Shown: positions 1-53,365 of the stretch, in pieces | Layout: each line of letters starts with the position of its first letter | Position numbering within the stretch: the stretch's first letter is position 1 | From: a virus | Direction: 5' to 3' (one strand) | DNA length: 53,365 bases | Virus record (IMG/VR): IMGVR_UViG_3300030101_001011 | Coordinates: 2,203 to 55,567 of that record | Translations under genes and position numbers: made by a program | The notes under the pieces: generated by a model | Databases searched by the model: none | What the model was told of the DNA's origin: nothing | What the model saw: the letters and a program-made list of their open reading frames with translations, nothing else

Positions 1-2
1 AG

Positions 3-125
3 TGGGATTCAGAACCTTCCTTTATAAGTGACGGAACAGTTACGCCCTTAGAGGTAATGACACACGAGCAGGCTCTACTTCTTATGGCTACCCCGGAGTG
101 GAGTGAGCCTATGCCCGTGGAGTAA
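3..125 (+). CDS. C-terminal end of a gene cut by the window edge
   Basis: An open frame runs in from the left edge for 40 codons and stops with TAA at 123-125; the visible peptide ends SEPMPVE. No family is recognisable from this fragment. It lies upstream of the late virion and lysis genes, so a tail or late-region protein is likely. It is not in frame with the partial gene at the right edge, so the two window ends cannot simply be joined into one gene. Confidence 0.5.
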   Translation, partial: WDSEPSFISDGTVTPLEVMTHEQALLLMATPEWSEPMPVE

Positions 126-163
126 TTATAAAATACGTGTTCTTACGTATAAAAAAATAATGC

Positions 164-171
164 TATCTTTG
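164..171 (+). promoter_or_regulatory. Bacteroidota-type -7 promoter element
   Basis: TATCTTTG matches the TAnnTTTG -7 element of Bacteroidota housekeeping promoters and ends 18 bases before the next ATG at 190. A short inverted repeat (ATACGT at 133-138 and ACGTAT at 145-150) lies just upstream and could be an operator. Confidence 0.6.
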
Positions 172-189
172 TATATATAAAAAACAAAG

Positions 190-456
190 ATGGCTTACCA
201 AAAATTACAGGCTTACAGAGCCGCAGCAGTCACTCCAAGTGATACCGTAACAATACCTAGCATATCAACACAAGATGGTAAAGGCAACAATGGTTGTTTA
301 CTATATGTTGGTGTAGCAGGCGATGTTAAGGTTACCACTGCGGGAGGTGATGACGTTACATTCACAGGAATACTTGCAGGTAGCTTTATCCCTGTTCAGG
401 TACTAAAGGTATTTGCAACAGGAACTACAGCAACAAACATTGTTGCGTTGTGGTAA
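190..456 (+). CDS. small virion protein, possible head decoration/cement protein
   Basis: An 88-residue protein rich in Gly, Thr, Val and Ala with an all-beta look and no signal peptide or membrane segment. Its pattern (MAYQKLQAYRA start, repeated TTAGGDDVTFTG-like strands, NIVALW end) resembles small structural proteins often seen near the lysis and head genes of marine and flavobacterial phages. The start is set by the TATCTTTG element 18 bases upstream. The decoration role is inference; unknown virion protein is the safe reading. Confidence 0.65.
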   Translation: MAYQKLQAYRAAAVTPSDTVTIPSISTQDGKGNNGCLLYVGVAGDVKVTTAGGDDVTFTGILAGSFIPVQVLKVFATGTTATNIVALW

Positions 457-464
457 AATTCTAT

Positions 465-481
465 TCCACCACATCGGTGGA
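465..481 (+). terminator. short hairpin after the small virion gene
   Basis: TCCACC and GGTGGA form a 6-bp stem with a 5-base loop, 9 bases after the stop codon. There is no clear T-run after it, so it is at best a weak terminator or an RNA-stabilising hairpin. Confidence 0.3.
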
Positions 482-510
482 TGTAAAAATAAATTATGAA
501 ATAATTAGCG

Positions 511-774
511 ATGGAGACGATTAGTGAGGAAACAAAAATAAAACTTTCACCAAGGAACTTTATTTTTATTGCAGGGTTAATAGGAACCTTTGTAAGTATG
601 TACTTCACTCTCCAATCTCAGATTGAGGAAGCTAAGACATTACCCGCCCAAGACCAAGAGGTAAAAGAGGCAGTAATAAAAACCTCCAACGAGCTTACGT
701 TCATTAAGGAGGAAATCACAGAGATTAAGGGACAACTTCAAGTTATGGAAGAGCGTCTCTATCAACTTCAATAA
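511..774 (+). CDS. membrane-anchored coiled-coil protein of the lysis cassette
   Basis: An 87-residue protein. Residues about 17-35 form one hydrophobic segment; the rest is charged and heptad-like (EEITEIKGQLQVMEERLYQL), suggesting a coiled coil outside or inside the membrane. It sits 6 bases before the amidase gene, with the holin next, so it is probably part of the lysis unit, for example a spanin-like or pinholin-like partner. No family-level match can be claimed. Confidence 0.6.
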   Translation: METISEETKIKLSPRNFIFIAGLIGTFVSMYFTLQSQIEEAKTLPAQDQEVKEAVIKTSNELTFIKEEITEIKGQLQVMEERLYQLQ

Positions 775-780
775 TAAATT

Positions 781-1440
781 ATGGCAAAGGTATGTAGATG
801 CTGTGGTCAAGAAATCAAGAGCAATTCAAAATACCTTTGGATTCTTGATAATGGTCACGGTGGAATAATTGATGGAATTTATCAGACAGCAGGAAAGCGT
901 AGTCCTATTTGGGCAGATGGAACTCAGCTATTTGAAGGTGAGTTTAATCGTGCTATAGTAAAACGTATTGCTAAGTATTGTGATCAAAATAATATTGAGT
1001 ATATAAATCTAGTAGACACCAATGAGGATGTGCCGCTATCAACGAGAGTAAAGATGGCTAATGAAGTTTATCGTGAGTCAGACAAACCCTGTATATATGT
1101 AAGCATACACGCAAATGGATTTAGTGATGAGTCTGCTAATGGATGGGAGGTCTTTACTTCTCCGGGAGAAACAAAGTCAGACCATATAGCAACAGTGCTA
1201 TATGAAGAGGTAGACAAAGAGTTTTCTAACTACAAGATGCGTAAAGACACAAGTGATGGTGATGTAGACAAGGAGTCAAACTTTTATGTACTTATACACA
1301 CCGCTATGCCCGCTATACTATCTGAGAACTTCTTTATGACAAACGAGAGAGAGTGCAAGACGCTTTTACTTAGCGAGGAAGGTAGAGACCGTATTGCAAA
1401 GGCCCACATTGAAATGATAAATAAAATCGAAAACGAATGA
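781..1440 (+). CDS. N-acetylmuramoyl-L-alanine amidase, endolysin
   Basis: A 219-residue Amidase_3-type zinc hydrolase that would cut the amide bond between MurNAc and the stem peptide. The zinc-site and catalytic motifs are all visible: NGHGG (His 26), GEFN (Glu 54), SIHANG (His 110) and LSENFF (Glu 182). The N-terminus carries a cysteine cluster (C5, C7, C8) unusual for this family, perhaps half of a zinc knuckle. There is no signal peptide, so export depends on the holin gene that follows with a 4-base overlap. Confidence 0.93.
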   Translation: MAKVCRCCGQEIKSNSKYLWILDNGHGGIIDGIYQTAGKRSPIWADGTQLFEGEFNRAIVKRIAKYCDQNNIEYINLVDTNEDVPLSTRVKMANEVYRESDKPCIYVSIHANGFSDESANGWEVFTSPGETKSDHIATVLYEEVDKEFSNYKMRKDTSDGDVDKESNFYVLIHTAMPAILSENFFMTNERECKTLLLSEEGRDRIAKAHIEMINKIENE

Positions 1441-1832
1441 AAGAAATATTAACAAGACTATTTGGAAAGGGATCAGGAGTTGTTGAGCAGGTCGGAGGGG
1501 TTGTAGACAAGTTCATTAGAACCAAGGATGAGAAGGCTCAGTTCGAGAAAGAAATGGCAGAGATACTAATCAAAGCTGAGGCTGATATGCAAAAGAACGT
1601 TACCGAGAGGTGGAGGGCAGATATGACCTCAGACTCTTGGCTGTCAAAGAACGTACGGCCATTGGTATTGATGTTCTTGGTTTTCTGTACAATGTTGTTG
1701 ATTTTTATTGATGCAGGTCAGATTAATTTTAAGGTTGAAGCCAATTGGGTTGACCTGCTACAGATTCTTTTACTCACTGTTATAGCTGCATATTTTGGTG
1801 GTAGAACGGTTGAGAAGACAAGAAAGAAATAA
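1437..1832 (+). CDS. holin, GTA-type three-TM holin family
   Basis: A 131-residue protein: an amphipathic N-terminal half, then a conserved-looking ERWRADMTSDSWLSKNVRP stretch followed by two hydrophobic segments (about 77-96 and 103-121), ending in the AYFGGRTVEK signature typical of the GTA-holin/Holin_3TM family. It would permeabilise the inner membrane to release the upstream amidase. It overlaps the amidase stop by 4 bases (ATGA), implying translational coupling. Confidence 0.88.
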   Translation: MKEILTRLFGKGSGVVEQVGGVVDKFIRTKDEKAQFEKEMAEILIKAEADMQKNVTERWRADMTSDSWLSKNVRPLVLMFLVFCTMLLIFIDAGQINFKVEANWVDLLQILLLTVIAAYFGGRTVEKTRKK

Positions 1833-1836
1833 TTCC

Positions 1837-1844
1837 TATCTTTG
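1837..1844 (+). promoter_or_regulatory. Bacteroidota-type -7 promoter element
   Basis: TATCTTTG lies 4 bases after the holin stop and 21 bases before the ATG at 1866, so a new transcript probably begins here and drives the genes leading to terL. A TTG at 1810-1812 could act as the upstream element. Confidence 0.6.
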
Positions 1845-1865
1845 TAAGAAATAAAATATAATACA

Positions 1866-2090
1866 ATGAAACTTGATGAAAAAGAATTAGAGGCAATTCG
1901 TGGGTTACAGAATGAGGTAGTGACCTTGAAAGAGAAGTTAGTAAATGCAGAACTACAGAAGCATTCAATACTTAGAGGTATAGAAAAACTAAAGGAGAAC
2001 TTTGCTAAACACGAAAAAGAATTAGTAAAAAAATATGGAGCCAATGCTGTCATAAACTTAGAGACAGGAGAGGTGTCAGAAAAAAAATAA
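1866..2090 (+). CDS. small coiled-coil protein of unknown function
   Basis: A 74-residue charged protein predicted helical through residues 4-55 (ELEAIRGLQNEVVTLKEKL, LRGIEKLKENF), ending NLETGEVSEKK. Similar short coiled-coil proteins are common between the lysis and packaging genes of flavobacterial phages, but their role is unknown. It is the first gene after a TATCTTTG promoter and sits 3 bases before the next gene. Confidence 0.6.
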   Translation: MKLDEKELEAIRGLQNEVVTLKEKLVNAELQKHSILRGIEKLKENFAKHEKELVKKYGANAVINLETGEVSEKK

Positions 2091-2093
2091 AAG

Positions 2094-2546
2094 ATGGCAA
2101 GAATAAGTACATATGAAAACTCAAGTCCTGTTTTATTAACGGATAAAGTTATAGGAACAAATGTTTCGGGAACTCCGACTAACGTCACTAAAAACTTTTT
2201 AGTTAGTGACCTGTTGACTTTGTTTCAATCTAACATAACACTTCAGAATGTACTTGATGCAGGGAATACAGCTACACAGAGCCTTACTCTTACAGGTAAT
2301 ATCACTCAAACAGGTAACACTGTTCAAACAGGTAACGTTGGGCTAACAGGAATTTTTACACTTGAGGCTGCAGGGTCAATGGTTTTATTTGGTGGATTTA
2401 GAGCCGCATCTAGTTTTGAGGCTGCATCTACTGTTAAGCTAACAGCTTTGTCTACGTTTGCAGATAACGCTGCGGCAGTGGCAGGGGGTCTTGCTGTAAA
2501 CAATGTGTATAAGACTGCGTCAGGAGAGCTGAGAATAGTAGTGTAA
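2094..2546 (+). CDS. putative virion/tail-fibre-like structural protein
   Basis: A 150-residue protein with repetitive Thr/Gly/Asn strands (TLTGNITQTGNTVQTGNVGLTG, quoted here in two parts: TLTGNITQTG then NTVQTGNVGL) and Ala-rich later repeats (EAAGS, EAAST). The pattern is that of a beta-rich fibrous or trimeric tail component, and the C-terminal end (VNNVYKTASGELRIVV) resembles short fibre or head-fibre tips. It overlaps the next start by one base. The assignment is by composition only. Confidence 0.55.
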   Translation: MARISTYENSSPVLLTDKVIGTNVSGTPTNVTKNFLVSDLLTLFQSNITLQNVLDAGNTATQSLTLTGNITQTGNTVQTGNVGLTGIFTLEAAGSMVLFGGFRAASSFEAASTVKLTALSTFADNAAAVAGGLAVNNVYKTASGELRIVV

Positions 2547-2770
2547 TGGATATTAGAAAAATAGCAATAGGTCCTGACTACAAGGGAGGTGCTATGCACT
2601 ATATTGTAGGACAGAATGTGCTAAATAATCAATACACTATACACCTTATACGTCAAGACAAGGAAGATGGAAGCATAAAGATTTGGATTGAGCAAGATGA
2701 TGAGGTTGTGCTTTGGAAAAGCTTTACAAATACAATGCCTGTATCTATCGAGTACAATATAAACTTCTAA
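2546..2770 (+). CDS. hypothetical small protein
   Basis: A 74-residue protein with no recognisable family. It is beta-rich, with alternating charged/hydrophobic strands (YTIHLIRQDKEDGSIKIWIE). The start overlaps the stop of the upstream fibre-like gene (TAATG), implying coupled translation and a possible partner role for that protein. Confidence 0.55.
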   Translation: MDIRKIAIGPDYKGGAMHYIVGQNVLNNQYTIHLIRQDKEDGSIKIWIEQDDEVVLWKSFTNTMPVSIEYNINF

Positions 2771-2786
2771 AATTTCATATCTTAAT

Positions 2787-3350
2787 ATGAAATCACCCTT
2801 TTATTTCATAACAAAACCTTACAACGGAAGACGATATGATAACGTTAAGTCCATTGGCGGTATTGATTTTATTACTAGCACATCAGAGGAAGACCATAAA
2901 GCATCTAATAGGTATGCTGAAGTAATAGAAACACCACTAGGGTATAGGGGTCCTATAAAAAATGGAGACACACTCTTAGTTCATCACAACGTATTTAAGT
3001 TCTACAACGATATGAAGGGTAGACAGCAGAGTGGCAAGAGTTTTTTTAAGGATGACCTTTTCTTTATAGATGATGAACAGTTTTTTATGTATAAGCAGGA
3101 TGGAGAGTGGCACTCATACGACAGGTACTGCTTTGTAAAGCCTGTGCCTACATCTGAGTCCTATATATTTAAACCATTTAGTGAGGAACCATTAGTTGGG
3201 ATTATGAAGTACCCTAATGAATATTTAAAGTCTAAGGGTATATCTAGTGGAGATATGGTATGCTTCAAACCTGAGAGCGAGTATGAGTTTGATGTTGATG
3301 GTGAGAAGCTATATAGGATGTATGATCATCAGATAACAATAAAGATGTAA
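2787..3350 (+). CDS. hypothetical protein upstream of the terminase genes
   Basis: A 187-residue, Tyr/Phe/Asp-rich soluble protein with no recognised domain. It reads like two similar halves: a segment of the type LGYRGPIKNGDTLLVHHNVF and a later segment SKGISSGDMVCFKPESEYEF both follow a 'GD-(T/M)-(L/V)' pattern with a charged strand after it, which suggests duplicated beta-barrel modules similar in layout to co-chaperonin-like folds. That fold guess is inference. It overlaps the next gene by one base. Confidence 0.6.
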   Translation: MKSPFYFITKPYNGRRYDNVKSIGGIDFITSTSEEDHKASNRYAEVIETPLGYRGPIKNGDTLLVHHNVFKFYNDMKGRQQSGKSFFKDDLFFIDDEQFFMYKQDGEWHSYDRYCFVKPVPTSESYIFKPFSEEPLVGIMKYPNEYLKSKGISSGDMVCFKPESEYEFDVDGEKLYRMYDHQITIKM

Positions 3351-3631
3351 TGGATAACAAGGATATAAAGCTTAGGATTATAGATGCCGGTATGAAAGCA
3401 GTTGAACAGCTTATCAAGGTGGCTAAGGAGGATATTATAAAGATAGACCCCGAAGATGAACTTGCGGCAGATAGATTAAAAAATGCTGCAGCTACAAAAA
3501 AATTAGCTATATTCGATGCATTCGAGATACTTACAAAGATTGAGAATGAAAGGGCTGACATAGATATAGCCGACAAAGGTCCGTCAAGGGTAGACACAAA
3601 ACAAGGATTTGCAGAAAGAAGGTCAAGGTAG
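3350..3631 (+). CDS. candidate small terminase subunit or terminase-linked helical protein
   Basis: A 93-residue, mainly helical and acidic protein (AADRLKNAAATKKLAIFDAF is the most regular stretch). It directly precedes and overlaps terL by 23 bases, which is the usual place of a small terminase subunit. The length and helix content fit an oligomerising TerS core without an obvious helix-turn-helix, so DNA recognition is not visible. TerS is inferred from position only. Confidence 0.5.
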   Translation: MDNKDIKLRIIDAGMKAVEQLIKVAKEDIIKIDPEDELAADRLKNAAATKKLAIFDAFEILTKIENERADIDIADKGPSRVDTKQGFAERRSR

Positions 3632-5858
3632 TTTATACAAGGTGTTAGAGGGTTATGTTCCCTCTAATGTTATAACCAACAAGAACAGAAACAAGAGTTG
3701 GTTGTATGGCTATGACTCTAAATATGATATGGTAATTATCTCTAAGACAGGAATGATTGGAGAGATTATAAATATCAGGGGATTAGTGATTGCACTTCCG
3801 GCCATACCTAAGGATGTTTACAAAAGAAGCAAGACTGTATCTGAGCAGTATTGGGAACGTAACGAAATACCTAAGCCTTTAGAAAAAATTACATCTATAT
3901 TTCAATGGAATGAAAAGCCTACAGACTTTAAGAATCTATGGGTAGACTATATAGAGGGAGAGTTTGATAAGCGTGAGATAGGATATTGGTTTATGAATAA
4001 TGGTAAACCTAACTACATTACAGGTCCTCACTATATGTATCTACAGTGGACTAGCATAGATGTTGGATACCCTGACTACAGGGAGGCAAACAGGATACTA
4101 TACATATATTGGGAGGCGTGTAAGGCTGACAAGCGAAGCTTTGGAATGGACTACCTAAAGATAAGACGTTCAGGATTTTCATTTATGAGCTCATCAGAGT
4201 GTGTGAACACCGGGACATTGGCAAAAGATTCTAGGGTGGGCATACTATCTAAGACCGGTGCTGATGCTAAAAAGATGTTTACAGACAAGGTTGTACCTAT
4301 CAATAGTAGGCTGCCATTCTTCTTCAAACCCATTATGGATGGTATGGACAAGCCAAAGACCGAGCTAGCCTTTAGGATTCCCGCAGCAAAGATTACCAAG
4401 AAAAATATGTATGACATCGCTACCGATGAGTTAATGGGCTTAGATACCACAATAGATTGGAAGAACACTGATGACAACAGCTATGATGGCGAGAAGCTAT
4501 TACTATTGGTTCATGATGAGAGTGGTAAGTGGCTAAAACCAAATAATATATTAAACAATTGGCGTGTAACAAAGACCTGTCTTCGATTAGGTAGTAAGAT
4601 TATAGGCAAATGTATGATGGGCTCAACCTCAAATGCCTTGGCAAAGGGTGGTGATGAGTTTAAGAGGCTATACAATGACTCTGATGTAACTAAAAGAAAT
4701 GCTAACGGTCAAACCAAAAGCGGTATGTATTCTTTGTTTATTCCTATGGAGTGGAATATGGAAGGTTTCATAGATATATATGGTATGCCGGTATTCAGAA
4801 AACCTGAAAAGCCGATACGTGGTGTTGATGGTGAGATGATTGACAATGGAGCCATTGACTATTGGGAGGCAGAGGTAGAGTCATTAAAAAATGATCCTGA
4901 TGCATTGAATGAGTTCTATCGTCAGTTTCCACGTACCGAGTCTCACGCATTTAGGGATGAGAGCAAGCAATCACTTTTTAATTTAACAAAGCTGTATCAG
5001 CAGATAGACTATAATGACTCCTTAATAAATGAGCACCATCTTACTAGGGGTAGCTTTCATTGGAAGGATGGAATCATTGACTCTAAGGTTGTGTGGTCCC
5101 CTGATAAGAGGGGTAGGTTCCTAGTTAGTTGGCTACCAAAGAAGGGATTACAAAATATTGTGGTAGATAAGAGGGGTATAAAGTATCCGGGTAATGACCA
5201 CCTAGGATCATTCGGTTGTGACTCCTATGATATATCAGGTACTGTAGGTGGCGGTGGCTCTAATGGGGCACTGCACGGAATGACAAAGTTTAATATGGAT
5301 GACGCACCTAGCAATGAGTTTTTCTTAGAGTATGTTGCTAGACCACAGACAGCAGAGATATTCTTTGAGGAGGTTCTAATGGCTTGTGTGTTCTATGGTA
5401 TGCCTATACTTGTAGAGAACAATAAACCTAGACTACTGTATCATTTTAAGAACAGGGGCTACAGGGGATTTAGTATTAATAGACCCGATAAGCATTATAA
5501 CAGATTGTCTAAGACCGAGAGAGAGCTAGGAGGTATTCCCAACTCAAGCGAGGATATTAAACAGGCTCACGCCTCAGCTATTGAATCATACATAGAGAAA
5601 TATGTAGGTATAGATTTAGAGGGGACTTATAGAGATGCACAAGAAATGGGATTTATGCCTTTCGCTAGAACCCTTGAAGATTGGGCTAAGTTTGATATAA
5701 GTAACAGAACAAAGTATGATGCCACTATTAGTTCAGGTTTGGCTATTATGGCAAACCAAAAGCAGGTATATCTACCTGAGAAAAAAGAGTCGAAAATAAG
5801 TATTAACTTTGCAAGGTATACCAATAACGGTACAAGAAGCGAAATAATTAGAAGATGA
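3609..5858 (+). CDS. terL: terminase large subunit (TerL)
   Basis: The DNA-packaging motor ATPase/nuclease, 749 residues. An ATP-binding loop of degenerate form (RRSGFSF, near residue 185) is followed by a Walker B with catalytic Glu (LLLLVHDES, about 297-305) and a coupling motif (MGSTSNAL, near 336). The C-terminal RNase-H-like nuclease shows its acidic residues in GCDSYD (about 537), PILVENN (about 598) and EDIKQAHA (about 648). The long N-terminus before the ATP-binding loop and the motif forms resemble TerL of crAss-like and related Bacteroidota phages. It is coupled to the upstream gene (23-base overlap) and to the portal gene (4-base overlap). The exact start is uncertain because of the overlap. 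Confidence 0.92.
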   Translation: MQKEGQGSLYKVLEGYVPSNVITNKNRNKSWLYGYDSKYDMVIISKTGMIGEIINIRGLVIALPAIPKDVYKRSKTVSEQYWERNEIPKPLEKITSIFQWNEKPTDFKNLWVDYIEGEFDKREIGYWFMNNGKPNYITGPHYMYLQWTSIDVGYPDYREANRILYIYWEACKADKRSFGMDYLKIRRSGFSFMSSSECVNTGTLAKDSRVGILSKTGADAKKMFTDKVVPINSRLPFFFKPIMDGMDKPKTELAFRIPAAKITKKNMYDIATDELMGLDTTIDWKNTDDNSYDGEKLLLLVHDESGKWLKPNNILNNWRVTKTCLRLGSKIIGKCMMGSTSNALAKGGDEFKRLYNDSDVTKRNANGQTKSGMYSLFIPMEWNMEGFIDIYGMPVFRKPEKPIRGVDGEMIDNGAIDYWEAEVESLKNDPDALNEFYRQFPRTESHAFRDESKQSLFNLTKLYQQIDYNDSLINEHHLTRGSFHWKDGIIDSKVVWSPDKRGRFLVSWLPKKGLQNIVVDKRGIKYPGNDHLGSFGCDSYDISGTVGGGGSNGALHGMTKFNMDDAPSNEFFLEYVARPQTAEIFFEEVLMACVFYGMPILVENNKPRLLYHFKNRGYRGFSINRPDKHYNRLSKTERELGGIPNSSEDIKQAHASAIESYIEKYVGIDLEGTYRDAQEMGFMPFARTLEDWAKFDISNRTKYDATISSGLAIMANQKQVYLPEKKESKISINFARYTNNGTRSEIIRR

Positions 5859-8290
5859 AGGACGTAAAAGTAAACATTTCATCTACAGGATTTCCAAGTC
5901 AATTTGTTTCTGACGCTGAGAAAGCAACAGAAGAGTTCGGATTACAGATTGGTCAAGCTATTCAATATGAATGGTTTAGAAAGGACGGACAATCTTGTAG
6001 GTACTATAGCCAATGGCGAGACTTTAATAGATTAAGACTGTATGCAAGGGGTGAACAGTCGATTGGTAAATACAAAGCCGAGCTAGCTATAGATGGAGAC
6101 CTCTCTTACTTGAACCTTGATTGGACACCGGTTCCTATTATACCTAAGTTTGTTGATATCGTTGTAAACGGTATGAGCGATAGATTATTTAAGGTAGACA
6201 CATACGCTCAGGATGCAATGTCTCAGGCTAAGCGTAGCAAATATCAGGAGATGATAGAGGGACAGATGGTGTCTAAAGAGGTGCTATCTATAATCCAAGA
6301 GAAATCAGGTGTAGACCCATTCGCTATGGACCCTGCACAACTACCTGAGTCCGATGAAGAGCTTCAGCTATATATGAACCTAAACTACAAGCCTGCTATT
6401 GAGATAGCAGAAGAAGAGGCTATAAATACCATCTTTGACGAGAATCATTATCAAGATATAAGAAAGAGATTAGACTACGACCAAATGGTTCTAGGAATGT
6501 CTTGTGCTAAGCACGAGTTCTTACCGGGATCAGGAGTAAAGATATCATATGTAGACCCTGCAAATATTGTATACAGCTATACAGAGGACCCACAGTTTAA
6601 GGACTGCTTCTATTGGGGAGAGATAAAGACGATACCAATAACTGAACTTGTAAAGATTGACCCATCCCTGACTAGGGAGGACCTAGAGGAGATAAGTCAG
6701 TATAGTCAGAGTTGGTATGACTACTATAATACTGCTCAGTATTATGAGAACGATATATTCTATAGGGACACCTGTACTGTTATGTACTTCAACTATAAGA
6801 CTACTAAGAAGGTAGTATATAAGAAGAAGATGCTTGAGGGTGGTGGCTCTAAGGTTATTGAGAAGGACGATCAGTTTAATCCTCCTGCAGATATGATGGA
6901 GGAAGGTCGATTCGAAAAGATTGAGAAGACCATTGACGTGTGGTATGATGGCGTTATGGTTATGGGTACAAACATCTTACTTAAGTGGGAGATGGCTAGG
7001 AATATGGTACGGCCAAAGTCTGCAAGTCAGCACGCACTACCAAACTATGTAGCCTCAGCACCACGAATGTATAAGGGTGTGATTGAGTCATTGGTAAGAA
7101 GAATGATTCCTTTTGCTGATTTAATTCAGATGACACACCTTAAGCTACAGCAGGTAATATCACGAGTGGTACCTGATGGTGTTTATATAGATGCCGATGG
7201 ATTAAATGAGGTTGATTTAGGTACAGGCTCAGCATATAATCCTGAGGATGCACTAAGGCTGTATTTCCAAACAGGTAGTGTTATTGGTAGAAGCTATACT
7301 CAGGATGGTGAGTACAATCAGGGCAAGGTTCCTATCAAGGAACTTCAGTCATCATCAGGTGCTAGTAAATCACAGATGTTGATATACAACTATAACCATT
7401 ACCTAGATATGATTAGGGCCGTCACAGGGCTTAACGAGGCTAGGGATGGTTCTACACCTAACTCAGATGCCTTGGTAGGTATACAAAAACTAGCCGCATT
7501 GAGTTCCAATACCGCAACTAGACATATACTTGACAGTAGTCTTTACATATATAGAACACTAGCAGAGGCTTTAACATATAGGGTTGCCGATATACTAGAG
7601 TATTCAGACTTTAAGGATGACTTTATAAATAAGATAGGAAAGTACAATGTAAGTATCCTTGGTGATATCTCAGACCTATACATATATGACTTTGGAATAT
7701 TTATAGAGGTTAGTCCTGATGAGGAGGAGAAGGCACAGCTAGAGCAGAATATTCAGATGGCATTGTCACAGAAAGATATTAGCCTTGAGGATGCTATTGA
7801 TATTCGTGAGATTAGAAATCTGAAGATGGCTAATCAGTTGTTAAAGCTTAAGCGTAAGCAGAAGCAGGAGCGTGAGCAGCAAGAGCAGATGCAGATGCAG
7901 GCAATGCAATCACAGCAGCAGTTACAATCTCAAGAGCTTGCGGCACAGACTGCTATGCAGAAGATACAGGCAGAGACCAACAGTAAGATGCAGATTAAGC
8001 AGGCAGAGATTGCTTTTGAGATTGAGAAGCTTAAGAACGAGGCAGAGCTCAAGAGACAGCTTATGCAGACTGAGTTTGATTTTAATATGCAGCTTAGGGA
8101 TATGAGTGAGAATGCTCTTCAAAGCAGAGAGACGCAGAGGGAGAAGGCTAAGTCAGATCGTATAAGTCAGCAGAACAGTGAGCAGTCTAAGCTTATTAAT
8201 CAAAGAAAAAACAACCTACCTCCACAGACCTTTGAGTCTAATGAGGACAGCCTTGATGGCTTCGATATGGCAGAGTTTGACCCTCGCTAA
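5855..8290 (+). CDS. portal protein
   Basis: An 811-residue protein forming the dodecameric head-tail connector and packaging channel. The size, its place directly after terL with an ATGA overlap, and the order portal-scaffold-capsid support the call. The N-terminal two thirds is a mixed-fold core (for example the ALRLYFQTGSVIGRS region near 465). Residues about 660-780 are a long Gln/Glu/Lys/Met coiled coil, as seen in portals with an extended barrel projecting into the head. It resembles crAss-like portals in length. Confidence 0.87.
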   Translation: MKDVKVNISSTGFPSQFVSDAEKATEEFGLQIGQAIQYEWFRKDGQSCRYYSQWRDFNRLRLYARGEQSIGKYKAELAIDGDLSYLNLDWTPVPIIPKFVDIVVNGMSDRLFKVDTYAQDAMSQAKRSKYQEMIEGQMVSKEVLSIIQEKSGVDPFAMDPAQLPESDEELQLYMNLNYKPAIEIAEEEAINTIFDENHYQDIRKRLDYDQMVLGMSCAKHEFLPGSGVKISYVDPANIVYSYTEDPQFKDCFYWGEIKTIPITELVKIDPSLTREDLEEISQYSQSWYDYYNTAQYYENDIFYRDTCTVMYFNYKTTKKVVYKKKMLEGGGSKVIEKDDQFNPPADMMEEGRFEKIEKTIDVWYDGVMVMGTNILLKWEMARNMVRPKSASQHALPNYVASAPRMYKGVIESLVRRMIPFADLIQMTHLKLQQVISRVVPDGVYIDADGLNEVDLGTGSAYNPEDALRLYFQTGSVIGRSYTQDGEYNQGKVPIKELQSSSGASKSQMLIYNYNHYLDMIRAVTGLNEARDGSTPNSDALVGIQKLAALSSNTATRHILDSSLYIYRTLAEALTYRVADILEYSDFKDDFINKIGKYNVSILGDISDLYIYDFGIFIEVSPDEEEKAQLEQNIQMALSQKDISLEDAIDIREIRNLKMANQLLKLKRKQKQEREQQEQMQMQAMQSQQQLQSQELAAQTAMQKIQAETNSKMQIKQAEIAFEIEKLKNEAELKRQLMQTEFDFNMQLRDMSENALQSRETQREKAKSDRISQQNSEQSKLINQRKNNLPPQTFESNEDSLDGFDMAEFDPR

Positions 8291-8309
8291 AAACGTTAAA
8301 AAAAATAAC

Positions 8310-8317
8310 TAACTTTG
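8310..8317 (+). promoter_or_regulatory. Bacteroidota-type -7 promoter element
   Basis: TAACTTTG fits TAnnTTTG, 15 bases before the ATG at 8333, in a 42-base AT-rich gap between portal and scaffold genes. It would give scaffold and capsid their own promoter. Confidence 0.55.
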
Positions 8318-8332
8318 TAAAAATTAAATTAA

Positions 8333-9469
8333 ATGGAAATTAAAGTAAAGGCAGTAGAGTCTCCGAGCTCTAAATCTGTACAAGAGGTAGAAAAAGAATT
8401 GTTAGAGAAGCACGAAGAGTCATTACAAAATGAAGAAGGTGAAGCTAACGATACAGGAGTGGAAGGAAGCACTGAGGGTGCCACCGCCACACCGGAACAA
8501 GAAGAAATACAGCCGCAAGGTGAAGCACAAGAATCCTCAGAGCTAAGTGAGGAAGACGTTCTTTCATATATTGGTAAAAGATATGGCAAGGAGATAAACT
8601 CATTCGATGAGTTGATGTCCGAGCGAGAGTCCTCAGAGGAATTACCTGAGGATGTAGCTGCCTATCTTAAATATAAAAAAGAGACGGGACGTGGATTCAA
8701 TGACTTCCAAAGATTACAGGAAGACTTTGATGAGATGGACCCGGACTATTTGCTAACTCAATATTACAAGGCTACGGAGACGGGTCTTGATGATGATGAC
8801 ATAGACATTATGTTGAGCGAGTTTGATTACGATGAGGACTTGGATGACGAGACTGAAGTAAAAAAAATTAAGTTAGCAAAAAAGAAAGTGATTGCAAAGG
8901 CCAAAGGGTACTTTGAGGATATGAAGGAACAATACAAGCTTCCACTTGAGTCAAGTGGTGGTGAGAGTTCGGGAATAGACGCAGAGGAGCTAGAGGCGTA
9001 TAAGCAATATACAGAGTCTGCTAAGACCCAACAGGAGCTAGGAGAGCGTAGACGAAATTGGTTTACTGAAAAAACCAACGAGGTGTTCGGAGGGGAGTTC
9101 AAAGGTTTTGAATTTTCCGTTGATGATAAATCCGTACTATACTCACCACAATCTGCTGAAGAGCTAAAGACTAAACAGTCTGACGTTATGAACTTCTTAA
9201 ATAAGTTTATGAATGAGGATGGTTTAATAGCTGATGCAGAGGGCTACCATAAGGCGATAGCAGTAGCGTCAAACCCTGAGAAGTTTGCTCAGTTCTTTTA
9301 CGAACAAGGCAAGGCTTCAGCAACTGAGGATGTGACCCGTAAGATGAAAAACATTGATATGTCTACACGGAATGCACCTGAGGTTTCTACAAAGGGGGGA
9401 ATGCAAATTCGAGCTATAAACCCTGACTCGGGGAAGGGCTTGAAAATTAGAAGTATTAAAAAGAAATAA
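8333..9469 (+). CDS. head scaffolding/assembly protein
   Basis: A 378-residue, strongly acidic and Gln/Ser-rich protein lying directly upstream of the capsid gene, as scaffolds do. Residues 1-80 are low-complexity Glu-rich. The middle (about 100-200) is acidic helix (LDDDDIDIMLSEFDYDEDLD). The C-terminal 40 residues are basic and end LKIRSIKKK, matching the basic capsid-binding tail of scaffolding proteins. No protease motif was found. Confidence 0.75.
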   Translation: MEIKVKAVESPSSKSVQEVEKELLEKHEESLQNEEGEANDTGVEGSTEGATATPEQEEIQPQGEAQESSELSEEDVLSYIGKRYGKEINSFDELMSERESSEELPEDVAAYLKYKKETGRGFNDFQRLQEDFDEMDPDYLLTQYYKATETGLDDDDIDIMLSEFDYDEDLDDETEVKKIKLAKKKVIAKAKGYFEDMKEQYKLPLESSGGESSGIDAEELEAYKQYTESAKTQQELGERRRNWFTEKTNEVFGGEFKGFEFSVDDKSVLYSPQSAEELKTKQSDVMNFLNKFMNEDGLIADAEGYHKAIAVASNPEKFAQFFYEQGKASATEDVTRKMKNIDMSTRNAPEVSTKGGMQIRAINPDSGKGLKIRSIKKK

Positions 9470-9478
9470 AAAAGAAAA

Positions 9479-10915
9479 ATGTCAGTACAAACAACACCGG
9501 GATTCGATTTGCAGCCGTCTGCAACGCAAATCCCAACAGCAACAAACTACATTACCAACTTTGACTTCTTGAATCAGTATCTTCCTGATACATATGAGAA
9601 AGAATTTGAGCGTTATGGTAATAGAACAATCGCATCTTTCCTACGATTAGTAGGTGCAGAGATGCCTTCTAACTCAGACCTTATCAAATGGGCAGAGCAG
9701 GGAAGACTACATACTAAGTATGTAAACGTAGGATCAGCAGCATTAGTAAATGCTGACACCGCTACATTCCAAGTAAACGACAACTTACAGCCTGCAGGTT
9801 CTACAGCAGGGGCTTTAGGTACACCATCTATTGCTATCCGAGTAGGACAGACGGTTATGGTTGTTCAGAACGGAGGAACAGGTAGCAATAAAGGTATCGT
9901 AACAGCGGTTCCAACTGCAAACACTTTCACTGTAGCCTTCTATGAGGCAGGTGGTCTTGTTACAGCAGGAACAGGAGTAGGTAACGCAGACGTTTCTGTA
10001 TTCATCTACGGTTCTGAATTTAAGAAAGGGACAGAAGGAATGTCAGGTTCTTTAGAGGCAGACGATATGATCTTTGACAACTCTCCAATTATCTTGAAAG
10101 ATAAGTATGCAGTATCAGGTTCTGATATGGCACAGATTGGATGGATTGAGGTAACAACTGAGAACGGAGCTAACGGATACCTATGGTACTTGAAGTCTGA
10201 GCACGAGACTCGTTTACGTTTCGATGATTACTTAGAGACTGCAATGATTGAAGCAGTTCCTGCAGAAGCAGCAGGTGGTGCAATCGCAGCAGGTTTCAAA
10301 GGTTCAGAAGGTATCTTCTACTCTGTAGAGAACAGAGGTAACGTATGGTCAGGTGGTAACCCTGTAGCTTTGGCAGACTTTGATGCTATCATCTCACGTC
10401 TTGACAAGCAAGGTTCTATCGAGGAGAACGTTATTTTCCTAGACCGACAGTTTGGTTTCGACATTGATGATATGCTTGCTGCTCAGAACTCTTATGGAGC
10501 AGGTGGTACATCTTACGGATTGTTTGACAATGACGAGGAGATGGCACTTAACTTAGGATTCACAGGATTCCGAAGAGGTTATGACTTCTACAAGTCTGAT
10601 TGGAAATACCTAAACGACCCAACAATGCGTGGTGGTTTACCAACAGGAGCAGGTTCAGGTCGTGTAAACGGTCTATTGGTTCCTGCAGGTTCAACTACTG
10701 TATATGACCAAATCCTTGGAAAGAACGCTAAGCGTCCATTCCTACACGTTCGTTACCGAGCTTCAGAGACTGAAGACAGACGATACAAGACTTGGATTAC
10801 AGGTTCAGCAGGAGGGGCACGTACTTCTGACTTAGATGCAATGGAGGTTAACTTCCTTTCTGAGAGAGCAGTATGTACTCTAGGAGCAAACAACTTCTTC
10901 TTATTCCAAGAGTAA
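9479..10915 (+). CDS. major capsid protein
   Basis: A 478-residue protein, very probably the HK97-fold capsid subunit. It follows the scaffold gene by 9 bases and has its own strong terminator, and its codon use is smoother than its neighbours (frequent GCAGGT, GTAAAC), as expected for the most expressed virion gene. An inserted beta-rich region at about 80-170 (QVNDNLQPAG to DVSVFIYGSE) looks like a capsid surface domain. The general outline (long N-arm, insertion, LRFDDYLETAMIEA spine helix) resembles capsid proteins of crAss-like podoviruses. Confidence 0.87.
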   Translation: MSVQTTPGFDLQPSATQIPTATNYITNFDFLNQYLPDTYEKEFERYGNRTIASFLRLVGAEMPSNSDLIKWAEQGRLHTKYVNVGSAALVNADTATFQVNDNLQPAGSTAGALGTPSIAIRVGQTVMVVQNGGTGSNKGIVTAVPTANTFTVAFYEAGGLVTAGTGVGNADVSVFIYGSEFKKGTEGMSGSLEADDMIFDNSPIILKDKYAVSGSDMAQIGWIEVTTENGANGYLWYLKSEHETRLRFDDYLETAMIEAVPAEAAGGAIAAGFKGSEGIFYSVENRGNVWSGGNPVALADFDAIISRLDKQGSIEENVIFLDRQFGFDIDDMLAAQNSYGAGGTSYGLFDNDEEMALNLGFTGFRRGYDFYKSDWKYLNDPTMRGGLPTGAGSGRVNGLLVPAGSTTVYDQILGKNAKRPFLHVRYRASETEDRRYKTWITGSAGGARTSDLDAMEVNFLSERAVCTLGANNFFLFQE

Positions 10916-10932
10916 GAACAGTTATAAAACCA

Positions 10933-10963
10933 AAAGGGGTGTCTTAGGGCACCCCTTTATTTT
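10933..10963 (+). terminator. rho-independent terminator after the capsid gene
   Basis: AAAGGGGTG (10933-10941) pairs with CACCCCTTT (10950-10958) around an 8-base loop, followed by ATTTT. It closes the scaffold-capsid unit. Confidence 0.85.
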
Positions 10964-10982
10964 AAATTTTAAATTATATCAA

Positions 10983-11729
10983 ATGAAAACAAAAGAAAGA
11001 TTCGTAAGCAAAAGTTATAGGCTTACAAGAGACGTAGCACCGCTTACGTTTATGTTACCATCACGTAACACTAAGAGATACCCACTACTATGGTTTGATG
11101 ATAATAAAGGAATAAATAGACCTTTACGTTATGCCGTAAATCAAAAGACACCATTCGAGGATGAGCAGGACGGTAATGCTATCGTTGAGCCTATCATATT
11201 TGAGGATGGGTTCTTACACGTGGGAAAACAAAACCAAGTTCTTCAGCAGTTCTTAAATCTACATCCTATGTATGGGAAATCATTCATAGAGATTAACGAT
11301 GAGAAGGATGCTTCAGAAGATATTGAGGTATTAAACCTAGAGGTAGACGCATTGATACAGGCACGTAGCCTTTCATTAGAGCAGCTTGAGAGCGTATGCT
11401 CTGTGTTGTTTGGTATTGATGTATCAAAGATTTCTACCGCAGAGATGAAGAGGGATATTCTAGTATATGCTAGAAACTATCCTGAAGAGTTTTTAGATAT
11501 CATTGACGATCCGATGTTAAAGCTTCAAGCTAAGGTTAATAAGTTCTTTGACAGTGGCTTGCTTACATATAGAAAGAACCGCAAAGAGGTTTGGTACAAC
11601 ACCCCAACAAACAAGAAGCGTATGTTAGTGGTTCCATTTGGAGACGATGGTGTGTCTACAGTGGCTAGCTACCTTCAGACTGATGAGGGTGTTGAATCGC
11701 TAAAGGTACTAGAGAAACTGCTAGATTAA
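10983..11729 (+). CDS. conserved phage protein of the head-tail region, function unknown
   Basis: A 248-residue soluble protein. The N-terminal ~100 residues (LTRDVAPLTFMLPSRNTKR, NPVL-like ring of hydrophobic residues) and the helical C-terminal half resemble a protein found near capsid genes of many flavobacterial phages. The acidic middle (NDEKDASEDIEVLNLEVDAL) is followed by a helix-rich segment ending LKVLEKLLD. Possible roles are connector completion or capsid vertex binding, but none is shown by sequence. Confidence 0.65.
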   Translation: MKTKERFVSKSYRLTRDVAPLTFMLPSRNTKRYPLLWFDDNKGINRPLRYAVNQKTPFEDEQDGNAIVEPIIFEDGFLHVGKQNQVLQQFLNLHPMYGKSFIEINDEKDASEDIEVLNLEVDALIQARSLSLEQLESVCSVLFGIDVSKISTAEMKRDILVYARNYPEEFLDIIDDPMLKLQAKVNKFFDSGLLTYRKNRKEVWYNTPTNKKRMLVVPFGDDGVSTVASYLQTDEGVESLKVLEKLLD

Positions 11730-11735
11730 TTTCAG

Positions 11736-11743
11736 TATCTTTG
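11736..11743 (+). promoter_or_regulatory. Bacteroidota-type -7 promoter element
   Basis: TATCTTTG lies 41 bases upstream of the ATG at 11785. It argues that the in-frame GTG at 11743 is not the start of the next gene. Confidence 0.55.
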
Positions 11744-11784
11744 TGCTGAGAATATTCTCACATAATTTGCTAATTTTTTTTACT

Positions 11785-12108
11785 ATGCAAAAGTTTTTAT
11801 CTATTCCTATCACAGCGACAGGAGAAACATCACAGCTAGTTGCTGTTGATGGTATTGTTTTAATCGAGCAAGCTAGCTCTACTACCGTTACTATTACTTA
11901 CGGAAATGCAGCGGCACAGGATGTTGTTACATTGACTATAGGTGCTGCTATGGCTTCTAATGATGTAAGTGTTAGAGACCGTATTCAGGACTCTGTAATT
12001 GCAGCACTTCAGACTTCTTGGACAAATCCAAAGTATGATGTAAGCTTTTCCGGATTAACAGTTAATTCAGGAGCAGCAGTAACTATTACAGGAATTGCTA
12101 TCGCTTAA
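11785..12108 (+). CDS. small beta-rich virion protein
   Basis: A 107-residue protein from the ATG that follows the TATCTTTG element. It is rich in Thr, Val, Ala and Ser (IEQASSTTVTITYG, SFSGLTVNSG), like the small protein at 190-456, and stands alone between a promoter and a strong terminator, as highly expressed minor capsid or decoration proteins often do. Function is inferred from this arrangement only. Confidence 0.62.
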   Translation: MQKFLSIPITATGETSQLVAVDGIVLIEQASSTTVTITYGNAAAQDVVTLTIGAAMASNDVSVRDRIQDSVIAALQTSWTNPKYDVSFSGLTVNSGAAVTITGIAIA

Positions 12109-12133
12109 TACAATTAAGTATTAAAGTAACATT

Positions 12134-12164
12134 AGAGGGCTTTTAAGGAGCCCTCTTTTTTTTT
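12134..12164 (+). terminator. rho-independent terminator
   Basis: AGAGGGCT (12134-12141) pairs with AGCCCTCT (12149-12156), followed by a run of nine T. It ends the single-gene unit at 11785-12108. Confidence 0.88.
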
Positions 12165-12167
12165 GCT

Positions 12168-12175
12168 TATCTTTG
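12168..12175 (+). promoter_or_regulatory. Bacteroidota-type -7 promoter element
   Basis: TATCTTTG begins 4 bases after the T-run of the preceding terminator and ends 17 bases before the ATG at 12193. It is the likely promoter of the tail operon. Confidence 0.65.
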
Positions 12176-12192
12176 TGTAAAGAAGATAACGA

Positions 12193-13146
12193 ATGATTAA
12201 CTCAGTAAGAAATACAGTTCTATCTATACTGAACAAGAACAACTACGGATACATCTCTCCATCAGACTTTAACCTGTTTGCAAAGCAGGCACAGTTAGAT
12301 ATATTTGATAATTACTTTTTCAATTATAACTATCAAATAAATAAGGAGAACGCTAGACAGTCAGGAACCGGATACGCTGATATCAAAAAGGGATACGAAG
12401 AGGTTATTGAAATTTTTTCAGAGACTAAGTTCTTAACAAACACTAACAACCTAGGACTAGCAAATACATTTCAGTTGCCATCATCAACTACAACAGGTGA
12501 TGACTACTACCTAATAAATAAGGTATTAGCATATCAGGATATTGTTGCTACAGGTACGACAACCGCTACTAACCCAAACTCATTAGATGACTCTAATGCT
12601 ACGTTTGTTACTGATGGTGTAGCTGTGGGAGATATTGTATGTAATACAAGGGCAACCCCTGATAGTATTGCCACAGTAACTACAACGGGTGTTCAGACAG
12701 TTCTTGGACTTTCTTCTACGATATTTACTGTGACGGGATCGAAGTATGTTGTATTTAGACCTAAACAGAACGAGCTTGAGAAGGTTACACATAGTAAGAT
12801 AACTATGTTAGGCAACTCAATGCTTACAGCACCAAATAGATTATTCCCTGCATACACTCAGGAAGGAAATATATTAACAACGTATCCATCAACTATAGAT
12901 GCGGCTGTGCTGTGTCAGTACATAAGATATCCTAAGGACCCTAAGTGGACATATGTAACACTAACAAACGGTGAGCCTGTCTTTGATTCAAGTCAGGCAG
13001 ACTTCCAAGACTTTGAGCTTAGCCTAGATGACCAAGTTGAATTGGTAAACAAGATACTTCAGTACGCAGGTATGTCTATTAGAGAGATTCAGGCGGTACA
13101 GTTTGGTAAGTCAGAGGAGCAGTATAACGACCAACAAGAAAAATAA
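12193..13146 (+). CDS. tail/head-tail connector structural protein
   Basis: A 317-residue protein. The helical N-terminus (SPSDFNLFAKQAQLDIFDNY) and the helical C-terminus (VELVNKILQYAGMSIREIQA) flank a beta-rich middle of about 130 residues. This helix-beta-helix plan, with its place at the start of the tail operon and its one-base overlap with the next gene, fits a ring protein below the portal in Bacteroidota podoviruses. The exact ring cannot be decided from sequence alone. Confidence 0.68.
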   Translation: MINSVRNTVLSILNKNNYGYISPSDFNLFAKQAQLDIFDNYFFNYNYQINKENARQSGTGYADIKKGYEEVIEIFSETKFLTNTNNLGLANTFQLPSSTTTGDDYYLINKVLAYQDIVATGTTTATNPNSLDDSNATFVTDGVAVGDIVCNTRATPDSIATVTTTGVQTVLGLSSTIFTVTGSKYVVFRPKQNELEKVTHSKITMLGNSMLTAPNRLFPAYTQEGNILTTYPSTIDAAVLCQYIRYPKDPKWTYVTLTNGEPVFDSSQADFQDFELSLDDQVELVNKILQYAGMSIREIQAVQFGKSEEQYNDQQEK

Positions 13147-14069
13147 TGGCATATATATCACAATACGAATACTACGAGAATAACGGAAAGACTCCTGAGG
13201 ATGCTAATTGGGGCTCATATCAGTACGTTAGCCTATACGATATAGTGAACAACTATATGTTGATGTATACGGGTAACCACTCTATGATTAATAACGAGGA
13301 GAGATACAAGGTCTTGTTTCACGCTAAGCGTGGTATACAGGAGCTAAACTATGATGCCTTCAAGGAAATAAAGGTTTTAGAGTTGGATGTATGTGACAAC
13401 CTAAGGTTTGTCCTTCCTCCTGACTTTGTAAATTGGGTTCGCATATCCCTGTATAAGGATGGTATATTGAGGCCAATGACTGAGAATATTCAAATAAATA
13501 GTGCGGGCTCATACTTGCAGGACAATGACTGCAAGATTCTTTTCGATCAGGACGGTAATGTATTAAAGCCTGAGTATTCAAGCTTAGACCTAGAAAGAAT
13601 TAAAGGAACCAAGAAGAGCATATATCTTAATGAGGCTAGTCAGTTCAATGGAATGTTGGGATACAACTATGATGGTTATTGGTACTTTGATTACGGCATA
13701 GGAGCGTTCTACGGGCTTAACACGGAGACTGCTAATGCTAACCCTACCTTTAGGATAGACAGGCAGGCAGGCGTAATAAATTTTGACTCATCAATGTCTG
13801 ACGAGAAGTGCATACTTGAGTATGTGTCTGATGGTATGGAAAATGGTGATGACACACAGGTAAGTGTCAACAAACTTTTTGAGGATTATATCTATGCATA
13901 CATAACATATGCAATACAGAACTCCAAGTATGGTGTTCAAGAGTATATGATTAATAGGGCTAGAAGAAATAAGACAGCACTATTACGTAATGCAAAGATT
14001 AGAATGAGTAATATTCATCCCGGCAGGTTACTACAGAACCTAAGAGGTCGGGACAAATGGATGAAGTAA
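13146..14069 (+). CDS. head-tail adaptor/tail ring protein, P22 gp4-like class
   Basis: A 307-residue protein. The section around YKVLFHAKRGIQELNYDAFK (residues about 57-76) with the following beta strands resembles the adaptor that docks on the portal in crAss-like and related podoviruses, the functional counterpart of P22 gp4. The C-terminal helix-rich region is basic (RARRNKTALLRNAKIRMSNI). It starts on the last base of the preceding gene and is followed directly by the hub gene. Confidence 0.7.
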   Translation: MAYISQYEYYENNGKTPEDANWGSYQYVSLYDIVNNYMLMYTGNHSMINNEERYKVLFHAKRGIQELNYDAFKEIKVLELDVCDNLRFVLPPDFVNWVRISLYKDGILRPMTENIQINSAGSYLQDNDCKILFDQDGNVLKPEYSSLDLERIKGTKKSIYLNEASQFNGMLGYNYDGYWYFDYGIGAFYGLNTETANANPTFRIDRQAGVINFDSSMSDEKCILEYVSDGMENGDDTQVSVNKLFEDYIYAYITYAIQNSKYGVQEYMINRARRNKTALLRNAKIRMSNIHPGRLLQNLRGRDKWMK

Positions 14070-17000
14070 ATGGCGAATTTAAAGAGACACTTTATAGCAG
14101 GCAAGATGAACAAGTCTGTAGACGAAAGACTTGTGCCTAACGGTGAGTATATTGATGCATTGAATGTAAGGCTTGGGTCTACTGAGGCATCAGAGATAGG
14201 CTCAGTTGAGAACTCAAAGGGTAACACTCAGATAACAACACTAGAGTATAACGGAACAGCCTTGAGTAATAGTGCTAAGTGTATAGGTGTCCTTGATGAC
14301 AGTGCTAACGAAAAATTATATTGGCTCGTACACGATCCTGATTTCTCTGCTACAACACCAAAGAAGCTAGACCTAATCGTATCAATAGACTTGAAGACTG
14401 ATGCATTGGTGTATCACGTTATTAGTGTGCGTAATGGTACAACATCAGATACAACGCTAAACTTTAATCCAACATATTTAGTTACAGGTATTGACTTGGT
14501 TGAAGACCAACTGTTCTTTACCGATGACTTTAATCCACCTAGGGTTATAAATGTTAAAAGAAACTATGAGAACCCTGTTGCCAACGTAGACCAATTTACT
14601 GCTGAGGAACTTCTTGTGATTAAGAAGCCACCTGTGGAGGCACCGACATTTACATTGAACCTTACTCCCGGGGAGGAGGACTACCTAGAGGAGAGATTCA
14701 TATGCTTTGGATACAGGTATAAGTATGCAGACAACCAATACTCAGCGACCTCACAGTTCTCTGAGCCTGCATTCACACCTAAACCTTTTGATTACACGGG
14801 TCGCTCAAACCTAAATGAGGGAATGGTTAATGCAAAGAATCAGGCTATCATAACTTATAACTCAGGTGGCCCACTTGTTGTTGGTATTGACCTACTATTT
14901 AAGGAGTCAGGCAATAGTATCATAAAGGTGATACAGAAGCTTGACAAGCAGGAGGAGGGACTTGCAGATAACACTGACTACACCTTTGAATTTAATAGCA
15001 ACAAGATATTTACGGTCTTACCTGACTCACAGCTACTACGTTTGTTTGATAACGTACCAAGATTTGCTCAGGCACAGACAATAATGGGTAACAGATTGGT
15101 ATATGGTAACTACGTTGATGGATACGACCTAAAGGATAAGAACGGTAGCCTAACAAGGTTAGAGTATACCGCTGAGTTGTCATCTAATGAGATTAGTATA
15201 GACTCTTTATCTACATCTTTGTCAGACTTTACATTTACAATTGATGGAAGTGTACCGGTGACTGATAGTAAGTTAACGATTGATTTTGCAGGTGCAGAGC
15301 TAACAGCAGGAAGTGAGATATCTATTGAATTTTCATTAACGCATCACTCATTCTCAAACACGGCATCTCCTACAGATGTTCCTACTGAAACATCAGGAAC
15401 AACGCCTGTAGCTTTTACCTATGTTCTTCCTCAGACATTTACAACTGTAAATGATTTAGCAACAAGCACTGACTTTATTGAAAAGATTGGTACTGCTTTG
15501 AATATAAAGCCTGTATTCGATGCGGTAAACCCCACCTCGTGTAGCGGAACAACATTTACGGATAACTACAACTGTGTGATTACACCGGTTCTTGACTCAA
15601 GCACTACGCCAACGTGGACAAAGTTTGCTTCAGGTCAGAGTGCTGATGGTCAGCCTATACTGATAGGTTCCTCAGTTGGTAGTGACAACCTTGAGCTTAC
15701 TATGCTTGCAATGCGTAGGGTAAATAATACCACAACCCCTACCCTAAATGCGTATGAGTATTTTTCAATGTCTCTTGTGTCCGTTAATATTGCAACATCA
15801 CCATCCTCACTAAGTCTTCACAGCAATAGAAACTATGAGGTAGGTATCATATATATGGATGAGTTTAACAGGTCAACCACAGCGTTAGTTAGTGAGTTTA
15901 ATTCTGTTAACATTCCTTGTGGGAATGCTCATCTTCAGAATAAGATTAAGGTAACAATACCACCGCAGCAGTTGGCACCATCGTTTGCTACACGATACAA
16001 GTTTTGCTTGAAGCCTGATAGAGATGGGTATGAGACCATATACTCAAATTTATATTTTACAAATCCCGACACGTCTGAAACGTATTTTCTTTTAGAGGGA
16101 GAGAATGCTCAGAAGGTTGAGGAAGGGGCTAGGCTTATTGTAAAGAAAGACAATAACGGATTTATGTCTGACTGCAGATTTGCTACTGTACTTGAAAAGA
16201 AAGCTTTTAGTCAACTTCCAATTATAGGAAGCACTGCTCCTGCAGGCACATATATGAGAATACTTGCTAATAATTTTTCAGTAGACACATCAGACAATGC
16301 AGTTGTTGTTCCGGGTGAAAATGTAACACAAGAAAATAATGCAGGAGACTTTCCAATACAAGTTTACTATGGACTAAGTGGGGGTAATGGTGCGTTTGCT
16401 ACATCTCCCGGTCTACCTCCATATGGTTTAACAATTACTACAGGGACTCGAATATATCCCTTTATAAGGGTTCAGAGGATAGGAAATCCATCAGGGTCTG
16501 TTTCAAGTATTGATGCTTTTGTTACAGGTCCTACAGACGGATTTGTTTCTAATGACAACTATTCAGATATAATAGAGTGGTATGAGTCTAACAATATTTT
16601 AGCAGCCCTTAACGCTAGTATTGTAAATAATGGAGACGTAACTATTCCTTCATTTAGTAATATAGCAACAGTAAACAGTACCGCTAATAATTACAATCTT
16701 GATTCCGCAGGCCAAGCTACTTTTGTTTGGTATAAAGATACTTCAGGAGGTGCCTCTAACGGAGAGGTGAGGTTTGTAACCAAAGGTGTTGAGGCTAATT
16801 TAGGTTCAGGAGATGTTGGTCAGTCTATCATAACTGTTAGATGGGTAATAATAAGAGGAGATGAGGTAATAACATTTGAGACTGAGCCTAGTGACGCACT
16901 ACCTGATGTATGGTTTGAGGGTTCTGACTCATATGCTATTGACCAAGCGACAGGATTCCATAGCGGGAATGTGCAGACACAGACAGGCTCACTGCCTGCG

Positions 17001-18491
17001 ATTGTTAACACTGACTTTGGGAACTGCTACTCATATGGTAATGGCGTAGAGAGCTACCGCATTCGTGACTCAATAAAGGGCAAGGCATTTAGCCTAGGTG
17101 AGAGAGCGTTCTCTACATCTGCTGAGGACTATCAGGAGGCTGATAGGTTTGCAGCACTTACATACAGCGGTGTGTTTAACACTGAGACAAATGTCAATAA
17201 CCTAAATGAGTTTAATCTTGGGCTACTAAACTTCAAGAACCTTGAGGAGGTGTTTGGCCCAATACAGATTCTATCAGGTAGGGAGACAGATATACTCACA
17301 CTACAGGAGGATAAGATATCATACGTACTTGCAGGTAAGAACCTTTTATCTGATGCTGCAGCAGGAAGTGCAATCACCTCAGTGCCTGAGGTATTAGGGA
17401 CACAGATAGCAAGGGTTGAGGAGTATGGCATTAGTCAGAACCCTGAGAGCTTTGTGCAGTATGGCTTCAATAAGTTCTTTACCGACTCTAAGCGTGGAGC
17501 ATTGCTACAGCTACGAGGCTCAGGACAGTCTGAGCAGCTTACCGTAATATCAGAGCTCGGTATGCGTTCCTTCTTTAGAAACTTATTTATAGGAAGTGGC
17601 AACACTCAGAAGCTTGGAGCCTTTGATCCATATATGAATGAGTTTGTTATAAGCTCAAATACCACCTTACTACCTCAAGAAGAAGAGGTATTTAACTGTG
17701 GCGTCACTAGAACAATTACAGTACAGACAGACGTTAGCTCACCAAATACATTCGCTGTTGACTTCGGTCAGAATGTTGGTGCCTGTACAATAGACTACAA
17801 TGTAACGTCACTTACAGCGGGAGACTCCGTTAGTATTGCTGAGTCGTATACAGGCTCGTCAACAACCGCTACATCTACAGGTGCAGGAACCCTCCCTTTT
17901 AATAAGAACACCACATTACCTACCAATGGTAATGTAACACTCACAGCGATACCTGCGGTTCCCGGAGGGAAGGCTAAGGCTACGGTTGAGATTACAGTAG
18001 GTTGCCCATCAGGAGACTCTTTAACAATAATTAACGTGTGCATTACTGACCCTGCAGATGAGGGTAAATTTATTCACAACGAATACAGTTGGGTTAGTGG
18101 AACATATACATCACCACAGCACACTAAGCAGATTACATTTAGAAGCTTACCAATAGGTTCAGCGGGGCCATTTGTAATTGCTGACTACAGTCAGATAACA
18201 TCATTCCAAGGTGGTGGTGTTATACCTGCAGATGGTGCTACGGTTAGTGTGACAAGTAATGCTATACCACCAAGTGATGACTACAAGTTCCCTGCTACAG
18301 GAAATAGGTTGATGTTCTTAAGGAGCAACACATTGTTCCCTAACACCGTTATAGGAATCAATAGTCTACTAGCAGCGGCTACAGACATCACTCCATCACC
18401 GATAGTGCTACCTACGGTTACCGGAACATTTACGATGCCGAGTGGTAGCAACAATGACTACCTATATATTATTCACGATTATTTTTCATAA
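14070..18491 (+). CDS. tail hub/stabilisation protein (P22 gp10 / T7 gp12-like role)
   Basis: A 1473-residue protein forming the short tail tube/hub. The N-terminal DERLVPNGEYIDALNVR signature followed by VENSKGNTQ resembles the start of tail-nozzle proteins of many podoviruses; after it come beta-propeller-like strands and many Thr/Ser-rich insertions (for example residues about 370-560), probably Ig-like or fibre-docking domains. It starts immediately after the adaptor gene. The partner gene at 18495 follows by 3 bases. Its large size compared with ~470-800 residues in P22 and T7 is explained by the inserted beta domains. Confidence 0.75.
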   Translation: MANLKRHFIAGKMNKSVDERLVPNGEYIDALNVRLGSTEASEIGSVENSKGNTQITTLEYNGTALSNSAKCIGVLDDSANEKLYWLVHDPDFSATTPKKLDLIVSIDLKTDALVYHVISVRNGTTSDTTLNFNPTYLVTGIDLVEDQLFFTDDFNPPRVINVKRNYENPVANVDQFTAEELLVIKKPPVEAPTFTLNLTPGEEDYLEERFICFGYRYKYADNQYSATSQFSEPAFTPKPFDYTGRSNLNEGMVNAKNQAIITYNSGGPLVVGIDLLFKESGNSIIKVIQKLDKQEEGLADNTDYTFEFNSNKIFTVLPDSQLLRLFDNVPRFAQAQTIMGNRLVYGNYVDGYDLKDKNGSLTRLEYTAELSSNEISIDSLSTSLSDFTFTIDGSVPVTDSKLTIDFAGAELTAGSEISIEFSLTHHSFSNTASPTDVPTETSGTTPVAFTYVLPQTFTTVNDLATSTDFIEKIGTALNIKPVFDAVNPTSCSGTTFTDNYNCVITPVLDSSTTPTWTKFASGQSADGQPILIGSSVGSDNLELTMLAMRRVNNTTTPTLNAYEYFSMSLVSVNIATSPSSLSLHSNRNYEVGIIYMDEFNRSTTALVSEFNSVNIPCGNAHLQNKIKVTIPPQQLAPSFATRYKFCLKPDRDGYETIYSNLYFTNPDTSETYFLLEGENAQKVEEGARLIVKKDNNGFMSDCRFATVLEKKAFSQLPIIGSTAPAGTYMRILANNFSVDTSDNAVVVPGENVTQENNAGDFPIQVYYGLSGGNGAFATSPGLPPYGLTITTGTRIYPFIRVQRIGNPSGSVSSIDAFVTGPTDGFVSNDNYSDIIEWYESNNILAALNASIVNNGDVTIPSFSNIATVNSTANNYNLDSAGQATFVWYKDTSGGASNGEVRFVTKGVEANLGSGDVGQSIITVRWVIIRGDEVITFETEPSDALPDVWFEGSDSYAIDQATGFHSGNVQTQTGSLPAIVNTDFGNCYSYGNGVESYRIRDSIKGKAFSLGERAFSTSAEDYQEADRFAALTYSGVFNTETNVNNLNEFNLGLLNFKNLEEVFGPIQILSGRETDILTLQEDKISYVLAGKNLLSDAAAGSAITSVPEVLGTQIARVEEYGISQNPESFVQYGFNKFFTDSKRGALLQLRGSGQSEQLTVISELGMRSFFRNLFIGSGNTQKLGAFDPYMNEFVISSNTTLLPQEEEVFNCGVTRTITVQTDVSSPNTFAVDFGQNVGACTIDYNVTSLTAGDSVSIAESYTGSSTTATSTGAGTLPFNKNTTLPTNGNVTLTAIPAVPGGKAKATVEITVGCPSGDSLTIINVCITDPADEGKFIHNEYSWVSGTYTSPQHTKQITFRSLPIGSAGPFVIADYSQITSFQGGGVIPADGATVSVTSNAIPPSDDYKFPATGNRLMFLRSNTLFPNTVIGINSLLAAATDITPSPIVLPTVTGTFTMPSGSNNDYLYIIHDYFS

Positions 18492-18494
18492 GAG

Positions 18495-19307
18495 ATGGCA
18501 GGATTGACAGGAAATTATACGCTTACATACAGTGAATCTACAAAGGGATTCCCTTCGTTCTACTCATACTTCCCTGATATGATGATAGGTATGAACAACT
18601 ACCTGTACTCATTCAAGGGTGGAAACCTATATCGTCATAACACAAATGAGACTAGGAACAACTACTATGGTGTTCAGTATAACTCAACTATAACGAGTGT
18701 AATAAATGAGAGTCCACTAGAGAATAAGATATTCAAGACAATATCTTTAGAGTCAGACTCAGCGTGGTCAGGTACATTTACATCAGACCAACAGACAACA
18801 GGAGAGATTAGTGCAGCGTGGTTTGTAAAGAAGGAAGGGGCTTGGTATGCGTTTATGAGAAACACAGGGGCAACACCCGCAGGAGCAGACGAGTATCCAC
18901 TACGATCCTTGAATGGTATCAGCTCTTCAACAAGCGTAAACTCAGCGGCACCTGCAGCGGTAGAGGTGAACTTCAATGTCACCACATCTATTGGTAGCAT
19001 CCTAAGCATTGGTGACACACTATATTTTATTCCATCACCTGTTGGTGCAAGTTCGACACCTACATTATGTGGTACGGTTACGGCAATAAATATTGACCTG
19101 CCTGCGGGAGTGAATCAGATTGTGGTAGACACATCAGCGGGTGCAATACCTCCGGGACAGACAGACTATTTTATGTTTATAAAGAATCAGATTGCTGAGT
19201 CACACGGGATATTAGGGCACTACTGTGAGTTCAAACTTACCAACACAGACACCACTGCCACTGAGCTTTTTGCGGTGGAGACAGAGATGATGAAATCTTT
19301 CCCTTAA
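18495..19307 (+). CDS. tail structural protein, companion of the hub
   Basis: A 270-residue protein. The opening segment (ESTKGFPSFYSYFPDMMIG, NYLYSFKGGNLYRHN) is one I recall as a conserved module that in other flavobacterial phages forms the C-terminal end of the tail hub. Here it is a separate gene 3 bases after the hub stop, so hub and this protein look like a split of one ancestral chain. The second half is beta-rich. Expected location: distal tail. Confidence 0.65.
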   Translation: MAGLTGNYTLTYSESTKGFPSFYSYFPDMMIGMNNYLYSFKGGNLYRHNTNETRNNYYGVQYNSTITSVINESPLENKIFKTISLESDSAWSGTFTSDQQTTGEISAAWFVKKEGAWYAFMRNTGATPAGADEYPLRSLNGISSSTSVNSAAPAAVEVNFNVTTSIGSILSIGDTLYFIPSPVGASSTPTLCGTVTAINIDLPAGVNQIVVDTSAGAIPPGQTDYFMFIKNQIAESHGILGHYCEFKLTNTDTTATELFAVETEMMKSFP

Positions 19308-19313
19308 AATTAT

Positions 19314-19321
19314 TATCTTTG
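19314..19321 (+). promoter_or_regulatory. Bacteroidota-type -7 promoter element
   Basis: TATCTTTG, 17 bases before the ATG at 19339, separates the external tail genes from the internal (ejection) protein genes. Confidence 0.6.
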
Positions 19322-19338
19322 TAGGTAAATAAATATCT

Positions 19339-19977
19339 ATGGCCGTACTAGCAGCGATTGGTCTAGCCACCAATGTAATATCAGCAGGTGCATCATTTGT
19401 GCAAGCTAACAAACAGAAGAAGATGATGGAGGAAGCTAATGCCGAAGCGGCAAAGGCTATGAAGGAGGCTCGTAAGAGACTCGATGTAAACGTATATGAC
19501 GCACTAACAATCAGCGACACCCCATACGAGAGACAGCGTGAGATGGCAAATGCACAGACTCAGCAGATGATGACAGGCTTTCAGGAGCTTGGTGTTCAAG
19601 GTATGCGTGGTGCTACTGCAGCATTGGCTCAGGGCCAACAGATGCAGGCTCAGATTGCTGACGCTAAGACTCAAAGGCTAGAGCAACTAGAGCAGATGCA
19701 GGCGGCTGAGGAGGGAAGGCTAAGAGATATAAACGTACAGCTTGACCTTCAAGAGGCTGAGGGAGCACAGCAGGCAGCAGCAGACGCACAGCGGCTTAGG
19801 AATGAAGCGATTGAAGGAGGAGCAAAAAGTCTTATAGGTGCTGTAGGAACAGGTGCAGGGATGTTTGAGTTGTATAAGCAGAACCCTGAAAAAGGTTTAG
19901 CGGGTATTGATGATGAGGAGTTAAACAAAAAAGTCAATATTTTCAACAGTCTGACAGGAGGAGTTAAATCAGAATAA
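19339..19977 (+). CDS. internal virion protein (T7 gp14-like class)
   Basis: A 212-residue protein with a hydrophobic N-terminal segment (about residues 4-20) followed by long Ala/Gln/Glu/Met coiled coil and a short hydrophobic Gly/Ala segment near residue 170 (LIGAVGTGAGMFELY). This is the usual make-up of small ejection proteins that leave the head and form a channel in the outer envelope. It stands first in a three-gene set with the 508- and 3436-residue proteins, as gp14-gp15-gp16 do in T7. Confidence 0.68.
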   Translation: MAVLAAIGLATNVISAGASFVQANKQKKMMEEANAEAAKAMKEARKRLDVNVYDALTISDTPYERQREMANAQTQQMMTGFQELGVQGMRGATAALAQGQQMQAQIADAKTQRLEQLEQMQAAEEGRLRDINVQLDLQEAEGAQQAAADAQRLRNEAIEGGAKSLIGAVGTGAGMFELYKQNPEKGLAGIDDEELNKKVNIFNSLTGGVKSE

Positions 19978-19978
19978 T

Positions 19979-21505
19979 ATGGCAACGTACTATGGATATG
20001 TAGAGAGGAATGCTGAGGACCAAATAGATTGGAATGCTATAGGTAAGTCAATGAATGACACTCTATTGGCTGAGCAGAAAAGAAGAGATGATTTAAAGGC
20101 TCAGATTGATAAGGACTCAGTTGAGTTTGGAGAGACATTATCTAATTACCCTGAAGGAAATCATCAGGGGATGGTTGACTCATCTATAAACTATGCCTCA
20201 GACATTCAGAGCTATCAGCTACTACAGCTAAGACTACTCAAGGCAGGAAAGATTAAGCTTAGAGATTATATCAGAAACCGAGAGAACCTAGTTCAGGGGA
20301 CTAAGCAATACTATGGTATAATGGAGAAGTATAATGCTAAGTTCGATGAGTTTATGAAGCTTAAGGATGAAGGCAAGACAGGAGCGAGGCAGGCTTATCT
20401 ATTAGCAGAGGTAGAGGGGTTTGGTAACCTTGCTAATACAAGGCCATACATAAATCCTACCACAGGAGAAATAAGTATTGGTAAGCAGATGTTGAAAGAC
20501 CCGAGCAAGCCATACGATGCAGTAAGCAATCCGTACACATCACAGATGGGTTCTAAACCTGCAGACTTCAAGACCACACAGCAGTTAGAGTTTTCATTAT
20601 TAGCACCACAGATGTCTTACAACTCAACTGTAGCTATTGATGAGACGGTAAAAAAGTATGCTGCAGATTTCCAACAGTTAGAAAAGTCAGGCAGTTCATC
20701 CACAAAGATTACAGACATTACAGAGAACCCTAACTTTGATGCATCATTAAGAAACTATTACAATAGTTATTTCGAATCCAATCCTAATAACGCAGCAGAC
20801 TTCCTTACTGACTTTGTAACACAGAGAGATGTGAATGGCACGGCTGTACCTATAGACTACGTAGATGACCCTAGCAAGTTGTTAGCAGACCCAACAAAGC
20901 CTTATAACAAAGATACTAATCCATATGTCGGATTGATGATGAAGCCTGACCCTGCACAGCCGGGTGGTGGTAGAATGATTGCAGATATGGACTCAGAGAG
21001 TGGTAAGGAGCTGAAAGAGTTTGGATATGAAAAGTTCAAAGAGACAGTGGAAGCACAGCTAAAAAAGAAGATTGAGTATCAGAGAGCTTATAAGTACACA
21101 CCTCCAACTCCTACGATAGAAAATAAAAATGCAGAGTTAGAGAATAATGCATATAGATATTTTCAAACTAGGACAGATGAGATAAAGCAAAAGTTTATGA
21201 CTCCTGATGAGATAAAAGCTAGGATTACTAAGTTAAATCCTACAGGTGGACCCACAACAAAAGAGTTAAGAGAATATGCTGCTGATTTTGGTATTAGTTT
21301 TATGGAGCGTAAGAATGATGAAGGTAAGATTAAATATTTTGTTGAAGAATTGGAATATCCCACAAGTGTTACAGTTATGAAATTAATTGACATTGTTGAA
21401 GCTCAAGCCGCTAAAAAGAAAGACAATATTATAATAGGATACAAAAGAAAAAACCCTTCGTCGGGGGGAGGTATGGCTGAGTTTAGTAATGTAGGAACTG
21501 AATAA
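19979..21505 (+). CDS. internal virion/ejection protein candidate
   Basis: A 508-residue, hydrophilic, helix-rich protein with no membrane segment. It has the NAIGKSMNDTLLAEQKRRDD N-terminal helix often found at the start of internal virion proteins of Bacteroidota podoviruses. It is the middle gene between the gp14-like protein and the giant protein, with 1 and 8 bases spacing, so by position it matches T7 gp15. No enzymatic motif is visible. Confidence 0.6.
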   Translation: MATYYGYVERNAEDQIDWNAIGKSMNDTLLAEQKRRDDLKAQIDKDSVEFGETLSNYPEGNHQGMVDSSINYASDIQSYQLLQLRLLKAGKIKLRDYIRNRENLVQGTKQYYGIMEKYNAKFDEFMKLKDEGKTGARQAYLLAEVEGFGNLANTRPYINPTTGEISIGKQMLKDPSKPYDAVSNPYTSQMGSKPADFKTTQQLEFSLLAPQMSYNSTVAIDETVKKYAADFQQLEKSGSSSTKITDITENPNFDASLRNYYNSYFESNPNNAADFLTDFVTQRDVNGTAVPIDYVDDPSKLLADPTKPYNKDTNPYVGLMMKPDPAQPGGGRMIADMDSESGKELKEFGYEKFKETVEAQLKKKIEYQRAYKYTPPTPTIENKNAELENNAYRYFQTRTDEIKQKFMTPDEIKARITKLNPTGGPTTKELREYAADFGISFMERKNDEGKIKYFVEELEYPTSVTVMKLIDIVEAQAAKKKDNIIIGYKRKNPSSGGGMAEFSNVGTE

Positions 21506-21513
21506 AAATAATA

Positions 21514-24500
21514 ATGAACGATAAAGCATTACAGGTACTGTATGGCCTAGCACAGAGCGATGGTTATTCAAATAGTTTCGAGGATTTTAAAGTATTAATG
21601 AGCAGTAATGAAAACGCTGTATCTCAAATGTACTCACTTGCTCAGGCAGATGGATATCAAAATAGTAGGTCTAATTTTAATTCCCTTGTTGGTTTTGGAG
21701 GCGGTGAGACTGTAGAGGTTGAGACTGAGGTACAGGAGGGGCCATTAAAAAAAAAAGAAGGTACGGTATCTCCATCGGGACTTTCTTCATTGGGCTTACC
21801 ATCGGTTACTGACATTATTGAGGAGAAGGCTGAGGTAGAAGCACCACAGGCTCCTCCGGGAATGCCATTTATAGACTACCTTCTTAGTAATCCTGCAGTT
21901 ACTGATGTTATTAAAGAGAAGGGCACAGACGGTCAGGAGTTTGAAGCGAAGATAGAAGAATATCAAACCTACAATCCTGCTGTCGCACCTAAGTCAGCAA
22001 CCGCTGACTTCACACAATATAAAGACTATCTACCTGCAGGTGTCAAAGAGATACCTAATGCCAAACAAGTTCTTGAAGGAGACTACAACCCTGTAGTTCC
22101 ATTCGACCAAGCAGCGTATGAAAAAAATCCTGAGGCTTATCAGATTATTTACAACAACAAGGTAAAGGATTACGAAGAATATCTTAAGGGTGAGCAGGGA
22201 TATATCAAGGGATATAACGGAAAATATTACAGCTCAGATAAGTTCTCTCCGGAAACAATATTAGAGAGGGAGTTAGCTACACTTCGTTCTAGAGACGGTA
22301 ACCTTATGGATAGAAGAGATGAGGATATCGTATATAGAATATCTGAAAGACTAGGTAAGTTTGGTTTTGATGTAAAATATGATCCATCAATTATAAATAT
22401 TCCCGAAGGTAGACTAGGTGCGAGTGCAACCATAACATCACAACACACAGGGGAAGATGTAACAATTGGTTTAGACACTTTATCTTTAGGCTCTGACAAA
22501 AGGGAGTTAGACAAACTAAACGCATTTGTTCTAAAGAACTTTGATGAGGACAAGGTTGACGTAAAGGATTTAATTGAGGGATTATCTGCTCAAGACAAAG
22601 CAGTTATGGGTGCAGAAGCTGAGCGTAAGTATGAGACGCTGAGTGTAGGTAGAACAATCTCAGATGCTGAGGATATGGTTGTTGGCATCGACAAACAGAT
22701 TGAGGCTGCCAATAAGATGTTGGAGGAGGCTCAGGCTATGCCTGACTACGAGGAGGCAGTTAGCACAAGTGTAGGCTCAGGAATGTTGATGGGTACAAGT
22801 CTTAGAGGAGTAAATAAAAAGAAAGCATTAAAGCTTAAGCAGGCTAAGGCTCAGTTAGAATATCTTAATCAACAGAAAAAGGAGGCTGATGCATTATTAA
22901 AGTCAGCAGAGGAAGGTAAGCAGGTACAGGCTACAAAGTTTGCATCAAAGGTTCTTGGAGATCAGATGATGACCGAGAGTGAGAGGCTTGAGAATGAAGC
23001 CAAGAAACTTAGCTATACATCAAAGGTTCTTGATGATATAGATTCTAGGCTTAAAGCAGCAGCAGAAAAAGCAAAGACAGCTACGACTCAGGAGGAAATA
23101 AATGATATATCTGCTCAGAGTGAAGATGACGTAAAGACATACAACGAGCTCGCAAGGATTGCTACCGAGCAGCAAAACGACTACAGGTTGGATGCTGAAA
23201 ACCTACGAAAGGATGTAGGTAGAAAGATAATCCTTGACTCTCAGGTAGGTGGCCTTACAGGCTCTATAGTTAGAAGCTTAGCATCAGGTGTTGGTGGTGT
23301 AGCTGAGGGGGCTGTTGAAACATTCTTTGGAGACATATATGCCAACATAAATAATATGTTCTACGATGAGAATGAGGAGGGATATCTTACAGATGCGGAA
23401 CGTAAAAAAATAAAAGAAGATTCAATACAGGATGATTTAGTAGGATATGTAAGCGATAAGTTTGGTATTACTGACGAGGCAATGGAATCATATCGAAAGG
23501 GCCTTAGCCTTCAGGATATGATAAAGAATGTTAAGGAAGGTAAGGAAGCTTTAGAGGGTAGCAATTGGTTTACTGAAGGTATCTACGGTATGATTGAATC
23601 ATTGCCTGCTATAGCTACATCTCTTATTACTCCTCAAGCTAGCATCGCATCCTTTGCTGCAATGGGTATCAATGGTCTCAACAAGGAGATGGAAAGCAAT
23701 CCAATGTTTGCAAATGTATCTGAGAACGAGAAGCTATTACTTACCCTACCATATGGTGTTGTCATAGGTGTACTTGAAAACTATGGATTTAGAAACGCCC
23801 TTAACAACTCATCCCTTGTAAGTAAAATAATGTTCAAGGCTCTTAAAAAATCTAAGAGGACAACAAACAGAAACTTTAGAGAGCTTGTTGTTGATGAGAT
23901 TGAGAATAAAGTATTAAAAGGAGGAACCCTTCTTGGTGCCTCAGCACTTTCAGAAATGGAAACCGGTGCTGCACAGCAGGCGGTAGAGGGATATATGAAG
24001 GAGGCTTATGATGTAGCCAAGGGTATGGACTACTTCAAGCAGTCTATTGATTTCTTAGATGGCAAGTATATTACCAAAGAGTTTATAGATGAGGTATGGA
24101 AAGCAGGATTGTCAGAGGCAGTTGGAGGTTTCGCAATGGGAGCAATCCCTGCAATCTCACAGGCACGTAAAAATAATACTATAGCTGAGATTCCTATAGT
24201 AGCCTTTATGGTATATGAGAAGGCAATGCTAGACCCTGCAATCAGAAGGGCACAGACAATGAGAATTACCGAGCAGGTTGAGCTTGGATTAAAAACAAAA
24301 GAGGAGGCAGCCAAAGAGGTACAGGACTACGACATAACAATCGGTCAACTTCGTGCTATACCTCAGGAGTTTGACTTGAAGTCAAGACAGCAAATACTTG
24401 CACTTGAAAGTCAGAAGAAGATACTAGAGGATCAGATTGAAGGCAAGAGTGTATTTACAACACGAGAGCAGCAGAGACAGATAAAAGTTCTTGAGGAACG

Positions 24501-27500
24501 TATCGAGGAGGTATCTGCAAATGCACAGAAGGGTGATGCTAAGAAGTCAAACCAAGATATACTTACTGAAGAGTTTGTAAAGTCTGCCACCAAGAAAGAA
24601 GTAGTGCCTGATGTTGCAGTTCAGGAAGAAGTGACTACCGAGGAAGCACCTGTAGCTGAGACAGTGGTTGAGGAAGATGTTACTCAGGAGCAGATAGATG
24701 AGGTTCGAGCCCTTGAAGAAGAGACACCTGTAGCTGAGACAGTGGTTGAGAAAGAGGTAACTACTGAGGAAGCACCTGTTACTGAAGAGGAGCAGGATGC
24801 TAAGGATAAGGCTAGGGCTGAGAGGCTTGCAGAGTTGGATAGAAACCTTAGGGAGGCTACCACAGAGAAGGCACCTGTAACTGAGACGCAAGAGGTGATT
24901 GATGATGGTAAGGTTCCTGAGGTAACAAAAGAGCAGCAGGACAGATACAATAACAATGAGATGTCTGATCAGGAGATTAAGGATATCCTTGTTGGGTTGA
25001 ACACCAAGGTACAGATGCGTGCTGATGGTAAGACTGAGGAAAAGATAACAGCCTTTGAGAGAAAGATAAAGAACGAGAATGAGACATTATTCCGTGAGGT
25101 TCTTAATATGCGTGCAGCTCCAAAGACTGAGACAAAGGTTGAGACACCTAAGAAGGAAGCACCATTAGTCAATCCCAAGGTTGTTATATCAGGGACGGCT
25201 GATGGGTATCAAACATTATCATCAAGTAATACTACTGAAGCCGAGAGTGAATCTATTAAAGACGCAAGAGGTGATAAAACATTTGAAGAAGATGGCTTCA
25301 GAATAACTAAGAGAAAAGATGGAAGCTCAGAGGTATCATATAGGTCAAAAGTAAAAGTAGTTGATAAGGGTAATAGACCGGGCTATGCTATGGCTACAGT
25401 TATTATACCTGAAGGTAGTCCTGTAAATAAACAACAGATAAAAGAGGCTTTTGACAACAAGCTATCAGAAATAATAGAGGGCAACAGAGCAAAAAAATTA
25501 GGTAATAGGCTAAGTAATTTAACAACTAAGCAGAACCAACAGCTTGCAGATGCTGTAGTAGAAGCGGTATCTCAAGAACAGGTATCTCCAAAGACTGAGA
25601 CAAAGGTTGAGACACCTAAGAAGGAGGCTCCGAAGAAGGAGACAGGTGTTGACGCTAAGCTTCGTGCGATAGCGGTGAAGATGGACAAGGCTGCAAAGGA
25701 GAAGGTGAGCAGCAAGCTAACAAAGGCTGAGAAGGAACTAATCAAGAAGAATCCTAAACGATTCAAGGAGATTAATGATGAGGTTAAGATGCCTACCACC
25801 ACAGCTGATGGTATACGTAGTGCTATTAAGATGGTTGAGGATAGCTTCAAGGAGAAAGAAGCTAAGATTAAGGATCAGATAAAGACAATTGATGCACGGG
25901 TCACAGACAGGATGACCAAGGACAAGGACCGTCAGAAGAAGAAGGATGAGCTGAGCAAGGCACGTAAGGAGAAGAACGCTAAGGTCAAGGAGCTGAAAGG
26001 TAAGCTCACTGATATGGGTGCTAAGTTTAGACTCAGTGATGACGTAGCCACTGAAAGTCCTAAAGGATTTATTACTGAGGATGCAATCGTTGAGGTAATG
26101 AAAGGAGTAACTGTTAGTGAGGCTAGTTCAGTAGAAATGTTTCAAAAACCTGATATCCTTAATCCTAAAAGAATGGCTAATGGTAGGACTAAAGTTATAG
26201 ATTTAGGCAGGGCTTTTGATGAAAGAGCAAAAGAAAAAGGTTTTTATATTCCTCTTCCTAAAGATGGAGTATATACTGACTCTCAGTTAGACAAAATTGC
26301 AGAAGCAATGACTGATGATGCTCAACTCCAATTACAACAAGATGATTCAGGAATAGGATGGTATGACTTAAAAACTAAATCAGCTATGGAGTTAATGTCT
26401 AGAATCCATCCTGAACTTTCTGATACAAATAGTGAATCTCATTTAAAATTCACATTAATGGTAGCTTTAATTTCTCAAAATAATAGCGTAGGAATAAATT
26501 TTAGACAGGCTAATGATGCATACACTTATTATAAAAATAATAATAAATTACCTGACAGACAATATGCAGGTAAATCAGGAAATATTATTAAACAAAACAT
26601 AGCATTAACTTTTGAAGCTATTGAAAAAAAAGGGTGGCAGAATTTTAAGAAAACATTACAAGAAGTTAGAACAGTAAAAGAATGGGAAGCAGAAGGATAT
26701 CAAATTAACGGAGAGAACAAGACAACTGAAATCACAGGGGCAATGGCTATACTAGGCTCAAAAATAGGTAGCTTTTGGGGTAATCTTAATGGAGATTTTG
26801 ATACGCTTACTGCCGACTTATGGTTTAGTAGAATGTTTAATAGATACACAGGTAATGTAGTAGCTAAAAAGGGAAATGAAAAAAGTAAACAAAAGACATT
26901 AGATGAACTTAAAAAATATAAAGGTAAAACTTTATTAAATGGTTATAAAAAATCTGAAATATTAAAAGGAGGCAAAGTATTTGACAAATGGCTAAACACT
27001 ATTGTTAAAAACTATGCTGATGGAGGTTATAAAGATAAACAACAACTTAATATAGTTAGTAACACACATTTTAAAAATTTAGCAGGTTCTTTACAAGACA
27101 TCCCAAGAGGAGGTAGAGAGAGAAATGCAATGAGAAATGTTGTTAAAAGAGTTCAAGATAAATTAATACAAAGAGGCTATCCTAAATTAGATATAGCAGA
27201 TATTCAAGCCATTGTATGGTATAATGAAAAAGACTTATACCGTCAATATAAAGCAGTAAATAAATCATCAGAAAAAACAGATTATGAAACAGCAGCCCAA
27301 GAAGTACTCAGAGAGCAAGGAGTCAATGCAGAAGTCGCATTACCATTTAAAACAAGTAAGCCCTCAACAAGTAGAGGAAGAAACCAAACAGATACAGCAC
27401 AATCTAAAAGTGTATCTACGAAAGTAGACGCTTTGTCCAACTTGTCAGATATAGATGTGGTATCTGCACAGATGAGATTTGCATTCCCTAGTGTAAGTGT

Positions 27501-30500
27501 TTCCCAAACTCAGCAGGAGTTTGATGAGGCATTAAAGCAAGAGGGTATACGTACCGCTGAGTCGAATGGGAATACTATCCTTGGTCTAACTAAGGGCGGT
27601 AAGATATTCTTGAACCCATCTAGAAAGTCTTTGTCTACACCGATCCACGAGTTCGGTCACATATGGATTGATTACCTGCGTGCAGAGGAATCGAAAACAA
27701 AAGGAACGAAACTTCTAAAGAGGGGTCTTGAGTTGGTAGAGGGGACCAAAGCTTTAGAGAGTGCCATTAAAAAGTATGGAGACAATGAGCTCGCTAGAGA
27801 GGAGGCGTTGGTTGAACTGATGGGAACAAAGGGTGAGACCATAGCTAATGCAGCCAAGAAGGCAAAGTTTATTGAGTGGTTCAATGCATTCTTTAAGTAC
27901 ATAAAGGAGAAGCTTACACGATTTAAAGATGTTAAGGTTAAGGACATCAAGAACATTTCACTTGAGGACTTCGTTGACATAGGTCTTGCTGAACTATTTT
28001 CCGGTGAGGCTGTAGATGCTAAGTTCAAACCTGAGGAGGCCGCTACATCAGCCAAGGCTAGGATGCAGATGGAAGAGAAGGGTGTTGACCTGAAGGGTGC
28101 CATTGAGAAGGTGATTTCTAGAGCTAGAGCCAAGAAGATACCTGAAAATGTTATTATTGAATATCTGATGCAAGACAAGGGCTTCGATAGAAAGAAGGCG
28201 TTGGCTACCATCAAGCGTGTGAACAGAAAGGACTTACGCTCTGCAATCAAGAGCGTATTCGCTAGTGTTAAGGACATCACGAACATAAGCGATCAGGAGG
28301 CTGAGCTAGTGAAGGAGCTACTGAAGTATGATCGAGCAACCACTAGAGCAGACAAGGCAATACAAAAGAAGGCTAAGCAAGAACTACTATCACAGGTAAG
28401 GGTAATGGCTAGAGCATCTAAAGGAAAGATATCAGCGGCACAGCTATCAGCGGTTATATCAAGGCTCACCCGGGTGAACCTTTCAAGGCAGTCATCCATT
28501 GATGGTTTTGTAGATTATATGCGTAAGGTGTTTAGTGATGCTGACTACGCACAAAAACTTACAGGTCTTAAATCTAAAATCAAGCAGGCGAAAAAGAATA
28601 TCAGAACTAAGGTTGGTATCGGTCAAGATGGATTGACTTATGAGCTTGAGAATCTATTGAACATTGACCCATCAATTATTCCTGACGATGTGTTCACTAA
28701 GTATGAGAAGCTTGTAACATCCTTCGGTGCAAAGAAGACTGTGCTTTCACTACCTGAAGCGACTCAAGTAAAGCAGGACATTGCTGATATTAATGATGCC
28801 CTCAATACACAGAACTCATTAGTCGGTGAGCTTACAGAAAGATTCAATTCATTTGAAGATAAGAAGACTACCGAGGATGGTAAGATTGAGTATGCCGCTA
28901 CCGTTAAGCGTATGCTTAAGGATAAGATCATCACCGAAGAAGAGGCTAAGCTTATGACCAAGTTCTCTAAGGAGATAAATCCTAGAGAAGAAAGGGAAGG
29001 CAAGAGCGAAGAGCAGAAGGAGATGGAGATGGAGGAAGAGAAGAAGGGACTGATCCAAGAGGTAAAAGAGTCAGACATAGATACGAGTGGTATAACCAAT
29101 AGACTAGCTAAGCAGGTAGCTGAGTCATTATCTGAGATGATAAAGACAGAGGCTATTAATGAGTTAAGTAATCCTCAGCTAAAGAATCTTATCAAGGCAA
29201 TTGATAATATCAATAGCGGATACGTCAATCACTACTCACAGCTAGCGTGGGAGAATCTTATGAGTACAAACTTTGCTAAGACAGCAACTGAGTCTGTCAA
29301 TAAATCCAAGCCTTTAAAGACGAGCAGGTTTATTGCTAAAGTGAAAAGCATATTCACAGGAAAGTCTGACATAACAACAATGATTGAGAGGACACCACTG
29401 TTCTATATGGATGCTGTACTAGGAGACTTTACAAGTAAAAAAATATTTGAATCTATTATAGAGAATCCTGCTCAAGCTATGTCAACATATCAAACAGATT
29501 TACAAAGGGTATATGACAAGTTAGAGGATGCTGAAAGTAAATTAGCAAAGTCATTGATCAGTAATAGAGATGCAATTATTGAGTCTAAGTATAAGCAGAT
29601 GGCTTATATGGTTCAACTTGAGCACGAGTCTAATGTTGATAATAAACAGACAAGACCCGCATCAGAAGTTATGAAGGCTACTATTACTAAGCTTGAAAGA
29701 ACTAATCAAAAAGAGAACGCAAAAATACTTAAAGATATACTTAAAAAGTTTTCTACTGATGGAGAGATAGACTTGAATAAAATAAAGAAGAGCTTTAGTA
29801 GTGCTGAAAAGAATATGATTAAAGCTGTACAAGAAGTCAACGCCTCTTTAACAGAGAAGGCTGTATTTACTGCAGGAATAATAAGGGGTGAAGCTATTGA
29901 TCCACTTAATAATTACATACATCAGCAGGTTCTTAGCGACCAAGGTTCGGTAGCTGACAATGTAGATAAGTTATCCGAGTCTTTTACAAACAACGCCAAG
30001 CCTTCAACAAAAGCAAAGAACTTAATCGAGCGTGTATACAAGGTTAGTCCCATAAACTTTGACATCCTATCAGCCACTAAGCGTGGAGCTAAGATGACTC
30101 TTATGGACTTCCATTTGACCTCGCCACTTCGTGTGGCAAACAAAACCTTAAGCAAGATGAATGAAAGTATTCAGGAGTCAGGTGAACAGAGAGAAATCTT
30201 TGAGGGCATAAAAGAGGGATACAACCAAGCTATAAAGGATGTTATTGGAGATAACTTTACTAGCAGTGATATATCAACAGAGGTATTTGATTATATAGCT
30301 AAGACAGGATACCGAACTATGCTTGTAGGCTTAGGACGGATGACAAGTGAATTTTTAAGCAACGTACTATTTACTATAAGTAATCCAAAGATTTTTATAA
30401 AAGGTGTTGGATACGGTAAGATGATGTTTTCAAGCGAGGGTTCTGAGATTATGAATAATGTTCGCAGTAAACAAACTCAAAGGTTATATGGCTCAGGGTT

Positions 30501-31824
30501 AAGTGGGAGATTAGTTGACCCGTCAATACTTTCTAAGAGAGGTGGTACTGCAAGAGCTCAGAAAGCTAGAGGTAAAAGTTTATTGGGACGTATAAGAACC
30601 AAACTTGGACAGGCAGGAAGTCTATTAAGTTTATATCCTAAAGCAATTGAGACAGGTGCAGATACTATTATATCCTCTCCTGATAAGATGGTTACTAGAC
30701 CTATATGGTTTGGTACTTTTGCTACTGAGTTTTCTAATCAGTTGAAAAACAGAAAAGAACTTATAATCGAGACTGCAAAGATGCGGAAGGAAGGAGCTAC
30801 TGATAAACAAATTGAAGATTATATAAATAAAGAAACAGAGGTAGACTTCAATAAGATTGCAGAGAATGACGCTGAGTATATGTCTAAGTATAAAAAGGAA
30901 ATAGAGAAAGCAAAGAGAGAGGCTGATACTAAGTCTGTTGAAATAGGAGCCACAGATAATCCTTTGATGGGTATTCTTAAAAACAAAAAGAGACCGGGTG
31001 AGCCATTAAGAAATATTTGGAAAAACTTCAATGGATTTATGCAGAGGTTTTTGATATTTGAATTTAATGCATTTAGAAAAGGATTATATGCAGCTATAGG
31101 TAGAGGTGAAATATCTAAGCTTCAAGGAGGTATGTTAATGGCTGCTGTTGTTGGTCGTATGACAGCATATACATTGCTTACAGGAACGCTTACAAATATG
31201 GTGGCTTCAACTTTAGGTCAAGCTTTAGGAGCTGCAGGTGATGATGACGATGATGAAGATAAGAAAGGAACAACTTCTCAAAAGGTTGCTAGAGCTGTTG
31301 CCTCTACAACAACATCACTTTTATTAGGAAGAAGTTTTGGTGCAGGTATTAAAGCTATTCAGAACAAATTGATTGAGTCAGCCAACAAGGAGTACGGAGA
31401 TGATATAGGATTTAGAGATGGTGAATACGATAGATATAACAATTCAATTGTATTTGATATATTTCCGGAGTCAAAACCATACAAGCAACCCGACCCTATA
31501 TCTGACCTTGCACCAAAAATGTTGGGGCCTTACTCTAATATAGGTGGATTGATTCGGGTTGGAGCTAGAGCCTACGGTCCTGAGATGGGATACGGAGAGA
31601 AAAAGAAGACTGAAGAAGGTGAGGCTAGAAGAGAAAAGGAAAAGGATAGATTTCTTTTTGAAGTAGGAGGAAACCTAGGATTAGTTCCCCTTTACAAGGA
31701 GCTTAGGAAAGCTATGATGAAAGACATATATAAGGATTTAGGTAAGAAGGAAAAATCATCAGGGAAAAGCTCAAGACCTAAGAGAAAGTCAAGACCTAAG
31801 AGAAAGTCAAGACCTAAGAGATAA
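21514..31824 (+). CDS. giant polyvalent internal virion protein with metallopeptidase motif
   Basis: A 3436-residue protein, probably packaged and injected with the DNA (T7 gp16 / DarB-like role). The N-terminus has two tandem LYGLAQSDGYSNS-type repeats (residues 9-50). Residues about 230-640 are helical. Two hydrophobic stretches follow (near 590 and 700-740). Glu/Thr/Pro/Val-rich linkers lie at 1035-1130 and 1200-1215. An unassigned domain lies at about 1510-1975 in AT-rich DNA. A zinc-metallopeptidase motif HEFGH is at 2045-2049, preceded by STPI and followed by an EEALVEL helix as possible third ligand. Long coiled coils follow; near 2940 and 3210 are hydrophobic helices; the end is three SRPKRK repeats. 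The layout fits phage polyvalent proteins with interchangeable effector domains. No ADP-ribosyltransferase or lysozyme motif was recognised. No frameshift was seen. Confidence 0.78.
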   Translation: MNDKALQVLYGLAQSDGYSNSFEDFKVLMSSNENAVSQMYSLAQADGYQNSRSNFNSLVGFGGGETVEVETEVQEGPLKKKEGTVSPSGLSSLGLPSVTDIIEEKAEVEAPQAPPGMPFIDYLLSNPAVTDVIKEKGTDGQEFEAKIEEYQTYNPAVAPKSATADFTQYKDYLPAGVKEIPNAKQVLEGDYNPVVPFDQAAYEKNPEAYQIIYNNKVKDYEEYLKGEQGYIKGYNGKYYSSDKFSPETILERELATLRSRDGNLMDRRDEDIVYRISERLGKFGFDVKYDPSIINIPEGRLGASATITSQHTGEDVTIGLDTLSLGSDKRELDKLNAFVLKNFDEDKVDVKDLIEGLSAQDKAVMGAEAERKYETLSVGRTISDAEDMVVGIDKQIEAANKMLEEAQAMPDYEEAVSTSVGSGMLMGTSLRGVNKKKALKLKQAKAQLEYLNQQKKEADALLKSAEEGKQVQATKFASKVLGDQMMTESERLENEAKKLSYTSKVLDDIDSRLKAAAEKAKTATTQEEINDISAQSEDDVKTYNELARIATEQQNDYRLDAENLRKDVGRKIILDSQVGGLTGSIVRSLASGVGGVAEGAVETFFGDIYANINNMFYDENEEGYLTDAERKKIKEDSIQDDLVGYVSDKFGITDEAMESYRKGLSLQDMIKNVKEGKEALEGSNWFTEGIYGMIESLPAIATSLITPQASIASFAAMGINGLNKEMESNPMFANVSENEKLLLTLPYGVVIGVLENYGFRNALNNSSLVSKIMFKALKKSKRTTNRNFRELVVDEIENKVLKGGTLLGASALSEMETGAAQQAVEGYMKEAYDVAKGMDYFKQSIDFLDGKYITKEFIDEVWKAGLSEAVGGFAMGAIPAISQARKNNTIAEIPIVAFMVYEKAMLDPAIRRAQTMRITEQVELGLKTKEEAAKEVQDYDITIGQLRAIPQEFDLKSRQQILALESQKKILEDQIEGKSVFTTREQQRQIKVLEERIEEVSANAQKGDAKKSNQDILTEEFVKSATKKEVVPDVAVQEEVTTEEAPVAETVVEEDVTQEQIDEVRALEEETPVAETVVEKEVTTEEAPVTEEEQDAKDKARAERLAELDRNLREATTEKAPVTETQEVIDDGKVPEVTKEQQDRYNNNEMSDQEIKDILVGLNTKVQMRADGKTEEKITAFERKIKNENETLFREVLNMRAAPKTETKVETPKKEAPLVNPKVVISGTADGYQTLSSSNTTEAESESIKDARGDKTFEEDGFRITKRKDGSSEVSYRSKVKVVDKGNRPGYAMATVIIPEGSPVNKQQIKEAFDNKLSEIIEGNRAKKLGNRLSNLTTKQNQQLADAVVEAVSQEQVSPKTETKVETPKKEAPKKETGVDAKLRAIAVKMDKAAKEKVSSKLTKAEKELIKKNPKRFKEINDEVKMPTTTADGIRSAIKMVEDSFKEKEAKIKDQIKTIDARVTDRMTKDKDRQKKKDELSKARKEKNAKVKELKGKLTDMGAKFRLSDDVATESPKGFITEDAIVEVMKGVTVSEASSVEMFQKPDILNPKRMANGRTKVIDLGRAFDERAKEKGFYIPLPKDGVYTDSQLDKIAEAMTDDAQLQLQQDDSGIGWYDLKTKSAMELMSRIHPELSDTNSESHLKFTLMVALISQNNSVGINFRQANDAYTYYKNNNKLPDRQYAGKSGNIIKQNIALTFEAIEKKGWQNFKKTLQEVRTVKEWEAEGYQINGENKTTEITGAMAILGSKIGSFWGNLNGDFDTLTADLWFSRMFNRYTGNVVAKKGNEKSKQKTLDELKKYKGKTLLNGYKKSEILKGGKVFDKWLNTIVKNYADGGYKDKQQLNIVSNTHFKNLAGSLQDIPRGGRERNAMRNVVKRVQDKLIQRGYPKLDIADIQAIVWYNEKDLYRQYKAVNKSSEKTDYETAAQEVLREQGVNAEVALPFKTSKPSTSRGRNQTDTAQSKSVSTKVDALSNLSDIDVVSAQMRFAFPSVSVSQTQQEFDEALKQEGIRTAESNGNTILGLTKGGKIFLNPSRKSLSTPIHEFGHIWIDYLRAEESKTKGTKLLKRGLELVEGTKALESAIKKYGDNELAREEALVELMGTKGETIANAAKKAKFIEWFNAFFKYIKEKLTRFKDVKVKDIKNISLEDFVDIGLAELFSGEAVDAKFKPEEAATSAKARMQMEEKGVDLKGAIEKVISRARAKKIPENVIIEYLMQDKGFDRKKALATIKRVNRKDLRSAIKSVFASVKDITNISDQEAELVKELLKYDRATTRADKAIQKKAKQELLSQVRVMARASKGKISAAQLSAVISRLTRVNLSRQSSIDGFVDYMRKVFSDADYAQKLTGLKSKIKQAKKNIRTKVGIGQDGLTYELENLLNIDPSIIPDDVFTKYEKLVTSFGAKKTVLSLPEATQVKQDIADINDALNTQNSLVGELTERFNSFEDKKTTEDGKIEYAATVKRMLKDKIITEEEAKLMTKFSKEINPREEREGKSEEQKEMEMEEEKKGLIQEVKESDIDTSGITNRLAKQVAESLSEMIKTEAINELSNPQLKNLIKAIDNINSGYVNHYSQLAWENLMSTNFAKTATESVNKSKPLKTSRFIAKVKSIFTGKSDITTMIERTPLFYMDAVLGDFTSKKIFESIIENPAQAMSTYQTDLQRVYDKLEDAESKLAKSLISNRDAIIESKYKQMAYMVQLEHESNVDNKQTRPASEVMKATITKLERTNQKENAKILKDILKKFSTDGEIDLNKIKKSFSSAEKNMIKAVQEVNASLTEKAVFTAGIIRGEAIDPLNNYIHQQVLSDQGSVADNVDKLSESFTNNAKPSTKAKNLIERVYKVSPINFDILSATKRGAKMTLMDFHLTSPLRVANKTLSKMNESIQESGEQREIFEGIKEGYNQAIKDVIGDNFTSSDISTEVFDYIAKTGYRTMLVGLGRMTSEFLSNVLFTISNPKIFIKGVGYGKMMFSSEGSEIMNNVRSKQTQRLYGSGLSGRLVDPSILSKRGGTARAQKARGKSLLGRIRTKLGQAGSLLSLYPKAIETGADTIISSPDKMVTRPIWFGTFATEFSNQLKNRKELIIETAKMRKEGATDKQIEDYINKETEVDFNKIAENDAEYMSKYKKEIEKAKREADTKSVEIGATDNPLMGILKNKKRPGEPLRNIWKNFNGFMQRFLIFEFNAFRKGLYAAIGRGEISKLQGGMLMAAVVGRMTAYTLLTGTLTNMVASTLGQALGAAGDDDDDEDKKGTTSQKVARAVASTTTSLLLGRSFGAGIKAIQNKLIESANKEYGDDIGFRDGEYDRYNNSIVFDIFPESKPYKQPDPISDLAPKMLGPYSNIGGLIRVGARAYGPEMGYGEKKKTEEGEARREKEKDRFLFEVGGNLGLVPLYKELRKAMMKDIYKDLGKKEKSSGKSSRPKRKSRPKRKSRPKR
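25118..25625 (+). repeat. 40-bp direct repeats flanking an AT-rich segment inside the giant gene
   Basis: The same 40 bases occur at 25118-25157 and 25586-25625, both in frame and encoding PKTETKVETPKKE. The 428 bases between them are visibly richer in A/T than the sequence on either side. This is the arrangement left by duplication-linked insertion of a domain-coding segment, or a substrate for its loss by recombination. Confidence 0.8.
31768..31821 (+). repeat. 18-bp tandem repeat at the 3' end of the giant gene
   Basis: Near-perfect repeats of TCAAGACCTAAGAGAAAG, two full and one truncated by the stop codon, encode the C-terminal (SRPKRK)n tail. A variable-length basic tail may contact packaged DNA. 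Confidence 0.8.
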
Positions 31825-31827
31825 GAT

Positions 31828-31986
31828 ATGCCGTTTATAAATATAGGAAAGAATAAGAATGTTAGCCCTAGTGGGAAGGTGTTTACCGATAAGCAGGTGA
31901 AGTTATACTATGCTACCGATGGCTTCAAGAAGTCAAAGCTTAGCAAGAAGAACAGGAGAAAGAGGAAGTCATCTAAGAATACCTGA
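31828..31986 (+). CDS. small basic phage protein
   Basis: A 52-residue protein starting 3 bases after the giant gene. It has a PSGKVFTDKQVKLYYATDGF core and a Lys/Arg-rich tail (KKNRRKRKSSKNT). Short proteins with this 'PSGK.FT..QVK.YYAT.GF' pattern recur in marine phages with no known role. Its last 14 bases overlap the 3' end of the leftward gene at 31973-32386, so the two convergent transcripts are antisense to each other there. Confidence 0.6.
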   Translation: MPFINIGKNKNVSPSGKVFTDKQVKLYYATDGFKKSKLSKKNRRKRKSSKNT

Positions 31987-32386
31987 TGTACTTGAAGGCT
32001 CGCTGCTTGTCGTAGTAAGCCATCAGCTCCTCGTCATTGAATGCACCCTGCCGTGGTTTCCTACCGCCCCACCTGATGTCACCATAGATATCCTTAACCT
32101 TGGCGTAGATGATCCCATCATCGCAGGCCCATATCATTACAGGATTCAGCCTCTTGTCACATAGCTTTACCAACTTACGTATCGCTATAGGCAAAGGGTA
32201 TGCCTGTGATAACACACGCAGCCTACCCTTCACCTCAGCGTAAGCGACTAAGCCATTGTCCTTATCAAATACTTTGTAGTCTACATCGTTAGGCCCGAGC
32301 TTCTTAGCGGAGCCACCAAAGACATTCACAAATGTCTCAATGGCCTTGCGTTCCCTCTTTAAATCTTCCTCGGACTCAAACCTCAT
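31973..32386 (-). CDS. PD-(D/E)XK-fold nuclease-like protein
   Basis: A 137-residue protein with the core of a PD-(D/E)XK enzyme: GPNDVDYKVF supplies the Asp (D36), and YAEVKGR supplies the E-x-K pair (E51, K53), followed by a long helix (IAIRKLVKLCDKRL). Such proteins are common in phage replication regions as endonucleases or resolvases. Substrate unknown. It is the last gene of the long leftward operon and overlaps the preceding gene by one base. Confidence 0.75.
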   Translation of the reverse strand: MRFESEEDLKRERKAIETFVNVFGGSAKKLGPNDVDYKVFDKDNGLVAYAEVKGRLRVLSQAYPLPIAIRKLVKLCDKRLNPVMIWACDDGIIYAKVKDIYGDIRWGGRKPRQGAFNDEELMAYYDKQRAFKYIRYS

Positions 32387-32643
32387 TACTCGTTAGGGAT
32401 GTAGATATAGATAGGTAATCCCTCCCCCTTGCTACCGGCAATGTTATAATCGAAATGCTCAATGGCATCTATCTCCGTCATATCATCCTCCGCAATAAGC
32501 TTGTCTATTATCTTGTTGGCATCCATCACTAGGATCAGGTTGTCCCTCTCTACACCTACAACACAGTCCTCAAATCCTGTGGGGTATAAGAATGTTTCAT
32601 CGGGATACTCTTCTGTAATTTGTTCTAATATACTTCTTGACAT
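32386..32643 (-). CDS. hypothetical acidic protein
   Basis: An 85-residue acidic protein (rich in Asp, Glu, Ile), no recognised family. The pattern TGFEDCVVGVERDNLILVMD followed by KIIDKLIAEDDM resembles small phage proteins predicted to bind other replication proteins, but nothing specific is visible. Coupled to the nuclease gene after it by a one-base overlap. Confidence 0.6.
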   Translation of the reverse strand: MSRSILEQITEEYPDETFLYPTGFEDCVVGVERDNLILVMDANKIIDKLIAEDDMTEIDAIEHFDYNIAGSKGEGLPIYIYIPNE

Positions 32644-32645
32644 AT

Positions 32646-33035
32646 TTAATTTAATTTATCGTGCTCCTCTGCGTGACAACGTGAGCATAGCACCTTACAT
32701 TTTTTTATTTCTTCTACAATTCTTTTTCTTCCATAGCCGTTATGGATAGCATCGGATACACTAAAGAGCTTATTGTCTTTGTCGTGATGAAATTGTATTG
32801 CCCTTGGGCTGAAGGACGGGTGTGTAAGATGTGAGTATCCGCACCTTTCACACGCAAGATTCTTTTTAATGTTCCTATACCAATCATTTTTATTCTTCTT
32901 GTATTTTTTCTTTACCTTTCTATAGCACTCAATACAGGTTCTTCTTAGGTGCTTCTTGCCATTCTTTATCCCTGCTGACCAATACTCAGTCACCGGCTTG
33001 CTCTCGTTGCACCTAACACAGGTCTTACACTCCAT
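32646..33035 (-). CDS. HNH endonuclease
   Basis: A 129-residue HNH nuclease. N-terminal cysteines (CKTCVRCNESK and CIECYRK) form a zinc-binding region. The catalytic half has CERCGY, the HH-D core in IQFHHDKDNK, and a final CSRCHAEEH. The layout is that of free-standing phage HNH enzymes, which act as homing endonucleases or packaging nicking factors. Its place inside the replication operon, away from the terminase, points to a homing or replication-linked role. Confidence 0.88.
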   Translation of the reverse strand: MECKTCVRCNESKPVTEYWSAGIKNGKKHLRRTCIECYRKVKKKYKKNKNDWYRNIKKNLACERCGYSHLTHPSFSPRAIQFHHDKDNKLFSVSDAIHNGYGRKRIVEEIKKCKVLCSRCHAEEHDKLN

Positions 33036-33213
33036 CGGTTAGTGACTGCTTTAAGTCTTGTAGCTTTATTAGGCACTCGTCTATCTCACTAACACACTCT
33101 TCGATATCTCTATCTATTAGATGTTCATATACGTTATCCATATGGTCGTGTAGCTGACACATAATGTGATTTATATGTGTAACCCTACCCGCATCAATGG
33201 ATGGTATTGACAT
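33025..33213 (-). CDS. hypothetical small helical protein
   Basis: A 62-residue acidic, helix-rich protein with several His and Cys (HIMCQLHDHMDNVYEHL) and an IDECLIKLQDLKQSL amphipathic helix. It overlaps the HNH gene by 11 bases. Function not recognised. Confidence 0.5.
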   Translation of the reverse strand: MSIPSIDAGRVTHINHIMCQLHDHMDNVYEHLIDRDIEECVSEIDECLIKLQDLKQSLTDGV

Positions 33214-33229
33214 TGCCTATAGTTTGTTT

Positions 33230-33757
33230 TTATATTCCATTCACTAGAGTGGTAAGTTTCTTACTAAATTTGTGTACGTTGTACTTATGCACCCTACTCT
33301 TTATTATCTTTAGTAGAGGGGCATACTCTCCGTACTCTTTGATTGTCGAATGTAAAGATTTTATTTCTTTTTTCAAAGCCTCGTTCTTAATTTTTAAGGC
33401 CACCACCTCGTTGTACCATATGTCATCAGGAGTAAATTTTATTACCTTATTTGGTTTGTAAACCTTATCGACTTCCAATTTAAAGTCCTCATAACACTGC
33501 TTGTATTTGTACTTAAGTATATTATCTTGACGCATATATATGTTCAACATCCTTAGGCTATGGATTACAGTGGCGTGATGCATATCAAGTGAATCTGCAA
33601 TATTTTTTTTGCTGTATCCAAACTCAAAAAGTATCTTAAAATATATAGACCTACCATCTATAAAGTTTCTGTGCCGGTCTCTCTTTCTTATGTCGGCATT
33701 ACATCTAGCGTTTACTATTGTAACTAATATTCTCTCTAGCTTTTTATTTTTTTTCAT
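33230..33757 (-). CDS. DnaA domain IV-like DNA-binding protein
   Basis: A 175-residue protein whose N-terminal 75 residues match the shape of DnaA domain IV: a basic RKRDRHRNFIDGRSIYFKI helix, a GYSKKNIADSLDMHHATVIH helix-turn-helix with the (H)HATV recognition signature, then SLRMLN. The C-terminal part is a Lys-rich helical region. There is no AAA+ domain, so it cannot act as a full initiator. It may bind origin or operator sites, perhaps the GTGTCGAT repeats, or interfere with host initiation. A second such protein lies at 41610-41909. Confidence 0.72.
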   Translation of the reverse strand: MKKNKKLERILVTIVNARCNADIRKRDRHRNFIDGRSIYFKILFEFGYSKKNIADSLDMHHATVIHSLRMLNIYMRQDNILKYKYKQCYEDFKLEVDKVYKPNKVIKFTPDDIWYNEVVALKIKNEALKKEIKSLHSTIKEYGEYAPLLKIIKSRVHKYNVHKFSKKLTTLVNGI

Positions 33758-33776
33758 TTGATTTAATTTTATCAGG

Positions 33777-34157
33777 TTACATATTAAGAGAGAGGTTTAG
33801 GCTTTCGATCCTTGCCTCTGTCTCCTCTTTATCTTCACACCTTGTTAGTATCTTGTTTGAATTAATGTAGTCTAGGTATCTATCACAGTCTATCTCTCTC
33901 ACAGATAAGAATGTGGTGACACCCTCTTCCTCTTTCAAGTATTCAACCTCAAAGAAGTATGGAACATCGTGCTTTACTACACCTCCCACACATTGAGAGA
34001 AGTGGTTTAGTTTTTTGAGGCACGGCTCGAAGTAGTCTATTTGAAGTATAATCTCTTCTGAGTATTCATAGTCTAGGTTCGCTAGCTCTAGTATCACATC
34101 AGCATCTATGTCGTAGTATACTTCTTCAGCCTCTATATATTTCCGTATTGAATCCAT
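33777..34157 (-). CDS. hypothetical acidic protein
   Basis: A 126-residue, very acidic protein (Glu/Asp/Tyr-rich: EAEEVYYDIDADVILELANL). No recognised domain. The start lies inside the last codons of the VRR-NUC gene (32-base overlap), so translation is coupled. DNA-mimic-like acidity is suggestive but not evidence of function. Confidence 0.6.
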   Translation of the reverse strand: MDSIRKYIEAEEVYYDIDADVILELANLDYEYSEEIILQIDYFEPCLKKLNHFSQCVGGVVKHDVPYFFEVEYLKEEEGVTTFLSVREIDCDRYLDYINSNKILTRCEDKEETEARIESLNLSLNM

Positions 34158-34365
34158 AATCCTCTAGCTCCTTTAGTCTGTATTCCTGTAACTTAGACAC
34201 CTTCCCTGAGGGTCTTTTAATCTCGCTGAACAAGACATTTGAGTTTGGTGGTATGGCTATTAGGTCAGGTATTCCGTTCTTGTTTGTCTTCACAAGCTTG
34301 ATAACATAGTAGCCTTTAGATTCTAATTCCTTGATTCTTTTTGATTGAATTTGTTGTTCAGTCAT
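34126..34365 (-). CDS. VRR-NUC family nuclease
   Basis: A 79-residue minimal VRR-NUC domain. The catalytic residues are present: GIPDLIAI (D34) and FSEIKRPSGK (E48-x-K50), with the conserved helix SKLQEYRLKELEDYGF after them. The family includes structure-specific DNA nucleases and Holliday-junction resolvases; phage members of this size usually act as homodimers. It is coupled to the SNF2 helicase upstream by a 4-base overlap. Confidence 0.9.
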   Translation of the reverse strand: MTEQQIQSKRIKELESKGYYVIKLVKTNKNGIPDLIAIPPNSNVLFSEIKRPSGKVSKLQEYRLKELEDYGFNTEIYRG

Positions 34366-35606
34366 CCATACAAATGTACGAATTCCTTTTTAAAATAATT
34401 AACTGTATACGTCTTCTTCTTTGAGACGGCCTTGTAGATATCATCCTCGATACCTCCATCGCTGAACACCCAATACACATCGCTCTCAAGCCTATCCTTT
34501 GTTGTCATCCGATCTCGGCTCTGCCAATATGATGTGGCACTGAAGTCAATGTTGTAGTACACAAGTGCGTCTGCCTGACGTAGTGATATCCCCTCTCGCC
34601 CTGACACTATCTGTAGTGCTATACTCTTGTCTGTGGTATTGAATTCTTCAAGCTTTGTTGTCAGTAGCTCCTTACCAAAGGTATCCTTCAGTGCGGTTAG
34701 TTCCTCCTTGAACTTGTAGAAGATTCCTATCTTCTGTCCCTTGAACCTATCACGTATGAACTCAGCCTTTGTATGGTCTAGTACCATCGACTTTCCACTC
34801 TCAAACTTTATGGTGCCGGAGTATATCTGATGTAGCTTTGACATCAGCTTTACCGGGGTGTCTGCAAGTATCACCTCATCACTACCCTCTACAACTAGGT
34901 CTCTGTCAAGCCTCTTAGCAAGCCTATACGTCTCGTCTCTGAGCTTTACTCTAAGGATGTGTTCCCTTGTGTCCACCTTGAAGCCTGCGTCCTTCTGAGA
35001 GAAGTTTATGGTGTGCTTCTTCATAGCGTTTAGGATGTCTTTCTTTCCACCCGAGTAGTCATTGATGAGGTTACCATTAATCTTCTTCTGCCTTACGTTC
35101 ACCCAATCCTGTGCAAACTTATAGAAGCTTGAGTATCTATTGAATGGGTTAGTCCGTATGCCATACACCTGATGGTACATCTGTGAGTATGACTCCGGTG
35201 TTGGTGTCCCTGACAGTAGTATGACATATGGATCGTGCCTAGCTATCAACTGCTTTACTGCCTTCGCCCTGTTGCTTGGCTTAGGAAATGCACCCATTGA
35301 GTGTGCCTCGTCACATATGATGACATCCCACTTAACATTAGGTATCTTGTGTATCGACTCATAGTTGATAGTAAACAGAGCAAAGTTTACAGGACATAGC
35401 TTGGTGTAGTCATCATTGATAGAGCCTATAGCTTTTTTCTTGGTGAGAAACAATACGTTTTCAACATTCAGTTGTTCACAAATTCCTAAACTCGTGAGTG
35501 TCTTTCCGGTACGCACCTCCATCGCTAGGTATAGGAAGCCATAGTCTCTTATGACCTCCGTACCCTTGGCTATGATATCACTCTGATAGTCTCTAAACTG
35601 AATCAT
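34362..35606 (-). CDS. SNF2-type superfamily II helicase
   Basis: A 414-residue helicase-like ATPase. Motif I is VRTGKT (near residue 33), motif II IICDEAHS, motif III LLSGTPTPES, and motif VI lies in QSRDRMTTKD near the C-terminus. It would translocate on dsDNA and remodel replication or recombination forks, consistent with the neighbouring VRR-NUC nuclease, a pairing common in phages. The start MIQFRDYQ at 35606 is preferred over an in-frame ATG 18 bases upstream, since family members usually start just before the RDYQ motif; both starts overlap the upstream gene. Confidence 0.88.
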   Translation of the reverse strand: MIQFRDYQSDIIAKGTEVIRDYGFLYLAMEVRTGKTLTSLGICEQLNVENVLFLTKKKAIGSINDDYTKLCPVNFALFTINYESIHKIPNVKWDVIICDEAHSMGAFPKPSNRAKAVKQLIARHDPYVILLSGTPTPESYSQMYHQVYGIRTNPFNRYSSFYKFAQDWVNVRQKKINGNLINDYSGGKKDILNAMKKHTINFSQKDAGFKVDTREHILRVKLRDETYRLAKRLDRDLVVEGSDEVILADTPVKLMSKLHQIYSGTIKFESGKSMVLDHTKAEFIRDRFKGQKIGIFYKFKEELTALKDTFGKELLTTKLEEFNTTDKSIALQIVSGREGISLRQADALVYYNIDFSATSYWQSRDRMTTKDRLESDVYWVFSDGGIEDDIYKAVSKKKTYTVNYFKKEFVHLYG

Positions 35607-35913
35607 CCTCTGATGTTTTTGCAATTACCATTACCTTGTATTTTACGATTGCTTTTTTGTTTGGCTTTAGGTTGTTCATTCTAAAGAACGCTTTACTAAT
35701 TCTCTTTATTAGATATTCTTTGTTTTGGTTTAGTTCCTTTACAATTGAATCAACACCCTCAATGAAGTCTACCTTCCTGCTCTTGATAAGCATTACCGTT
35801 TCATTGATTGCCTCTCTGTCTCCAATGACATAGCCGAGCTTTAGTAGAAGCTCTATTGATTCCTTCTCTTTTCTTTTTAGTTCTCTGTAGTGTTCGAAAA
35901 TTTGATTATCCAT
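35593..35913 (-). CDS. hypothetical helical protein
   Basis: A 106-residue, Lys/Glu-rich helical protein (ELKRKEKESIELLLKLGYV) with no recognised domain. It ends inside the start of the helicase gene, so the two are probably translated together. Confidence 0.55.
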   Translation of the reverse strand: MDNQIFEHYRELKRKEKESIELLLKLGYVIGDREAINETVMLIKSRKVDFIEGVDSIVKELNQNKEYLIKRISKAFFRMNNLKPNKKAIVKYKVMVIAKTSEDDSV

Positions 35914-35984
35914 TTTGTTTTTTTGTTTTATATATTCTTATTCTGTATCTAAATATGTTCAGTCTAAATATTGTCTTGAACATA

Positions 35985-36452
35985 CTACTCTATTGTGAAG
36001 TTAAACTTATACTTGGACTCACTATAGTCATCCTCATACCTCATCAGGAAGGTGTAGTTTCCGCTCTTAGATATTGCGTCATTGAATAGTGGATACTCAT
36101 CATCAGAGAAAAGAACCATACCCTTGTTGTAGCAGAAGCATTTAATCTCTCTAATCTCTCCCGATGGTATCTTAATCATTACCGTTTGGTATGAGTTATT
36201 GATCCATCGCTCTCTCGTTGTTCTGTTGTAAGGATAGATAGACACTGAGTAGTTATCACCTTCATCGTGCTTGATAAGAAACCCGCAGGGGCTATTGGTG
36301 GTTGCAGAGTTACTGAATACACCGACAGCATCAAAGTATTCAAAGCTCTCTCCGGTCTTATCACCGAAGTCATCTACATAATACTCAGTCTCCCACTGAG
36401 CTAGGGTTGTAAGGGTTAGCATCATTGATGCATATAGAATTAATTGTTTCAT
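35985..36452 (-). CDS. exported protein with signal peptide, function unknown
   Basis: A 155-residue protein with a clear Sec signal (MKQLILYASMMLTLTTLAQ, cleavage probably after A18 or Q19) followed by a beta-rich mature part of about 136 residues with Tyr/Phe/Asp and two Cys. It is the only obvious exported protein in the replication operon. Periplasmic or surface action early in infection, for example blocking a second phage or the cell-envelope response, is inference. No family was recognised. Confidence 0.68.
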   Translation of the reverse strand: MKQLILYASMMLTLTTLAQWETEYYVDDFGDKTGESFEYFDAVGVFSNSATTNSPCGFLIKHDEGDNYSVSIYPYNRTTRERWINNSYQTVMIKIPSGEIREIKCFCYNKGMVLFSDDEYPLFNDAISKSGNYTFLMRYEDDYSESKYKFNFTIE

Positions 36453-36479
36453 TGTATTTGATTTAAATTGTTGGGAGAT

Positions 36480-36671
36480 TTAGAGTCCTCCCTTTGACTC
36501 ATATTGTTTAAATGTAATAGGCATCTTCGATAGATAGGGCATAACCTTTTCAAGCTTTACAAACTTTATATACTTTCCCTTTTCGTCTAAGGCTTTTATC
36601 TGCTTGATTACTATATCCTTTCCATTATATTCGTATCGAACGACCTGTAAGCTGTGTGGTTTTCTGTCCAT
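36480..36671 (-). CDS. hypothetical small basic protein
   Basis: A 63-residue Lys-rich protein (QIKALDEKGKYIKFVKLEKV) without a recognised fold. It lies 27 bases before the exported-protein gene and 10 bases after the winged-helix gene. Confidence 0.5.
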   Translation of the reverse strand: MDRKPHSLQVVRYEYNGKDIVIKQIKALDEKGKYIKFVKLEKVMPYLSKMPITFKQYESKGGL

Positions 36672-36681
36672 TTTATTTTAT

Positions 36682-36903
36682 TTAGTTGTTTATACTAATG
36701 TAATGACCTTGCTTTATTCTGTATAACCTAGAAGTCTTTACAAATTTCTTTAACCAATCTGAAAGTGTTCTATCAGGGACGCCTATGGTTTGTGCGTATT
36801 CATATATATCTTTCCTAGTTAATACACCATTCTGATTGTTTATCCATTTAAGTAACTTTTTTTCTAGCATAAAATCATATGCCCAAAACTCTCTATCTTC
36901 CAT
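36682..36903 (-). CDS. small winged-helix/HTH protein
   Basis: A 73-residue protein with a helix-turn-helix-like segment (LTRKDIYEYAQTIGVPDRT then LSDWLKKF) and a short wing (SRLYRIKQGHYIS). It directly follows the primase-helicase gene (1-base gap), so it may be a DNA-binding accessory of replication or an early regulator. Confidence 0.6.
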   Translation of the reverse strand: MEDREFWAYDFMLEKKLLKWINNQNGVLTRKDIYEYAQTIGVPDRTLSDWLKKFVKTSRLYRIKQGHYISINN

Positions 36904-36904
36904 A

Positions 36905-39319
36905 TTAAATTAGTTTTTGTTGTGGCTCTACCTTCGGAGCCATCTTGATTATTATCCATCTACCCTGAGAATCTCTCCCCTCCTCGGGTTGAACGCCCTC
37001 CTTGAACAGTGCGTATGACACCAACCATTGATAGAACTTTGTCCTTGAGATTGTCATCTTTGCCTTCGGCCCATAGTCGGGATACTCCTGCACGAAATCA
37101 AAGTATAGGTCCTGCTTGTATAGCTTTACGCCCGTCTGTAGATTTCTGTTAGACTGCTGTCCCTCTATCAGTCCACACCACTCAATGAAGTCGTGGGTTG
37201 TCTCGGCAGAGAGCTGTCGAATCTTTAGGTTTACGAACACACTCTTCTGTAGTCCCTTGTTTAGATACATCTGTAGGCAACCGATCATATAGTTGTCAAA
37301 GAAGCACCACTCCTCATCGTTCCAATCACCGAACATAAGCTTACCAAACTCATCCAACGGTGTGAAGTTCTTGCTATAGTGTTGGTGTAGCTCAAGCTCC
37401 CACTTACGTCTCGCAAAGCTATTACCCGCACCCTTTATAGCATAGTTAGTAGTGATGGCAATCTTAGGTGACTTACTGAATGGTATCTTGATAGCATCCT
37501 TGTTCTTCTTCTCCAATGTCAGTCCCTCTGTAACAACACTGAACAACCTCTCGAAGTCAAAGTGTTTCTTCACATCATCGAAGACAAGTATCTGCGTGTC
37601 TGCACTCACAAGTTGGTATGCAAATGACCGCTCAAAAGTAAATGACTTACCATCAATGGTAACAACCTTCTTCATCTGTGCCAAGGCATTCATAAAGATT
37701 CCTTTGCCGGTGCCACCCTCGGGGTTATCACTTATCACCTCGTCATTTAGTATCACTGCGGGGCAGTATGATAGGTTCTTGTGTCCGTGTAACATAAAAC
37801 CTATCGTTGACTCCATAGATAGCACACGCTTAGAGTTTCCACTACAGATGTTTGAGATGAACTTGCGGTACACACTATCACTACCATCACATATCTTGAA
37901 GTTCCTATCTATGACGTGATCCTTCCATACATATCCACCCAAGTCAAGGTAGTCTATAGGTGTAACCTCTCCCTTGGTGATGCTAACCGCACAGTTCTTG
38001 TAGTATAGATAGGCTGTGTCCTTGGTATCCTCAATGAAGTAGATGTCAATCGTAGATAGCAGTGTCAAGAATTCCTCACGGAAGAGTCTCGTTTGGTCTG
38101 CGAAGTAGTTGTAGATAGACATATCGTCTAGGTCTATAACGTGTTGCAGAACGAAGTCCTTTATCTCCTTTTCTGAGGTGTGGTCGATAAGGTTGTTGGT
38201 AACCTTCACGAACACATAGTTCTTACTACCCTCGGGACAATACTTGTAGAAGCCATTGTCTTCTAAGAAGTCCTTGAATAGTATATGCACAATCTTTATT
38301 GTACCCTTGTCGTTCTTTGACCAAAAAATCTGCTTGGTATTGTCTTCCTCTATCCTATTGAGTACGGAGTCTATTGTTGCACCATCCAAGTCTGACTCCT
38401 CTAACTGATGGCGAACCTCCTTTTTTGACACACCCCTCCTCAAACTCTGCTTGATATTGTTGATGGCATCCTCGTCCTCGTAATACTTGGTGCCGAAGTT
38501 ATGTGTGTTGCTATATGCCGAGTCAATAGTCCTTGATATCTCCGATAGAGAGAAGTCCTTTGTCTCAAACTGATTGAGTACATATCCCGCTAGGCTCTTG
38601 TTGATTCCGTAGTCATTGAATGCCATCGCTAGGATGAACACATTCTGATTACGTTGCCCCTCTACCATTGGATACTTTTTTGTCCACCACTTAACTAATA
38701 TATCTACCACCTTGTTCTCGTCAGTGATTGGTATCGTTGGTGCATCTTGGTGTTGGATAATCTCCTTGTACTCTATCTCCTCAAGCGTGTCCCATATGCT
38801 TGAGTTCTCGTTTACATATATCAATGGATCGTAGGACTCGTAGCATACACGGGATATGTTCTTGCAGGTCTTGTCAAAATACTGAGAGCTGAAGTGCTTC
38901 TCCAATGAGTTGAAGTAGCTAACGTGATTCTCAATCTCTTGGGGTATCTTTACCAATACCTTGAGTCCATTCCCCGATGGGGATATGAACACTGAGTATA
39001 CGTGCTTGTCCTTACTGATTGATTCCTTGTCTTGAAGTAGTTGCTTCTGCTTCTCATATCCATCGAAGTCTAAACATATGAATCCGCTATGCTCGATGAT
39101 AGAGGAGTCGTTCCTCTTGTTGAATGTACCACTGAAACATACCGCAGGTAGTCTCTTCTTTAGTTCGTTACGCTCACCCTTGCTCTTCTCTGAGCGGATA
39201 CTCTTTACTAGGTCTTTCGATGAGCCATCCTTGATTCTCTCTAGGATTTTATCTATCGGTCTATAGAAAGGGGTGTCTGTATCCTTTATACTTTTAAATA
39301 TTGTGATGTTTGATGTCAT
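36905..39319 (-). CDS. primase-helicase: BT4734/VirE-N domain fused to SF3 helicase
   Basis: The replicative protein, 804 residues. The N-terminal ~190 residues are a BT4734-type archaeo-eukaryotic primase-like domain: CLDFDGY gives the metal-binding D-x-D, SPSGNGLKVLV the second motif, and ISRVCYESYDP the third. A PriCT-like helical middle follows. The C-terminal half is a D5/DUF5906-type SF3 helicase: Walker A GGTGKG (near 535), Walker B ILVFDDV (near 580), sensor IAITTNY (near 621) and an arginine finger in ARRKWELEL. Its ATG is 4 bases from the first of the GTGTCG repeats, so it may bind its own upstream region as origin and autoregulatory site. Confidence 0.88.
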   Translation of the reverse strand: MTSNITIFKSIKDTDTPFYRPIDKILERIKDGSSKDLVKSIRSEKSKGERNELKKRLPAVCFSGTFNKRNDSSIIEHSGFICLDFDGYEKQKQLLQDKESISKDKHVYSVFISPSGNGLKVLVKIPQEIENHVSYFNSLEKHFSSQYFDKTCKNISRVCYESYDPLIYVNENSSIWDTLEEIEYKEIIQHQDAPTIPITDENKVVDILVKWWTKKYPMVEGQRNQNVFILAMAFNDYGINKSLAGYVLNQFETKDFSLSEISRTIDSAYSNTHNFGTKYYEDEDAINNIKQSLRRGVSKKEVRHQLEESDLDGATIDSVLNRIEEDNTKQIFWSKNDKGTIKIVHILFKDFLEDNGFYKYCPEGSKNYVFVKVTNNLIDHTSEKEIKDFVLQHVIDLDDMSIYNYFADQTRLFREEFLTLLSTIDIYFIEDTKDTAYLYYKNCAVSITKGEVTPIDYLDLGGYVWKDHVIDRNFKICDGSDSVYRKFISNICSGNSKRVLSMESTIGFMLHGHKNLSYCPAVILNDEVISDNPEGGTGKGIFMNALAQMKKVVTIDGKSFTFERSFAYQLVSADTQILVFDDVKKHFDFERLFSVVTEGLTLEKKNKDAIKIPFSKSPKIAITTNYAIKGAGNSFARRKWELELHQHYSKNFTPLDEFGKLMFGDWNDEEWCFFDNYMIGCLQMYLNKGLQKSVFVNLKIRQLSAETTHDFIEWCGLIEGQQSNRNLQTGVKLYKQDLYFDFVQEYPDYGPKAKMTISRTKFYQWLVSYALFKEGVQPEEGRDSQGRWIIIKMAPKVEPQQKLI

Positions 39320-39322
39320 CTT

Positions 39323-39482
39323 AGTGTCGTTTTGATGTCGATAATTAAATGTTAACTCTCTGATTATCAGAGTTAGTGTCGATAATGTCGATTTTTATTC
39401 TCTATCCTAGATATAAAAAAAATAAAAGAGTAATAAAATATATATAGTCTATATAGGAACTACATTTTTTGACATTCGACAC
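39323..39482. other. candidate replication origin: GTGTCG repeats, palindrome and AT-rich stretch
   Basis: Between the primase-helicase start and the SSB-like gene lie (a) AGTGTCGTT at 39323 and GATGTCGAT at 39334, (b) a perfect 15-base palindrome CTCTGATTATCAGAG at 39358-39372, (c) the pair AGTGTCGATAATGTCGATTT at 39375-39394, (d) an almost pure A/T block at about 39411-39460, and (e) an inverted copy GACATTCGACAC at 39471-39482. Iterons, a dyad and an unwinding-prone region together are typical of theta-type origins. The same pair occurs again at 47532-47551. Confidence 0.55.
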
Positions 39483-39490
39483 AGTAGATT

Positions 39491-39516
39491 GGAAAACAAA
39501 GGGGAGTCTCCTCCCC
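39491..39516 (-). terminator. rho-independent terminator (leftward)
   Basis: On the minus strand GGGGAG-GAGA-CTCCCC (39516 down to 39501) is followed by TTTGTTTT. It lies after the SSB-like gene and separates the recombination genes from the origin and primase-helicase. Confidence 0.82.
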
Positions 39517-39540
39517 TGAGCTGAACCAATCAAAAAAGAA

Positions 39541-39801
39541 TTAGAATGGTAGGCCATCTGACTCCGCTTTCTTAGGAGCAGTGACCTCTTCCTTAGGCTT
39601 GTAGGTGTCCAACTCAACGTAGTAGTTTCCACTACGTGCTTGGTTTACATTTAGGTTGATCCAACCATCACTCATATGTTCTTTGACAAATGCCATAGCA
39701 TCGTCAACCTTTAGTGATAGTCTACCCACTACAAATTCGGGGGCGTTCTCTCTTCTCTTGAAAGAGAATCCGTTTGCAAAAACTTTTTCGTCTTGTGACA
39801 T
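39541..39801 (-). CDS. ssDNA-binding protein-like, with SSB-type acidic tail
   Basis: An 86-residue protein. The body has beta strands and aromatic residues (FANGFSFKRR, DGWINLNVNQ, YYVELDTYK), then a Pro/Lys/Glu linker and the end ESDGLPF. An acidic tip ending in Pro-Phe is the partner-docking tail of bacterial SSB proteins (D-D-x-I-P-F). Its place beside the recombinase and exonuclease and the origin supports an SSB role. The OB fold itself cannot be proven by eye. Confidence 0.65.
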   Translation of the reverse strand: MSQDEKVFANGFSFKRRENAPEFVVGRLSLKVDDAMAFVKEHMSDGWINLNVNQARSGNYYVELDTYKPKEEVTAPKKAESDGLPF

Positions 39802-39842
39802 AATATAAATTGTTTTGTTCCAATGATTAAAATAAAACCCGA

Positions 39843-39869
39843 CACACGATACATTGGAGACATCGTGTG
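39843..39869 (-). terminator. hairpin after the exonuclease gene, possible leftward terminator
   Basis: CACACGAT (39843-39850) pairs with ATCGTGTG (39862-39869) around an 11-base loop. On the minus strand it is followed by TCGGGTTTTATTTT. It lies between the RecE-like and SSB-like genes. Confidence 0.55.
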
Positions 39870-39882
39870 CTAGGTATCTGTG

Positions 39883-40626
39883 TTATATCTCTTGCTCTAC
39901 GTAGTAGTTATTAATGTCTAACTCGGAGTTGTCACCAAAGAACTTATCGTATATCTCTATTGCCTTGTGCATCTTGTCTCTACCCCTCTGATAGAACTCA
40001 TCACCACCGGTGAACATTCCCATCCTACCCGACTGCTTCTCAATGACCAAGAACATCATCGGCTTACCGAATAGTTGTTGGTATATGTATGCTTGGCTAT
40101 CGTAGTTGTACTTCCTTGCGTTCCACTTGAAGTCATCAATGCTTGACGTTGTCTTAAGGTCTATCACGTAGTCCTTATGGATGATGTCTGCCTTTCCTTT
40201 CCACTGCGTAAAGCTTTCTCCACACTTGTAAGTAACTACATTGGGTTGCTCATAGATGTTACCCTCTGCACGTATTAACTCAAAGAAGTCAATGTTGCCT
40301 AGCATCTTCTTTACCAATGCGTCAATGGTCTCCTTCTCTGTACGTAGTAGTGCCACCTCAAGATCACTGTTAGCAATGAACTCCTTGTACACCTTGGTGT
40401 TCCTAGATGCAGAGTCTACCCACACCACGTCCTCTGCCTTCTCGGGCTCAAGGATTAGTTGATGGAAGTATCTACCCTCTGCAAAGTTCTTGTTGTCGGG
40501 ACGTGAGACACCGAATTGGTCGGGAGTCTTTAGCAGTGTTCCAATGTCTGAGTTGGATAGGTACTGCTTACCTACCCCTCCGTAATACTCTTGGTCATCA
40601 CGGAGTAGTTCTATAACGCTACTCAT
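39883..40626 (-). CDS. RecE/DUF3799-type PD-(D/E)XK exonuclease
   Basis: A 247-residue protein of the lambda-exonuclease/Cas4-RecB nuclease class. The N-terminal YLSNSDIGTLLKTPDQF and FAEGRYFHQLILEP stretches are typical of DUF3799. Catalytic residues lie in GKADII (Asp near 145) and VIDLKTT (D-x-K near 155), with QAYIYQ as the following motif. It would resect 5' ends to make ssDNA for the annealing protein encoded just upstream, whose stop overlaps this start by one base. Confidence 0.88.
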   Translation of the reverse strand: MSSVIELLRDDQEYYGGVGKQYLSNSDIGTLLKTPDQFGVSRPDNKNFAEGRYFHQLILEPEKAEDVVWVDSASRNTKVYKEFIANSDLEVALLRTEKETIDALVKKMLGNIDFFELIRAEGNIYEQPNVVTYKCGESFTQWKGKADIIHKDYVIDLKTTSSIDDFKWNARKYNYDSQAYIYQQLFGKPMMFLVIEKQSGRMGMFTGGDEFYQRGRDKMHKAIEIYDKFFGDNSELDINNYYVEQEI

Positions 40627-41222
40627 TACTTGGATTTTAATACCTTAGCAATCTCCTTTTCTTGTGCCTTGGTGACGTGGTACTTCTGCTCGATGTTAGC
40701 AACCAACTGACGGAGACCTAGCTCCTTGTTCTCTGCTACATACTTAAGCATATCCATCATCTTGTCATCGGGTATACCCTTGACCTCAACCTTTGTCTCT
40801 TTCTTTGGTTGCTCCTTCTCTACTGAGGGTAGGTCTTCACCCGCATATACATACAGACCTAGACCGTGACGAGCAAGAGCCTTGGTAAGGCTACGTTGTA
40901 TTGCCTTGTTCACGTCAGTTGACTGAATCTTTTCAAGGGGTATTGAGTTGTTACGGAAGTCCATTACAGGTAGGTACTCGATGTGTTCGATACCTTGTAT
41001 GCTTACCCCGGTCTTTACCCACGCAGATCGGTGGTCTCTGTGATAGAACAATCCATCTGCATCCTCATAGATTGTGTATGTTGCCTCGGGATAGTGTTCC
41101 TTTGCGGTTGCCCAAGCCCAAGCCCACGATAGGTATGTGAGTCCGTTCTTAGTTTCTGTACGTCCATTGACGTTGATTGCGTTCAGTGTCTCGAACACTG
41201 ATTTCTTTTTAGCGTTTGCCAT
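40626..41222 (-). CDS. DUF1071/ERF-like single-strand annealing protein
   Basis: A 198-residue recombinase mediator. The motif NGLTYLSWAWAWA followed by YPEATYTIYED is the signature of DUF1071, a branch of the Sak/ERF single-strand annealing proteins; the TDVNKAIQRSLTKALARHGLGLY segment is the conserved core helix. The C-terminal 60 residues are Lys/Glu-rich. It forms a recombination module with the exonuclease after it and the SSB-like protein. Confidence 0.88.
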   Translation of the reverse strand: MANAKKKSVFETLNAINVNGRTETKNGLTYLSWAWAWATAKEHYPEATYTIYEDADGLFYHRDHRSAWVKTGVSIQGIEHIEYLPVMDFRNNSIPLEKIQSTDVNKAIQRSLTKALARHGLGLYVYAGEDLPSVEKEQPKKETKVEVKGIPDDKMMDMLKYVAENKELGLRQLVANIEQKYHVTKAQEKEIAKVLKSK

Positions 41223-41610
41223 CTTGATTTGATTTAATTAATAATTGATTCACCTTAAAATATTTGCTTGAGAAGATATCTCTCTCTTGCTTCAGAGATA
41301 CAAGAACCTTCTTGCGTCTCCTTCCGTTTACCTCATCGGTAATTCGCCTTGTGATTCCATCAAGCTTTCTTTTGTAGCTTGACAAAGATAGTGTATATAT
41401 TCCACAAAGCCAACCCTTCTCTCTGAATATGTCATACTCATCGTCACTTATCTCTTCGTAATACTCACCCTTGTTAGTGTTCAAGATGGTGACCTTGTTG
41501 TGACGATCCTTAATAATCTTTATTCCATAGGAGATAAACCCTTGATGCTCTCCGCTATCCATACGTACTGCGGAGTGGTCTCTACTTGCTTGATTGAATA
41601 TCTCTAACAT
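41209..41610 (-). CDS. hypothetical protein next to the recombination genes
   Basis: A 133-residue protein with a beta-rich first half (EHQGFISYGIKIIKDRHN, then VTILNTNKGEYYEE) and a basic helical second half (RRRKKVLVSLKQERD). No family recognised. The ATG at 41610 is used; a GTG one codon upstream is also possible. It overlaps both neighbours. Confidence 0.58.
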   Translation of the reverse strand: MLEIFNQASRDHSAVRMDSGEHQGFISYGIKIIKDRHNKVTILNTNKGEYYEEISDDEYDIFREKGWLCGIYTLSLSSYKRKLDGITRRITDEVNGRRRKKVLVSLKQERDIFSSKYFKVNQLLIKSNQDGKR

Positions 41611-41909
41611 CACGATAACTTTTCAATCACCGACTGATAGTCTCTGTCATATTCAATCTTTCTCTTCACCGCTGCTAGTCCCCATCTGATTGATGAGTGA
41701 CCGATGTCATAACCTCTAGACTTCATATACCTTTGGATTTCTACGGTTCTCATAGGTCTCTTCGAGCATAGGTAGTATAGCAGTTGCCTTGCATCAGTAA
41801 TATCTTGAGTCTTCTTCTTCTTGAAGATGTCCTTCTCCTTCACACTGAATAGCTTGGCTACCCTCTTTGCGTATACATCACACGCTTCTTCTTTCTCTGT
41901 CATTGTCAT
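41610..41909 (-). CDS. second DnaA domain IV-like DNA-binding protein
   Basis: A 99-residue protein whose outline follows DnaA domain IV: VAKLFSVKEKDIFKKKKTQD, then the DITDARQLLYYLCSKRP helix (compare the ARQ-x-A-x-Y-L of DnaA), then MKSRGYDIGHSSIRWGL in the place of the helix-turn-helix with GHSS for DHST. The start at 41909 (CAAATGACAATG) fits the AAATCAAATG initiation context; a longer frame to 41975 is open but lacks that context. Together with 33230-33757 it gives this phage two free DnaA-type DNA-binding domains. Confidence 0.6.
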   Translation of the reverse strand: MTMTEKEEACDVYAKRVAKLFSVKEKDIFKKKKTQDITDARQLLYYLCSKRPMRTVEIQRYMKSRGYDIGHSSIRWGLAAVKRKIEYDRDYQSVIEKLS

Positions 41910-42006
41910 TTGATTTTGTTCCTGCAACCACAATGAATGATTGCAGGATGTTATTAATTGTTGGGTGAACACCATTGTCCACCTCCTTTGATTTTGATTT
42001 GCTCAT
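41878..42006 (-). CDS. possible 42-residue peptide
   Basis: ATG at 42006 has the typical AAATCAAATCAAATGAGC context and sits 15 bases downstream of a palindrome copy, exactly as the gene at 43255-43506 does. The peptide begins MSKSKSKEVDNG and has a short hydrophobic stretch (ILQSFIVVAG). It overlaps the start of the DnaA-like gene in another frame. It may instead be a leader. Confidence 0.4.
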   Translation of the reverse strand: MSKSKSKEVDNGVHPTINNILQSFIVVAGTKSNDNDRERRSV

Positions 42007-42021
42007 TTGATTTGATTTGTG

Positions 42022-42041
42022 AGGTTCACCCTAGTGAACCT
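42022..42041. repeat. palindrome A, copy 1
   Basis: AGGTTCACCCTAGTGAACCT. On the minus strand its centre supplies the TAG stop (42031-42033) of the gene at 42031-42291, so that protein's final SEVH is coded by the palindrome arm. Confidence 0.85.
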
Positions 42042-42291
42042 CTGATTTATTATTCCACTTGTCAATTATCTGCTCGTTCGTTGAGTCATCAATGTAGTAT
42101 GTATAGTTTCCTATCGTCACATACAATGACTTGTTTGAACGGATGTCTATCTGCATCTTGTTACGCTTAACCCAACGTGAGTACATCTTACTTGCTACCG
42201 CCAACCTCTGTGGTCTGAACGGATAGTCTTTCTTGATGATAGCCATTGCTATCCTTACGAAGTTCTCTCTATCACTCATAGTCTTCTGCAA
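42031..42291 (-). CDS. hypothetical small protein ending in palindrome A
   Basis: An 86-residue basic protein (AIIKKDYPFRPQRLAVASKM, YVTIGNYTYYIDD) with no recognised family. A start at the internal Met 5 (MSDRENF) is also plausible. It overlaps the upstream gene by 20 bases. Its last residues SEVH and the stop codon lie inside palindrome copy 1. Confidence 0.55.
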   Translation of the reverse strand: MQKTMSDRENFVRIAMAIIKKDYPFRPQRLAVASKMYSRWVKRNKMQIDIRSNKSLYVTIGNYTYYIDDSTNEQIIDKWNNKSEVH

Positions 42292-42469
42292 TTTCTTGGG
42301 TTAGCATTACACCTAGGTGATTCAATCTAGATATCGTATGCTCAAGCAGTTCTCTTGGACTGAGGTTGTGTTCGTTAAAAACAAACTTGTTTCTGATTAT
42401 CTCTAGGTCATCTTGGTATGAGTCTATTTGGTTTCTCAATCCTTGTTCATCTTCATTTAGTTCTCTCAT
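42272..42469 (-). CDS. hypothetical helical protein
   Basis: A 65-residue acidic, heptad-like protein (LNEDEQGLRNQIDSYQDDLE; LEHTISRLNHLGVML). The start follows the AATCAAATG context, and a sigma-54-like site lies 47 bases upstream. Unknown function. Confidence 0.55.
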   Translation of the reverse strand: MRELNEDEQGLRNQIDSYQDDLEIIRNKFVFNEHNLSPRELLEHTISRLNHLGVMLTQEIAEDYE

Positions 42470-42484
42470 TTGATTATGATTTTA

Positions 42485-42616
42485 TTATTGTTTGGTTATG
42501 TCATCTGCAATATACGTGCCAAAGTCTTTCTTCAGTTTCAGATATAGGATGTATCTCTCTAGATCAAAGCTATCCCAATAGTCTAGCCAATCTACTATGT
42601 TAGTGTGTGGTTTCAT
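42485..42616 (-). CDS. hypothetical 43-residue protein
   Basis: Short gene with an ATGA overlap with the gene before it. The protein is aromatic and acidic near its start (IVDWLDYWDSFDLERYILYL) and ends DITKQ. The last third also contains the sigma-54-like site at 42516-42533, so the coding and promoter readings of that stretch compete. Confidence 0.5.
   Translation of the reverse strand: MKPHTNIVDWLDYWDSFDLERYILYLKLKKDFGTYIADDITKQ
42516..42533 (-). promoter_or_regulatory. sigma-54-like -24/-12 site, copy 4
   Basis: Minus strand TTTGGCACGTATATTGCA matches YTGGCACG-N4-TTGCW exactly. The -12 end is 47 bases before the ATG at 42469. Unlike the other three copies it lies inside a short open frame. 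Confidence 0.4.
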
Positions 42617-42939
42617 ATCTCTATCTCTTTTTTAATTAAACCTTGTACTAATGCTTGGTAGTTTCCCTCGTCTGCCTTTCTCATGGCATCGAGTAGGTCT
42701 CCACGTAATAACGCAGACATAAAGCTACCTTCTCCAAACCTCATTGATGTCTTCACATCAACATCGGTATCCTCATCTATATACATCTTTGCTCTACCTC
42801 TGCACATATCATTGGTGCTATACATACTTACCGCCCTTAGCATTGTGAATCCTTTGAAGTCCGTAACGAACCTCGTGTTCCCATTGTCATCCTCATAACT
42901 CATATTGGTCTGAGGGTATTGTAAATTAAATGTACTCAT
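42613..42939 (-). CDS. hypothetical acidic protein
   Basis: A 108-residue protein with many Asp and Met (YEDDNGNTRFVTDFKGFTML; YIDEDTDVDVKTSMRFG). Two thirds beta, last third helical. No recognised domain. It lies 2 bases downstream of the gene at 42942-43238. Confidence 0.55.
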   Translation of the reverse strand: MSTFNLQYPQTNMSYEDDNGNTRFVTDFKGFTMLRAVSMYSTNDMCRGRAKMYIDEDTDVDVKTSMRFGEGSFMSALLRGDLLDAMRKADEGNYQALVQGLIKKEIEI

Positions 42940-42941
42940 AT

Positions 42942-43238
42942 CTATTGGTTTTTATTGTATTGTTTTATAAATTCTACTACTGCAGTGTGCACACCTCTCA
43001 GATTACACACCAACAATTGTCTTTTGATTTCGTTAGCCGAGTTGTCTATAGCATCTAATCTCTCAAGACAATTCTCCACTACGGGGATCAACCAATTCCA
43101 AGAGAGATGGTAGGATAGTTCGTGTTCTTCATACCAACTATCATCTATACCATAATTTATTATACCTCTTGGTTGAAATATCTCTGTTGGTAACTGCATA
43201 AATTCTGCGATCATCTTATTGTTTTCTTGTGTGTTCAT
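42942..43238 (-). CDS. conserved small phage protein, paralogue of 44167-44526
   Basis: A 98-residue protein that starts MNTQENNKMIAEFM and contains SWNWLIPVVE and ends VVEFIKQYNKNQ. The gene at 44167-44526 shares this frame (MNTKENNKMIAEFM, EWNWLMPVVE, AVVEFINQYNKN). I recall this 'NK-IAEFM ... W-WLMPVV' family as frequent in phages of Bacteroidota, unknown function. Confidence 0.68.
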   Translation of the reverse strand: MNTQENNKMIAEFMQLPTEIFQPRGIINYGIDDSWYEEHELSYHLSWNWLIPVVENCLERLDAIDNSANEIKRQLLVCNLRGVHTAVVEFIKQYNKNQ

Positions 43239-43254
43239 TTCTATTTGTTTTTAG

Positions 43255-43506
43255 TTAATCGTATATTGGGAAGTCAACATTATGTCCTCTATGAACGAAT
43301 GAATTGTGTATCTCCTCATCCATCTCAATGCGTATCTCAATCTCTTTGTCCTTGAACATTCCAATCAGACTATACAAGTCAAATTGTGTATTTGAGATGG
43401 TCTCATTTTCAGTAGGGCATAAACTCTCAATGGCTTTTTGATAGGTCTCAAGAGCATCTACAACGATGTCTTGTTGGTCTTGTGGTAGTTTAATTGTGTA
43501 TCTCAT
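43255..43506 (-). CDS. hypothetical small protein after palindrome A
   Basis: An 83-residue acidic protein (IKLPQDQQDIVVDALETYQK; DKEIEIRIEMDEEIHN). The ATG lies 15 bases downstream of palindrome copy 2, with the CCAATCAAATG context. No known family. Confidence 0.55.
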   Translation of the reverse strand: MRYTIKLPQDQQDIVVDALETYQKAIESLCPTENETISNTQFDLYSLIGMFKDKEIEIRIEMDEEIHNSFVHRGHNVDFPIYD

Positions 43507-43521
43507 TTGATTGGTGTTGTG

Positions 43522-43541
43522 AGGTTCACTTGCGTGAACCT
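43522..43541. repeat. palindrome A, copy 2
   Basis: AGGTTCACTTGCGTGAACCT, between the stop at 43554 and the start at 43506. On the minus strand the loop is GCAA, a GNRA tetraloop if transcribed. Confidence 0.85.
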
Positions 43542-43553
43542 CTGATTTGTAAA

Positions 43554-43742
43554 TTAGTTTAGTTGTGCTAGGAATCTATCCCAATACTCCTCTAGTTCTT
43601 GATTCGTCATAATGAAGTCACTTGCCTCTTGTCTTGATGAGAATGCATATATCCCTATGTCATTCCCTCTGTCGATGTTTACCACCCATAGACCTTGTCT
43701 TATCATCTGAATCTCGATGTCTACCACTCGCCTCCTAGTCAT
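43554..43742 (-). CDS. hypothetical small protein
   Basis: A 62-residue protein (VVDIEIQMIRQGLWVVNIDR; FSSRQEASDFIMTNQELEEY) that looks like a two-strand, one-helix fold similar to the protein at 44710-44913 (both have a strand pair, a short turn, then an EA-x-x-hydrophobic helix). It overlaps the upstream gene by 8 bases. Function unknown. Confidence 0.55.
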   Translation of the reverse strand: MTRRRVVDIEIQMIRQGLWVVNIDRGNDIGIYAFSSRQEASDFIMTNQELEEYWDRFLAQLN

Positions 43743-43947
43743 TCACGATAGGTAAGGCATCGTTGTACTCGAATGAACCACTCTCTATGTACTCATAGAT
43801 TTCTTCTTTGTATGCATGTTCCATAGCCGTTGGCTTCCCCTCCGCATTCTCTAGGTGTAGAACATACAATTCACGATCGTCATTCTGCTCATTCATTGGC
43901 TCTACCACTCCCGATAGAACCATCCACATAAAAATTAATTTAGTCAT
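43735..43947 (-). CDS. hypothetical small acidic protein with hydrophobic N-terminus
   Basis: A 70-residue protein. The first 15 residues (MTKLIFMWMVLSGVV) are hydrophobic and could be a weak signal or membrane anchor; the rest is acidic (AYKEEIYEYIESGSFEYNDA). Starts in an AATCAATG context. No family recognised. Confidence 0.5.
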   Translation of the reverse strand: MTKLIFMWMVLSGVVEPMNEQNDDRELYVLHLENAEGKPTAMEHAYKEEIYEYIESGSFEYNDALPIVND

Positions 43948-43970
43948 TGATTATTGATTTGATTTGTTGC

Positions 43971-44183
43971 CTACTCTATGAAGTTTTCGGCTTCCCTTCT
44001 ATTTGTTTTATGAGGTTCACTCGAGTGAACCTCTGATTCATCATACCATACCTCATCTACAAAGCAGTCCTTGTCTCTCTCAACCTTGCTCATATAGTTG
44101 TCAAGGTGTTGTCGGTCATTGAACGTCTTGTTCACATACCAATCCTTACCATCGGGCATCCTAAATTTAATCTGTGCTTTCAT
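43971..44183 (-). CDS. hypothetical small protein read through palindrome A
   Basis: A 70-residue basic/acidic protein (IKFRMPDGKDWYVNKTFNDR; CFVDEVWYDES). Its frame runs through palindrome copy 3, which codes for EVHSSEP, and ends 13 codons later. Comparison with copy 1, where the same arm frame hits TAG, suggests the original C-terminus was at or before the palindrome and the present tail (HKTNRREAENFIE) is an extension. Confidence 0.58.
   Translation of the reverse strand: MKAQIKFRMPDGKDWYVNKTFNDRQHLDNYMSKVERDKDCFVDEVWYDESEVHSSEPHKTNRREAENFIE
44013..44032. repeat. palindrome A, copy 3
   Basis: AGGTTCACTCGAGTGAACCT, fully self-complementary over 20 bases, located inside the coding sequence of the gene at 43971-44183. 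Confidence 0.85.
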
Positions 44184-44526
44184 TCTTATTGTATTGGTTT
44201 ATAAATTCTACTACTGCATTGTATAGCATCTCTCTCGTTGTACTTCCATGCTCATTGCTTACAAAAATACGGTCGTAATTCTCATAGTATATTGTAACTT
44301 TGCTTGGATGTATGTTTACGCTATATACAAACTCATCATCATCATCTAAAATGTTATTTATCTTCTCTACTACAGGCATCAACCAATTCCATTCTTTGTG
44401 GTATTGTAGTTCGTCAAATGTATTGTTTCGTAGTTGCAATGTTTCTTCATTGTCATACCAACCAATGTCAGTCTGTTGCATCCCCATAAATTCTGCAATC
44501 ATCTTGTTGTTTTCTTTTGTGTTCAT
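44167..44526 (-). CDS. conserved small phage protein, paralogue of 42942-43238
   Basis: A 119-residue protein sharing the start MNTKENNKMIAEFM, the EWNWLMPVVE core and the C-terminal AVVEFINQYNKN with the gene 1 kb downstream; the acidic and strand-rich middle (IHPSKVTIYYENYDR) is extra. Two family members in one array point to local gene duplication or repeated capture. Confidence 0.7.
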   Translation of the reverse strand: MNTKENNKMIAEFMGMQQTDIGWYDNEETLQLRNNTFDELQYHKEWNWLMPVVEKINNILDDDDEFVYSVNIHPSKVTIYYENYDRIFVSNEHGSTTREMLYNAVVEFINQYNKNESTD

Positions 44527-44536
44527 ATCTATTTAT

Positions 44537-44713
44537 TTATAATTCAACATCCTTATCGTATGTGGCTTGTATCTCTGCACATACAATCCTACCTACCTCT
44601 TGGTAGTATTCTTCCCCACCACCATAGACCTTATAATTATACTTTAATCTTTCTAACTCATCGATAAGGTTATCGATAAACTCTTGATTTACTGCTTCTT
44701 TCCATCCGTTCAT
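44537..44713 (-). CDS. hypothetical 58-residue protein
   Basis: A short gene with an ATGA overlap with the gene before it. The protein is mostly helical and acidic (EFIDNLIDELERLKYNYKV; EEYYQEVGRIVCAEIQ). No recognised family. Confidence 0.55.
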   Translation of the reverse strand: MNGWKEAVNQEFIDNLIDELERLKYNYKVYGGGEEYYQEVGRIVCAEIQATYDKDVEL

Positions 44714-44913
44714 ATCTCTGATATTAAATTGGTTAACATTGCATCAAGCATTGGATTCTCCAAAGCCATTGCACATAGTTCATTTGAATTTAGTATACAC
44801 TCGTATGCTTCCTCTACACTAGGTAATGTCATTACCTCAATCTTAGTTGCCGTCTCGATGTGTATTGCACATATCCCATTAGGTAATGTGACTAACTGAA
44901 TTGATTTGTTCAT
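44710..44913 (-). CDS. hypothetical 67-residue protein after a sigma-54-like site
   Basis: Small protein with a strand pair (IQLVTLPNGICAIHIET) and helices (SVEEAYECILNSNELCAMAL). The start is 34 bases after the end of the -24/-12 site at 44948-44965, so it is probably the first gene of a transcript running leftward to about 43.2 kb. Confidence 0.58.
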   Translation of the reverse strand: MNKSIQLVTLPNGICAIHIETATKIEVMTLPSVEEAYECILNSNELCAMALENPMLDAMLTNLISEI

Positions 44914-44947
44914 AACTTTTATTTGATTAGTATTTGATTAGCACTAC

Positions 44948-44965
44948 TGCAAAGGTCGTGCCAAA
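44948..44965 (-). promoter_or_regulatory. sigma-54-like -24/-12 site, copy 1
   Basis: Minus strand TTTGGCACGACCTTTGCA is an exact match to the sigma-54 consensus YTGGCACGr-N3-TTGCW (GG and GC 10 bases apart). It follows hairpin B (44976-45014) and precedes the start at 44913. It does not match TAnnTTTG. Confidence 0.5.
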
Positions 44966-44975
44966 CTCTTTTCAC

Positions 44976-45014
44976 CACCTCATCCCCACTACCCGAAGAT
45001 AGTGAGGCAAGGTG
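44976..45014 (-). other. hairpin B, copy with UUCG loop
   Basis: On the minus strand CACTATC-TTCG-GGTAGTG (45004 down to 44987) sits inside an outer CACCT/AGGTG helix. C(UUCG)G is an extra-stable RNA tetraloop. A degraded palindrome A (GTGAATCTAGTTTAC) lies beside it at about 45013-45028. Confidence 0.55.
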
Positions 45015-45029
45015 TAAACTAGATTCACT

Positions 45030-45143
45030 CTATGATAGTAGGATGTACCAAACAATGTGATACCCTCCTACACCCACTGCAATGGGACTCAGTAGAATGA
45101 TTGCGTCAACTAGCCTTGACGATGGCTCAAATAATCCTCTCAT
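45030..45143 (-). CDS. 37-residue membrane peptide
   Basis: Short gene with one hydrophobic helix (LVDAIILLSPIAVGVGG then YHIVWYILLS). ATG at 45143 lies after hairpin B, in an AATTAATACTATG leader very like that of the next gene upstream. Too short for family recognition; single-TM phage peptides often modulate host membrane proteins. Confidence 0.5.
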   Translation of the reverse strand: MRGLFEPSSRLVDAIILLSPIAVGVGGYHIVWYILLS

Positions 45144-45169
45144 AGTATTAATTTTATTGGTTTCTACCA

Positions 45170-45208
45170 CCTCAAGCCCGATCCTTTTCTGAATCGAGGT
45201 GCTTGAGG
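45170..45208 (-). other. hairpin B, copy with CGAT/ATCG inner stem
   Basis: CCTCAAGC (45170-45177) pairs with GCTTGAGG (45201-45208); an inner CGAT/ATCG helix lies within. The outer stem is nearly the same as in the copy at 45422-45461 while the inner stem and loop differ, so structure is kept while sequence changes. Confidence 0.6.
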
Positions 45209-45228
45209 AGGTTCACTCGGGTGAACCT
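45209..45228. repeat. palindrome A, copy 4
   Basis: AGGTTCACTCGGGTGAACCT. Its right edge overlaps the TAG stop (45227-45229) of the 55-residue membrane protein gene. Confidence 0.85.
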
Positions 45229-45394
45229 AGTGGTTCTTTTCCTTATGTCTGAAGTATATGAATGCTGTTGTGCATATGCTTGTTAATAAAATTAACATCG
45301 GATTGTAGCATACGATTGTACTTAGTACGCATAGAAGGGTAAAACATAGAGAAGATACCTTCATCATATTGTAGTAAAGCGAGTCTTTTATCAT
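45227..45394 (-). CDS. 55-residue two-TM membrane protein
   Basis: Small protein with hydrophobic segments at about 13-29 (VSSLCFTLLCVLSTIVC) and 32-48 (PMLILLTSICTTAFIYF) and a basic end (RHKEKNH). The start lies after hairpin B and an AATTAAACGTTATG leader. Its TAG stop is the edge of palindrome copy 4. Unknown function; membrane location is clear. Confidence 0.58.
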   Translation of the reverse strand: MIKDSLYYNMMKVSSLCFTLLCVLSTIVCYNPMLILLTSICTTAFIYFRHKEKNH

Positions 45395-45421
45395 AACGTT
45401 TAATTTTATTGGTTTCTACCA

Positions 45422-45461
45422 CCTCAAGCCCATACCCCGAAGGATATGAGCGTACTTGAGG
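45422..45461 (-). other. hairpin B, copy with UUCG loop
   Basis: CCTCAAG (45422-45428) pairs with CTTGAGG (45455-45461). Inside, minus strand CATATCC-TTCG-GGGTATG forms a second helix with a UUCG tetraloop. It directly follows palindrome copy 5 and precedes the gene starting at 45394. Confidence 0.62.
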
Positions 45462-45481
45462 AGGTTCACTCGGGTGAACCT
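45462..45481. repeat. palindrome A, copy 5
   Basis: AGGTTCACTCGGGTGAACCT, identical to copy 4. It overlaps the TAG stop (45480-45482) of the gene at 45480-45662. Confidence 0.85.
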
Positions 45482-45662
45482 ATCTTTGTAAACCCTCTAG
45501 GTAGTTGTCAATGTACCTTACTAGGTCACTATCACTACTATCAATGTCATCAGATAGGTGCAAGGTGATTACTGCGTTGTGCTCGTCCTCATCCACATCT
45601 AAAAGAAGTGCTAGTAAGTTTACTTGAGTGGTGTCGTTAATCCAAAATTTTGATTCGTTCAT
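45480..45662 (-). CDS. hypothetical acidic 60-residue protein
   Basis: Begins MNESKFWIND, as its upstream neighbour begins MNES, and both share the leader AATCAAGTAAAATG. Asp/Glu-rich (LLLDVDEDEHNAVITLHLSD). Stop codon lies at the edge of palindrome copy 5. No family known. Confidence 0.52.
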   Translation of the reverse strand: MNESKFWINDTTQVNLLALLLDVDEDEHNAVITLHLSDDIDSSDSDLVRYIDNYLEGLQR

Positions 45663-45700
45663 TTTACTTGATTTAATTGGTTTATAATTCGTTATGTTGG

Positions 45701-45982
45701 TTATTTATTCACGTGAAAAGAAAACGTTCTAATGGTTTTCATTTCTTTATTGGGCGAGGTGCTAGTAAGTTTTACAACTCTATACCCTAGCTTTGTGTAG
45801 TTGCGTTCCGCAGTCTCAGAACCTCCTAATCTTCTGAACCATTTTAGGGTATCATCACAAGTTATATTGTGGTATTGTCTCTCATCTATCACGCTTGATT
45901 TTTCCTCATCTAGAAGATAAGTAGTTTTAGTGTTTGGGTTCTTAATTAGTTTCTGTGTGTGCATTTTAATTGATTCGTTCAT
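45701..45982 (-). CDS. hypothetical 93-residue protein
   Basis: A mixed charged protein (TCDDTLKWFRRLGGSETAER; LGYRVVKLTSTSPNKEMK). The pattern of a helix with WFRRLGGSE then strand GYRVVKLTS-TSP is one I recall from small phage proteins of Bacteroidota, with no function attached. Shares its leader sequence with the gene at 45480-45662. Confidence 0.58.
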   Translation of the reverse strand: MNESIKMHTQKLIKNPNTKTTYLLDEEKSSVIDERQYHNITCDDTLKWFRRLGGSETAERNYTKLGYRVVKLTSTSPNKEMKTIRTFSFHVNK

Positions 45983-46012
45983 TTTACTTGATTTTATTGA
46001 TTAGTTAATTAA

Positions 46013-46309
46013 TTATTGTATGTCTACTAAGCCACCATCCCACTCCTCTCCATTCAAATACCATACCCAATTCTTTTGGTTTATGTTTACTCCCGGGATT
46101 CCATTCAATCTCTCTTTCGTTGTTACTGACTTCCAACCTGAAGTGGTAATACTCAATGTCCTCTCGGGATTGTTGTATCTATACGCAATATTATTGCCGA
46201 ATAGTTTTAGCATTGTTACGTTCGGTAATACGACTACCTCCATATTTGACTTCTTAAATTTTCTCGCATTCATAAATGCGTTTACTGATTCTATTGTTAT
46301 CTTTCTCAT
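46013..46309 (-). CDS. conserved phage protein, DUF8033-like
   Basis: A 98-residue protein with the pattern ITIESVNAFMNARKFKKSN, LFGNNIAYRY, SITTSGW, TTKERLNGIPGV and a final WYLNGEEWDGGL. This set is that of a very widespread small phage family of unknown function (DUF8033 by recall). It is the first gene after the sigma-54-like site at 46363-46380. Confidence 0.75.
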   Translation of the reverse strand: MRKITIESVNAFMNARKFKKSNMEVVVLPNVTMLKLFGNNIAYRYNNPERTLSITTSGWKSVTTKERLNGIPGVNINQKNWVWYLNGEEWDGGLVDIQ

Positions 46310-46362
46310 GTCTATTTGTTTTTATTGTATTTATTAATTGATTATTATTTGATTATGGATAT

Positions 46363-46380
46363 TGCAAATAGTGTGCCAAA
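46363..46380 (-). promoter_or_regulatory. sigma-54-like -24/-12 site, copy 2
   Basis: Minus strand TTTGGCACACTATTTGCA keeps GGCA and TTGCA at sigma-54 spacing. It follows hairpin B and palindrome copy 6 and ends 53 bases before the ATG at 46309. Confidence 0.45.
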
Positions 46381-46388
46381 CTCCTCTC

Positions 46389-46427
46389 ACCACCAAAACC
46401 CCGCTAGTTTCCTAGCGAGGCGGTGGT
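46389..46427 (-). terminator. hairpin B, terminator-like copy with GAAA loop
   Basis: On the minus strand CCTCGCTAG-GAAA-CTAGCGGGG (46420 down to 46399) is followed by TTTT, within an outer ACCACC/GGTGGT stem. It comes after the gene at 46442-46684 and before the -24/-12 site. Best reading: terminator directly upstream of a new promoter. Confidence 0.62.
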
Positions 46428-46443
46428 TCACTCGGGTGAACCT
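46424..46443. repeat. palindrome A, copy 6
   Basis: TGGTTCACTCGGGTGAACCT, one mismatch at the outer pair. It overlaps the TAG stop (46442-46444) of the gene at 46442-46684. Confidence 0.85.
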
Positions 46444-46684
46444 AGTGATTGAGATAGAATGTACTTACCTCAGTATTTGTTTCTACACCTCTATCATCGT
46501 GTATATATGAATAGTTGCTATTATTAATGTTCTTACAAAACTTTGAGTAACTAAATAGCTTAGCTTCGGGATTGTAACTCATATACTCTACACATCTTTC
46601 ATATGCTAGTTTCTTGTTCGTGAATACTCCAATGTTACCATCTTGATTGCCCCATACAATGTATACCTTCTTTGAATTGTTCAT
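46442..46684 (-). CDS. hypothetical 80-residue protein, first gene of the leftward array
   Basis: A small protein (KVYIVWGNQDGNIGVFTNKK; YERCVEYMSYNPEAKLFSYS) that looks like a two-strand plus helix fold; similar 'YIVWG-xxDG..GVFTNKK.AYE' proteins occur in other phages without a known role. It is the first leftward gene after the divergent region, 41 bases downstream of a sigma-54-like site, so one of the earliest expressed genes by position. Confidence 0.6.
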   Translation of the reverse strand: MNNSKKVYIVWGNQDGNIGVFTNKKLAYERCVEYMSYNPEAKLFSYSKFCKNINNSNYSYIHDDRGVETNTEVSTFYLNH

Positions 46685-46724
46685 AATGTTTATTATTAAA
46701 TGATTATTATTTGATTAGCACTAG

Positions 46725-46742
46725 TGCAAATGCTATGCCAAA
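46725..46742 (-). promoter_or_regulatory. sigma-54-like -24/-12 site, copy 3
   Basis: Minus strand TTTGGCATAGCATTTGCA keeps TGGCA and TTGCA with four bases less the consensus CG. It ends 40 bases before the ATG at 46684 and would drive the whole leftward array. Confidence 0.45.
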
Positions 46743-47121
46743 GTTTAAATCCTCTACATCCTTTGCCTATACTATGATACAGAAGGGTTTACATTCTAGC
46801 AATGCTCTAGGAATTGTTTAGAGGGGATGAAATCGGGTGAGGGGTTATACCTTCCCTCTATGTATCCCCCATAGTATAAGGGGTATAGGGGTAAGTGGTA
46901 GGGGGAAGGTCAAAGGAACAAGGGATGTAGCAAGGATACTAGACGTAGCAAGGGTTATAGGGTATGGTTCACGCAGGTGAACCTATAAAAACGTCAAAAA
47001 ATCCACAGTAACCCACGCAAACGCACAGGGGGGTAGGTCAAATATATCCGTTTCCGAAAAGGGGGTGCAGCGCGTGTAGCCATATAGAACCCAAACACTA
47101 TAGGCATCTGAAAAAATTTTG
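46743..47121. other. non-coding divergent region with G-runs and long inverted repeat
   Basis: No credible gene on either strand. The plus strand has runs of three to six G at 46823, 46835, 46841, 46880, 46888, 46901, 47028 and 47061. ACCTTCCC (46849-46856) pairs with GGGAAGGT (46903-46910) around a loop that itself holds CTATG/CATAG. GTAGCAAGG occurs twice (46927, 46945). AAATCCACA at 46999-47007 resembles a DnaA box in 7 of 9 bases. This separates the leftward early genes from the rightward arm and could hold an origin, early promoters or both. Confidence 0.55.
46965..46984. repeat. palindrome A, copy 7
   Basis: TGGTTCACGCAGGTGAACCT, the only copy in the divergent non-coding region and not near a stop codon. 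Confidence 0.82.
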
Positions 47122-47129
47122 TACCTTTG
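47122..47129 (+). promoter_or_regulatory. Bacteroidota-type -7 promoter element
   Basis: TACCTTTG, 14 bases before the ATG at 47144; first rightward promoter of the right arm. Confidence 0.6.
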
Positions 47130-47143
47130 TTAAAAAAGGAACT

Positions 47144-47362
47144 ATGATGGACAAGATGAACAGGGACCCAAAGACATCAAACTATGTTGACGGTCTAAGT
47201 ATAAAGCAGGGTCGTTTGATTAATGAGCGTCCGGATGGAATGACAGGAATTCAGGAGGCAGCTAACCTTCGAAGAATGAAAAAGAACCTATACAAGGAGC
47301 AGTGTATTGCTAATGGAATTGAGATGGCAGAGATGCGAAAAGAGATGAGAAAGATGTTCTAA
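47144..47362 (+). CDS. hypothetical small basic protein
   Basis: A 72-residue protein rich in Met, Lys, Arg and Glu (LSIKQGRLINERPDGMTGIQ; RRMKKNLYKEQ). Helical C-terminus. Alone between a TACCTTTG promoter and a strong terminator, so it is expressed as a single-gene unit. A second ATG directly after the first could also be the start. Function not recognised. Confidence 0.62.
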   Translation: MMDKMNRDPKTSNYVDGLSIKQGRLINERPDGMTGIQEAANLRRMKKNLYKEQCIANGIEMAEMRKEMRKMF

Positions 47363-47392
47363 TCTATTTTGATTTGATGATTGATGATTAAG

Positions 47393-47418
47393 GCCCTCCT
47401 AGTTGAGGGTCTTTTTTT
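47393..47418 (+). terminator. rho-independent terminator
   Basis: CCCTC (47394-47398) pairs with GAGGG (47405-47409), extended by a G-T pair, and is followed by a run of seven T. Confidence 0.82.
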
Positions 47419-47438
47419 GTATATATATATTAAATATT

Positions 47439-47551
47439 AGTGTTGATATTTTACTATTAGTGTCGATTATTTATAGTTTAGTGTCGATTTAGTGTCGATA
47501 TTAATAAGCTAACTAACTGATAATCAATAGTAGTGTCGAAAATGTCGATTT
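47439..47551. repeat. GTGTCGAT iteron cluster upstream of groEL
   Basis: AGTGTTGAT at 47439, AGTGTCGAT at 47459, 47480 and 47491, then AGTGTCGAAAATGTCGATTT at 47532-47551. The last element differs by one base from 39375-39394. An AT-rich stretch precedes the cluster (about 47419-47438). The rest of 47363-47685 holds only a terminator and the groEL promoter; no gene is seen. Confidence 0.7.
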
Positions 47552-47653
47552 CAAAAACGATTTGACCACAAGAAAAAGTTACACGTTAAAAGGGAAATAG
47601 AGAGAGAGATAGGGGAAGAAAAGATTCGGCATTGTGGCATACTAATATTTTGT

Positions 47654-47661
47654 TATCTTTG
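47654..47661 (+). promoter_or_regulatory. Bacteroidota-type promoter of the chaperonin operon
   Basis: TATCTTTG with TTG at 47632-47634, 19 bases apart, fits both promoter elements. It ends 24 bases before the groEL ATG. It also argues that the in-frame TTG at 47632 is not the start. Confidence 0.7.
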
Positions 47662-47685
47662 TGGCAAACATTTAAATCAAATCTT

Positions 47686-49308
47686 ATGAGTAGTAATCAG
47701 TTGGGGTTTACCCCCAAGAACTTGGACTTCGGATCAGAGGGACAAAAGAAATTAATCAGAGGTATAACAAAGATGGCTAACGCTGTGAAGAGCACGTTGG
47801 GTCCTAGTGGTAACACTGTGCTCATTGAGTCACCTCATCACACACACGGGATAACAGTAACCAAGGATGGTGTAACTGTTGCCAAGAGCATTGACCTATT
47901 GGACCCGGTAGAGAACTTAGCTGTACGTATGATGCGTGAGGCTGCAGACAGGACCGCCACGAGTGCGGGTGATGGTACCACCACCTCAATAGTATTGACA
48001 GAGGCATTAGTTACAAATGGTATCAGTATGTTGAACGACAACCCTGACGTGAGCCGTGTTGATGTGTTCAGACATATGGTATCTTTGACTGATGATGTTG
48101 TTGCTAGTTTGAAGAAGAAGAGCAAGAAGGTTACTAAGCAGAGGCTTCTTGATGTGGCTACTATCTCTGCGAACAATGACAGGGAGATAGGAAAGATTAT
48201 TGCGGGGGTCCACACCGAGGTGGGGGAGAATGGGATAGTGACGGTGGAGAAGTCAATGACGAGTGAGACATACTCAGAGGTGACTAACGGTGTAAAGGTT
48301 GACCGGGGCTATACCTCTCCGATGTTTATAAACAACCACAAGCGTGATGAGTGCATAATGGAGGACGTATATATCTTGGTGAGTGACGCTGAGATATCAA
48401 ACATCCTACAGATCGAGAACGTATTGAAACCAATCATACAGGGTGGGAAGAAGCTACTTATTGTGGCACCTGCTAGCACTAATGTTGTAAACACGTTGGC
48501 TGCGAATGTTATGAAAAGTAAATTGAGTATGTGTAATATAGCACCGCCCAACTTCGGGTACAAGCAGCACGAGCTGATGCAGGACATTGCATTGAGTGTT
48601 GGGGCCACATACTTCTCAGAGAAGACAGGGGATGACTTGAGTCTAATTAACTTTAGCGATTTGGGTCACGCTTCCAAGGTGATAGTTGGGAGGGACTCAA
48701 CGGTCATCCTCAAGGATGATGACAGTAACAACGCTGAGATAGAGGAGCGTGTTGCTGAGCTGTGGGTACAGCACGACAACAACCCACACAAGCAGGAGAA
48801 GGAGTTTATCCTTACGAGGATAGCATCCTTGACAGGAGGCATCGGTGTGATATATGTTGGTGGTAACACTGACCTAGAGCAGAAGGAGCTGTATGACCGA
48901 GTGGATGATGCGGTGTGTGCTGTGCGATCAGCTATGGAGGAGGGTATCCTTCCGGGCTCAGGGGTGGCACTCCACGATGAGTGTGAGCGACTGCTGTCTC
49001 ATAATGATAGTGACATTTCAGGTTCGAAAAAAATTGCTTACGCAATTTTAAGCTGTGCCCTGCTATCACCTATGACGCAGATATTCAACAACGCAGGGCT
49101 TACCCACGAGACGGTGGACACTGACAAGGTTGGAGGCTCAATGGGGTACAATGTAAAGACGGGTGAGTTTGGGGACCTATACAAGATGGGTGTCATTGAC
49201 CCGGTGAAGGTTACACGTACAGCACTTCAGAACGCAGTAAGTGTTGCGGTGACGATGTTATCAACTGACGCTATTGTTACAATGGCTAGAACATATGAGG
49301 CACAATGA
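47686..49308 (+). CDS. groEL: GroEL-type chaperonin (phage Cpn60)
   Basis: A 540-residue group I chaperonin. The N-terminal MANAVKSTLGPSGNTVLIE, the nucleotide loop GDGTTT (about residue 96), VTKDGVTVAKSI, the apical domain (VDRGYTSPMFIN onward), DRVDDAVCAVRSAMEEG (about 404-420) with the conserved ATPase Asp, GSGVAL and the final GVIDPVKVTRTALQNA are all present. It should form the folding chamber for phage proteins, perhaps the capsid. The C-terminal Gly-Gly-Met tail of bacterial GroEL is missing (ends RTYEAQ). The start at 47686 follows the promoter and an AAATCAAATCTTATG leader. Confidence 0.96.
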   Translation: MSSNQLGFTPKNLDFGSEGQKKLIRGITKMANAVKSTLGPSGNTVLIESPHHTHGITVTKDGVTVAKSIDLLDPVENLAVRMMREAADRTATSAGDGTTTSIVLTEALVTNGISMLNDNPDVSRVDVFRHMVSLTDDVVASLKKKSKKVTKQRLLDVATISANNDREIGKIIAGVHTEVGENGIVTVEKSMTSETYSEVTNGVKVDRGYTSPMFINNHKRDECIMEDVYILVSDAEISNILQIENVLKPIIQGGKKLLIVAPASTNVVNTLAANVMKSKLSMCNIAPPNFGYKQHELMQDIALSVGATYFSEKTGDDLSLINFSDLGHASKVIVGRDSTVILKDDDSNNAEIEERVAELWVQHDNNPHKQEKEFILTRIASLTGGIGVIYVGGNTDLEQKELYDRVDDAVCAVRSAMEEGILPGSGVALHDECERLLSHNDSDISGSKKIAYAILSCALLSPMTQIFNNAGLTHETVDTDKVGGSMGYNVKTGEFGDLYKMGVIDPVKVTRTALQNAVSVAVTMLSTDAIVTMARTYEAQ

Positions 49309-49373
49309 CAGAGGTGGTGTTAATAGTTGCCGCTTTTGTTGTTGCACTTGTGATAGTGGCTAATAAAAAATAG
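49305..49373 (+). CDS. 22-residue single-TM peptide between groEL and groES
   Basis: An ATGA overlap with the groEL stop opens a 22-residue peptide that is almost entirely one hydrophobic helix (VVLIVAAFVVALVIVANKK). Overlap, composition and position make it a likely real product, possibly tethering or a holin-like accessory, but the short length limits certainty. Confidence 0.5.
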   Translation: MTEVVLIVAAFVVALVIVANKK

Positions 49374-49375
49374 AG

Positions 49376-49573
49376 ATGAGAGAGAGTATAATCAAGAAGC
49401 TTATGGATGCATATCCAAATGACGCTGACCTAGGGAAAAGTATTCGTGAGCTGTATAAGAAGCGGCTGTATAATCGAAGAACAATTCTTCGCTATGCTTT
49501 ATGGGGTGGGTTGTTTTACCTAGGTGTTGTAGGTATTATACTATTGTTGGTGTTATTAAAAAAGTTTGGATGA
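49376..49573 (+). CDS. small single-TM protein between groEL and groES
   Basis: A 65-residue protein: a basic, helical cytosolic part (IRELYKKRLYNRRTILRYAL) followed by one membrane helix (GLFYLGVVGIILLLVLLKKF). It follows the 22-residue peptide by 2 bases and overlaps groES by 4. Two membrane proteins inside a chaperonin operon are unusual. Confidence 0.6.
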   Translation: MRESIIKKLMDAYPNDADLGKSIRELYKKRLYNRRTILRYALWGGLFYLGVVGIILLLVLLKKFG

Positions 49574-49827
49574 AACCTATAGGAAAGAATATAGTTATTG
49601 AGACCATTGATGAGGAGGTAAAGACCTCATCAGGGTTATTGTTATCTGCAGAGGATGCGGGTAGCTTCAGGTACAAGAAGGGCAAGGTTGTAAAGCCGGG
49701 CAGTGACGTATCAGTTATCAGTGAGGGTGATATGATATACTACGACAAGAGGTCGGGGTACACTATGATTATTAACGACAAGCCTTATACCATCATTCAG
49801 GAGCGTGACGTGGTAGTGGTTATTTAA
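49570..49827 (+). CDS. groES: GroES-type co-chaperonin (phage Cpn10)
   Basis: An 85-residue Cpn10. KPIGKNIVIETIDEEVKTSS starts the family's beta-barrel and mobile loop, with the hydrophobic GLLLS at residues about 22-26 that docks on GroEL; KGKVVKPG and the final YTIIQERDVVVVI complete the fold. The length is slightly shorter than E. coli GroES (97 residues). The ATG overlaps the upstream stop (ATGA). With groEL it gives the phage a complete chaperonin pair. Confidence 0.93.
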   Translation: MKPIGKNIVIETIDEEVKTSSGLLLSAEDAGSFRYKKGKVVKPGSDVSVISEGDMIYYDKRSGYTMIINDKPYTIIQERDVVVVI

Positions 49828-49833
49828 TTTCAT

Positions 49834-49841
49834 TATCTTTG
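49834..49841 (+). promoter_or_regulatory. Bacteroidota-type -7 promoter element
   Basis: TATCTTTG, 7 bases after the groES stop and 13 before the ATG at 49855. Confidence 0.62.
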
Positions 49842-49854
49842 TAAAAAGATAATT

Positions 49855-50208
49855 ATGCACGACTACAACAGCATCCCTTTCAAGAACCGAGACATTGACA
49901 AGCTTAAGAGGTCTCAAAAGCTTCGTATGAAATCAGACAATACAGCATATAGAGGTAAAGTAGCAGTAGATGAAGGTAGAGAAAAGAAAGCTGATAGACT
50001 TCTTAAAAAGGCTGCAAGACAAGAAAACCGTTCTATAAATGTTGAGGATAGAGAAAAAAAGAAAGCAAGCAATCTTAAAAAGAAAGCGATGAAGCAGAAG
50101 TCTAAGTATTCAAAAGCTTTAGACAAAGGCAATCTTAAGAAGGCCAATCGTATGGAGAAGAAGGCGGTTAAGAATATTAAAAAATATTCCGACTTAAAAT
50201 CAAAATAA
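49855..50208 (+). CDS. Lys-rich small protein, first of the basic-protein run
   Basis: A 117-residue, strongly basic helical protein with repeats of the type ADRLLKKAARQE, ASNLKKKAMKQK and ANRMEKKAVKNI (three related helices, each with 'A-x-x-(L/M)-x-KKA'). Such internally repeated basic proteins could bind nucleic acid in the head. It is followed end to end by the leftward gene at 50209, with no gap between their stop codons. Confidence 0.65.
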   Translation: MHDYNSIPFKNRDIDKLKRSQKLRMKSDNTAYRGKVAVDEGREKKADRLLKKAARQENRSINVEDREKKKASNLKKKAMKQKSKYSKALDKGNLKKANRMEKKAVKNIKKYSDLKSK

Positions 50209-50634
50209 CTATTCGTGTCGTTGTTGTCTTATAGACGCATTCATTTCCTTGATAAAGTTTCTATAGACCTTATCTGAATATTTTACATTACGCTTAAACA
50301 TAGGATTCTTTGATGGTGAGGTAGGTATCTCTTCACCATTTAGTTTTTTGTATAGCGAGTCAATCATTCGCTTGGTCTTATACGAGAGTGTGTACAGTGC
50401 CTTTCGTTTTCCCATATTCTTTCTGAATACCTCGATCCATTTATCACGCCTTAGCCTATCGAAGCGTGTAACATCCCAACTTAGTAGCTCATTAAACTCT
50501 TGGAACTTATCCTTAGAGAAGTAGTCCTCTGTGTAGAGGAACAATAACATATCAAGGTCTGCCTGTGTGAGCCCATACTTAGACTTGATGAACTGACGTA
50601 TGACCCTCCAATACTTTAGGTAATCTGATTTCAT
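50209..50634 (-). CDS. putative winged-helix transcriptional regulator
   Basis: A 141-residue protein, the only leftward gene in the right arm. The first 90 residues have the layout of a MarR-type winged helix (YGLTQADLDMLLFLYTEDYF, then DVTRFDRLRRDKWIEVFR as recognition helix and wing, then KRKALYTLSYKTKRMIDSLY). The C-terminal 40 residues are basic (SKNPMFKRNVKYSDKVYR). It is divergent from the small-protein operon across a 40-base AT-rich gap, a usual place for an autoregulated repressor/activator. Confidence 0.68.
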   Translation of the reverse strand: MKSDYLKYWRVIRQFIKSKYGLTQADLDMLLFLYTEDYFSKDKFQEFNELLSWDVTRFDRLRRDKWIEVFRKNMGKRKALYTLSYKTKRMIDSLYKKLNGEEIPTSPSKNPMFKRNVKYSDKVYRNFIKEMNASIRQQRHE

Positions 50635-50648
50635 TAAATTTTATTTTG

Positions 50649-50656
50649 TAAATTTG
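50649..50656 (+). promoter_or_regulatory. Bacteroidota-type -7 promoter element
   Basis: TAAATTTG, 18 bases before the ATG at 50675, in the gap shared with the divergent regulator gene. Confidence 0.55.
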
Positions 50657-50674
50657 TGTAAATATAAAAAAGTT

Positions 50675-50947
50675 ATGGCAAAGATGATGAAAGGCGGCCC
50701 TAAATCAAAAGGGATGGCAGAGACAAAGGGTGGTAAGTACATAAAGTACAACCCTAGTAAATGTACTAAAACAATTACTGACCTAAAGACAGACAAGAGC
50801 ACTACTGTTAAAATGAGTAGGGCTGAGTGTGCATCTAAGGGTGGTAATGAAAAACCAATACCTAAGAGGACACCTACACAGCAGGCTCAGAAGAATGCAT
50901 TCTCAGCACGAGCTCAGAGAATCAAGAACGCACAAATGGGTAATTAG
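50675..50947 (+). CDS. small basic protein
   Basis: A 90-residue Lys-rich protein (start MAKMMKGGPKSKGMAE; later YNPSKCTKTITDLKTDK; RTPTQQAQKNAFSARAQRI). One conserved-looking Cys pair (about 34 and 55). Starts at the ATG after the TAAATTTG element; an upstream GTG/TTG frame extension overlaps the promoter. Unknown function, likely nucleic-acid-associated because of its charge. Confidence 0.62.
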   Translation: MAKMMKGGPKSKGMAETKGGKYIKYNPSKCTKTITDLKTDKSTTVKMSRAECASKGGNEKPIPKRTPTQQAQKNAFSARAQRIKNAQMGN

Positions 50948-50949
50948 TA

Positions 50950-51114
50950 ATGGCTAAGAGTGGTAGAGTAAAGAAGAAGGGTAATAAGATTTGTCCGGCA
51001 GGGATTGCTTGGGCCAAGAGAACCTTTGACACCTATCCATCTGCATATGCTAATATGGCTGCAAGCAAATATTGTAAAGACCCTAACTATGCGAAGGGGT
51101 CAAAAAAGAAATAA
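50950..51114 (+). CDS. small basic Cys-containing phage protein
   Basis: A 54-residue protein with the pattern KGNKICPAGIAWAKRTFDTY followed by PSAYANMAASKYCKDP. I recall this 'KICPAGIAWAKR-F-x-YPSAYA ... YCK' pattern as recurrent in marine phages and some giant viruses, with no known function. The two Cys and basic ends suggest a compact fold. Starts 2 bases after the upstream stop. Confidence 0.68.
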   Translation: MAKSGRVKKKGNKICPAGIAWAKRTFDTYPSAYANMAASKYCKDPNYAKGSKKK

Positions 51115-51116
51115 CT

Positions 51117-51245
51117 ATGGACGCAAAGAAACTAAAAACAATTTCAGCAGAGCTAAAGAAAGCATCTGCAATGCACAAGGGTCAGGCTGCAAAGATTGAC
51201 CGAATGCTAAAATCTATGCACAGCAAATCTAAAAAGAAGAAATGA
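51117..51245 (+). CDS. small helical basic peptide
   Basis: A 42-residue peptide, helical, Lys-rich (LKTISAELKKASAMHKGQAA; MLKSMHSKSKKKK). Overlaps the next gene by 4 bases (ATGA) and follows the upstream stop by 2. Confidence 0.55.
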   Translation: MDAKKLKTISAELKKASAMHKGQAAKIDRMLKSMHSKSKKKK

Positions 51246-51403
51246 GCAAGATGGGCAAAGGCAACCGGCCTCGAAAAGGGAATGGTAAGAAGAGTAATAA
51301 CCTAGGTATGCAAAGTGTTATCTATGGAATAGATAATAATCCAAAAGTAACAGCGGCTGATCCTAAAGCAAAGTTTATCGCAAAAAAAAATAAAAACAAT
51401 TAA
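51242..51403 (+). CDS. small basic protein
   Basis: A 53-residue protein, Gly/Asn/Lys-rich (MGKGNRPRKGNGKKSNNLGM; VIYGIDNNPKVTAADPKAKF). Low-complexity N-terminus, no fold recognised. Coupled to the upstream gene by ATGA. Confidence 0.55.
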   Translation: MSKMGKGNRPRKGNGKKSNNLGMQSVIYGIDNNPKVTAADPKAKFIAKKNKNN

Positions 51404-51405
51404 TT

Positions 51406-51576
51406 ATGCCAACAGTAAAGTACAAGTGTGGAAACACAGGAAAAATGAAAACTAAAGTATTTCCTTATAATGCAGTAGGGAAAGCTCAAGCTGCCGAGTT
51501 TGCAAAGACTATGAATGGCTCTATGAAGAATAACCCCGGTTATGGCATGGAGAAAAAAATGAAGTCCTCATACTAA
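51406..51576 (+). CDS. small basic protein
   Basis: A 56-residue protein with core VKYKCGNTGKMKTKVFPYNA followed by GKAQAAEFAKTMNGSMKNNP. The 'PYN-x-x-GKAQAAEFAK' section looks like a short helix-hairpin. No known family. It is spaced 2 bases from its upstream neighbour. Confidence 0.58.
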   Translation: MPTVKYKCGNTGKMKTKVFPYNAVGKAQAAEFAKTMNGSMKNNPGYGMEKKMKSSY

Positions 51577-51577
51577 T

Positions 51578-51829
51578 ATGGGTGAGCTTAAGAAGTGGCG
51601 AGATGAGAAGTGGGTTCGTATAGGAACTGACGGATCAATCAAGGGTGCTTGCGGTACAAGCAAGAACAAGAAGAACCCTGATAGATGCTTGCCATTAAAG
51701 AAGGCTCAGAGTATGACTAAGGCAGAGCGTGCAGCTACAGCTAAACGTAAAAAGAGATTTGGTCGTAAAGGTCAGCAGGTGGTGTCTAATACCCCTGCAG
51801 GCAGGGTCACAAAACAATACACCAAGTAA
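51578..51829 (+). CDS. small basic protein, DUF5872-like
   Basis: An 83-residue protein. LKKWRDEKWVRIGTDGSIKG, ACGTSKNKKNPDRCLPLKKA and the following SMTKAERAATAKRKKRFG resemble DUF5872-type domains known from giant viruses and phages ('KKW..EKWV.I ... CG.SK ... P.C.P'), unknown function. The assignment is by recall. Basic C-terminus. Overlaps the next start by one base. Confidence 0.65.
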   Translation: MGELKKWRDEKWVRIGTDGSIKGACGTSKNKKNPDRCLPLKKAQSMTKAERAATAKRKKRFGRKGQQVVSNTPAGRVTKQYTK

Positions 51830-52005
51830 TGGCTGATAAAAAGAAAGAGCTTACTGATAAGGAAAAGAACGACATAGTGTTCCGTAATGCTGTTGTTGAC
51901 AGACTATCTAGTCTAGAGAAGAGAGTCCCTAAGAAGCCAAAGAAAAAAAGAAAGAGGATAACCATAAAGGGCTTAAAAGGATTACAGGGGCTACAGAGGC
52001 TTTAA
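51829..52005 (+). CDS. small helical basic protein
   Basis: A 58-residue protein: acidic/basic helix (ELTDKEKNDIVFRNAVVDRL, with SSLEKRVPK after it), then a Lys/Arg cluster (KKPKKKRKR) and LKGLQGLQRL. Probably coiled coil plus basic patch. TAATG overlap with the upstream gene. Confidence 0.55.
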   Translation: MADKKKELTDKEKNDIVFRNAVVDRLSSLEKRVPKKPKKKRKRITIKGLKGLQGLQRL

Positions 52006-52014
52006 TTTAAAGAT

Positions 52015-52305
52015 ATGGCTAGCAAGAGTAAGATGAAGTGTAATCGGGTTGTCGCATCAGACAGACCCGGCAAGAAAAGAATGGTGAAAGCCTGTGAGGG
52101 TGGCAAGGAGAAGTTAATTCACTTTGGTGCCAAGGGCTATGGCCACAACTATTCTGCTGCAGCACGTAAGTCATTCAAGGCACGCCACAAGTGCGGTACT
52201 GCCAAGTCCAAGCTTACTGCACGTTATTGGGCGTGTAAGAATCTATGGGCAGGGAAGGGTGGTTCAACCAAGAGCTCACCAAAAAATCGTCAAGGAAAAT
52301 ATTAG
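52015..52305 (+). CDS. conserved Cys/His-rich basic protein (DUF5754-like)
   Basis: A 96-residue protein with Cys at 9, 28, 60 and 73 and the pattern GHNYSAAARKSFKARHKCGT followed by TARYWACKNLW. This 'NYS..AR.SFKARH.C ... YW.C..LW' family recurs in marine phages and in giant viruses (DUF5754 by recall). Cys/His spacing suggests metal binding or disulphides. Function unknown. Confidence 0.7.
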   Translation: MASKSKMKCNRVVASDRPGKKRMVKACEGGKEKLIHFGAKGYGHNYSAAARKSFKARHKCGTAKSKLTARYWACKNLWAGKGGSTKSSPKNRQGKY

Positions 52306-52313
52306 TATATTTG
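52306..52313 (+). promoter_or_regulatory. Bacteroidota-type -7 promoter element
   Basis: TATATTTG directly after the stop at 52305 and 15 bases before the ATG at 52329. Confidence 0.5.
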
Positions 52314-52328
52314 TAAAAACAAATAATT

Positions 52329-52544
52329 ATGCAAGGATACAACGCAAGACTCGATGAGTCATTAGGAATGAAGCACAAGGGTGCTCACAGTCAGTCAATG
52401 AAGTCTCGTAGAGATGAGTCTAAGGCAATGTCTAAAAAAGATTACGGTCACGCTTATGGTGGAGATCACTCAATGTCTTACGAGCACAAGTGCATCAAGG
52501 ACGGAAAGGTTCACGAACACCTAGGTAAGTTAATCCGTAAGTAA
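52329..52544 (+). CDS. small Ser/Lys/His-rich protein
   Basis: A 71-residue protein: RLDESLGMKHKGAHSQSMKS, RRDESKAMSKKDYGHAYGGD, then MSYEHKCIKDGKVHEHLG. Two related DES(L/K)-x-M units suggest an internal repeat. Overlaps the next gene by one base. Unknown role. Confidence 0.6.
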   Translation: MQGYNARLDESLGMKHKGAHSQSMKSRRDESKAMSKKDYGHAYGGDHSMSYEHKCIKDGKVHEHLGKLIRK

Positions 52545-52651
52545 TGGGAAAGGCTTTAGTATGGTTGGGAAATAAAATAATTTCCTTTGGCTTGACGTGT
52601 AAAAAAACTTGGAACAAGTTCATCAGTAAGTTAATGTTTAAAAACGTATAA
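52544..52651 (+). CDS. 35-residue amphipathic peptide
   Basis: TAATG overlap with the upstream gene opens a 35-residue peptide (ALVWLGNKIISFGLTCKKTW) with alternating hydrophobic and basic residues, like a membrane-active amphipathic helix. Short, so tentative. Confidence 0.42.
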   Translation: MGKALVWLGNKIISFGLTCKKTWNKFISKLMFKNV

Positions 52652-52653
52652 CA

Positions 52654-53067
52654 ATGAAATACAAAAGAGATTTAGCAACCCCCTTGGCGGTATCTATTAA
52701 TCCGGGAGAGACTCCAAAGAAGCCTAGGAAAAAAAAGAAAATCAAAACGCAAAACCTTAAACAGGTTAACGTACCTGCTGTTGGTAGATACACTGACGAA
52801 AAACAGCCTATCTCTAAAGCCAAGAAAAAAGCGAAAAACTTTTCAAGGAATGAAAACACCGGCTATGCTTCTAAGGTTACACCTAAGAAGGTAAAGACAA
52901 TCACATATAAAGACGGAAAGAAAGTTAAAACCACTGTCGCAAAAGATGGTAAGTTTGTAACAAGAGGTAAGGAAGCTCGTGAAAAATATAGGGCAGATAA
53001 AAAAGAAGTAAGAAAAAATAGGCGAAAAGTAAACAAAGCAAATCGTAAACAAAGAAATAAAAATTAG
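52654..53067 (+). CDS. Lys-rich protein
   Basis: A 137-residue, extremely Lys/Arg-rich protein (KKPRKKKKIKTQNLKQ; RADKKEVRKNRRKVNKANRK). The centre has a short beta-like unit (KVTPKKVKTITYKDGKKVK). The net charge is strongly positive, as in histone-like or DNA-condensing proteins. It follows the small peptide by 2 bases. Function is inference from charge. Confidence 0.62.
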   Translation: MKYKRDLATPLAVSINPGETPKKPRKKKKIKTQNLKQVNVPAVGRYTDEKQPISKAKKKAKNFSRNENTGYASKVTPKKVKTITYKDGKKVKTTVAKDGKFVTRGKEAREKYRADKKEVRKNRRKVNKANRKQRNKN

Positions 53068-53069
53068 CA

Positions 53070-53261
53070 ATGGCCTATAAACGCAAACCGACTTTCAATC
53101 AACCTAGCCGAGGGCTTGGCGATAGTGTAGAGAAATTTACAAGGGCTACAGGTATAAAGACTGTGGTTAACAAAGTTTCTCAAGCATTAGGAGTTGAAGA
53201 CTGTGGGTGCGACGAGCGTAGAGACTCTTTGAATAGAGCTTTTCCTTTTAAAAAGAAGTAA
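53070..53261 (+). CDS. small protein with C-terminal Cys pair
   Basis: A 63-residue protein (FNQPSRGLGDSVEKFTRATG; VVNKVSQALGVEDCGCDERR; end AFPFKKK). The motif CGCDERRDSLNRAFPF is one I recall from small proteins of Bacteroidota phages. The CxC pair could bind metal. It lies 2 bases after its upstream neighbour and 3 bases before the last gene. Confidence 0.62.
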   Translation: MAYKRKPTFNQPSRGLGDSVEKFTRATGIKTVVNKVSQALGVEDCGCDERRDSLNRAFPFKKK

Positions 53262-53264
53262 GGT

Positions 53265-53365
53265 ATGTCAATGCAAATCTCAATATCCAATGCAATAGGT
53301 GGTGGCGGTGGCGCAAAGGGTGGTGGCACAGCACCTTTTGAAAACACAAAAAGCACAAGTTTTGA
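53265..53365 (+). CDS. N-terminal start of a probable LamG-type receptor-binding/tail protein
   Basis: Thirty-three codons are visible before the window edge: MSMQISISNAIGGGGGAKGG, then TAPFENTKSTSF. A short beta start, a Gly-rich linker and 'F-x-NTKSTSFD' is how many flavobacterial phage proteins with a concanavalin/LamG fold begin (next residues usually DGVDDY). Those bind surface sugars. The identification rests on this short stretch. Confidence 0.5.
   Translation, partial: MSMQISISNAIGGGGGAKGGGTAPFENTKSTSF

Follow-up and report, generated by a model that had tools for sequence, protein, structure and literature searches.

The window, by which we mean the whole 53,365-nucleotide stretch of viral DNA analyzed here, contains a leftward gene block on the minus strand (31973..46684) that encodes small ORFs, DnaA_C-type HTH proteins, a Sak annealing protein, an exonuclease, a primase-helicase, an SNF2-type helicase, and a VRR-NUC protein. 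Judged by this gene content, the block is probably early or middle in timing. A scan with the pattern TT[TG]-N17-23-TAnn[TC]T[TA]G detected no sigma-A-like promoter ahead of any leftward ORF. In contrast, the phage groEL is preceded by a sigma-A-type promoter on the plus strand, TTG-N19-TATCTTTG (47632..47661); the phage-encoded GroEL and GroES lie at 47686-49308 and 49501-49827. No recognisable gene for RpoN, a sigma-54 activator (PF00158), or a sigma-70 factor was found in the window virus, which also gave no match to Sigma70_r4 or, in its record (G000), to the sigma factor profiles PF04545 and PF04552. A 3436-aa ORF at 21514-31824 had no Pfam match.

The leftward block is presumably driven by four minus-strand sites that resemble the -24/-12 promoters of sigma-54. 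Site 1 (TTTGGCATAGCATTTGCA, 46742-46725) lies 40 b from the ATG of ORF 46684-46442, the first gene of the block; site 2 (TTTGGCACACTATTTGCA, 46380-46363) lies 53 b from the ATG of ORF 46309-46013, a member of the Kyano_Gp96 family; and sites 3 (TTTGGCACGACCTTTGCA, 44965-44948) and 4 (TTTGGCACGTATATTGCA, 42523-42506) lie 34 b and 36 b from the ATGs of ORFs 44913-44710 and 42469-42272, respectively. These distances agree with the first-pass annotation, which had reported four leftward sites 34 to 53 b ahead of ATGs. All four of the sequences it listed are present and three of their coordinates are right, the fourth site lying ten bases away from the 42533-42516 given for it. Sites 1 to 3 are intergenic, and site 4 falls within the 3′ end of a small 43-codon minus-strand ORF (42616-42485), a reading frame deduced from the sequence. 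The placement upstream of gene starts is nonrandom, and across the clade nine of nine sites are followed by an ATG no more than 120 b away.

The published sigma-54 consensus consists of TGGCAC and TTGC with about 5 bases between them, and is written TGGCACN5-7TTGCT (PMC12316311). Membership was tested with TTGGCAYR-N4-TTGCW, with GG at -24 and GC at -12, 12 bases apart. Sites 3 and 4 carry the complete consensus TTGGCACG-N4-TTGCA at every defined position and are the two of the four that fully fit TTGGCACG-N4-TTGCW, and in sites 1 and 2 one or two bases after TTGGCA deviate. All four nevertheless have the sigma-54 geometry, a GG-to-GC distance of 12 bases with a free middle, and the GGCA and TTGCA elements that had been described in them are part of an exact TTTGGCA-N6-TTGCA in every case. 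The sites do not match the Bacteroidota sigma-A promoter (TTG-N~20-TAnnTTTG) used ahead of the phage groEL; as had been proposed, they are distinct from TAnnTTTG elements, and none combines TAnnTTTG with a suitably spaced TTG upstream of it.

TTTGGCA occurs six times in the 53 kb, and four of the six occurrences are followed by N6 and TTGCA; the two elements were not found together in the window at any other spacing from 0 to 24. As a check of the background rate, we compared the four observed copies of TTTGGCA-N6-TTGCA with 300 fourth-order Markov sequences, which contained none (expected, 0.0). A scan of the whole 55,894-b virus record allowing up to one mismatch found nothing beyond the four sites, meaning that the motif is present in full or not at all. 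The exact motif occurred a single time in 1.59 Mb of other viral loci.

The motif recurs ahead of different genes in three close relatives, with two sites in L009, three in L038/L119 (one with a single mismatch), and one in L039/L118, and it is absent from the more distant relatives L010-L012 (76-79% SSAP identity). Counterparts of site 1 could be aligned (TTTGGCACACCATTTGCA in L118 and TTTGGCATAGCGTTTGTA in L119), and a leader of ~330 b is kept in three genomes, with identity ending just past the ATG and different genes downstream. The counterpart of site 2 lies near position 13744 in L119, where it follows the same hairpins. From site 4 to the ATG, the window is ~95% identical to L009, with flanks of only 35-65% identity. 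Unlike this block, the ORF upstream of site 4 and the gene downstream are not conserved, and the comparison indicates that the downstream gene is swapped between the window virus and L009. As read from these alignments, the retention of site and leader while the following genes change is the behavior of a promoter module.

The host of the virus is probably a member of the Bacteroidota, as suggested by the type of its sigma-A promoter, a DUF805b RNA, a BT4734-like domain, and the occurrence of related contigs in MAGs assigned to Bacteroidetes and Cytophagales; this assignment is to a phylum and not to an exact species, and unrelated MAG bins likewise contain contigs of the relatives. The first-pass annotation had stated that some Bacteroidota carry RpoN, and we found it encoded by 148 of 148 genomes in a sample of the phylum to which a Cytophagales MAG belongs; this is the presumed phylum, not the exact identity, of the host. 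In 61 of these genomes, the motif was about fourfold more frequent than the reversed control (82 versus 20, summed), and it was far commoner in the array-bearing phages described below than in host genomes. Some groES leaders in the phylum sample carry -24/-12 elements (TTTGGCACGACCTTTGAT, TTGGCACAGCCTTTGCT, and TTGGTACGGTAGTTGCA). The groES leader of L195, TTTGGCACGACCTTTGAT, is near-identical to site 3, TTTGGCACGACCTTTGCA, and one groES leader agrees with site 3 in all of the first 16 bases. The genes served by sigma-54 promoters in Flavobacterium psychrophilum are groESL, dnaK, grpE, and lon as well as envelope genes (PMC9723704); the host groESL is driven by sigma-54 in Flavobacterium, whereas the phage groEL stands under a sigma-A promoter. 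The F. psychrophilum SM4 (sigma-54) promoters and the Bacteroidota groES leaders have the same -24/-12 elements as the window sites but serve host chaperone and envelope genes, whereas the window sites would serve phage genes.

We also searched viral contigs for a single strict version of the motif, which matched at least 120 loci; among the matches listed, an intergenic site followed by an ATG no more than 150 b away was present in 61 of 120. Dense arrays were present in G162 (80.8 kb, 28 sites), G163 (216.9 kb, 33 sites), G164 (115.9 kb, 21 sites), and G167 (30.4 kb, 21 sites), each with no match in the reversed control and with nearly all sites ahead of ATGs. In G162-G164 combined, 82 sites had the N6 spacing, versus 0-2 at any other spacing. 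The array-bearing records are phage-like by content (terminase, tail fibre, tRNA nucleotidyltransferase, and RNA ligase), and RpoN was encoded by 0 of the 16 records checked. The only protein that the window virus has in common with these four is an amidase, found in G163; it shares none with G162, G164, or G167. Because the arrays occur in unrelated phages, ahead of ATGs and only at N6, a host factor is the simplest reader, and host machinery is plausibly the one thing that the window virus and the large phages share.

Several further observations concern the viral arrays. Matches to PF00158 in G163 and G166 were rejected as activators, since they are ClpB-like AAA+ proteins; sigma-70-family factors and ClpB-like chaperones are also encoded in array-bearing large phages at L342 1396-2490 and L350 6542-7405, and in L323 and L324. 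No common enhancer dyad was found upstream of the sites in G162, G163, and G164, and only the G164 group showed a higher density of TGTCA/TGACA upstream of its sites. When isolated phages with known hosts were sought, no arrays were detected among laban6-1, the first 50 kb of PTm1, MT835503, and three virome records. Tandem -24/-12-like arrays in which genes do not follow each element were seen in the viral contigs L320 (8160-8423, with a 26-b period), L243, L316, and L219.

Phages usually depend on the primary sigma factor, on its modification, or on a polymerase of their own. We consider it likely that the four sites are instead -24/-12 promoters read by the host sigma-54 (RpoN) polymerase, which would bind them and drive the small unknown ORFs and the recombination and replication genes leftward, while other genes, e.g., the phage groEL, would use ordinary Bacteroidota sigma-A promoters. 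A host activator would be required to open the sites, because the sigma-54 polymerase starts only with an ATP-driven activator and no known activator type was found in the virus; this could plausibly be an activator responsive to stress on proteins or the envelope during infection. We infer RpoN use, the host activator, the stress signal, and, from gene content only, the timing. Taken together, the geometry of the sites, their near-zero chance rate, the conserved promoter-plus-leader module, the presence of RpoN in the sampled phylum genomes, the near-identical host groES sites, the lack of a sigma-A alternative in the block, and the occurrence of the motif in unrelated phages support the sigma-54 reading of the first-pass annotation.

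An alternative raised in that annotation is that the sites are promoters or operators of a factor encoded by the phage, whose preferred sequence by coincidence resembles that of sigma-54. The lack of sites in moderately distant relatives is as expected for a phage-specific system, and G163 and G164, two of the large phages in which the arrays are dense, each have a gene for a sigma-70-family factor, which for these two could still be the reader of the arrays. However, the window virus has no recognisable sigma factor and no match to an activator, and of its proteins none is shared with two of the three large phages compared and only the amidase with the third; the same motif and spacing are nonetheless found in G162 and G164, and a near-identical sequence stands ahead of a host groES. 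This alternative is thereby weakened, and we regard it as unlikely. Chance or a shared coding constraint could be argued from the position of site 4 inside an ORF, but that reading is effectively refuted by the 0 of 300 shuffles, the lack of one-mismatch neighbors in the genome, and the recurrence of the motif in relatives and unrelated phages.

In a nonpromoter role, the sites would belong to conserved 5′ leader RNAs or to a different DNA-binding system (a repressor, replication, or packaging signal). In favor of such a role, conservation extends across the entire leader, from site to ATG, strong hairpins lie ahead of sites 2 and 3, and palindromes of the form GGTTCAC-N4-GTGAACC are confined to the same block (42.0-47.0 kb). 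These palindromes, which could act as enhancers, fold as strong RNA hairpins, and one of them, GGTTCACCTGCGTGAACC (46966..46983, minus strand), is 224 b upstream of site 1. Yet hairpins and palindromes are also found at junctions that lack a site, no hairpin of this kind immediately precedes site 1 or site 4, and the block otherwise lacks a recognisable promoter. The fixed 12-base GG-to-GC distance with a variable middle also suits a reader of the DNA face such as sigma-54, and we judge a nonpromoter role to be very improbable. We note that the seven 18-b palindromes are at 42023, 43523, 44014, 45210, 45463, 46425, and 46966, and that the relatives L010-L013 carry another palindrome, AGTGTC..GACACT.

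The use of sigma-54 by a phage had been called very unusual in the first-pass annotation, which needs a caveat: Pseudomonas phage YuA (Yuavirus) is reported to be strictly dependent on host sigma-54 (PMC5053324), and to that extent the principle is already known. The YuA record (NC_010116) annotates three -24/-12 promoters with high reporter activity ahead of head and tail genes, of which 0 of 3 contain TGGCA-N6-TTGC. As in YuA, phage genes in the window follow -24/-12 promoters, here in a virus without an RpoN gene. The two systems differ in that the YuA sites serve structural (late) genes whereas the window sites precede small ORFs and recombination and replication genes, and in that the window sites are at or near the full consensus, in a different host group, presumably the Bacteroidota. 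The novelty lies in this host group, in the genes that the sites precede, in how completely the consensus is matched, and in the recurrence of dense arrays among large phages that are unrelated; in the literature searched, we found no report on phage sigma-54 promoters in Bacteroidota.

More tentatively, and with rather more doubt than conviction, we propose that hijacking of host sigma-54 is widespread in Bacteroidota phages and has arisen in unrelated lineages, with small phages using a few sites for the replication-side block and large phages carrying 20-30 consensus sites, about one per gene. A host stress activator would open all of these sites, so that the stress of infection would trigger phage expression. 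Borrowing host sigma-54 may be a common but overlooked phage strategy. Placing a gene block or dozens of promoters under sigma-54 would make phage expression conditional on a host signal, because this polymerase cannot start without its activator. The recurrence of the motif in unrelated phages makes it testable which host activator is used and whether stress at infection sets timing or host range. The motif also offers a simple sequence rule for promoter annotation in Bacteroidota phages.

The window and its relatives contain other structured elements at gene junctions. Strong multi-hairpin elements (z -4 to -5) were found on the minus strand at 45480-45400, 45227-45150, 45020-44966, and 46442-46400, two of which terminate in GGTGGTAGAAACC. 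The hairpin elements of the window, including those preceding sites 2 and 3, matched no Rfam family. DUF805b RNA (RF02914) scored above the gathering threshold at 44000-43968 (minus strand) in the window and at 242-274 in L009, in each case just ahead of a small ORF. In L011, type III hammerhead ribozymes are repeated at 2293-2347, 3402-3456, and 6728-6782, the best with an E value of 1.7e-7, just under the Rfam cut-off, and similar cores are present in L010 and L012; these hammerhead carriers are the relatives at 76-79% SSAP identity. Each hammerhead of the L011 type follows a GAGTGTC..GACACTC-type hairpin and lies shortly ahead of an ATG, between small early genes. The hairpin elements of the window occupy the junction positions of these hammerheads, and they possibly represent an undescribed self-cleaving or processing RNA.
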